Made by a program: the position numbers and the translations under genes. A DNA stretch of 33,078 nt, taken from the NCBI GenBank assembly GCA_028716005.1, contig JAQUQQ010000005.1, positions 1 to 33,078 of the forward strand, written 5' to 3'. This DNA comes from Candidatus Moraniibacteriota bacterium (GTDB lineage Bacteria > Patescibacteriota > Minisyncoccia > Moranbacterales > UBA11712). Below the pieces are notes generated by a model. It searched no databases. It was not told the DNA's origin and saw only the letters and a list, made by a program, of their open reading frames with translations. Positions 1 through 33,078 of this stretch are shown piece after piece (the stretch's first letter is position 1; each line of letters starts with the position of its first letter).

Positions 1-271
1 TGATTTCTCCTTTCGAGTTTTTTATGCCCGCGTCCATGGCCGCAGTTTGCCCGAACCATTTGCGCTGAACAATGAGTTTCAGCGGACTCAAGGTTCTCGC
101 GATTTCCCTTGTCTTGTCCGTGCTGCCATCATCAATGAAAACAATTTCAAAAGTCTTGCCGAGCGCCCGCAAGGCTTCGACAATTTTCCGGTGGAGCTCT
201 TTGACGTTCCCCTCTTCGTTGTAGAGAGGAACAACTATGGATAGATATGGTTTAGCGCTGGTATTTTCCAT
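1..271 (-). CDS. GT2 family glycosyltransferase, N-terminal part (runs off left edge)
   Basis: Translating the reverse strand from the ATG at 271-269 gives an open frame to position 1, so the gene is 3'-truncated by the window edge and is missing from the ORF track. The start reads MENTSAKPYLSIVVPLYNEE, followed by FEIVFIDDGSTDKT and then FGQTAAMDAGI. These are the nucleotide-sugar-binding N-terminal motifs of GT2 GT-A enzymes, and the FGQTAAM stretch is typical of the DPM1/GtrB/ArnC-like group that charges polyprenyl phosphate. It is divergent from the GT-C gene at 341, with about 70 bp between the starts. Acceptor and sugar cannot be told. The DxD motif and any membrane segments lie outside the window. 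Confidence 0.85.
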   Translation of the reverse strand, partial: MENTSAKPYLSIVVPLYNEEGNVKELHRKIVEALRALGKTFEIVFIDDGSTDKTREIARTLSPLKLIVQRKWFGQTAAMDAGIKNSKGEI

Positions 272-340
272 ATTTTTATGATAACCTAAAAAAGTATTTA
301 AGGCAATGAAATAAGCTTTGTTTGTTTGGTTTGCGACATT

Positions 341-1933
341 ATGATCTCTGAAACAAAATTATCACATAACAAGTTTCTTCTGTCAACAATAATTGTTTTA
401 GCTTTCGCGGCCAGCTTGGCCACATGCTATTTCGCGACCCCGTCCGTTTTCGGCGGCCGCGACCAGGGAGCCATCGCCACCGCCGCCATTGAACTCTCGA
501 AGAACAAATCTTTCACATTTTCCGCGTCGGCTTCAGCGGAACTTTTTCAAAAATACGGCCCCGGAAAAGCGCTCAATTATCCCGGATTTGACTATACTAA
601 AGACGGAAAATTGATCACCCGATTTCCGAAAGCCTATGTCGCCTACCTGGCCGCTTTCTATGCCGCGCTCGGACTGAAAGGACTTCAATACGCCAACTTT
701 CTTCCTCTCACCTTGTTTTTGATCTTGTTTTGGCTGACGCTCCGCCGTTTTTTCCCTGAAAGAATTTCTTTTCTCGGATTTCTCATCGCCGCGACATTTT
801 TCCCTTTTCTCTGGTTCGCCAAATACACGCTCACTGAAATTTTCATGCTTTTTCTCGTTTGGACGGGAATATATTTTCTGATTCTTTTTCGTAGGTGTCC
901 GACACCTACGAGCGCAAAAGGAGTCCGACACCTACAAATTTCTTTGGTCTTTTTCGCCCTTTCGGCGCTTACCCGAATCGAAGGAATTGTTTTCTTCTTG
1001 ATTGCCGCCGGATATATTTATATCCTGAATAGAAAAAAAATAATCTCGCTCCCGAAAACTTTTCTCAAGAATTTGCTGATAATAGTTATAATTTTTGCGG
1101 CGCTTTATTTTTATCTGGACTTTCCGGCCCTTTTCGACAGCGCCAAAAACATAGCAAAAGCCTTTTTGCCAAATTCTGCCAAAGACTCCTCTCCTTCCGC
1201 CAGCTTATATTCGCACCTTGCGAAAATATTTGCGAGTTATAATATTTTGGTCTATCTCATTCTCGGCCTTTTCGGAATTGGCTGGCTCGCGAAAAATATC
1301 AAAACAAAATGGCTGAAGCCGGAACTTATTCCCGCGCTTATCACCTTTCCCGCTTTTTTCTATCTCATTTCACCCATGATCTCGCTTGATGACCCTTGGA
1401 TGCTGCGGCGGTTTGTTTTTGCCGTTTTCCCGGTTCTTATTTTTTATACGATATATCTCCTCAACCGGTTTTTCTACCATAAAATTTTTCTTTATATCAC
1501 GCTCATCGCTCTTGTCGCATCGAACAGTGTCATAACCTGGCGCTTCCTCACTCTTTCGGAAAACAAGGAACTTTTGCCCCAAATTGAAACAATTTCCAAA
1601 AAATTCGGCCCGAATGATTTGATTTTGGTCGATCGCCTTGCCACCGGCAGCGGATTTTCACTCATGTCAGAACCGCTCAGGACGGTTTTTGGGAAAAACG
1701 CCGTATATTTTTTCAACGCCGATGATTTGAAATTTCTTGACCGGACAAAATACAAAAATATATATTTGGCTGTTCCGGCGGAAGATCAGAAAAATTGGTA
1801 TAGCGATATCGAAAAGGTTCCCGCAGGATTTTCGGTGATCACCAACAATTTTCTTGAACCATCCGAAAAAAAATTCGGCCTCGCTGTCAACACGGAATAT
1901 AAAGGCGCAGTCGTTTTTTGGAAAGTGAAATAG
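341..1933 (+). CDS. GT-C type membrane glycosyltransferase (ArnT/PMT-like), carrying a REP-like insert
   Basis: A polytopic membrane protein of about 530 residues. The first hydrophobic helix (residues ~14-34) is followed by an outer loop with GGRDQGAIATAA, whose acidic residue sits where GT-C enzymes of the GT39/GT83 (PMT/ArnT) type keep their catalytic Asp. About ten further hydrophobic stretches and SALTRIEG support this family, and a soluble C-terminal tail of about 130 residues follows. Such enzymes move a sugar from a polyprenyl-phosphate carrier to an acceptor on the outer membrane face. The track starts at TTG 326; I prefer ATG 341, because the TTG extension adds only five residues. 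No SD is visible for either. Near residue 184 a loop (RRCPTPTSAKGVRHLQ) is encoded by a palindromic insertion that keeps the frame. Sugar and acceptor are unknown. Confidence 0.72.
   Translation: MISETKLSHNKFLLSTIIVLAFAASLATCYFATPSVFGGRDQGAIATAAIELSKNKSFTFSASASAELFQKYGPGKALNYPGFDYTKDGKLITRFPKAYVAYLAAFYAALGLKGLQYANFLPLTLFLILFWLTLRRFFPERISFLGFLIAATFFPFLWFAKYTLTEIFMLFLVWTGIYFLILFRRCPTPTSAKGVRHLQISLVFFALSALTRIEGIVFFLIAAGYIYILNRKKIISLPKTFLKNLLIIVIIFAALYFYLDFPALFDSAKNIAKAFLPNSAKDSSPSASLYSHLAKIFASYNILVYLILGLFGIGWLAKNIKTKWLKPELIPALITFPAFFYLISPMISLDDPWMLRRFVFAVFPVLIFYTIYLLNRFFYHKIFLYITLIALVASNSVITWRFLTLSENKELLPQIETISKKFGPNDLILVDRLATGSGFSLMSEPLRTVFGKNAVYFFNADDLKFLDRTKYKNIYLAVPAEDQKNWYSDIEKVPAGFSVITNNFLEPSEKKFGLAVNTEYKGAVVFWKVK
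891..935. repeat. REP-like palindromic element inside the GT-C gene
   Basis: The 19-bp palindrome gtaggtgtccgacacctac (891-909; 9-bp arms around one base) is followed after 13 bases by a second half copy, gtccgacacctac (923-935), identical to 897-909. The first arm could pair with either downstream copy. The element lies in a coding region and stays in frame. I see no second copy in this window. It resembles the short palindromes mobilised by RAYT/Y1-type transposases; that link is an inference. Confidence 0.65.
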
Positions 1934-2041
1934 ACTCACGAATTAAGAGCTAATTATAGCGAATATGAACAAATAGCATATGGTGTTTGAAGGTTCGCTC
2001 TTATTAGTGTTTAATCCGTTCCTAATTAACGAGTTATTATT

Positions 2042-2968
2042 ATGAAAATTCTTGTCACAGGCGGAGCTGGATTTATCGGCTCTCATTTGGTCGAGGCTCT
2101 CGTTGAAAAAAAACACCGGGTTTTTGTGGTGGACAATTTGAGCTCCGGATTCAAAAAAAACGTCAATCCGAAAGCAAAATTTTTCCGCGCCGATCTCACA
2201 AACCACAAAAAAATCGAAGTTATCATAAAAAAAGAAAAACCGGAGATCATTTTCCATCTCGCCGCCCAAATTGATGTCCGAAAATCAGTGGCAGATCCGG
2301 TTTTTGACGCGAGGAGCAATATCTTGGCCAGCGTGAACCTCGTGAATCTCGCCCACCAATATAAAGTGAAAAAATTTATTTTCTCCTCAACCGGCGGCGC
2401 GATTTATGGCGATACGGAAAGCCGTCCCACTGGCGAAAAGGAGCCCGAATGGCCTCTTTCTCCCTATGGGATCGCGAAATTGACCATCGACAAATTCTTG
2501 TTTTACTACCATGAAGTCCATGGTCTCAATTTCGTGTCTCTGCGCTATGGGAACGTTTATGGTCCGCGCCAGAACCCGCACGGAGAAGCCGGCGTTGTCG
2601 CCATATTTCTGAACAAAATGCTGAATGGCGACCAGCCAATCATCAACGGCTCGGGAAAACAGACCCGCGATTATGTTTATGTAGGCGATGTCGTGAACGC
2701 GAATCTCCTGGCCTTCAAAAATTTCAAAAAATCAGGCATATATAACGTCGGCACCGGGAAAGAGACGGATGTCAACCAATTGTTCCGAGAAATCAACCGC
2801 CATTTCGGAAAAAAATTCAAGGAATCCCACGGTCCGGCCAAGATGGGGGAACAAAAAACCAGTTGCCTGTCATTCGCGAAAATAAGAAAAGATTTCGGCT
2901 GGACGCCAAGCGTGAATTTCGATACCGGCATCAAAAAAACATTTGAATGGTTTCGAAATAATTCTTAG
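2042..2968 (+). CDS. NAD-dependent nucleotide-sugar epimerase (GalE-like extended SDR)
   Basis: An extended short-chain dehydrogenase of 308 residues, the usual length. The Rossmann dinucleotide site is GGAGFIG (residues 7-13). The substrate-site Ser/Thr block is SSTGGAIYG, and the catalytic pair is in YGIAK (YxxxK). RYGNVYGPRQNP and a C-terminal RDYVYVGD segment are typical of UDP-hexose 4-epimerases and close relatives. It probably inverts C4 of an NDP-sugar in the cytoplasm. HldD (ADP-heptose 6-epimerase) is an alternative because ADP-heptose genes follow, but the motifs look more like GalE. It is preceded by about 110 bp of AT-rich DNA and the ATG has no SD. The first 50 bases closely match the start of the gene at 14553. 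Confidence 0.8.
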   Translation: MKILVTGGAGFIGSHLVEALVEKKHRVFVVDNLSSGFKKNVNPKAKFFRADLTNHKKIEVIIKKEKPEIIFHLAAQIDVRKSVADPVFDARSNILASVNLVNLAHQYKVKKFIFSSTGGAIYGDTESRPTGEKEPEWPLSPYGIAKLTIDKFLFYYHEVHGLNFVSLRYGNVYGPRQNPHGEAGVVAIFLNKMLNGDQPIINGSGKQTRDYVYVGDVVNANLLAFKNFKKSGIYNVGTGKETDVNQLFREINRHFGKKFKESHGPAKMGEQKTSCLSFAKIRKDFGWTPSVNFDTGIKKTFEWFRNNS

Positions 2969-3026
2969 CTTTCTTCTATGAAGAATAAACTGGTTGAAAC
3001 TGAAAAGTATTTATAATTTTTTTTAT

Positions 3027-4106
3027 ATGCTAACCACGAATCGCGCCAAAGAAATCCTGAAGAAAGCCAAAAAATCGCCCGTCCTCGCCTGCGGCGATGT
3101 GATGCTCGACGCTTATCTCACCGGGCCTGTCGAAAGATTTTCCCAGGAAGCTCCGGTTCCCGTGATCCGGGTTGACGATGAACAATTTTTTCCGGGAGGC
3201 GCCGGCAATGCCGCCAGCTGCATGGCTGCCATCGGGCTTGCTCCGCATCTCGTGGGAGTGATCGGAGAAAAAGGACGAATCAAATACGCGGACGTCATGG
3301 AGGAGGAATACAAAAAATGCGGAATAATCACCCATTTTAGTGTCGATCCGAACCGCAAAACCACGCTCAAATTGAGAGTGAAGGCGATAAAAACCACCAC
3401 CCAGCACGTCGCCCGGGTGGATATGGAAGACACCCGCCCCTTGAGTCAGGAAAAAGAAAATGAAATATCGGCATACCTCGAGAGCCTCGCCAAGGAGCTG
3501 AAACCGGCGGCTGTTTCCATTCATGATTACGCGAAAGGTTTTCTCACGGAAAAAGTCTTTCGTAAAACAATCGACATTTCGAGTGAAAAAAATATCCCCG
3601 TTTTTGCCGATCTCAAACAGAACACTTTCGTGAAATATAAAAGCTTCATAAAGAAACCCGAACTTTTTTTTCTGAAGCCCAACCGGGTGGAATCCGCCGA
3701 GACAGCCAAGATCATGGGCGGCTTTGACAAAGACGGCACAACTGACAAGGAAATAATCGAAATCGCCCGCATTATCCAAAAAGAAATCCCGATTCATATT
3801 TTCATAACCAGAGGAAAAAAAGGATCGGTCTATTTCGATCCCGGAAAAGAGCCGTATTTTGTCCGGCCCGAAGAAGTTGAAGAGCAGTTTGACATCGCCG
3901 GAGCCGGAGACACGGTCGCCGCGCTGCTCATCGCCTCGCGCCTCGGCGGCGCGACGATGCCCGAGGCCCTCGAGCTCGCCACTGCCGCTTCACAAGTCGC
4001 CATCCGAAAATTCGGCACATCGGTCGTGACGGAAAATGAATTATTAAATTGGATCGGAGAGCAAACATTCAATGTTGAGGGAACACCAACATCGAATGTT
4101 GAATAA
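3027..4106 (+). CDS. rfaE1: D-glycero-beta-D-manno-heptose-7-phosphate kinase (RfaE1/HldE N-domain type)
   Basis: A PfkB/ribokinase-family sugar kinase. The N-terminal block LACGDVMLDAYLTGPVERFSQEAPVPVIRV is characteristic of RfaE1. PfkB signature 1 is GGAGNAA (residues ~58-64), and signature 2 is DIAGAGDTVAALL (~289), with the catalytic-base Asp in GAGD. The enzyme phosphorylates C1 of D-glycero-D-manno-heptose 7-phosphate for the ADP-heptose pathway. It stands alone, not fused to the adenylyltransferase; the matching nucleotidyltransferase is at 4736. The track start is TTG 2994; I prefer ATG 3027, which gives 359 residues and starts just before the family domain. A TATAAT at 3012-3017 lies so close to this ATG that a near-leaderless transcript is possible. 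The last residues (TFNVEGTPTSNVE) come from a hairpin repeat at the 3' end. Confidence 0.88.
   Translation: MLTTNRAKEILKKAKKSPVLACGDVMLDAYLTGPVERFSQEAPVPVIRVDDEQFFPGGAGNAASCMAAIGLAPHLVGVIGEKGRIKYADVMEEEYKKCGIITHFSVDPNRKTTLKLRVKAIKTTTQHVARVDMEDTRPLSQEKENEISAYLESLAKELKPAAVSIHDYAKGFLTEKVFRKTIDISSEKNIPVFADLKQNTFVKYKSFIKKPELFFLKPNRVESAETAKIMGGFDKDGTTDKEIIEIARIIQKEIPIHIFITRGKKGSVYFDPGKEPYFVRPEEVEEQFDIAGAGDTVAALLIASRLGGATMPEALELATAASQVAIRKFGTSVVTENELLNWIGEQTFNVEGTPTSNVE
4064..4100. repeat. 14-bp-arm hairpin (REP-like) at the 3' end of the kinase gene
   Basis: Arms aacattcaatgttg (4064-4077) and caacatcgaatgtt (4087-4100) are complementary at 13 of 14 positions around a 9-base loop. Each arm is itself nearly palindromic. 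The hairpin overlaps the last coding codons of the kinase, ends just before its TAA stop, and has no T tract, so a repeat insertion is likelier than an intrinsic terminator. Confidence 0.6.
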
Positions 4107-4109
4107 CTT

Positions 4110-4661
4110 ATGAAAAAAATAATCTTTCTCGATCGCGACGGAACAATCAACGTCGACCACAAATACGTCTTTGAAATCGAAAAATTTGAATTCGAAAAAA
4201 ATGTGGTTCCCGCCCTCCAGCTTCTTCGCGATCACAATTTCGAATTCATCATCGTGACAAATCAGTCCGGAATCGGTCGCGGATATTATACCGAGGATGA
4301 CTATCAAAAATTCAACGGTCACGTCGTCGGAGAACTCAAAAAAAACGGCATAAATATCTTGAAATCATATTTTTCCCCTTTTCATCCCGAGGGAATCGGA
4401 AAATACAAAAAAGCTTCCCATTGCCGCAAGCCGGAGCCGGGGATGCTCGAAGAGGCCGAAAAAGATTTTCCCATAGACAATTCGAAATCGTGGATCATCG
4501 GCGACAAATGGGCGGACGTGAAATGCGGAAAAAATTTTGGAATCAAATCAATTCTGGTTCTTCGCGGAAAAGCCGGCGCGGACGAAAAGCACAAAACGGA
4601 CGTGGAATACATCGCCGAAGATCTGCTCGACGCCGCAAAATTCATAATTCAATACAAATGA
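4110..4661 (+). CDS. gmhB: D-glycero-beta-D-manno-heptose-1,7-bisphosphate 7-phosphatase (GmhB-like HAD)
   Basis: A HAD phosphatase of 183 residues, the usual GmhB size. Motif I is FLDRDGTIN (Asp8 nucleophile, Asp10), motif II is TNQSGIGRG, then CRKPEPGM and IGDKWADVKCG for motifs III/IV. It removes the C7 phosphate from heptose 1,7-bisphosphate between the kinase (3027) and the adenylyltransferase (4736), starting 3 bp after the kinase stop. The GmhB zinc loop normally carries C-x-H...C-x-C. Here it reads SPFHPEG...SHCRKP, so only one His and one Cys are kept. The paralogue at 13096 keeps the full set. Activity may therefore be zinc-independent or on a different histidinol-phosphatase-like substrate. 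Confidence 0.85.
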   Translation: MKKIIFLDRDGTINVDHKYVFEIEKFEFEKNVVPALQLLRDHNFEFIIVTNQSGIGRGYYTEDDYQKFNGHVVGELKKNGINILKSYFSPFHPEGIGKYKKASHCRKPEPGMLEEAEKDFPIDNSKSWIIGDKWADVKCGKNFGIKSILVLRGKAGADEKHKTDVEYIAEDLLDAAKFIIQYK

Positions 4662-4669
4662 TTCGTATA

Positions 4670-4730
4670 TTCGTAAATAATTCGCCACCGCCTTGGCGGG
4701 GTCCCGCCCCGGCGGGATAGTTCGTAGATA
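4670..4730. repeat. GC-rich double hairpin flanked by short direct repeats
   Basis: In the gap before rfaE2, two GC-rich palindromes stand back to back: ccgcc-tt-ggcgg (4688-4699) and cccgcc-cc-ggcggg (4703-4716). The sequences on either side, ttcgtaaata (4670-4679) and ttcgtagata (4721-4730), match at 9 of 10 bases like a target duplication. There is no T tract, so it is a BIME/REP-like insertion rather than a plain terminator; it may still affect the mRNA between gmhB and rfaE2. Confidence 0.55.
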
Positions 4731-4735
4731 AATCC

Positions 4736-5221
4736 ATGAACCACAAAGAAAAAATCAAATCACTCGATGAAATTCTCGCAATCGTCAAAAAAGCGAAAGC
4801 CGAAGGCAAAAAAATAGTCACGACGAACGGTTCTTTCGATCTTTTTCACGCCGGCCACATTGATCTTCTCGAAAAAGCCAAAGACAAAGGCGACGTCTTG
4901 ATCGTAGGCGTGAACAGCGACAAATCGGTGAAAGAATACAAAAAAAAGCCGGGCCGGCCGATAATCCCCGATAAATACCGGGCCGAGCTCCTGGCGGCTA
5001 TCATGTATGTCGACTATGTTTTCATTTTCGACGATCTCATTCCCAACCTCTGGCTTGAAAAAATCCGCCCCGACGTCCACGCGAACAGCGCCGAATACGG
5101 CGCCAATTGCGTCGAAACGGAAGTTCTTGACCAATACGGTGGAGAACTTTTTCTTGTTCCTAAAGAAGATATTCCCCTTTCGACCTCCGGCATAGAAGCG
5201 AAAATAAAAGCGGAGAAATAG
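4736..5221 (+). CDS. rfaE2: D-glycero-beta-D-manno-heptose 1-phosphate adenylyltransferase (RfaE2/HldE C-domain type)
   Basis: A cytidylyltransferase-fold nucleotidyltransferase of 161 residues. TTNGSFDLFHAGHIDLLEKAK contains the HxGH nucleotide-binding motif, followed by LIVGVNSDKSVK and GRPIIPDKYRAELLAA, as in RfaE2 proteins. The C-terminal LSTSGI corresponds to the family's STT-like ending. It should transfer AMP from ATP to heptose 1-phosphate, giving ADP-heptose. The usual VKGGDY region is changed to HANSAEY, so a TagD-like (glycerol-3-phosphate) or other pentitol/heptose specificity cannot be excluded, but kinase and GmhB next door favour heptose. It ends only 3 bp before the oppositely oriented phosphoesterase gene, so transcripts must end inside coding sequence. 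Confidence 0.82.
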   Translation: MNHKEKIKSLDEILAIVKKAKAEGKKIVTTNGSFDLFHAGHIDLLEKAKDKGDVLIVGVNSDKSVKEYKKKPGRPIIPDKYRAELLAAIMYVDYVFIFDDLIPNLWLEKIRPDVHANSAEYGANCVETEVLDQYGGELFLVPKEDIPLSTSGIEAKIKAEK

Positions 5222-5224
5222 CAG

Positions 5225-6133
5225 CTACTTCCTAAACGAAAAAGAATTCAATTTTTTTCCGGTGGTCGCCGAATATAGTTCGGTGACAATTTTTTTCTTG
5301 CTTGTCTTCACGATGAGAAAATGTTTTTCGAGATTATAATATTCGCTCAATCCCTCTTGAGGGGCGGCGTAAGCTATTGAATCGGTATTGCCGACCGTGA
5401 ATTGATAAATCGACTTGGTTGCCCCCGAAAAAACAGATGAGTCGATTTTTTTTCTCGAGAAAATATGCTCATGTCCGGAAAAAACGGCCGTCACCTTGTG
5501 CCGGTCGAGGATTTCCCATAACGCGTCCCGTTCCGCCGGATATACGTCAAGCGCGCTTCCGATATGCGAACTCACCGGAAACGCCGGCATATGAAAAAAG
5601 ACGAACACGTTCATTTTTTTGTTTCTGGAAAGGTCCTGCTCCAGCCAATTGCGCTGATTGGAATCAACGGCATAATCATTCGGCTTGGAACTGTTCAAAA
5701 CGACGAAATGGGAATCGCCCTTGTTGAAAGCGTACGCCAACTCGGAATAGTTTTCCGGTCCGTTCGTCGGAAGATTGAAAACTGATTGCCACAAAGCATC
5801 CGCTCCGGAATATAGGCGGTCGTGGTTTCCCATTACCGCGTATGTTTTCTTGTAGATCGGCGACATCGCGCTCTTCCAGGAATTGAAGTTCGAAAGACAG
5901 GAATCGTCGTCGTAACAGTCACCTTTCAAATCCCCCATCGCAACCACCGCCTGGACTTTCTTTTTCTTGATCTGCTTGACGGCCGTTTGCAAAGAGCCGT
6001 TTGCGATTCCGGCTTCAAATCTTTGTGTGTCTCCCATCACGGCAAAAGTCGTAGCCAGCGAATTGGACGCCGCGCCAAATAATCCGCCAAAAAATAAGGC
6101 GGCGGCGGCGAGTGCAAGAATAGTTTTGCTCAT
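5225..6133 (-). CDS. Secreted calcineurin-like metallophosphoesterase
   Basis: A 302-residue protein. The N-terminal sequence MSKTILALAAAALFFGGLFGAASNSLA is a signal peptide with a likely cut after SLA, so the enzyme acts outside the membrane. Metal-ligand motifs of the calcineurin-like fold follow in order: VMGDTQ, VVAMGDLKGD, VMGNHDR, FFHMPAF and SGHEHIFSR. This order matches purple-acid-phosphatase-like single-domain enzymes. The substrate is unknown; phosphate on an exported glycan or a lipid carrier would fit the locus. It lies 17 bp downstream of the GT2-GT9 gene on the same strand, so the two are probably cotranscribed. The ATG has no SD. Confidence 0.83.
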   Translation of the reverse strand: MSKTILALAAAALFFGGLFGAASNSLATTFAVMGDTQRFEAGIANGSLQTAVKQIKKKKVQAVVAMGDLKGDCYDDDSCLSNFNSWKSAMSPIYKKTYAVMGNHDRLYSGADALWQSVFNLPTNGPENYSELAYAFNKGDSHFVVLNSSKPNDYAVDSNQRNWLEQDLSRNKKMNVFVFFHMPAFPVSSHIGSALDVYPAERDALWEILDRHKVTAVFSGHEHIFSRKKIDSSVFSGATKSIYQFTVGNTDSIAYAAPQEGLSEYYNLEKHFLIVKTSKKKIVTELYSATTGKKLNSFSFRK

Positions 6134-6150
6134 TTTTTTATTTTTAATTT

Positions 6151-8043
6151 TTATCTCGGATATTTTTTGACCAATTTTTTGAACTTCTCAACCGCCTCTT
6201 CCGGTTTGATTGCGAGCCGGCAGGGGTCTTTTTTCCAGCGCACGGACAAGTCTTTGCAGCCCTCGTCCCAGCAGGGATAGCATTTCAGGCTGGCCAGCGG
6301 TTCGAGAACTTCGTATTTTTCGTAAAAACCAAGTCTTGATTCCGGTTTCACACCGCCCGTGAAAATCGAGAGAAACGGGATTCCCGCCAGCGCCGCGATA
6401 TGGCTCGCGCTTGTGTCGGTCGAGATCACGTATTTTCCAAACTTCAAGGCTTCAATGAATTCAGTGATGGTTTTCGTTTTTCCGACAAGGTTCACGACTT
6501 TTTCACCTTTATAATACTCGCTGTCTTTTGTCCCCAAGATTAGAGGGATAAATCCCATTTTCTCAACCGCTTCGATCAATTTTGGATAATATGGCCCCCA
6601 CCAGCTCCGGGCGGGATTGGAAGCGATGAGGTTGAAAACAACAAACGGCTGGCTCATATTTAAACCCATTTCGAAAAATAATTTCTCTATTTTTTTTCGC
6701 GCTTCAGGATAATCAGGCATCGGAACAAGATCAAATTTTTCGTCTAGCTCCATATTCCGCGCATAAACAAGGTGTCGGTTTATCTTGTTGTCTTCTTTGG
6801 GCGTTCCGGAAATCGGCGTGACGTCCATTTCCAAGTCGATAAAATTATATACTTTCGAATCAGAAGGGATCGGCAGAGGCGCATATTTCTGCCCGTTTGG
6901 AATAGGAACAAATTCATCAAATATACCAAAGCCAGCCATCATTTCGATGTTTCGTTCATATGTCGCGAGAATCAGCTTTTTTCCTGGATATTTTCTGCGC
7001 AAATTCGAGAAGATGCTCATGCCCATCAGAAGATCCCCTATCCCATCGTCGCGGATAACAGTAATGGCATTTTTGTATTCATTTGGGCCAAAGGCGATTC
7101 TTTGTTTTATCTTTGTTGCCAAATCATTTATTTTGTTTCCCCATATCTTTTTGAGCAGCCACCGGTCTTTTTCCCCCTTTCTCCAATCCCTTGAAGAGCC
7201 TTCGAAGTGGAATATCTCTGCTTCTGGATTGTAGAGCACAGAAAATCCACTTTCCGCCAGCCGGAAACAAAAATCAGTATCCTGAGCTTCCTCTCGAAAA
7301 TTCTCATTCATGCGAAACCGATTGAAAACATCATGCCGGATGGCGGCGCACGCAAATGTCACAGCCGGAACAATAGCCTTGATATTCGCTTCAGGGATGT
7401 CGCCCGGCTCATCGCAATAGGTATTTATTCCAGTTTTTGTCGGAGGATTGATTTCAATTCCGGCGTGCTGGATTGTGCCGTTTTTGTGGAGCAACTTTCC
7501 TCCTACGATACCAATTTTTTTGTCTTTTAGGGAATCAGCCAATGCGTCGATCCATCCTTGCTTTACAATCGTATCGTTGTTGAGAAAGACAAGATATTGG
7601 CCCTTGGCATGCCGCCCGAACATTTCGTTGTAGTTCTTTGAAAAAAAATATTTTTTGAGCCATATCACCTGAATATTCTTCCAGTCTTTTCTGGCTTCCT
7701 TATAAAATGAGAGGACATTTTTGTCCGTGCTCCCGGTATCACCAAGCAGTATCTCTATTTTATATTTCGAGCTTAAGTTGTTTTCAATGGATTCCAAACA
7801 GGGTCTGATGAGATCCAAACGATTTTTGGTCAAAATACCGATAGTCACCAGTCCCTTTTCAAAATCATCGCTTCTGGGGTAGTCACTGAAAATTTCTCCC
7901 CGCCTTTTTTTATAATGACGTTTAATGGCAAATATCATACCGCCCCAGGAATTATAATAAAATTCCCAGAACGCCAAACGCCCCAAGCCCCAATATTTTC
8001 CGAAAAATCTTTTTATTCGTCCCTTGATATATCTTTTGTCCAT
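6151..8043 (-). CDS. GT2-GT9 fusion glycosyltransferase (GT9 part heptosyltransferase-like)
   Basis: A 630-residue two-domain protein. Residues ~64-300 are a GT2 GT-A domain: VTIGILTKNRLDLIRPCLESI, GDTGSTDKN, FLNNDTIV in the DxD position, and EEAQDTDFCFRL. Residues ~326-620 are a GT9 GT-B domain: ITVIRDDGIGDLLMG (the N-terminal GD motif of WaaC/WaaF) and STDTSASHIAALAGIP (donor-site motif). A Cys-rich segment CYPCWDEGC...DPC follows near residue 591, like the WaaF tail. GT9 enzymes use ADP-heptose, and ADP-heptose genes lie just upstream on the other strand, which supports heptose transfer. GT2 and GT9 are normally separate proteins, so the fusion could add two consecutive residues. Acceptor unknown. 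Confidence 0.85.
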   Translation of the reverse strand: MDKRYIKGRIKRFFGKYWGLGRLAFWEFYYNSWGGMIFAIKRHYKKRRGEIFSDYPRSDDFEKGLVTIGILTKNRLDLIRPCLESIENNLSSKYKIEILLGDTGSTDKNVLSFYKEARKDWKNIQVIWLKKYFFSKNYNEMFGRHAKGQYLVFLNNDTIVKQGWIDALADSLKDKKIGIVGGKLLHKNGTIQHAGIEINPPTKTGINTYCDEPGDIPEANIKAIVPAVTFACAAIRHDVFNRFRMNENFREEAQDTDFCFRLAESGFSVLYNPEAEIFHFEGSSRDWRKGEKDRWLLKKIWGNKINDLATKIKQRIAFGPNEYKNAITVIRDDGIGDLLMGMSIFSNLRRKYPGKKLILATYERNIEMMAGFGIFDEFVPIPNGQKYAPLPIPSDSKVYNFIDLEMDVTPISGTPKEDNKINRHLVYARNMELDEKFDLVPMPDYPEARKKIEKLFFEMGLNMSQPFVVFNLIASNPARSWWGPYYPKLIEAVEKMGFIPLILGTKDSEYYKGEKVVNLVGKTKTITEFIEALKFGKYVISTDTSASHIAALAGIPFLSIFTGGVKPESRLGFYEKYEVLEPLASLKCYPCWDEGCKDLSVRWKKDPCRLAIKPEEAVEKFKKLVKKYPR

Positions 8044-8100
8044 GATAAGATGAATCTGCTTACTCCAGTTATCTTAGTTTAGAAATTGACAAAAGTAAAC

Positions 8101-9042
8101 ATGAAGATACTAATCACTGGCGGCGCGGGATTCATTGGCTCGCACCTCTCAAAAAAATTGCTGGGAGAAGGAAATAGCGTTGTTTGCGTTGACAATCTTT
8201 TCACGGGCCGAAAAGAAAATATCGAGCCATTCCTTAAAAACAAAAATTTCGAATTTGTCGAGCATGATATCATCAATCCGCTCGAAATTGAAGGGATAGA
8301 TCAAATATTCAATTTCGCCTGCCCCGCTTCCCCGCCCCACTACCAAAAAGACCCTGTCTTCACTTTCAAAACTTCCGTTCTTGGTTCGCTCAATCTGCTT
8401 GAGCTTGCTCGGAAAAATAATGCCCGGATAATGCAGGCTTCGACAAGTGAAGTCTATGGCGACCCGAAAACTCATCCCCAGCCGGAAACATATTGGGGAA
8501 ATGTGAACCCGATTGGCATCCGGTCCTGCTATGACGAGGGCAAGCGCGCCGCCGAAACATTGTTTTTCGATTACAACCGAAAATACGGGACGGATATTCG
8601 CGTCATCCGCATTTTCAACACCTATGGCCCAAATATGGATCCCCGTGATGGCCGGGTGGTTTCCAATTTCATCAATCAGGCCCTCGAGGACCAAGACCTG
8701 ACCATCTATGGCGACGGTTCACAAACCAGAAGCTTCCAATATATCGACGACCTTGTTGATGGAATCGCCAAAATGATGGACAATAAAAATAATTTTCTTG
8801 GCCCGGTGAACCTCGGAAACCCGGATGAATTCACCGTGAAAGAACTGGCCGAAAAAATTCTCGAAATGCTTCCGGAAAGCAAAAGTAAAATCGTCCACAA
8901 GCCTCTTCCGGAAGACGACCCCAAACAAAGAAAACCGGACATCACTCTCGCCAAAAAAGAACTCGGATGGAAGCCGAAAGTGAAAATCAAAGAAGGCCTC
9001 AAAAAGACTATTGAATATTTCAAAAGAAATGGACGTCTATGA
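8101..9042 (+). CDS. uxs: UDP-glucuronate decarboxylase (UDP-xylose synthase)
   Basis: An extended SDR of 313 residues with UXS hallmarks: GGAGFIG (7-13), [20 protein letters not shown] with the catalytic Ser/Thr and Glu, [14 protein letters not shown] holding the YxxxK pair, and [21 protein letters not shown]. It oxidises UDP-glucuronate at C4, loses CO2 and reduces the keto sugar to UDP-xylose. No UDP-glucose dehydrogenase is seen in the window, so UDP-glucuronate must come from elsewhere. The track start is TTG 8086; the ATG at 8101 puts the Rossmann strand at the usual distance from the N terminus. Its divergent neighbour starts at 8043, leaving a 57-bp shared upstream region. The stop overlaps the next ATG (ATGA). 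Confidence 0.92.
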
Positions 9043-9764
9043 GTATGGGCAATTTCCAAAAAATTTGCATCGTCATTCCAGTTTATAACGAAGAAAAAAC
9101 GCTCGAGAAAATCGTCTCCGCCGTTGAAAACGCGGATGTTTTGGGCCTGGAAAAAGAAATTATCCTTGTGGATGATTGCTCCAGCGACAAATCAGCGGAA
9201 ATTCTTGGAAAATACGCAGCAAAGCACAAAATTTTTCACCACAAAAAAAATCAGGGCAAAGGCGCGACTCTCAAAACCGCCTTCCAAAACGCGACCGGTG
9301 ATCTGGTTCTCATCCAGGACGCGGATCTCGAATATGATCCAAATGAATACGCGGAAATAATAAAGCCGATTCTGGATGGGAAAGCGGACGCGGTTTTCAG
9401 CTCGCGTTTTTTGAGCCATCGGCCTCACCGGGTTCTCTATTTCTGGCATTATGCCGGAAACAAATTCCTGACAACATTATCAAATATTTTCACGAATATC
9501 AACCTCACCGACATTGAATCCGGCTACAAGGTCTTCACCAAAGAAATCCTCGACAAAATCGCGCCACGTCTCAAATCAAAACGCTTCGGAATCGAACCGG
9601 AACTTGTGGCTCGGGCCGCAAAATTGGCGCGGAAAAATAGATGCCGGATTTTTGAAGTCGGCGTCTCCTATTCCGGCCGGACATACGCCGAAGGCAAAAA
9701 AATCGGTTGGATTGACGGGATTGAGGCAATTTGGTGCGTGATTAGATACAACTTCTTCGAATAA
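9039..9764 (+). CDS. DPM1-like GT2 glycosyltransferase
   Basis: A 241-residue single-domain GT2 without membrane helices. [44 protein letters not shown] and the metal-binding [11 protein letters not shown] follow the dolichyl/polyprenyl-phosphate mannose synthase pattern. [12 protein letters not shown] and [13 protein letters not shown] are also typical. It likely loads a hexose from a nucleotide sugar onto polyprenyl phosphate at the inner membrane face for the GT-C enzymes here. The ATG overlaps the stop of uxs (ATGA), so translation is probably coupled; ATG 9045 is a possible second start. A stem-loop terminator follows 18 bp after the stop. Confidence 0.88.
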
Positions 9765-9781
9765 TATAATTCACCTTTTAT

Positions 9782-9817
9782 AAAGCCTGTTATGGAAAAT
9801 ATTAGGCTTTTTTTCTT
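9782..9817 (+). terminator. Rho-independent terminator after the uxs-GT2 pair
   Basis: Arms aaagcct (9782-9788) and aggcttt (9804-9810) form a 7-bp stem with a 15-base loop and run into a T-rich tract (tttttttctt). It closes the 8101-9764 unit and sits immediately before a TTGACA box. Confidence 0.75.
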
Positions 9818-9844
9818 GACAATATCTTCAAATGATGCGAATAT
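9816..9844 (+). promoter_or_regulatory. Candidate sigma70 promoter for the Nudix gene
   Basis: A perfect TTGACA (9816-9821) is followed after 17 bases by GAATAT (9839-9844). The -10 box is weak (3 of 6), but the spacing is optimal and the site lies directly behind a terminator and about 72 bp before the GTG start at 9917. Confidence 0.45.
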
Positions 9845-9904
9845 CTAACGACTTGTCGTGAGTCAATTTCGAGTTCCTTGCAACGATAGCCAACCAGAAC
9901 CGAA

Positions 9905-9910
9905 AAGGAG
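9905..9910 (+). promoter_or_regulatory. Shine-Dalgarno site that fixes the GTG start of the Nudix gene
   Basis: AAGGAG ends 6 bases before GTG 9917. Most genes in this window have no such site. It supports GTG 9917 over the internal ATG at 9931. Confidence 0.75.
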
Positions 9911-9916
9911 ACTGCC

Positions 9917-10471
9917 GTGGCCGTGAAACCATGGAAAAGATCGGATAGCCGGATACTGGCAAGCGGCTGCGGAAAAAAAATGCTGCTTGCGACATTTGAG
10001 GATCCCCAAGGGGAAACTCATGATTTTTATCTCTTTGACAAGCCGATTTTTACCGTCATTCTGCCCTTGACCGATGCCGGGGAGGTGATCACGATTCGCC
10101 AGTATTATCAGGGATGCGACAAAATTTTGAGAACCCTGCCCGGCGGAAATATCAACGCGAACGAGCCGCCTGCCGAGACCATAAGGCGGGAACTCATGGA
10201 GGAGACGGGATATCTGTGCCCCGAAATCATCCAACTCGGATCAAAAGTTTGGCCAGATCCGGGAAATATTCTGTCATATTATTATTGCTTTCTTGGAATC
10301 GGAGCTCAAAAAATCCGAAAGCAGAATCTTGATGACACGGAGGACATCGAGTTCGGGCTCATCTCACTCCAAGAATGGTTGATTCTCACGGAAAAGGAAA
10401 TTGAAGATCCGTGCGCCATGGTGGCAACCCACCGGGCGCTTCCCTATCTGCGGGAAAGAGGTCTTCTTTGA
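9917..10471 (+). CDS. Nudix hydrolase (ADP-sugar/nucleotide-sugar pyrophosphatase type)
   Basis: A 184-residue protein with a complete Nudix box: GNINANEPPAETIRRELMEETGY fits Gx5Ex7REUxEExGU exactly. The preceding strands (VILPLTDAGEVITIRQYYQG) and the following WPDPGN...YYYCFLG resemble ADP-ribose/ADP-sugar pyrophosphatases, which split nucleoside diphosphate sugars into NMP and sugar phosphate using Mg. The real substrate is unknown; turnover or proofreading of sugar nucleotides would fit. It starts with GTG behind a good SD and forms its own unit between two terminators. Start signal and composition are like the 11462-14438 block and unlike the flanking genes. Confidence 0.85.
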   Translation: MAVKPWKRSDSRILASGCGKKMLLATFEDPQGETHDFYLFDKPIFTVILPLTDAGEVITIRQYYQGCDKILRTLPGGNINANEPPAETIRRELMEETGYLCPEIIQLGSKVWPDPGNILSYYYCFLGIGAQKIRKQNLDDTEDIEFGLISLQEWLILTEKEIEDPCAMVATHRALPYLRERGLL

Positions 10472-10497
10472 CCATTCAGCCAAATTTCAGCACCCCC

Positions 10498-10530
10498 GGG
10501 CTGGACGCCAAGCGTCCGGCCCTTTTTGTT
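10498..10530 (+). terminator. Strong Rho-independent terminator after the Nudix gene
   Basis: gggctggacgc (10498-10508), loop caa, gcgtccggccc (10512-10522) form an 11-bp stem with a single G-U pair, followed by TTTTTGTTT. It sits 27 bp after the Nudix stop. Confidence 0.9.
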
Positions 10531-10563
10531 TGCAAAAAAAGATGCATGATTATATACTTTTTA

Positions 10564-10569
10564 TATAAT
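10564..10569 (+). promoter_or_regulatory. Candidate -10 box for the nucleotidyltransferase gene
   Basis: A perfect TATAAT lies 27 bp before ATG 10597 in a very AT-rich leader just behind the Nudix terminator. No convincing -35 is seen at 17 bp (gatgca), so this rests on the -10 and its position. Confidence 0.35.
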
Positions 10570-10596
10570 GAGTAATCTTTATATGAGAATTCTTTC

Positions 10597-11331
10597 ATGA
10601 AGAAAAAAGACGGCCTGAAACAAATAGTCATCCTGGCCGGCGGGCTGGCCACAAGGCTCCACCCGATCACGATAACAATCCCGAAATCAATGGTTGAAGT
10701 GAACGGCCGGCCGTTTTTTGAATATCAAATCGAACTTTGCAAAAAAAACGGCGTCAAAGAAATCGTGATGTGCGTCGGCCATTTGTGGGAACAGATCAGA
10801 GACTATTTCGGCGACGGAAAAAAATTCGGCGTGAAAATAACCTATTCCGTTGAAAACGAGAAACTGGACACCGGAGGAGCCATTAAGCTCGCGCTCCCCC
10901 ACCTCGACGAAAAATTCTTCGTGATGTATGGAGATTCTTTTTTGGACATAAATTGGAAAAAAATCGCCGAATTTCACGCCAAATCGAAAGCCGATGGTTT
11001 GATGACGGTGTATAAAAACAACTGGAAACTGGAACCCAGCCGGGTTTTGCTTGATGAAAAAGGCTATATAAAAGAATATAACAAGGAAAACCCGCGGCGG
11101 GAGATGAAATATATGGAATACGGCTTGAATATTTTGCCGAAAAAAATTATTGGCCAGGTGCGGGAAAAATCATTCCCCATCAGCCGTTATTTTGATATTT
11201 TGATGAAAAAAGGACATCTGGTTTCTTTTGAGTCAAAAAAAAGGTTCTATGAGATAGGATGCCATGACGGACTTGGCACTTGTGAAGCTCATATTTCCCA
11301 AAAACCCAAGAAAAAAAAAGAAAAACCATAA
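10597..11331 (+). CDS. hddC: Sugar-1-phosphate nucleotidyltransferase (HddC/LmbO-type, probably guanylyltransferase)
   Basis: A 244-residue single-domain NTP transferase. The signature LAGGLATRLHPITITIPKSMVEVNGRPFFEYQI contains the G-G-x-x-T-R-L phosphate loop and the PKSM lysine. LDTGGAIKLALPHL and the metal-binding MYGDSFLDINW follow. This short form matches HddC (D-glycero-alpha-D-manno-heptose 1-phosphate guanylyltransferase) and related hexose-1-phosphate transferases; LmbO of the octose pathway is in the same family. The nucleotide (GTP, CTP, dTTP) cannot be read from the sequence. It precedes the kinase-isomerase-phosphatase-transaldolase operon on the same strand. Unlike those genes it has no SD and is rich in AAA-Lys runs, so it looks native. 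Confidence 0.78.
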   Translation: MKKKDGLKQIVILAGGLATRLHPITITIPKSMVEVNGRPFFEYQIELCKKNGVKEIVMCVGHLWEQIRDYFGDGKKFGVKITYSVENEKLDTGGAIKLALPHLDEKFFVMYGDSFLDINWKKIAEFHAKSKADGLMTVYKNNWKLEPSRVLLDEKGYIKEYNKENPRREMKYMEYGLNILPKKIIGQVREKSFPISRYFDILMKKGHLVSFESKKRFYEIGCHDGLGTCEAHISQKPKKKKEKP

Positions 11332-11357
11332 TCCGCGACAATAATCGCGGATTCTTT
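11330..11357 (+). terminator. Stem-loop after the nucleotidyltransferase gene
   Basis: aatccgcg (11330-11337) and cgcggatt (11346-11353) form a perfect 8-bp stem with an 8-base loop, overlapping the last bases of the stop codon. The T tract is short (ctttg), so termination may be partial. A TTGACA (11356-11361) follows at once, but no good -10 sits at the right spacing from it. Confidence 0.55.
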
Positions 11358-11447
11358 GACAAAAATACCGGAATATGCCAATTTTAGGCTATTGGAGGGG
11401 CTGAAAAGCTCCTTAAAAAATATCCAAAATTAACCAAATCTCTGTTC

Positions 11448-11453
11448 AGGAGG
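11448..11453 (+). promoter_or_regulatory. Shine-Dalgarno site of the GHMP kinase gene
   Basis: A full AGGAGG stands 8 bases before ATG 11462. It is the strongest ribosome-binding site in the window and opens the four-gene block. Confidence 0.8.
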
Positions 11454-11461
11454 ACCGACTT

Positions 11462-12487
11462 ATGTTTCGCATGGCTTTGGGAAAGGTTCCTCTCCGGCTC
11501 TCCATGGGCGGAGGCGGAACGGATATCGCGTCTTTCTACAAGCTGAAAGGCGGTTTTTGGACTTCAGCAGCCATGTCGCTTTATGTCCGCATCACTATCA
11601 ATTGCCGTTGGGACAATCTCTGGGTCGTCAAATTTTCAGACAGAACCCAGAGAGTCACCGACATTTCTGAAATCCAACACCCGATCCTCCGGGAATCTCT
11701 GAAATTTATGAAAGCCCCGGATTGGCTGAAAGGCAAAGGCCTCGAGATGAACATCATTTCCGATGTCCCAAGCAAGTCTGGCCTGGGCGTCTCGGGCGCC
11801 ATAACTGTCAACCTCCTTCAAATTCTTCACACCATGAAAGGCGATGGGTTTTCCCTCCAGCAACTGGCGGAAGAAGCCTATCACGTGGAGCACGATCTTT
11901 GCGGCTCCAGCGCGACCGGGAAACAGGACCAATACATCGCCGCGATCGGGGGAATTACCTCTTTTGAAGTTACCCGAAGCGGCCATGTGGATGTTCTCTC
12001 TCTGAACCTGGAAAGCCGCACCCGCCTGGAACTCAACGAAAATCTGGTTCTTTTCGGGACCGGGACTATTCGGGAAAAGACCGCCGAAGAAACCTTGAAG
12101 GAACAAGGTTTGGCCGAACAAAAGCTTTCCCGAGAAAAGGTCGCTTATTTTGAGCGCATCAAAGAAATCGGCCTCGCGCAACGCGAAGCCATGCTGTCCG
12201 GAAAAATCCGCCGGTTTGGCGAGCTCCTCGACGAGCACTGGAAAGTCAAAAAATCCTATTCCAATCACACTGCCAACTCCGCCATCGACGACATTTACGA
12301 AGTCGCGAAGCAGGCGGGGGCCATTGGCGGGAAAGTGGTCGGGGCCGGCACAGTCGGCGCTTTCTGGCTTTTTTACGTCGAAGCCGACAAAAAATCGGCC
12401 CTGCGGGACGCCATGGCGGCCTATAACCTTCAGGAAGTTCCCTGGTCCTTCGTGGACCACGGGTCAATGATTTCCTACTGCGAATGA
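11462..12487 (+). CDS. hddA: GHMP sugar kinase (HddA/LmbP-like, heptose- or octose-phosphate C1 kinase)
   Basis: A 341-residue GHMP kinase. Motif 1 is VPLRLSMGGGGTDIASF, motif 2 is DVPSKSGLGVSGAITVNLL (phosphate loop), then GKQDQYIAAIGGI, and motif 3 is GGKVVGAGTVGAFWLFY. PLRLSxGGGGTD and GKQDQYxAAxGG are shared by HddA (D-glycero-alpha-D-manno-heptose 7-phosphate kinase) and by LmbP, which phosphorylates octose 8-phosphate in lincosamide biosynthesis. It should put an alpha-phosphate on C1 of a sugar phosphate. It is first of four tightly spaced genes; the next gene starts 12 bp later. The block is GC-rich with strong SD sites, unlike most neighbours. Sugar length (C7 or C8) is open. Confidence 0.8.
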   Translation: MFRMALGKVPLRLSMGGGGTDIASFYKLKGGFWTSAAMSLYVRITINCRWDNLWVVKFSDRTQRVTDISEIQHPILRESLKFMKAPDWLKGKGLEMNIISDVPSKSGLGVSGAITVNLLQILHTMKGDGFSLQQLAEEAYHVEHDLCGSSATGKQDQYIAAIGGITSFEVTRSGHVDVLSLNLESRTRLELNENLVLFGTGTIREKTAEETLKEQGLAEQKLSREKVAYFERIKEIGLAQREAMLSGKIRRFGELLDEHWKVKKSYSNHTANSAIDDIYEVAKQAGAIGGKVVGAGTVGAFWLFYVEADKKSALRDAMAAYNLQEVPWSFVDHGSMISYCE

Positions 12488-12499
12488 GGGGGTGAAAAC

Positions 12500-13114
12500 A
12501 TGAAGGAAGCGACACTGGAACTTTTTTTCAAAGGCCGGCTCATGGAAATGGGCCAAATCGCCAAAGAACTGGCAGGCCAGATCGGAATTCTCGAAAAAAT
12601 GGCAGAAATCCTCGAGGAAGCCCGCCACTACGGCCATCGCCTTTTCTTCTGCGGAGTCGGTGGCGGCGCCGGAAACGGCACCCATGCCGCCGGCGACCTT
12701 TTCAAGAGTTGCCGGATCAAGGCGGCTTGCCTCACCGACAACGTTCCCACCGTCACGGCCATCACCAACGACGAAGGCTGGTCCCGGGTCTTTGTGGACC
12801 AGCTGGATATCTTGGGCTTCGGTCCGGATGACGTCCTGTTCGTCTTTTCGGTCGGCGGAGGAGACGCTGAACGGAACATTTCCGCGAACATCGTGGAAGC
12901 GGTCAAATACGCCAAAGAAAAAGGCGCTCATGTCCTGGGCGTGGTCGGAAAAGCAGACGGCTATACCGCCCGAAACGGCGACGCCGTCATTGTGGTGCCG
13001 ACCGTCAATCCGGACTACCGCACTACCCACACCGAATCCCTGCAGGGCTATATCGCCCATCTTCTGACCGAGGTCCTGCGCCAGAGGAGCGCCAAATGGG
13101 AATCGGTCACCTAG
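12500..13114 (+). CDS. SIS-domain sugar phosphate isomerase (GmhA/LmbN-like)
   Basis: A 204-residue SIS protein. FFCGVGGGAGNGTHAAGDLF is the phosphosugar-binding loop in the GmhA layout, followed by DVLFVFSVGGGDAERNISANIVEAVKYAKEKGAHVLGVVGKADG. Overall length and helix-first arrangement match phosphoheptose isomerase, which converts sedoheptulose 7-phosphate to the aldose; LmbN carries the same domain and converts octulose 8-phosphate. Against E. coli GmhA as I remember it, the active-site His61 is kept, Glu65 appears as Asp, and the C-terminal catalytic His is not obvious, so the substrate may differ. The start has SD-like GAGGGGGTG. The last 19 bp overlap the phosphatase gene. It is the only GmhA-type isomerase in the window. 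Confidence 0.75.
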   Translation: MKEATLELFFKGRLMEMGQIAKELAGQIGILEKMAEILEEARHYGHRLFFCGVGGGAGNGTHAAGDLFKSCRIKAACLTDNVPTVTAITNDEGWSRVFVDQLDILGFGPDDVLFVFSVGGGDAERNISANIVEAVKYAKEKGAHVLGVVGKADGYTARNGDAVIVVPTVNPDYRTTHTESLQGYIAHLLTEVLRQRSAKWESVT

Positions 13115-13707
13115 GGCCTCCAAAAGCGGTTTTTCTCGATCGGGACGGAGTGATTAATCCCCCCGTCGGACTCGACGAGTTCGGCGGAACGGAAAGCCCG
13201 CTCCGTTTCGAGGATTTCCAAATTTTTCCCTGGACGGCCGAGGCCATCAAAATTCTCAACAGCCTCGGCTTCTATGTCTTTATTGTCACCAACCAACCGG
13301 CGGTCGCCAAAGGCAAAATGAACCATCTGGAACTGGAGAATATGCATTTTCACCTGATTTATTGGGTTCGCAGCGTGGGCGGCATCATCGACAAAATCTA
13401 TGCCTGCCTGCACCATCCGGATCCAAAGCAGGTGAAAATTCCGGCCCTCCTCGCCGACTGCGACTGCCGGAAACCCAAACCGGGAATGTTGCTGCAAGCC
13501 GCCCAGGAATTCGGGATTGATCTCCAAAAATCCTGGCTGGTCGGCGACACCTGGAAAGACGTCCAAGCCGGCCAAGCCGCCGGCTGCCGGACGATTCTCA
13601 TCCGAAACGAAGTTGACAACCGCGGCAAAACCATCAACCCCGACTTCACCGCAGAAAACCTGCTTGAAGCGGCTCACATCATCGAACGGGAGGAAAACAC
13701 CCCATGA
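13096..13707 (+). CDS. GmhB-type HAD phosphatase (sugar bisphosphate phosphatase, complete zinc loop)
   Basis: A 203-residue HAD phosphatase. Motif I is FLDRDGVIN (Asp15, Asp17), motif II VTNQPAVAKG, then CRKPKPGM and VGDTWKDVQAGQAAG. The zinc loop is intact: CLHHP (Cys ~104 and a His) pairs with ADCDCRKP (two Cys, ~121-123), with a loop a little longer than usual. It should remove the distal phosphate from a heptose 1,7- or octose 1,8-bisphosphate made by the kinase at 11462; LmbK does the octose reaction. The ATG lies inside the isomerase gene behind AGAGGAG with a 6-base gap, so translation is coupled. Its stop overlaps the transaldolase ATG (ATGA). It is the second GmhB homologue here. 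Confidence 0.83.
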   Translation: MGIGHLGPPKAVFLDRDGVINPPVGLDEFGGTESPLRFEDFQIFPWTAEAIKILNSLGFYVFIVTNQPAVAKGKMNHLELENMHFHLIYWVRSVGGIIDKIYACLHHPDPKQVKIPALLADCDCRKPKPGMLLQAAQEFGIDLQKSWLVGDTWKDVQAGQAAGCRTILIRNEVDNRGKTINPDFTAENLLEAAHIIEREENTP

Positions 13708-14438
13708 AAGAACCCCTGAAAGACGGGCTCTTGTTTCTCGACACGGCCGACCTAGGCGTGATCGAGAAGTATATGAAGCTCGGCTTCGTCGACGGCGTCA
13801 CCACCAACCCCACCATAATGAAAAAGTGCGGGGTCACCGGCGGTTTCGCGGTCATCCGCGACTATTCCAAGCAAATCGCGAAACTCATTGATCCCCTGCC
13901 CTTGTCCCTCGAGACCTCGAGTCCTGATGGGAATGAGCTGGAAATTCTGGAACAGGCCCGCGAGTTCGCCACCTGGGGCTCCAATGTCAACGTCAAAGTG
14001 ACGATCACCGACCAGAACGGCAAACCTTTCCTCGGCGTCATCAAGCAATTGGCCAAAGAAGGCATCAAAGTGAACGCCACTGCCATGATGAACGCGGCCC
14101 AAGGCCTCCTGGCCGCCAAAGTCGGCGCCAAGTATGTTTCCATCTTCCTGGGCCGGGTCGCCAATATGCAGTTCGACCCCGTTCCCGTCACGGAAGAGCT
14201 CCGCTATATGCTGGACCGCACCGGCTTGGAAGCCCAGATCATCGCCGCCTCAAGCCGCGAATCCTACAATGTCCTGCAGTGGTGGAAAGCCGGCGCCCAC
14301 ATCATCACCGTGACACCCGACCTCGTCAAATTTTGCATCCAACACCCCTACACCGCAGACACCGTGAAGCTCTTTGACGGCGACGCCGCCGACTGGCTCC
14401 CGGGCTGGAAGGAGTGGAAAGCCAACCATGGCAAATAA
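13704..14438 (+). CDS. Transaldolase (short FSA/TalC-like class)
   Basis: A 244-residue class I aldolase-fold transaldolase. DGVTTNPTIMKK (30-41) is the family signature, and SNVNVKVTIT holds the Schiff-base lysine (Lys98). NATAMMNAAQGLLAAKVGAKYVSIFLGRV, TEIIAASSR-like LEAQIIAASSRES and HIITVTPDLV complete the barrel. It transfers or cleaves a dihydroxyacetone unit of a ketose phosphate. Cotranslation with kinase, isomerase and phosphatase (ATGA overlap) says it makes the committed ketose phosphate of this pathway: sedoheptulose 7-phosphate, or octulose 8-phosphate as LmbR does from ribose 5-phosphate. A housekeeping pentose-phosphate role is possible but would not explain the position. Codon use is GC-rich. 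Confidence 0.87.
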   Translation: MKEPLKDGLLFLDTADLGVIEKYMKLGFVDGVTTNPTIMKKCGVTGGFAVIRDYSKQIAKLIDPLPLSLETSSPDGNELEILEQAREFATWGSNVNVKVTITDQNGKPFLGVIKQLAKEGIKVNATAMMNAAQGLLAAKVGAKYVSIFLGRVANMQFDPVPVTEELRYMLDRTGLEAQIIAASSRESYNVLQWWKAGAHIITVTPDLVKFCIQHPYTADTVKLFDGDAADWLPGWKEWKANHGK

Positions 14439-14463
14439 CCCGGCGCAACTGCCGGACCCAATC

Positions 14464-14542
14464 AAAGGATTAAGCGAACCTTGTAAATTTTGCCCCGAAG
14501 GGGTAAAATAAAAAACAAGGAACGCTTAATCCTTTTTCTTTT
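14464..14542 (+). terminator. Three-tier hairpin terminator at the end of the kinase-transaldolase operon
   Basis: Three nested stems share one axis. Outer: aaaggattaagcg (14464-14476) with cgcttaatccttt (14523-14535), 13 bp perfect. Middle: ccttgt (14479-14484) with acaagg (14515-14520). Inner: attttgcccc (14487-14496) with ggggtaaaat (14500-14509), one G-U pair and a gaa loop. It runs into TTTTTCTTTT. This is far longer than an ordinary terminator, and it marks the end of the GC-rich block. Confidence 0.85.
14481..14509 (+). promoter_or_regulatory. Candidate sigma70 promoter embedded in the three-tier hairpin
   Basis: TTGTAA (14481-14486; 4 of 6) is followed after exactly 17 bases by TAAAAT (14504-14509; 5 of 6). 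Initiation near 14516 would give a short leader of roughly 35 bases before ATG 14553. Such RNA would lack the upstream arms of the hairpin and so escape the terminator. It would drive the long downstream operon. Confidence 0.45.
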
Positions 14543-14552
14543 GTTTTGATTT

Positions 14553-15497
14553 ATGAAAATTCTTGTGACAGGCGGAGCGGGATTTATTGGTTCTCATTTG
14601 GTAGATCACTTGCTTAGGGAAGGCCACGAAGTGAAAGTCTATGACAATTTGAGCGGCGGGAACCGCGATTTTCTGAAACACCACGAAAAGAACAAACGCT
14701 TCGCTTTTGTGAAAGCCGATTTGGCTGACCGAAAAACTCTCCGAAAGGAATCAAAAAAAATCGAAATGGTTTTTCACCTCGCCGCCAACTCCGACATTTC
14801 GAAAGGCATCTCCGACCCAAGCCTCGATTTCGAACAGACAACACATCACACTTTCAACCTTCTCCAGGCAATGAAAGAAAACGGCGTAAAAAAGATTTTT
14901 TTCACCTCCGGAAGCGGCATTTATGGCGATGTGGGATCAACTTATACCAAAGAAAATTTCGGCCCGCTTATCCCCGTTTCGATGTATGGCGCGACCAAGC
15001 TTTCCGCCGAAGCCATGATATTCGCTTTTTCCAATTTTTTTGATATTCAGGTCTGGGTTCTGCGCCCGGCCAACATCATCGGCCCGCGGCTCACGCACGG
15101 CGTGGTTTTTGATTTTGTCAAAAGACTCAAAAAAGATTCGAAAAAACTTCAAATTCTCGGGGACGGAAGGCAAAGCAAATCATACCTTTATGTTTTGGAT
15201 GTCATCCGCGCCATCGACCTTGTCACGAAAAAAGCCAAGCAAAAAATAAACATTTTCAATATTGCCTCAAACAGCTTCATCACGGTGAATTCCATCGCGG
15301 ATGTGATCACCAAAGAAATGAACATCAATCCGAAACGAAGCTGGACCGGCGGAAAAATCGGCTGGAAGGGCGACGTGGCGAAAGTGAGAATAAATAATTC
15401 CAAAATTACGAAGCTTGGCTGGAAGCCAAAATACAATTCCCGCCAAGCCGTCCAAAAAACCGTCCGGGTGGTTTTGGGAAAAGACGCAAAATTCTAG
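14553..15497 (+). CDS. NAD-dependent nucleotide-sugar epimerase/dehydratase (extended SDR)
   Basis: A 314-residue extended SDR. The Rossmann site is GGAGFIG (7-13), the Ser/Thr block SGSGIYGDV, and the catalytic pair YGATK. LRPANIIGPRLTHGVVFDF and GDGRQSKSYLYVLDV complete the family pattern. It belongs to the GalE/UDP-glucuronate-epimerase-like branch and acts on a nucleotide sugar in the cytoplasm. As the first gene after the higher-sugar operon it may process that product at C4, as LmbM does in the octose pathway; this is inference. The ATG comes directly after the T tract of the terminator and has no SD. Confidence 0.82.
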   Translation: MKILVTGGAGFIGSHLVDHLLREGHEVKVYDNLSGGNRDFLKHHEKNKRFAFVKADLADRKTLRKESKKIEMVFHLAANSDISKGISDPSLDFEQTTHHTFNLLQAMKENGVKKIFFTSGSGIYGDVGSTYTKENFGPLIPVSMYGATKLSAEAMIFAFSNFFDIQVWVLRPANIIGPRLTHGVVFDFVKRLKKDSKKLQILGDGRQSKSYLYVLDVIRAIDLVTKKAKQKINIFNIASNSFITVNSIADVITKEMNINPKRSWTGGKIGWKGDVAKVRINNSKITKLGWKPKYNSRQAVQKTVRVVLGKDAKF

Positions 15498-15509
15498 AAT
15501 TATCTACCA

Positions 15510-16655
15510 ATGAATAAAAAAATTACAATTGTCATCCCCTGCCTCAACGAAGGAAAAGTGATCGGCGAAGTCATCCGAGACAGCTGGATCGGCCTCGGAA
15601 ACGACAAAATCAACAATCAAGTCTTGATTATCGACAGCGGCACGGATGATTCGGAAGAAATCGCGAAAAGCCTGGGCGCTGATGTTTTGAAAACCCCGAA
15701 AAGAGGCCTTGGCCGCGCTTATATAGACGCTATTCCTCATATAAAAGGAGATTACGTTGTCATGGGCGATGCCGACGGGACTTATGATTTCAAGGAAACT
15801 CCCAATTTCACAAAAAAATTGGACGAGGGTTATGAATATGTGATGGGAACTCGCACGAAGGGCTGGATTGAAAAAGGATCCCGGCCTCCCCTTCACCGCT
15901 TCTTTGGCGCGCCGGTCACGAACTGGATTTTCAATCTCGTCTACGGAAGCAATTTTTCCGACATCCACTGCGGCATGCGAGCCATGACGAAAGTCGCGCT
16001 CGTGAAAATGAAACTGAAATCTCAATCATGGCAATACGCCTCAGAAATGATAATCAAAGCCATGCAACTGGGACTCAAAACAACCGAAGTGCCGATCCGA
16101 TTCTACAAAGACAAGCACGGACGAATCCCCCATCTCCGCCAGGGATGGCTCACGCCCTGGAAAGCCGGCTGGATCAGCCTCCAAATGATGTTCACCCACC
16201 GCGCGGATTTTTTTCTTTTCCGGCCGGGAATATTGTTGCTTTTTCTTGGGTTATTGGCTGTTGTTTCCTTGTCTTTCGGCCCTGTTTATATATTCTCAAT
16301 TCATTTTATGCTCCTGGGAATGACTCTGACAATTTTGGGGGCCGTCAGTATCTTTATGGGATTGGTCGCCAAAGCCATATATGACCCGTCGGGGAAGAAA
16401 ATGAAAAAATATATGAAATTCTTTCAATACAACAAATCTTTCCTCGCGAGTTTGGTCTTGATTATAATTGGAATATTTTTCACCCTTCCCCTAGTCAGCG
16501 ACTTCATTTCTTTCGGCTACAATCTGTCATCCGGCCTGCAGGACAAATATTATCTAAGCGTCACCGGCTTGACGCTGATAATCATCGCGTTCGTCAATTT
16601 CACATTCACCCTTCTGCTGCATTCACTTTCCGAAAGGCTGCAGGAAAATCAATAA
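15510..16655 (+). CDS. Polyprenyl-phosphate GT2 with C-terminal membrane domain
   Basis: A 381-residue protein. Residues 1-~225 are a GT2 GT-A domain: TIVIPCLNEGKVIGEVI, IIDSGTDDSEE, RGLGRAYIDAI, the metal-binding VMGDADGTYDF and SDIHCGMRAM. About four hydrophobic helices follow between residues ~237 and 372. This layout is that of membrane-anchored dolichol/polyprenyl-phosphate sugar synthases found in archaea and many bacteria. It makes the lipid-linked sugar donor used by GT-C enzymes outside the membrane, such as the one at 18517. It begins 12 bp after the epimerase gene and is part of the long operon. Sugar identity unknown. Confidence 0.88.
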   Translation: MNKKITIVIPCLNEGKVIGEVIRDSWIGLGNDKINNQVLIIDSGTDDSEEIAKSLGADVLKTPKRGLGRAYIDAIPHIKGDYVVMGDADGTYDFKETPNFTKKLDEGYEYVMGTRTKGWIEKGSRPPLHRFFGAPVTNWIFNLVYGSNFSDIHCGMRAMTKVALVKMKLKSQSWQYASEMIIKAMQLGLKTTEVPIRFYKDKHGRIPHLRQGWLTPWKAGWISLQMMFTHRADFFLFRPGILLLFLGLLAVVSLSFGPVYIFSIHFMLLGMTLTILGAVSIFMGLVAKAIYDPSGKKMKKYMKFFQYNKSFLASLVLIIIGIFFTLPLVSDFISFGYNLSSGLQDKYYLSVTGLTLIIIAFVNFTFTLLLHSLSERLQENQ

Positions 16656-16676
16656 TCTAAAACCTCACAAAAAATC

Positions 16677-17705
16677 ATGGCAAGAAAGAAAAACATCTCC
16701 GTTTGCGTCATCGGCGCCGGACTCATCGGAAAAGAAAGGCTCATGAGCTTGCGGCAACTCATCAAGAAAGGCAGAAAGGTTGAAATTGCCGGAATTTTCG
16801 ATCCCTATGCGCCAAACAAGGACGAAATTGCCAAAGAATTCAACACAAAATTTTTCGATTCGCTCGATGCCCTCTTCGCCGGCTGCCCTGATTGGATTTT
16901 CATCGCTACGCCGCATGACGACGCGGTTGAAATCGCGAAAAAAGCCCTCGCGAAAGGTTTCAAAGTGCTGGTTGAGAAACCGCTGGGACGTTCGTATAAA
17001 GAGGCAAAAAGTGTTTTTGATTGCACGACCAAGAAAAATCAGCTTTGGGTCGGATTCAATTATCGTTTTTTTGACGGAATTGCCGCGGCCCTAAAAGACA
17101 TCCGCCAAAAAAAATTCGGGGATTTGATTTCCCTGAACATTCTGATGGGCCACGGAGGCAACCCAAAAGACAAGCTGGGCTGGAAGCTGGACCCCGTGAA
17201 AGCCGGCGGCGGATGCCTCATTGATCCCGGAGTTCACTTGCTGGACATATGCCAGCTGATCGCGAAAGGCAAGCTTGAAGTCATGTGCGGAATGCCCTGG
17301 AAAGGATTTTGGAAAACGGGAATTGAAGAAGAAACCAACTTATTGTTGCGATTCGGAAAAACGGCCATAAACTTTCAAGTGTCCATCGTGAAATGGGCCA
17401 GCACTTTCCGAATGGAAATCAACGGCACAAAAAAATACGGAATTGTTACGGGGAGGAACAGAAGTTACGGCGACCAAAAATATATTATCGGAGAAAAGTG
17501 GGGTTGGATGAAGGGCGGGAGCCAAAAAGATTCAGAGAAAGAAGTTCTGACTTCCGCCAACACCGATTCGTTCACAAAGGAAATCGAGGCTTTGCTTTTC
17601 GGCAACCAAACGAAAAATTCAATCAAGCCCTGCTCCGGAGAAGAAGCCCTGGCAGTCATGGAACTTTTGGACCGATGCAGAAAAATCCTAAAATTGCCCG
17701 TATGA
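16677..17705 (+). CDS. Gfo/Idh/MocA family sugar oxidoreductase
   Basis: A 342-residue NAD(P)-dependent oxidoreductase. The N-terminal Rossmann site is VIGAGLIGKERL, with FIATPHDDAVEIAKKAL, then the family lysine in VEKPLGRS (~98). The catalytic region GGGCLIDPGVHLLD supplies the conserved Asp/His pair. Members oxidise or reduce ring positions of sugars, often as nucleotide-linked ketosugars. LmbZ of the lincomycin octose pathway is of this class, but here only the family can be claimed. The gene overlaps the following SDR by 4 bp (ATGA), so the two redox enzymes are translationally linked and may act in sequence. Confidence 0.85.
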   Translation: MARKKNISVCVIGAGLIGKERLMSLRQLIKKGRKVEIAGIFDPYAPNKDEIAKEFNTKFFDSLDALFAGCPDWIFIATPHDDAVEIAKKALAKGFKVLVEKPLGRSYKEAKSVFDCTTKKNQLWVGFNYRFFDGIAAALKDIRQKKFGDLISLNILMGHGGNPKDKLGWKLDPVKAGGGCLIDPGVHLLDICQLIAKGKLEVMCGMPWKGFWKTGIEEETNLLLRFGKTAINFQVSIVKWASTFRMEINGTKKYGIVTGRNRSYGDQKYIIGEKWGWMKGGSQKDSEKEVLTSANTDSFTKEIEALLFGNQTKNSIKPCSGEEALAVMELLDRCRKILKLPV

Positions 17706-18490
17706 AAAAAAATATTCTCAAAAAAATTCTCATCACTGGCGGAACGGGAGGCATTGGACGAGAGATTGTGAAATCTTTCGCGGCGGACGGCCATGAAATC
17801 ACCGTTTGGGCGACCAATCTCGAAAAATTCAACGCGCTGAAAAAAGAATGCCTCAAGCCGGAGAAAATTCAATTTCAAAAAGTTGACGTATCGGATGAAA
17901 AGCAGATTGAAGCGGCCGCGAAGAAAATAGATAGCCTGGATATACTTATCAATGCCGCCGCCGTCTTGTGGCCGGTCAAGCCTTTTCTCGAAACAAACAT
18001 TGAAGAGCTGAAAAAATCAATCGAAATTTCTATGTGGGGGACGATTTATGTCTGCTATCACCTGCTCCCCGCTCTCAAAAAATCAGACTCGGGAAAAATC
18101 ATCAATTTCAGCGGCGGAGGCGGAGCCAACGGCCGAAAAGACCACATGGCCTACAGTCTCGCGAAAACCGCTCTTGTCCGCTTCACGGAAAATCTGGCTA
18201 TCGAAAATACAGATATATATGCGAATATTATCGCTCCGGGAGCTCAAAAAACTGCTATGTGGAAAGACGAGAAAAGCGACCCCGAACCGGAAAAATGGGG
18301 AAACATGGAAGAACTTCTGGATTTCATCAAATTTTTGGCGGGCGAGAAATCAAACGGGATCAGCGGCCGGTTCCTGAACTACAGGGATGACTGGAGCAAA
18401 AAAGAATTTTTGGAAAAAATAAAAAACGATCCCGATTTTTTGACCTTGCGGAGAATAGACGATTTTCAATTTACTAAAATTAATAAATAA
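17702..18490 (+). CDS. Classical SDR oxidoreductase
   Basis: The track begins this frame at 17393, inside the previous gene. The real start is ATG 17702, giving about 262 residues, the classical SDR length. The cofactor site is ITGGTGGIGREI, followed by DILINAAAVLW (NNAG equivalent), the catalytic Ser in NFSGGGGANG, and YSLAK (YxxxK). It reduces or oxidises a carbonyl using NAD(P). With the Gfo/Idh/MocA gene it overlaps by ATGA, it is probably a tailoring pair for a keto-sugar. The last 30 residues (from DDWSKKEFLEKI) resemble no SDR part I know. Substrate unknown. Confidence 0.85.
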   Translation: MKKNILKKILITGGTGGIGREIVKSFAADGHEITVWATNLEKFNALKKECLKPEKIQFQKVDVSDEKQIEAAAKKIDSLDILINAAAVLWPVKPFLETNIEELKKSIEISMWGTIYVCYHLLPALKKSDSGKIINFSGGGGANGRKDHMAYSLAKTALVRFTENLAIENTDIYANIIAPGAQKTAMWKDEKSDPEPEKWGNMEELLDFIKFLAGEKSNGISGRFLNYRDDWSKKEFLEKIKNDPDFLTLRRIDDFQFTKINK

Positions 18491-18516
18491 CCGGAGATTG
18501 TCCGTTTTTCATAACC

Positions 18517-20142
18517 ATGACTAACAATTTATACCTAAAAAAAATTGCGGATACGGTAAAAAGCAACTGGATTTTGTTGCTCCTTTTTTTTGTTGCCGCT
18601 TTCATTGTTTTGGTGTTCAGATTTCCTTTTATTCATTCTTCCTATGGATACGACCAGTCGGTTTATATATACGAGGGCAGGGCTTTGTCGCTCGGAGAAA
18701 TACCCTACCGGGATGTTTGGGACCAAAGACCTCTTGGCATAGGTTATATTTTTGCTTTTTTATATAAAATCGGCTTCAGTTCATTGGCTCAATTCAATAT
18801 TTTTGAAATGTTCTGGATTATTTTCACACTCGCGGTTTTTGCTTACGTGGCCAAAAAAATTGTCCGAAACGGCCCAGTAGTCGGTATTGGCACAATATAT
18901 CTCGCTTTTTTGCTGGTGAATTATGTATTTATGGGAGGAGGAAATGGAAGCGTTGGCAGCACCGAAGGCTACGTTGAAATTCATTTGATAATGCCCTTGC
19001 TCTTGATTATTCTTGGCACATTAATGTATGGAAAGAAAAATAATCCGGTCTGGCTGGCTGTTATCGGCATATCGGCGTTTGCCGCGTTTATGATTCGAGC
19101 AACCAGCCTTGATTTCCTCGCGCCGCCTTTTGTGTATTTGTTTTTTTTGGTGAAAGAACAAAGAGTCCGCCAATGGCTGAAGAGCTATTCCCGGATTGTC
19201 CTGAGAGTTATCTTGGCTTTTGCAATACCTTTGGGCGCTTATATGATATATCTGGCTCACCTTGGAGTCTTGGCCGATTTTTATAACGCCATAGTCAAAT
19301 TCAATGTCTATTACGGGTCGACAATACCGGATTTAAAAGTGACGAATGCTGGCATATACGTGAAAGCGCTATATTCAACAGTAAACTTGCTTCAATATTT
19401 GCCAAATTTTCCAATAAGCTACGCTGTCGCGATGCTTGGCATCGTTATACTTTTCAAGAAGATCGACAAACTTAATTTGTTTATCCTGTTATTTTTTGTT
19501 TTCAGTATTATAAATATAGCCGTTGGTCTAAAACCATGGCCCCATTATTTCATCCAAATATATCCGTTCATTGCTCTTTTGTTATGCTTTGTTATTCGCT
19601 CAGTATACGACAATCTCAAGCCTTTTTTCGAAAAATACGGCTATCTCAACGTTCCCTTGCTCGGTATTTTCCTTCTTTTCTTTGTCTTTCCATATCAGCT
19701 CAAGCCCTTCATAGTCTCGCTTCAAAAACTTCAGTCCGACAAAACCGCTTTCGACAGCGCCCTGAGGCAATCTCCTCCCGACCCGATAGTCGAATATGCA
19801 AAGCAGCATCATTGGAGCGGCAGCCGCGCCGTCTACTGGACTAATTTTGGAGAATATCTTGAAACAAACATGCTTAGCTCGACAAGATATTTTTCAAATG
19901 CGCTTTCCGATATCTGGGAAATGCCAAGCAGTTTTGCCACTCCAGCCAGAGTGAACGAAGTTCTGGATGATATAAAAAACAAGCCGCCAAAAATTATTGT
20001 CCTCAACACGAATGATTTCAAATATGGATCCCTGACTTGGAGTGAAGGATCTCCACTGCGAGTTTACGTTGAATCCCATTTTCAGATCGAACCGAGCCTG
20101 AGCAACGGCACTGTGCTGGCCTTCGTGGAAAAACAACAATGA
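18517..20142 (+). CDS. GT-C type membrane glycosyltransferase (GT39/PMT-like)
   Basis: A 541-residue polytopic membrane protein. After the first helix (~18-38) the outer loop reads YGYDQSVYIYEGRALSLGEIPYRDVWDQRPLG. Its YDxxxY...PYRDxxDxRPLG pattern is a hallmark of bacterial GT-C enzymes related to PMT/ArnT, with the acidic residue in the catalytic place. About ten more hydrophobic stretches follow, then a soluble tail of ~130 residues with VYWTNFGEYLETN. It uses a polyprenyl-phosphate sugar and likely pairs with the lipid-linked GT2 at 15510. The second GT-C of this type is at 341. No SD; 26 bp after the SDR gene. Confidence 0.78.
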   Translation: MTNNLYLKKIADTVKSNWILLLLFFVAAFIVLVFRFPFIHSSYGYDQSVYIYEGRALSLGEIPYRDVWDQRPLGIGYIFAFLYKIGFSSLAQFNIFEMFWIIFTLAVFAYVAKKIVRNGPVVGIGTIYLAFLLVNYVFMGGGNGSVGSTEGYVEIHLIMPLLLIILGTLMYGKKNNPVWLAVIGISAFAAFMIRATSLDFLAPPFVYLFFLVKEQRVRQWLKSYSRIVLRVILAFAIPLGAYMIYLAHLGVLADFYNAIVKFNVYYGSTIPDLKVTNAGIYVKALYSTVNLLQYLPNFPISYAVAMLGIVILFKKIDKLNLFILLFFVFSIINIAVGLKPWPHYFIQIYPFIALLLCFVIRSVYDNLKPFFEKYGYLNVPLLGIFLLFFVFPYQLKPFIVSLQKLQSDKTAFDSALRQSPPDPIVEYAKQHHWSGSRAVYWTNFGEYLETNMLSSTRYFSNALSDIWEMPSSFATPARVNEVLDDIKNKPPKIIVLNTNDFKYGSLTWSEGSPLRVYVESHFQIEPSLSNGTVLAFVEKQQ

Positions 20143-20204
20143 TCTTGAAAAAAATTACTTTTTTTTCTGGCAAATAGAGTCGAATTATTTTTCACAAAAA
20201 TCAT

Positions 20205-21011
20205 ATGTCCGAAAAAATACCCCCCAAAAAAAACTTGAGCAAAATAAAAAATGAATGCGCGCTCACGATGCTGGGTCTTTACAAAAAAGTTCAGGCCGGG
20301 CATATCGGATCTTCTTTGTCTTGTCTGGATATTCTGGTCTATTTATATTTTTGGCGAATGACATCAGAAGATAAATTTATATTGTCCAAAGGACACGCTG
20401 CGGCAGCCCTTTATACAGTTTTGGAGAAAGCGGGGTTTATTTCCAAAGATGAGCTGAATTCCTACTATCAAAACGGCACTCTTCTGGCGGCCCATCCACC
20501 CTGCTGCGGAAAATTGAACGGCATCACGTTCGGAACAGGAAGCCTGGGACACGGCCTTTCCCTGGCAACCGGACTCGCCCTGTCAACGAAATTCACGAAG
20601 AAAAAGATGGACGTCTATTGCGTTATATCCGACGGAGATATCAATGAGGGATCGACTTGGGAAGCGATTTTGTTTGCCGGCCATCACAAATTGAAAAATC
20701 TCACCGTGATCGTCGACAATAACTGCATCCAAGCTTTCGGATTTTCAAAAGATATCCTTGACATGGATCCTCTGCAAAAAAAATTCAAGGATTTCAATTT
20801 TGAAGTCGTCGAGGTCAAAAATGGAAATGATTTTCAAGAACTGGAAAAAGCCTTCAAAAAATTGGATGTCAAGAAATCCGAAAAGCCCAGATGCATCATC
20901 GCGAAAACCACGAAAGGAAGCGGAGTGTCATACATGGAAAACAAAATGGAATGGCACTATCTCCCCATGGATGATGAGCAATACAATTTGGCCATAAGCC
21001 AATTTCAATAA
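20205..21011 (+). CDS. Transketolase, N-terminal (thiamine-diphosphate PP domain) subunit
   Basis: A 268-residue protein equal to the first third of transketolase. GHIGSSLSCLDILVYLYF and DKFILSKGHAAAALYTVL are the substrate-side motifs. GSLGHGLSLATGLAL and SDGDINEGSTWEAILFAGHHKLKNLTVIVDNN form the ThDP/Mg site (GDG...N, from ~143). It works only together with the C-terminal subunit encoded 4 bp downstream. The pair moves two-carbon ketol units and can make sedoheptulose 7-phosphate from xylulose and ribose 5-phosphates. Split transketolases are common in archaea and some bacteria. Its place inside a glycan operon suggests supply of the higher sugar, not central metabolism. Alternative: a dedicated ketol transfer for branched sugars. 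Confidence 0.9.
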   Translation: MSEKIPPKKNLSKIKNECALTMLGLYKKVQAGHIGSSLSCLDILVYLYFWRMTSEDKFILSKGHAAAALYTVLEKAGFISKDELNSYYQNGTLLAAHPPCCGKLNGITFGTGSLGHGLSLATGLALSTKFTKKKMDVYCVISDGDINEGSTWEAILFAGHHKLKNLTVIVDNNCIQAFGFSKDILDMDPLQKKFKDFNFEVVEVKNGNDFQELEKAFKKLDVKKSEKPRCIIAKTTKGSGVSYMENKMEWHYLPMDDEQYNLAISQFQ

Positions 21012-21015
21012 AATT

Positions 21016-21927
21016 ATGCGCAACGAATTTTGCAAAACAATCGAAAATATAGCCGTTGAAAACGAAAAAGTTGTTTTTATGACCGGGGATCTCGGTTTTA
21101 TGGCTCTTGAGGGAATTCAGAAAGCCATCGGGGACAGATTCATCAATGCGGGCGTAAGCGAACAAAATATGCTGACCATGGCCGCCAGTATCGCGTCAGA
21201 GGGCTTTACTGTTCTGTGTTATAGTATCGCCCCTTTCGTCGTTTTCAGACCCGCGGAACAAATTCGCCTCGATGTTTGCCTCCATGACATGGATGTAAAA
21301 ATAATCGGCAATGGCGGCGGCTATGGATATGGAATCATGGGAGGCACTCATCACGCCATTGAAGACATCGCCGTTCTTTCATCTTTTCAAAACATGAAAT
21401 GCTATATCCCCTTCTGCGCCGAAGAAGTGAGGGAAATAACGACAAAAATGATGAATCACCGGGGGCCTGCCTATATAAGGCTCGAGAAAGGAGCAAAACC
21501 GGAAAACCTTGAGCTTTCGAAATATAAGCCTGTTCGAAAAATAATGGATGGGGAAAAAATTACAATCGTATCTTTGGGCACCACAACTCTCAACGCGCTG
21601 GAAGCGCTGAAATCTTTTGACAATCGAGTGGCTGACTTGTTCGTAGTCTCCGAGATGCCCATGTCTGAACTGTCCCCTGAGTTGGCAAAAAGCATAAAAA
21701 AGACAGGCAAACTGATCGTTCTCGAAGAACACGTCAGCCGAGGCGGACTCGCTGAAAACTTGTCGCTTCTATTGATTGAAAATAAAATTTTCCCCGGAAA
21801 TTTTTCCCATCACTTCGCAACCGGATACCCGGACGGACTTTATGGAGACCAGAAATATCATCAAAAACTGAACGGGCTCGATCCGGATTCCATCACCCAT
21901 AATATAAAAAAATTTCTAAATGAATAA
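21016..21927 (+). CDS. Transketolase, C-terminal (Pyr plus C-domain) subunit
   Basis: A 303-residue protein with the pyrimidine-binding and C-terminal transketolase domains. FMTGDLGF opens the domain, NAGVSEQNMLTMAASIASEG carries the conserved Glu (Glu49) that activates thiamine diphosphate, and GGGYGYGIMGGTHHAIEDIAVL holds substrate-site residues. The C-terminal domain has LIVLEEHVSRGGLAENL. Length is right for this subunit and no key motif is missing. It starts 4 bp after the N subunit and its last 8 bp overlap the epimerase-GT2 gene, so it is firmly part of the glycan operon. Confidence 0.9.
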   Translation: MRNEFCKTIENIAVENEKVVFMTGDLGFMALEGIQKAIGDRFINAGVSEQNMLTMAASIASEGFTVLCYSIAPFVVFRPAEQIRLDVCLHDMDVKIIGNGGGYGYGIMGGTHHAIEDIAVLSSFQNMKCYIPFCAEEVREITTKMMNHRGPAYIRLEKGAKPENLELSKYKPVRKIMDGEKITIVSLGTTTLNALEALKSFDNRVADLFVVSEMPMSELSPELAKSIKKTGKLIVLEEHVSRGGLAENLSLLLIENKIFPGNFSHHFATGYPDGLYGDQKYHQKLNGLDPDSITHNIKKFLNE

Positions 21928-23929
21928 GGACGCTTTATATTCCCACAATTGGAATGAAAAAGAAATCGAGGAAGCCAAAAAACTTATCGGGCCAATTTTG
22001 ATTGTGGGAGCTTCGGGCTTTATCGGGTCAAAATTTTTTTTCAATCTTTCCCGATACAGAGATGATGTCTATGCCTGTTCAAGAAACGCCAAACAAAGCT
22101 GGAGGTTGAGCGCCGCCGAATCATCGCGCCTTATCAATCTTGATATATTGAACTTTGACAGTTTGAAAAATGCGATTGGCCGATTGAAACCGCAAACTAT
22201 TTTCAACTTATCCGCCTATGGAGCGTATTCCAGGCAGACTGACACGGAAAAAATTCACCAAACAAATTATATCGGAACTCTCAACCTAATCCGCGCTTTG
22301 ATGGAAACCGGATGCAGCGCCTTTGTTCAGGCAGGGACATCTTCCGAATATGGATTGAATTGCGCTGGGCCGGATGAAAATGACACCTTGTCTCCCAACA
22401 GCGACTATGCCGTTTCCAAAGTCGGAGCTTCGTATTTGGTAAAATACTACGGAACAATTTTGAATTTTCCTTGTGTCAATTTGAGGCTTTATTCCGTCTA
22501 TGGCCCTTGGGAAGAAAGAGACCGGTTGATTCCCACTCTCATATCGAACGGCCTACAGGGCAAATATCCAAATTTAGTAAACAAGGATATCTCCAGAGAT
22601 TTTGTATATGTTGACGATTGCTTGAACGCGTTTGTGAAAGCAGCTCTAAACGCGTGTAAAACAAATCCGGGAATTTCCCTGAATATCGCTTCAGGGATAA
22701 AAACGACTCTCGAAAACGTCGCGAAAACGGCTCAAAAAATATTCGGCATCCAGAACGAACCGGTTTTCGGATCCATGGCAAACCGAAAATGGGATTTGGT
22801 GGATTGGTATGGAAATCCCGACTTTGCTGAAAAAATAATGGGATGGAAATACAAAACAAGTTTTGAAGAGGGATTGAGATCAAATGTCGAATGGGAAAAG
22901 GTCGCCGCCGAGAAACTGAAACATGTCTACATTCCCTCAAAGAACAAGATGGTTTCGGCGATTGTTGCCTGCTACAAAGATAATCTTTCCATTCCCATAC
23001 TTCACAAACGACTGACTGAAGCATTCACAAAAACCGGTTATGATTATGAAATTATATTTGTGAATGACGCAAGTCCCAATAACGACGAAGAAGTCATTGC
23101 AAATTTGTGCGCTGGAGACAGTCATGTTATCGGAATTTCGCATTCAAGGAATTTCGGGTCCCAATCGGCTTTTTTGAGCGGAATGGAAATATCTTCCGGG
23201 GACGCGGTTGTTTTCATGGATGGCGACGGACAGGACCCTCCGGAAATTATTCCCAAATTTATCAAAAAATGGGAAGAAGGATATGATATTGTTTATGGGA
23301 AAAGAGTCAAAAGAGAGGCTCCGTTTTATATGCAAATATTCTATAAACTATTTTATAGAATTTTCAAAAAATTATCTGATATAAAAATACCTGTTGATGC
23401 CGGTGACTTTTCTCTCGTCGACAGAAAAGCGTCAGAATACTTGATGAAATTTACCGAAAAAGACGTTTTTCTGCGGGGTCTCCGCGCCTGGGTTGGATTC
23501 AAGCAGACGGGAGTTTCATACTTGCGGCCCGAACGCTTGTTTGGAAAAAGCACCAATAATTTCTGGAAAAATATCTGGTGGGCGAAAAAAGGTATTTTTT
23601 CTTTCAGTACAAAACCGCTGCAATATATTCAATCAATCGGAGTTTTCGTTTTTTTGGTGACGGTGGGATTGGGCGTATTTTATTTGGTTGATTATTTCCT
23701 TCATCCCCCGACGGACGCGCGCGGCATTACGACAATAATTCTTCTTGTTCTTGGCATAGGCAGTATTCAGCTCATTTCGACGAGTATACTAGGAGACTAT
23801 ATTGGAAAAATTACCGAGGAAGTGAAAAGCAGGCCCAGATTTATTCGAAATAAAATTCTTTATAATGGCAAAATTTATTCGAGTTCTGAAGATATTTCAA
23901 AGCTAATCAATGAAATAAAAAGTATTTAA
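21920..23929 (+). CDS. Epimerase-GT2 fusion protein with membrane anchor
   Basis: A 669-residue fusion. Residues ~28-335 are an extended SDR: ILIVGASGFIGSKF, TSSEYG, SDYAVSK (YxxxK) and LYSVYGPWEERDRLIPTLI, closest in style to CDP/dTDP-sugar epimerase-dehydratases. Residues ~344-565 are a GT2: VSAIVACYKDNLSIPIL, IIFVNDASPNNDEE, RNFGSQSAFLSGM, MDGDGQDPPE (DxD) and DAGDFSLVDRK. Two membrane helices follow (~573-630), as in GtrB/ArnC polyprenyl-phosphate glycosyltransferases. Both halves look complete and in one frame. The fusion could remodel a nucleotide sugar and load it onto the lipid carrier. GtrA at 24660 is the natural flippase partner of a GtrB-like half. The ATG overlaps the transketolase gene by 8 bp. 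Confidence 0.87.
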   Translation: MNKDALYSHNWNEKEIEEAKKLIGPILIVGASGFIGSKFFFNLSRYRDDVYACSRNAKQSWRLSAAESSRLINLDILNFDSLKNAIGRLKPQTIFNLSAYGAYSRQTDTEKIHQTNYIGTLNLIRALMETGCSAFVQAGTSSEYGLNCAGPDENDTLSPNSDYAVSKVGASYLVKYYGTILNFPCVNLRLYSVYGPWEERDRLIPTLISNGLQGKYPNLVNKDISRDFVYVDDCLNAFVKAALNACKTNPGISLNIASGIKTTLENVAKTAQKIFGIQNEPVFGSMANRKWDLVDWYGNPDFAEKIMGWKYKTSFEEGLRSNVEWEKVAAEKLKHVYIPSKNKMVSAIVACYKDNLSIPILHKRLTEAFTKTGYDYEIIFVNDASPNNDEEVIANLCAGDSHVIGISHSRNFGSQSAFLSGMEISSGDAVVFMDGDGQDPPEIIPKFIKKWEEGYDIVYGKRVKREAPFYMQIFYKLFYRIFKKLSDIKIPVDAGDFSLVDRKASEYLMKFTEKDVFLRGLRAWVGFKQTGVSYLRPERLFGKSTNNFWKNIWWAKKGIFSFSTKPLQYIQSIGVFVFLVTVGLGVFYLVDYFLHPPTDARGITTIILLVLGIGSIQLISTSILGDYIGKITEEVKSRPRFIRNKILYNGKIYSSSEDISKLINEIKSI

Positions 23930-23932
23930 AAT

Positions 23933-24655
23933 ATGGCAAGCATAAAGGATGACAGGGGCTTCAATCAGGGATTCAGGCCGTCAAAGGCGCTTGATATCAG
24001 AACGGAGCGAAGATGCGATTATATGATCAGCAAGATGAATTGTTCGGAGAACACAAGTATTCTCGAAATCGGATGCGGCACCGGGGAAATTTCATTTTTG
24101 CTCGCAAAAAAAAATGCTGCAGAGGTTACTGGAACTGATTTATGCACTCCCTTTATCAACGAGGCTCAAAATAGGTATAATTTGGAAAACTTAAAATATA
24201 AACAGCTTGATTTCAACAATCCTGAAAGCATAGATCGCGTATTGGGAAAAGATAAATTTGATTATATCGTAGGAAACGGCATTCTTCATCACCTTTATTA
24301 TCAAATTGACGATGCCCTAAGAAATATCCACTCTCTCCTGAAAGACAACGGAAAATTGATATTTCTCGAACCAAATATCCTGAACCCATATTGTTTTTTG
24401 ATTTTTAGATTTAGTCTCTTTAGAAAGATGGCAAAGTTAGAACCAGGCGAAATGGCTTTCATGAAAAAATTTATCGAAAAAAAATTGACCAGGGCTGGAT
24501 TCAAAGATATTGAGGTTGAATATAGGGATTTCCTGCTTCCAGGAACTCCGAATCTATTTATAAAACCTTTAATCAGCTTGGGAAATATAATTGAAAAAAT
24601 TCCCGCGATAAAAAAAATTTCTCAATCAATTTTCATTACTGCGATAAAAAAATAA
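23933..24655 (+). CDS. SAM-dependent class I methyltransferase
   Basis: A 240-residue methyltransferase. Motif I is ILEIGCGTGEISFLL (~43), followed by VTGTDLCTPFI (motif II acidic residue), FDYIVGNGILHHLYYQIDDALRNIHSLLKDNGKLIFLEPN (motifs III-V). This is the Methyltransf_11/25-type pattern used for small-molecule and sugar O- or N-methylation. The C-terminal part is hydrophobic and basic (FRFSLFRKMAKL...IKPLISLGNIIEK), suggesting membrane association and perhaps a lipid-linked substrate. It sits 3 bp after the epimerase-GT2 gene. Substrate unknown. Confidence 0.82.
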   Translation: MASIKDDRGFNQGFRPSKALDIRTERRCDYMISKMNCSENTSILEIGCGTGEISFLLAKKNAAEVTGTDLCTPFINEAQNRYNLENLKYKQLDFNNPESIDRVLGKDKFDYIVGNGILHHLYYQIDDALRNIHSLLKDNGKLIFLEPNILNPYCFLIFRFSLFRKMAKLEPGEMAFMKKFIEKKLTRAGFKDIEVEYRDFLLPGTPNLFIKPLISLGNIIEKIPAIKKISQSIFITAIKK

Positions 24656-24659
24656 TAAA

Positions 24660-25103
24660 ATGTCTTATTTTTTGAAAAAAATATATTTTTCCATATTCGA
24701 ATCAAACAAGTTTAGCGAAAAATTCCGTTATCTTTTTGTCGGCGGCTCTTGCGCTGTAGCTGATCTTTTCACTTTATTCATTCTTGTCAATATTTTTCAC
24801 ATTTGGTATTTGACCGCTTCGATAATCTCTTTTATTGTATTAGGAATTGCCGGATATGCCGGACAAAAATATTTTACCTTTAGAGATTATTCCAAAAGAC
24901 ACGGTATACAATTGACTATATTTTTTTTGATAATCGGAACAGGACTTTTGCTTAATTCTCTATCAATGCTTTTCTTTGTAAGTTTTTTAGGTTTCTGGTA
25001 TCTTTGGGGAAGCGTAATCACGAAATTCATTATGCTTGTTTGGAATTTTACAGCCAACAAATATCTAACTTTCAACAGTAAATTTCATGGAAATGCTGAA
25101 TAA
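24660..25103 (+). CDS. GtrA-like membrane protein (putative lipid-linked sugar flippase)
   Basis: A 147-residue protein with four hydrophobic helices. KFRYLFVGGSCAVADLFTLFILV is the typical GtrA N-terminal helix (F-x-x-V-G), followed by SFIVLGIAGYAGQKYFTFRD, a third helix from TIFFLIIGTGLLLNSL, and a last helix ending in WNFTANKYLTF. GtrA family members are thought to flip undecaprenyl-phosphate sugars made by GtrB-type GT2 enzymes; the fused GT2 at 21920 is the likely partner. The downstream gene starts 17 bp before its stop. Confidence 0.9.
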   Translation: MSYFLKKIYFSIFESNKFSEKFRYLFVGGSCAVADLFTLFILVNIFHIWYLTASIISFIVLGIAGYAGQKYFTFRDYSKRHGIQLTIFFLIIGTGLLLNSLSMLFFVSFLGFWYLWGSVITKFIMLVWNFTANKYLTFNSKFHGNAE

Positions 25104-27147
25104 GATAAATTATTTATTCAAAAAAAGCAACGATGAAAAGTATAAATTCTTGGGATTGCCTTTGTTTTTTTGGCTAATCGTTCTGTTTTTTTCTTTGTTT
25201 AAGCTGTTCTTGCTGAGCGGTCAACAAATGTACGCTATGAGCCATGCGGCGCACGACGACAGATATTTCATCGATATGGCGAACAATATATTGAAGCTGA
25301 ATTGGCTCGGGGAATACAATAGCATGACTCTTATCAAGGGACCGGGATACCCCCTATTTATTGCGCTGAATTTTATCCTGGGAATTCCTCTTCTTTTTTC
25401 TCAAAATCTGCTTTATATTTTTGCCTGCGTCACTTTGGTCCTTGCCCTGAAGCCCCTTTTCGAGAAGAAATATTATCTGCTCTCGGCCATTTTTTTGGCG
25501 GTCCTTTTCAACCCGACTTCATTTTCAAGTGAAGTTGCCACGAGAGCTTTCCGTGAAGGTATATATGCCACTCTATCCTTGTTTATCGTCGCTTTTTCCA
25601 TCGGAATTTTGACTCACAGAAACAAGCCTGCCAAAAACATTCTTCTTTGGACTGCCGGCTTAAGCGCATTCCTTTCTTTTTTTTGGATTACAAGAGAGGA
25701 AGGAATCTGGATAATGCCCTTCTTGGTCGTCATATCACTGTTCAATGCCTTTAAGTTATGGAAAGAAAAAAGCGGCCGATGGAAATTGAAGATAAAACTA
25801 CTGGCCGTTCCATTCGCAATATTGTATATTTCCGTAATCTCGATATCTGCCATAAATTATTTTAAATACGGTCTTTTTGATGTCGTTGAGTTCAAGAATT
25901 CGGCGTTTCTGGAAGCCTATGGGTCCCTGACAAGAGTAAAAGACGAGAAATGGATGCAATATGTTCCGGTTTCAAAAGAAAAACGGATGAAAATATACAA
26001 GGTCAGCCCGGCATTCAAAAAACTTGAGCCCTTGCTCGAAGGAGATATGGGACGGGGATGGGCCCAGCATGCCCAAGATTCAGTGAAACAAAAAGCTCCT
26101 GGTGAAATACACGGTGGATGGTTTATGTGGGCTTTTCGCGATGCCGTGGCATCGTCCGGCTATTACACAAACAGCAAGGACACAATGGATTATTACAAGC
26201 AGTTATCCTCGGAAATAGACGCTGCCTGCGAAAGAAAAGAATTGGATTGCTTCAAAAAAAGAAAATCGATGACAACGCCTTTTTACAAAGAGCAAATCGA
26301 CCCAATCATCAAATCTTTTGTTCAGGCGACTGATTATCTAATCCGGTTCGGAGGATCAGATGTGCGTTTGACCTCCAGCAGCGTCGGAGACAAAGAATCT
26401 CTTGATTTTTATAGTGAAATTACCCGGGAGCCGACTTATGTCAAAAATGAGAATGAAAATCAGATTGAAATTAGAGGTTGGGCTTTTAGCCCGAAGGGAG
26501 CAGTTTCAATTTCAGTTGTCGACAGGAACGAATTGATTCAAAAATACAGCATCGAAACAACTGCCAGCCCGGACGTTTTTAATTCTTTTTCCGCGCAGGG
26601 AAACAATTTTGAAAACGCGAAACAATCAAGATTTTCCATTTTAACTTCTTGCGTGAAGGATTGTTTTTTTGTAATCTCAGGCCCAGATAACACAATGAAT
26701 AAAATTCCCCTGGATGGAAGCACTTTTTCAATAAACAAAGATAATATAATTTTCGGAAATATCGAGGGGATTACGACGAAACAAAATGCCGCTAAGGCAG
26801 TCGACAGCAGTCTTCGGAAATTGGATGCCCGCAAAATAACGATGCTGAATGATATTGGAAAGCCATACAGATTTTTGATGCTTTTTTTGTCGATAATCTC
26901 ACTATTAATTTTCGTCGGCACCACTTTTTCCCGGAACAAAGAGAAAAATGTTGTATATTTTATAAATTTGTTTCTCTTGCTTTTGATCGGAACCCGGCTG
27001 GCTTTGATCGCCATCATTGACGCGACTTCGTTCCTTGTGATAACCAATTATTACTTGAGCTCACTGCACGCGTTGTTGATTCTCTTTGTGATGCTAAACT
27101 TCTTTTCTTTGTTGCCATTGACTTCTGGAGACAAGCAAAGAAAATAA
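25087..27147 (+). CDS. Large polytopic membrane protein, probable GT-C-like glycosyltransferase with an outer domain
   Basis: A 686-residue protein that I recognise only in outline. About nine hydrophobic helices fall between residues ~20 and 260. The first loop SHAAHDDRYFIDMANNILKLNWLGEYNSMTLIKGPGYPLFI resembles GT-C catalytic loops (HDDRYF followed by KGPGYP). A soluble stretch of ~300 residues (~265-580) contains IEIRGWAFSP, a GWAF-type beta-sandwich motif seen in some surface-glycan proteins. Three more helices close the chain (~590-680). It is the last gene of the long plus-strand operon, overlapping gtrA by 17 bp. ATG 25093 is a possible second start. A ligase or transferase for GtrA-flipped sugar is a reasonable guess, not shown. 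Confidence 0.6.
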   Translation: MEMLNKINYLFKKSNDEKYKFLGLPLFFWLIVLFFSLFKLFLLSGQQMYAMSHAAHDDRYFIDMANNILKLNWLGEYNSMTLIKGPGYPLFIALNFILGIPLLFSQNLLYIFACVTLVLALKPLFEKKYYLLSAIFLAVLFNPTSFSSEVATRAFREGIYATLSLFIVAFSIGILTHRNKPAKNILLWTAGLSAFLSFFWITREEGIWIMPFLVVISLFNAFKLWKEKSGRWKLKIKLLAVPFAILYISVISISAINYFKYGLFDVVEFKNSAFLEAYGSLTRVKDEKWMQYVPVSKEKRMKIYKVSPAFKKLEPLLEGDMGRGWAQHAQDSVKQKAPGEIHGGWFMWAFRDAVASSGYYTNSKDTMDYYKQLSSEIDAACERKELDCFKKRKSMTTPFYKEQIDPIIKSFVQATDYLIRFGGSDVRLTSSSVGDKESLDFYSEITREPTYVKNENENQIEIRGWAFSPKGAVSISVVDRNELIQKYSIETTASPDVFNSFSAQGNNFENAKQSRFSILTSCVKDCFFVISGPDNTMNKIPLDGSTFSINKDNIIFGNIEGITTKQNAAKAVDSSLRKLDARKITMLNDIGKPYRFLMLFLSIISLLIFVGTTFSRNKEKNVVYFINLFLLLLIGTRLALIAIIDATSFLVITNYYLSSLHALLILFVMLNFFSLLPLTSGDKQRK

Positions 27148-27169
27148 AAAAATCCCGGCCGGCTCCGGG
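27145..27169 (-). terminator. Rho-independent terminator of the minus-strand operon
   Basis: Read on the minus strand, cccgg-agccgg-ccggg is followed by attttttta. It lies between the convergent genes ending at 27147 and 27195. The T tract is on the minus strand only; for plus-strand transcripts the stem has no clear T run behind it. Confidence 0.75.
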
Positions 27170-27194
27170 CTATGTTTGGTTTTCGCTGAAATTA

Positions 27195-28139
27195 TCAATT
27201 TTTCATGATTTTCATCCAAGTTTTTCCGATCCCCTTTTCCCTCGGGATATTCAAAGAATAATTTGTCTCTTTTCTGATTCTGCTTGTATCCAAAACGACT
27301 CTCCTCACATCAATGCTCCTCGCGGGCATTTTTTTGACTTTGATTTTCTTTCCGGTGACTTTTTGGATTGTTTTGACAATCTGATTTATGGTCGTCCCTT
27401 TTCCGCTTCCGATATTATAGATTCGAAATTTGTTGTTTTTTTTGAAAACAATTTTTTTTGTATTTTCAATCAGGTCGTCTATATAGATATAGTCTCTCAT
27501 GTTTTCCCCGTCGCCGAAAACCGTGATTGGTCTGCCCTGTTTCACGAGATTCAAAAATATCGGGACTATCCCCTGGCTTCCCACCGCGTTCTGGCCTGGC
27601 CCGTAGGGATTGGAAAAGCGGAGAACAAGGTAATCGAGTCCGCGATTCATCCGAAAATACTCAAGATATTTTTCGATTGCGAGCTTTGAAATGGCATAGG
27701 GAGAAATTGGATTCTGCGGATCATCTTCGCCGAGCGTTTTTTTGCTCTGATTGCCGTATATTGCTCCTCCGGAAGAAGGAAATATAACCTTTTTCACTTT
27801 GGCTTTCGCGCATTCCTCGAGCAAAACGATCGTGCCCCGGATGTTCGTGTCCACGTCAATCAGAGGATCATTCATCGAAGAGCCGGGCGTCGTGAGGGAA
27901 ACAAAATGAAAAACAAAATCGATTCCCTTGAGAGCTTTTCTGAGATCTTCCCGATTCAAAAAATTTCCCTGGAACATTTCCAGTTTTTTTTCGTAACCCG
28001 CCAAATTTCGGCTGATGCCGTCCTTGAAAAGATCGAACGCCCGGATCTCGTATTTTTTGTCCGCGAGCAACGACTTGGCAAGATTGCTCCCCAAAAATCC
28101 GTCCGCTCCGAGAATGAGTATTTTTATCTTTCTTCTCAT
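27195..28139 (-). CDS. NAD-dependent nucleotide-sugar epimerase (GalE-like extended SDR)
   Basis: A 314-residue extended SDR. The cofactor site is ILGADGFLGSN (9-19), the Ser/Thr block PSSGGAIYGN (~120), the catalytic pair SPYAISK, with RFSNPYGPGQN and GDGENMRDYIYIDD. It is close in style to UDP-glucose/UDP-GlcNAc 4-epimerases. It is last in the minus-strand operon, 6 bp after the GT2 gene, and likely provides the donor for that operon's glycosyltransferases. Exact substrate not determinable. It is the fifth extended-SDR epimerase module of the window. Confidence 0.83.
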   Translation of the reverse strand: MRRKIKILILGADGFLGSNLAKSLLADKKYEIRAFDLFKDGISRNLAGYEKKLEMFQGNFLNREDLRKALKGIDFVFHFVSLTTPGSSMNDPLIDVDTNIRGTIVLLEECAKAKVKKVIFPSSGGAIYGNQSKKTLGEDDPQNPISPYAISKLAIEKYLEYFRMNRGLDYLVLRFSNPYGPGQNAVGSQGIVPIFLNLVKQGRPITVFGDGENMRDYIYIDDLIENTKKIVFKKNNKFRIYNIGSGKGTTINQIVKTIQKVTGKKIKVKKMPARSIDVRRVVLDTSRIRKETNYSLNIPREKGIGKTWMKIMKN

Positions 28140-28145
28140 AGAATT

Positions 28146-29060
28146 CTAATCTTTAGTCCCTTTGTATTGGCCCAGTTGCTCCGCGAAATGAATCAACGGG
28201 CTATACAAGATAGCGACTAATATATTGAAAAAGCTTGGATTATATTTTTTCATTTCACGCCAGTCTCTTCTCACGAGCATCGCGACATTCTGAAAAACAT
28301 TTTTCAACGCCGGGACATTTTTGATTCCGAGATGTTTTTTGTGATACTCCGAATCAACCAGATTTCTTTTGAATGTTTTCAAGATTTTGTAATCATGGGA
28401 GTGACGAACGACTGCTTCCGGTTCGAAAATAATCTTTTTCCCATCAGCCAGCGCATATTTGGCAAACTCAACGTCTTCGGCGAAATTTATCGCGGGAAGC
28501 GGATTTCTCAAGATATAATCTTTCCGCACGGCCGAGGACACATCGTTGAAAAAATAGTAATCGCGCCTTTTTTCCGGAAAACTCAATTTTTCAAAATCGT
28601 CTTTGTTTTTTATCTGCGCTTCTATTCTTTCTTTTCGTCCCGACAAATCATTGTTCACTTCAATTTTCTTGAGGATATGGGCGTCTTTTCGCGGAATCAC
28701 CCGCGAGCAGACCCCGACGACTTCCGGATCTTCGAAATTTTTTATCACGCGACCAAGCCAGCTTTCGTCCGTCGGGGTCGCGTCTTGCGTCAAAAAAACC
28801 ACGAATTCTCCTTTGGCCATTTCCGCCCCTTTTTGCCTTGTTCCTCCGTGGCTGAACTGGGAATTTGGAATCTGGCTGAATCTGATGTCGGATTGTTTTT
28901 CCAAAAATTCTACCGTCCCGTCAGTCGAACCGGTGTCAATCGCGACAATTTCAAACGGAAAACCAACCTTTTGCTTCCTCACCGCGTTCAAAGTTTCTTC
29001 AAAATGATCACTGATGCCGTTCAGAAGCGGAAAAAATATTGTTGCGCTGATTTTATCCAT
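28146..29060 (-). CDS. GT2 glycosyltransferase (rhamnosyltransferase-like)
   Basis: A 304-residue GT2. SATIFFPLLNG opens the GT-A fold, then IVAIDTGSTDGTVEFL, FSHGGTRQKGAEMAKGEFVVFLTQDATPTD (the TQDA metal site) and NDVSSAVRKDYILRNPLP. FAEDVEFAKYALADGKKIIFEPEAVVRHSH carries the catalytic ED pair. HGGTRQKG...TQDA is typical of bacterial rhamnosyltransferases (WbbL/RfbF group). C-terminal amphipathic residues suggest membrane contact. Its start overlaps the GT4 gene end by 8 bp. Sugar assignment is by similarity only; no dTDP-rhamnose genes are in the window. Confidence 0.83.
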   Translation of the reverse strand: MDKISATIFFPLLNGISDHFEETLNAVRKQKVGFPFEIVAIDTGSTDGTVEFLEKQSDIRFSQIPNSQFSHGGTRQKGAEMAKGEFVVFLTQDATPTDESWLGRVIKNFEDPEVVGVCSRVIPRKDAHILKKIEVNNDLSGRKERIEAQIKNKDDFEKLSFPEKRRDYYFFNDVSSAVRKDYILRNPLPAINFAEDVEFAKYALADGKKIIFEPEAVVRHSHDYKILKTFKRNLVDSEYHKKHLGIKNVPALKNVFQNVAMLVRRDWREMKKYNPSFFNILVAILYSPLIHFAEQLGQYKGTKD

Positions 29061-30153
29061 TTGAAATTTCCGAAATCAATTTATCATATTTTCCTATCAT
29101 TTCGTCGAACCGAAACTTTTTTTCAATTTTTTTTCTGGCATTTTTTCCCAGTTTCAGAGCTTCGTCTTTATTCTTAAGCAGATGCATGATTTTTTCTTCA
29201 AGCGCTTTCGTGTCCCCCGCCATGACGAGCAGTCCGTCCTTGCCGTCGTCAATTTGTTCGGGAATTCCATATACGTCGGTTGAGATTATCGGCAGACTGA
29301 AAGCCATCGCTTCGAGAATGCTCAGGGGAAAAGCCTCAATGTATGAATTGCAGACGAATATGTCGCTGATAAGATAATAATCGAACACATTCTTTGTTTC
29401 GTTGACTATGACAATCTGATCGCGGAAGCCGCTAAGATTGATGGTTTTCCGGATTGTTTTTTCAATTTCGTATCCGCGTCCGCCGCCGACTAAAACAAAT
29501 TTTATATTTTTATTTCCCTTTTTTTTCAAAACTTCAATGGCGGCTTGGACAAGCTCCAACAGCCCTTTTCGCAGACAAATTGTTCCGACGGCCGCTATCA
29601 ACAAATCGCTCTCCCCAAAACCGTGTTTTCTTTTGATTGCCTCTTTTTTGTTTTTTTGGATGAATTTATCAATAACTTTCCAGTCGCCAACCGTGTTGAT
29701 TATTTCGAAATTTTTGGAAATATTCAGGTCTTCATAAATTTCTCTTGTGGCGAGCGAAGAAAATACGACCCGGCCGACTTCGCTGAAAAGAGCCGCGTCA
29801 AGATCCACAAAGGCTTGAAAATATACTTCTCGTTCGCTTTCATGAAGAGCCCAGGCAATTTTTTTTCTTGTTTCTTGGCCAACTTTCTGGATGAATTTAT
29901 ATCCGGCAATTGTGTTCACGATTATCGCGTCATAATCTTTTTCCTTTCTTTCGAAATCAGTCTTCCCTGATTTGAAGTCAAAAATGGTCGGCTTCAGATT
30001 TTCTCGTGAAAACAATTCCTTGAGCGGTCCGTTGGAGGGAGAAAGGACTTCAATTTCATGCCCGATTTTTTTCAGGCCCTTCGCCAAATTGAAAAGAAAA
30101 AGCGGTGCGCCTTCAAGATTCAAATTGTGGGTGACCAACAATATTTTTGCCAT
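29053..30153 (-). CDS. GT4 family glycosyltransferase
   Basis: A 366-residue GT-B enzyme. The N-terminal domain begins ILLVTHNLNLEGAPLFLFNLAKGLKKIGHEIEVLSPSNG, with the GAP/GG loop near the acceptor site. The C-terminal donor domain has IAAVGTICLRKGLLELVQAA, KFVLVGGGRG and the EX7E motif in EAFPLSILEAMAFSLPIISTDVYGIPEQI (~271). It is a retaining cytoplasmic transferase using a nucleotide sugar. It starts 1 bp after the stop of the giant protein and overlaps the GT2 by 8 bp, so these genes are coupled. Confidence 0.9.
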   Translation of the reverse strand: MAKILLVTHNLNLEGAPLFLFNLAKGLKKIGHEIEVLSPSNGPLKELFSRENLKPTIFDFKSGKTDFERKEKDYDAIIVNTIAGYKFIQKVGQETRKKIAWALHESEREVYFQAFVDLDAALFSEVGRVVFSSLATREIYEDLNISKNFEIINTVGDWKVIDKFIQKNKKEAIKRKHGFGESDLLIAAVGTICLRKGLLELVQAAIEVLKKKGNKNIKFVLVGGGRGYEIEKTIRKTINLSGFRDQIVIVNETKNVFDYYLISDIFVCNSYIEAFPLSILEAMAFSLPIISTDVYGIPEQIDDGKDGLLVMAGDTKALEEKIMHLLKNKDEALKLGKNARKKIEKKFRFDEMIGKYDKLISEISNG

Positions 30154-30154
30154 A

Positions 30155-33078
30155 TCAATTCTTTTTTAGTTCAAAGCGGGTATTCTCGAGCGACAGATTG
30201 GCATTGCCAAAAGGATCCCTTTCAATAACTTTTTTCCACTTTTGAGTGAAATATCTAGGTTCTTTCAAATTATCATTTTTGCCCCGACTTCTGCTTTCAT
30301 GGTGATAAAGAAGAACATCCGGATTATATACGATCCGGTATCCGCTTTTCAGCAGTTTCAGGCAATAATCAACGTCGTTGAACGCCACTGCCATATTTCT
30401 CTCGTCAAATCCGCCAACCTTTTCAAAAAGGCTCTTTTTTGTGAGCATGCAGGCAGCCGTTACTGCCGAATAATTCCTCATCACGAGATTATAATTTTGA
30501 TAACCGCCTTCTTCAAAATGCATGTTTTTATTGGCATGATCAGCCGTTGAATGCGGACCGACTATAACCCCGCTGTGCTGTATTGTCTTGTCGCCATAAA
30601 TCAATCTTGCGCCAACTGCACCGATTTTCTTATCCATAATCAGGGTTCCCACCATTGCCGTCAGCCATTCGGAAGAGATCACTTCCGTGTCGTTGTTCAG
30701 AAGCAAAATCAGTTCAGTTTCAATATTTTTGACGGCCAAATTGTGAATTTTCGAGTAATTGAATTCTTTCGTGGGAATGCTGACGTATCGTATTTTCTCC
30801 TTGTCCAGAAAATCAAATGTTTTTTTCTCTTTGCTATTGTTGTCGACAACCAAAATATCATAATTTTTATAATCTGTTTTTTCCTTTATGCTCTCGATGC
30901 ATCTTTTGAGCAAATCCACTTTGTCTTTCGTCGGTATGATTATTGTCACTTTTTCTTCGTAATCATCAGGACTGAATTCAATTTTATAGTTTGGCAGATT
31001 TTTTTCAACTGCAAAATCAGGGATTTCCGCCTTGCCCTTGATCATCCTTCTTTTCAGGGCCCTTTCAAGAGCCCGTTTTCCGTTTTCAATATTGGAAAAA
31101 TCCTTTTCTTGCCATGGAAAAATTCTTTTGTGATAGAGAATCTTCGGAACGTGGAATGGCTTTTCGACAATTTCCGAAAGCCTCAAAAGGAAATCATATG
31201 TTTCGGCACTCTTGAATCCTTCCCTGAAACCTCCGGCTCTTTTGAACGCTTCTCTTCTCACGATCAGAAAATTTCCGACATACCCTTGGGACAAAACCAG
31301 TTCCGGGCTCCAATCCGGTTTGAAATTGTGGCCGAACCGCAATTCATTTTCGTTTATTTGGTCTTCATCGCTGTAAACAAGATCCAAATCAGAATTTTCA
31401 TTTATTGATTTTGCATTTTCAAAAAGCGCGTTTGGCGCCAGCCCGTCGTTTTGCCCGAGAAAACCGATGAATTCGCCCGTCGCCATTTCCGCGGCCCTAT
31501 TGATCACCCGCGACAAATCCTCCTTTTTTTCGAAAAATTCGACTCTTATTCTTGAGTCTCTTTTTTCGAACTGCGCCAATATCTTTTTTACGATAATTTT
31601 CGTTGAAGCGTTGTCGACAACACAAAGTTCCCAATTTTGATAATATTGGTTGATGACCGAAAAAACCGTTTTTCGCAGAAATATTTCGTCCGCGTCGAAA
31701 ACGGGCAAGACGATGCTGATTTTCGGCTTGTATTCAAATTTCTCCATCTCTTTCTCAATTTTGATTCTATCCCATTTTTCATTTTTTTGAATCCAAACTT
31801 CGTATTCACTGAGATTGAGCGTTTCTGTCTGTTCCCCCGGCTTTCTGAAATATCCCCTGCCGTGAAGAATATATTTATACAAATACCAAAAAAATTTTCT
31901 CAATCCCTCCTTTTTCAGGGCTATCACCCCTTTCTCCGCCAGTTCGAAAAAATTTCTCGGGCGAAAATTTTTTATTCGAAGATATAATTTCCTCGCCTTC
32001 CAAAACTTCGACGATTTTATGAAATTTATCTCTTGATCTCTTTGCCTGATTTGCGTGTCTCTTTCCTTGATTTGCGTGTCTCTTTGCTGAATCTCCAGAC
32101 GCATATTCTGAATGTCTCTTTCTATATTCCTAAGCTCATCGCCCTCAAGCTTCAAACGTCGTTCTGTTCGCGCATTGATTTCTTTTTCAATCTTGATAAT
32201 TTCATCTTTCAAAACAACTGATTTGTTCAGTCTTTCGATCTCTTTTTCCCATTTGTCAGCTGTTATGCGAAGCTTGTTTATCTCATAATCTTTCGACACA
32301 ACGGCTTTGCCCTTTTCCCGGTCGATTTTGTTGACCAAATTTATTCCTTCTCCCAAAGCTTCCAGAAAGAGGGAATCCTCGATTGGGATATCTTTTATGG
32401 CCAATTCCTTGAGTTTTTTGTCTTTTTTTATAAAATATATCTTTCTGTAGGAAGGTGACGAAAAATCAAACGGATAAACTTTCGAGTTATAGAAAAAATT
32501 GAATTTCTCCAGCTCCCTGGTCATCTCTTCAGAAAGATTTTTTGAAGCCAAGAGGCCGATACCCATCATCACCTCCCAGATGAAAAGCCTGTTGTTGTGG
32601 ATCTTTTGGAAGGAAAGATTTTTTGAAAAAATTATTTTTTCAAGGCTTTTTTCATCCGGAAGACCGTTTTTTATATGCTCTTTGAGCCAAATATGGTCCT
32701 TGCCTCCGGAAAGTATTTTGTAACTCTCATTGGCCTTTTTTTCCGCTTCCGCCACTTCCTTTGAAAAGAAAGGAGCGGCGAGGATCACTCCCAGCTTGGC
32801 CACTCTTATTTTTTCATTTATAAACGTTTCTCTTTTGTCTTTCGGAATGTGCTCAAAAACATCCGACGATACCACCCAATCAAAGCTTGAATCGTCAAGC
32901 GGCATTGAACATCCGTCGCCTTTTATATAGTTATTGTCTTTTGAATCAACATAGGGATCCAAATAAAAAACAACGTCATCGGGCAAAAAACGTCGCATCA
33001 AATTCCACCTGCCTCCAACGTCAAGAACCCTGAACTTCTTTTCGTTCTTCCGATTGGCATTGATGATGTCGCGGATTG
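30155..33078 (-). CDS. Methyltransferase-coiled coil-GT2-GT2 multidomain protein (5' end beyond right edge)
   Basis: The track starts this ORF at TTG 33001, but the frame stays open to the edge. The added residues include RVLDVGGRWNLMRRF, whose DVGG is the SAM-binding motif I, so the true start lies outside. Using track numbering: a class I methyltransferase to ~190 (FDWVVSSDVFEHIPKDKRE); a long coiled coil ~215-325 with 7-residue repeats QQRDTQI/KERDTQI/RQRDQEI; then FWKARKLYLRIKN. GT2 no. 1 covers ~425-640 (ISIVLPVFDADEIFLR, VYSDEDQIN). GT2 no. 2 covers ~683-920 (VTIIIPTKDKVDLLKRCI, LLNNDTEV, AFNDVDYCLKL). In GT2 no. 1 the usual DHDD-type site reads GQND. Tandem GT2 domains plus a methyltransferase on a coiled coil suggest glycan chain extension with capping. 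First gene of the minus operon seen here. Confidence 0.88.
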   Translation of the reverse strand, partial: IRDIINANRKNEKKFRVLDVGGRWNLMRRFLPDDVVFYLDPYVDSKDNNYIKGDGCSMPLDDSSFDWVVSSDVFEHIPKDKRETFINEKIRVAKLGVILAAPFFSKEVAEAEKKANESYKILSGGKDHIWLKEHIKNGLPDEKSLEKIIFSKNLSFQKIHNNRLFIWEVMMGIGLLASKNLSEEMTRELEKFNFFYNSKVYPFDFSSPSYRKIYFIKKDKKLKELAIKDIPIEDSLFLEALGEGINLVNKIDREKGKAVVSKDYEINKLRITADKWEKEIERLNKSVVLKDEIIKIEKEINARTERRLKLEGDELRNIERDIQNMRLEIQQRDTQIKERDTQIRQRDQEINFIKSSKFWKARKLYLRIKNFRPRNFFELAEKGVIALKKEGLRKFFWYLYKYILHGRGYFRKPGEQTETLNLSEYEVWIQKNEKWDRIKIEKEMEKFEYKPKISIVLPVFDADEIFLRKTVFSVINQYYQNWELCVVDNASTKIIVKKILAQFEKRDSRIRVEFFEKKEDLSRVINRAAEMATGEFIGFLGQNDGLAPNALFENAKSINENSDLDLVYSDEDQINENELRFGHNFKPDWSPELVLSQGYVGNFLIVRREAFKRAGGFREGFKSAETYDFLLRLSEIVEKPFHVPKILYHKRIFPWQEKDFSNIENGKRALERALKRRMIKGKAEIPDFAVEKNLPNYKIEFSPDDYEEKVTIIIPTKDKVDLLKRCIESIKEKTDYKNYDILVVDNNSKEKKTFDFLDKEKIRYVSIPTKEFNYSKIHNLAVKNIETELILLLNNDTEVISSEWLTAMVGTLIMDKKIGAVGARLIYGDKTIQHSGVIVGPHSTADHANKNMHFEEGGYQNYNLVMRNYSAVTAACMLTKKSLFEKVGGFDERNMAVAFNDVDYCLKLLKSGYRIVYNPDVLLYHHESRSRGKNDNLKEPRYFTQKWKKVIERDPFGNANLSLENTRFELKKN
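32047..32088. repeat. 21-bp tandem repeat encoding coiled-coil heptads
   Basis: Two copies of tgatttgcgtgtctctttnct (32047-32067 and 32068-32088) differ at one base, with a weaker third copy on the lower-coordinate side. On the coding (minus) strand each encodes one seven-residue unit of the coiled coil in the giant protein, so copy-number change would lengthen or shorten it by whole heptads. Confidence 0.7.

Follow-up and report, generated by a model that had tools for sequence, protein, structure and literature searches.

A set of enzyme classes known from lincomycin biosynthesis is widespread in bacterial surface-glycan loci and in uncultured bacterial viruses

The sugar genes of the lincomycin (lmb) cluster are arranged in the order lmbRSOPZNML (PMC7014725), and the functions of their products have been described (PMC4351081, PMC12945683). 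Within the cluster, LmbN isomerises octulose 8-phosphate (PMC4351081), and the lmb set builds a C8 sugar from ribose 5-phosphate (PMC5854111, PMC7014725). It is the only characterised set of such composition. Searches of the open-access literature on O-antigen octoses, bradyrhizose biosynthesis and phage octose genes gave nothing on the gene set presented here. The enzyme set, previously known from the making of lincomycin, proves to be widespread, both in the sugar-coat loci of bacteria and among uncultured bacterial viruses.

The window, which was the whole stretch of DNA analysed (33,078 nucleotides), came from a tiny, uncultured Moranbacteria-like Patescibacterium. The five enzyme genes occupied positions 10597–14438 within a glycan locus, and the features of this region were as follows.

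10597–11331, + strand, HddC/MurU-like sugar-1-phosphate nucleotidyltransferase (LmbO class; NTP_transferase, E = 7e-25)
11330–11353, + strand, perfect 9-bp hairpin directly 3' of the nucleotidyltransferase stop, terminator-like with a weak T tail
11462–12487, + strand, HddA-like GHMP sugar kinase (LmbP class; HddA model, 138 bits, E = 4e-40; tree)
12500–13114, + strand, SIS protein of the octulose-phosphate-isomerase type (LmbN isomerase-domain class; profile, tree, residues)
13096–13707, + strand, GmhB-like HAD-IIIA phosphatase (LmbK class; GmhB-like, 138 bits)
13704–14438, + strand, transaldolase (LmbR class; TAL_FSA, E = 1e-40; active-site residues)
14464–14535, + strand, 21-bp inverted repeat with 90% pairing and a T-rich stretch behind it, 3' of the transaldolase
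14553–15497, + strand, NDP-sugar epimerase of the extended SDR class (LmbM class), a cassette neighbour in the nearest relatives too
15510–16655, + strand, family 2 glycosyltransferase, after the epimerase as in loci L018 and L019
16677–17705, + strand, Gfo/Idh/MocA oxidoreductase (LmbZ class; within the fetched loci, operon members matched best, at about 25–33% identity)
17702–18490, + strand, short-chain dehydrogenase (within the fetched loci, the operon SDR matched best, at 30–34% identity)

The five open reading frames, with the coordinates and enzyme classes given in the preliminary description, were borne out by profile matches. That description had also called the five genes adjacent and four of them tightly coupled, which was correct: the kinase and the isomerase were separated by a 12-bp gap, the next two junctions overlapped by 19 and 4 bp, and the nucleotidyltransferase, of ordinary GC content, lay 130 bp upstream behind the hairpin, which set it apart from the four-gene operon. 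The top NCBIfam models of the nucleotidyltransferase were HddC (115 bits) and MurU (113 bits), and its closest relatives were its counterparts in copies of the same operon from other genomes. The inverted repeat at 14464–14535 is likely the end of the transcription unit. The epimerase shared 90% identity with its counterpart in L018 and 77% with that in L019; its nearest structure was PDB 8rdg, for which no paper was found in the open-access literature. A split transketolase was located downstream of the cassette (20205–21927), and a second gene set, of the ADP-heptose type, which the preliminary description had missed, was located at 2994–5221.

The last four genes (kinase, isomerase, phosphatase, transaldolase) formed one operon of distinct composition with strong Shine-Dalgarno sequences. 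Their GC3 values were 0.64–0.78, compared with 0.498 ± 0.061 (maximum 0.574) for the other genes of the window. Raised GC and strong Shine-Dalgarno sites were also found in L018 and, to a lesser degree, in L019, so that expression level could contribute to these traits, and GC by itself was not taken as proof of a foreign origin. The sporadic presence of the cassette, in 2 of the 131 genomes of the order, argues better for transfer than GC does.

The transaldolase was the sole TAL_FSA gene of the assembly. Its residues Lys98, Glu70, and Phe148 were of the transaldolase type, whereas the fructose-6-phosphate aldolase FsaA of E. coli has Gln and Tyr, and its nearest folds were transaldolases. 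The SIS protein scored 59 bits against the gmhA model TIGR00441, which has a cut-off of 209, and contained a 6-residue insertion in the phosphate-binding loop. It belonged to a clade separate from GmhA with members in many phyla, although the tree carried long-branch warnings. By score, clade, and loop insertion it was therefore not a GmhA, although GmhA was its closest fold. Residues H62, D66, E179, and H187 were invariant, H187 being the counterpart of the catalytic His180 of GmhA. This H-D-E-H metal site was rejected as an octose-specific mark because SIS proteins of the hygromycin B cluster and of R. leguminosarum have the same signature.

In trees built with the sampled canonical heptose references, both the isomerase and the kinase fell outside those references. 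Searches of the PDB, plasmids, and phages gave no LmbN, LmbR, LmbP, LmbK, LmbO, or Ccb sequence, and no actinomycete was among the best 80 of the genome scan. A plasmid transaldolase of Streptomyces sp. 3211 (L109) was checked as a candidate lincosamide-like cluster and ruled out.

A wider ordered operon (epimerase, NDP-sugar dehydrogenase, SDR, Gfo/Idh, GHMP kinase, nucleotidyltransferase, SIS, HAD phosphatase, transaldolase; E-X-D-G-A-C-S-B-T) recurred in genomes of many phyla, including culturable Rhizobium, Bradyrhizobium, Yersinia alsatica, and Polynucleobacter. The transaldolase accompanied this SIS isomerase in 43 of 49 cellular loci. In viral contigs it did so in 46 of 47 loci, whereas it accompanied canonical GmhA in none of 40 loci from the same collection (Fisher p = 4e-24, the loci not being independent), and none of three heptose-type clusters contained one. 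Recurrence of the same set in many phyla and viral contigs indicates that the linkage is not due to chance. Fusions joined the phosphatase to the transaldolase (L020, L028, and L160) and the nucleotidyltransferase to the isomerase (L023, L027, and L029). The transaldolase slot was filled by two different transaldolase clades. The NDP-sugar dehydrogenase (LmbL class) was encoded in 26 of 80 loci, and the LmbS (aminotransferase) class was absent from the conserved block. The preliminary wording "this bacterium may" was thus too narrow.

Unexpectedly, uncultured T4-like phages encoded the same core of transaldolase, isomerase, phosphatase, and kinase with another nucleotidyltransferase and a glycosyltransferase, which suggests a glycan modification made by the phage. 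The SIS protein of the cassette was absent among isolate cyanophages. Cyanophage TalC, which has been described as an auxiliary gene of the pentose phosphate pathway (PMC9599517), is likewise a phage-borne member of the TAL_FSA superfamily, but it formed a separate branch with about 32% identity to the transaldolase of the phage cassette.

The compact enzyme set very probably makes an unusual sugar of long chain, most likely eight-carbon, and activates it for the surface coat. The locus probably encodes an NDP-octose pathway, self-contained in that it would start in central metabolism and end in a higher sugar activated by a nucleotide. The transaldolase (13704) would transfer a C3 unit to ribose 5-phosphate, taking it from either fructose 6-phosphate or sedoheptulose 7-phosphate, and the SIS isomerase (12500) would convert the resulting octulose 8-phosphate to octose 8-phosphate. 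The GHMP kinase (11462) would then add a phosphate at C1, the HAD phosphatase (13096) would remove the terminal phosphate, and the nucleotidyltransferase (10597) would attach the nucleotide, probably GDP. Adjustment of the sugar would fall to the epimerase (14553) and probably also to the Gfo/Idh protein (16677) and the SDR (17702), and the neighbouring glycosyltransferases would place it in a surface glycan. A dedicated octose line is supported by the placement of the isomerase and kinase outside the heptose references, by a transaldolase that is not a housekeeping gene in this lineage, and by the eight lmb classes of the wider operon. The proposal of such a line in preference to GmhA/HddA/GmhB/HddC survived all tests run. 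The sequences show the identity of the genes, the operon, the conserved joint occurrence of the set, the transaldolase type of the active site and an isomerase clade apart from GmhA; from these we infer the substrates, a C8 product, GDP as the carrier, the sequence of reactions and entry of the sugar into a glycan. Against the octose reading, the Gfo/Idh protein and SDR of the window are only about 30% identical to the operon members, and the NDP-sugar dehydrogenase is absent from the window.

A GDP-heptose route, in which the transaldolase would make sedoheptulose 7-phosphate from fructose 6-phosphate and erythrose 4-phosphate, with divergent GmhA, HddA, GmhB, and HddC as the remaining four proteins, is unlikely. 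It draws on the nearest profiles of the kinase, phosphatase, and nucleotidyltransferase (HddA, GmhB, and HddC), on the fold of the isomerase, which is nearest to GmhA, and on the ADP-heptose genes of the assembly, which lacks a canonical GmhA; the SIS isomerase could for that reason serve the ADP-heptose route too. However, a transaldolase was nearly fixed in the operon and accompanied neither canonical GmhA in the viral control nor the three heptose-type clusters, the heptose references separated from the isomerase and kinase, and one of the two cassette genomes (G002) encoded canonical GmhA in addition to this isomerase. Among 29 related genomes, TAL_FSA was found in two, both cassette carriers, while relatives retained ADP-heptose genes without any transaldolase. 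The earlier alternative, a heptose fed by a dedicated supply of sedoheptulose 7-phosphate, is thereby disfavoured. The 27 of these 29 genomes that lack TAL_FSA tell against a plain pentose-phosphate-pathway transaldolase lying by chance inside the glycan locus, to which the single TAL_FSA gene and the downstream transketolase might otherwise point; given also the co-linkage in many phyla and phages, the translational overlap, and the phosphatase fusions, this reading is largely refuted already and highly improbable.

Transaldolases and SIS isomerases can tolerate varied substrates, so that a different sugar phosphate could serve as acceptor, giving a C7 or C9 product. The same logic with a different chain length or configuration, such as transfer of C3 onto a hexose phosphate (nonulose) or onto arabinose 5-phosphate (another octulose epimer), is rather improbable. 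The enzyme classes fix the chemistry and leave the acceptor free, and since transaldolases of two clades and nucleotidyltransferases of two classes are in use, products may differ among clades; against this, the one characterised set makes C8 from ribose 5-phosphate (PMC5854111, PMC7014725).

Returning to the NDP-octose pathway, it is somewhat favoured that this route, hitherto described only for lincosamide antibiotics, commonly supplies the surface glycans of bacteria and some archaea with a sugar not yet described. On this reading uncultured T4-like phages have acquired it, joining the shared core to a different nucleotidyltransferase and a glycosyltransferase of their own in order to modify DNA, the virion, or the surface of the host. 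If so, the lincosamide amino-octose pathway would be one branch of a widespread sugar-nucleotide pathway rather than an antibiotic oddity, and the glycans of culturable operon carriers would be worth examining for eight-carbon sugars. For annotation, an SIS protein of this non-GmhA clade adjoining a transaldolase should in that case not be named a heptose isomerase.

When compared with the ADP-heptose pathway (GmhA, HldE, GmhB; 2994–5221), the cassette shared the SIS isomerase and GmhB-like HAD steps, whereas that pathway has a pfkB-type kinase, a CTP_transf-like nucleotidyltransferase, and no transaldolase. The GDP-D-glycero-alpha-D-manno-heptose pathway (GmhA, HddA, GmhB, HddC) shared the isomerase–kinase–phosphatase–nucleotidyltransferase logic and homologous families. 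However, it lacks a transaldolase, the isomerase and kinase of the window belong to separate clades, and the profile scores were far below the heptose equivalog cut-offs. The GDP-octose set of lincomycin and celesticetin, likened by gene class, shared all five classes (LmbR, LmbN, LmbP, LmbK, and LmbO), which were encoded together here and in other genomes. By gene class, the wider operon E-X-D-G-A-C-S-B-T corresponded to LmbM, L, –, Z, P, O, N, K, and R. These are eight of the sugar gene classes of lmb, among them the epimerase, the NDP-sugar dehydrogenase, and Gfo/Idh, and the Gfo/Idh–kinase–nucleotidyltransferase run has a common order. The LmbM-like and LmbZ-like classes that the preliminary description had guessed were present in the window and in the wider operon, and the LmbL class was found in the wider operon only. 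The wider operon has an additional SDR, and the lincomycin set belongs to an antibiotic cluster with the aminotransferase LmbS, whereas the present set lies in a surface-glycan locus.

The five open reading frames assigned in the preliminary description to a nucleotidyltransferase, a GHMP kinase, an SIS isomerase, a HAD phosphatase and a transaldolase were confirmed in the window, with the classes correct. The window was one entire contig (C5) of a 1.06-Mb, 86%-complete assembly (G000). The last four genes were closely packed, with a 12-bp gap followed by overlaps of 19 and 4 bp, and all four had strong Shine-Dalgarno sites. The GC3 of this four-gene unit was 0.64–0.78, compared with 0.50 ± 0.06 in the remaining window genes. 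The features of the window were as follows.

2994, HldE1-like kinase of an ADP-heptose-type set
4110, GmhB of the same set
4736, HldE2-like nucleotidyltransferase of the same set
5′ of the four-gene unit, perfect 9-bp hairpin
3′ of the four-gene unit, 21-bp inverted repeat with a T-rich tail

The glycan locus of the window also contained a split transketolase (20205–21927), composed of a thiamine-binding half of 268 aa and a pyrimidine-binding and C-terminal half of 303 aa, which was followed by an epimerase–glycosyltransferase fusion (21920–23929). The split transketolase could be a sugar phosphate source for the cassette pathway.

Canonical GmhA was present in G001 and G002, two genomes of the same genus, where its gene was flanked by those of the epimerase and the HldE1 kinase. 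G002, the nearest relative, carried the full cassette besides GmhA, with 72–87% identity to the window across the nucleotidyltransferase, kinase, SIS, HAD and transaldolase. The related genomes G001, G004 and G006 encoded GmhA and HldE1 without the cassette. TAL_FSA was found in two of 29 related genomes, precisely the two cassette carriers, and the cassette SIS in two of 131 genomes of the order. Since GmhA and HldE1 occurred without the cassette and TAL_FSA was confined to its carriers, the heptose genes of this lineage are retained without a transaldolase, which accompanies the cassette. The cassette is probably distinct from the heptose route in this lineage. In the window, canonical GmhA was absent from its usual site (2968–3027), and none was found in the rest of the 86%-complete assembly, where the HldE1/GmhB/HldE2 set had no isomerase of its own. 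The GmhA may fall in the missing part of the assembly, or the cassette SIS may serve both routes. A second GmhB-like HAD, 49% identical to the window HAD, was encoded upstream of the nucleotidyltransferase in a locus of a nearest relative (L019:6723–7382), in addition to the cassette HAD.

Of the cassette proteins, the SIS and the kinase were separate from the heptose references sampled. In the SIS tree, a split with support 99, subject to long-branch warnings, divided the family from GmhA, DiaA and the SIS proteins of the hygromycin B cluster and of R. leguminosarum, and the cassette kinases were separate from the sampled GmhA-linked kinases. The hygromycin kinase was the nearest reference to the cellular cassette kinases, and the phage kinases formed their own clade. 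Residues His62, Asp66, Glu179 and His187 of the SIS were invariant in 44 members and aligned with His61, Glu65, Gln172 and His180 of GmhA. The family was distinguished by a six-residue insertion in the phosphate loop (SVGGGxxExxIS versus STSGNS). Two clades of transaldolase occurred in the cassette slot. Most operons had a Staphylococcus-type enzyme, and the window and loci L018, L019, L031, L039, L041, L069 and L095 had the other; the transaldolase-marking Glu and Phe were present in both. The AlphaFold models of the SIS and transaldolase were confident (pLDDT 91.5 and 94.1), and their nearest structures were GmhA and the Thermoplasma, Thermotoga and Bacillus transaldolases, respectively. HAD–transaldolase fusions (L020, L028, L160) and nucleotidyltransferase–SIS fusions (L023, L027, L029) indicate that the pathway steps are linked.

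Plasmid searches with the SIS gave 45–47% identity in Rhizobium jaguaris, Rhizobium sp. CB3060 and Lawsonia intracellularis, each within a block encoding an epimerase (E), NDP-sugar dehydrogenase (X), SDR (D), Gfo/Idh (G), kinase (A), nucleotidyltransferase (C), SIS (S), HAD (B) and transaldolase (T). The whole pathway was encoded on plasmid 3 of the intracellular L. intracellularis (L015, 6716–23283), and its plasmid 1 (L099) carried a heptose-type kinase cluster as well. A species-genome scan with a five-sequence SIS alignment confirmed at least 442 relatives. The best 80 of these covered 18 named phyla, including archaea, and a transaldolase was present in at least one locus for 17 of the 18. 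Among the same 80, 44 loci had the order S-B-T, 33 had the longer A-C-S-B-T and 13 had the full E-X-D-G-A-C-S-B-T; many loci short of the full order ended at contig edges. The transaldolase lay within 4.5 kb of the SIS on the same strand in 43 of the 49 loci with at least 3 kb of flank per side. The closest matches of the window epimerase, Gfo/Idh and SDR among the fetched loci were operon members, with the latter two at only about 30%.

The SIS alignment also matched 217 IMG/VR contigs. In the 47 viral loci examined that had enough flank, a kinase was found in 47, a transaldolase in 46, a HAD in 44 and a CTP_transf-like nucleotidyltransferase (n) in 41, and the order n-S-B-T-x-A was found in 39; x was a glycosyltransferase in L124, where the gene was checked. 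The conserved cassette of these contigs (L124–L203) differed from the cellular operon in its CTP_transf-like nucleotidyltransferase. Two examples were as follows.

L124:7579–11840, phage cassette flanked by ribonucleotide reductase and T4-type RNase H/exonuclease
L147:6908–11787, phage cassette flanked by endonuclease V and PhoH genes

These contigs look like genuine genomes of uncultured T4-like phages. A cellular-type operon was found on a few viral contigs (L154, L160, L191), which may be prophage or misassigned. No cassette SIS was found among 50,697 isolate phage records. A control query with canonical GmhA gave 71 viral loci, 40 of them of at least 9.5 kb, and none had a transaldolase; many contained only a kinase, isomerase and nucleotidyltransferase. 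In the IMG/VR loci L252–L274, a three-gene nucleotidyltransferase–kinase–GmhA cassette (n-A-S) was frequently accompanied by an epimerase and lacked a transaldolase; it is probably a phage heptose route.

No description of the cassette pathway in glycan loci or phages was found within the open-access literature searched; the kind of pathway is already known from two antibiotics. In lincomycin biosynthesis, LmbR joins ribose 5-phosphate with the C3 unit of fructose 6-phosphate or sedoheptulose 7-phosphate (PMC5854111; PMC7014725). Octulose 8-phosphate is isomerized by LmbN, the C8 kinase, phosphatase and guanylyltransferase are LmbP, LmbK and LmbO, and GDP-octose is converted to GDP-lincosamide by LmbM, LmbL, CcbZ and CcbS (PMC4351081, PMC12945683). 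The lincomycin cluster lmbRSOPZNML, when reversed, reads L-M-N-Z-P-O-S-R, and the glycan operon, by class, reads M-L-SDR-Z-P-O-N-K-R. Compared by gene class alone, the operon equalled the Lmb set class by class, minus the aminotransferase. Because of this match, an NDP-octose pathway is favoured, with the C8 chain and the nucleotide predicted by analogy to the Lmb pathway.
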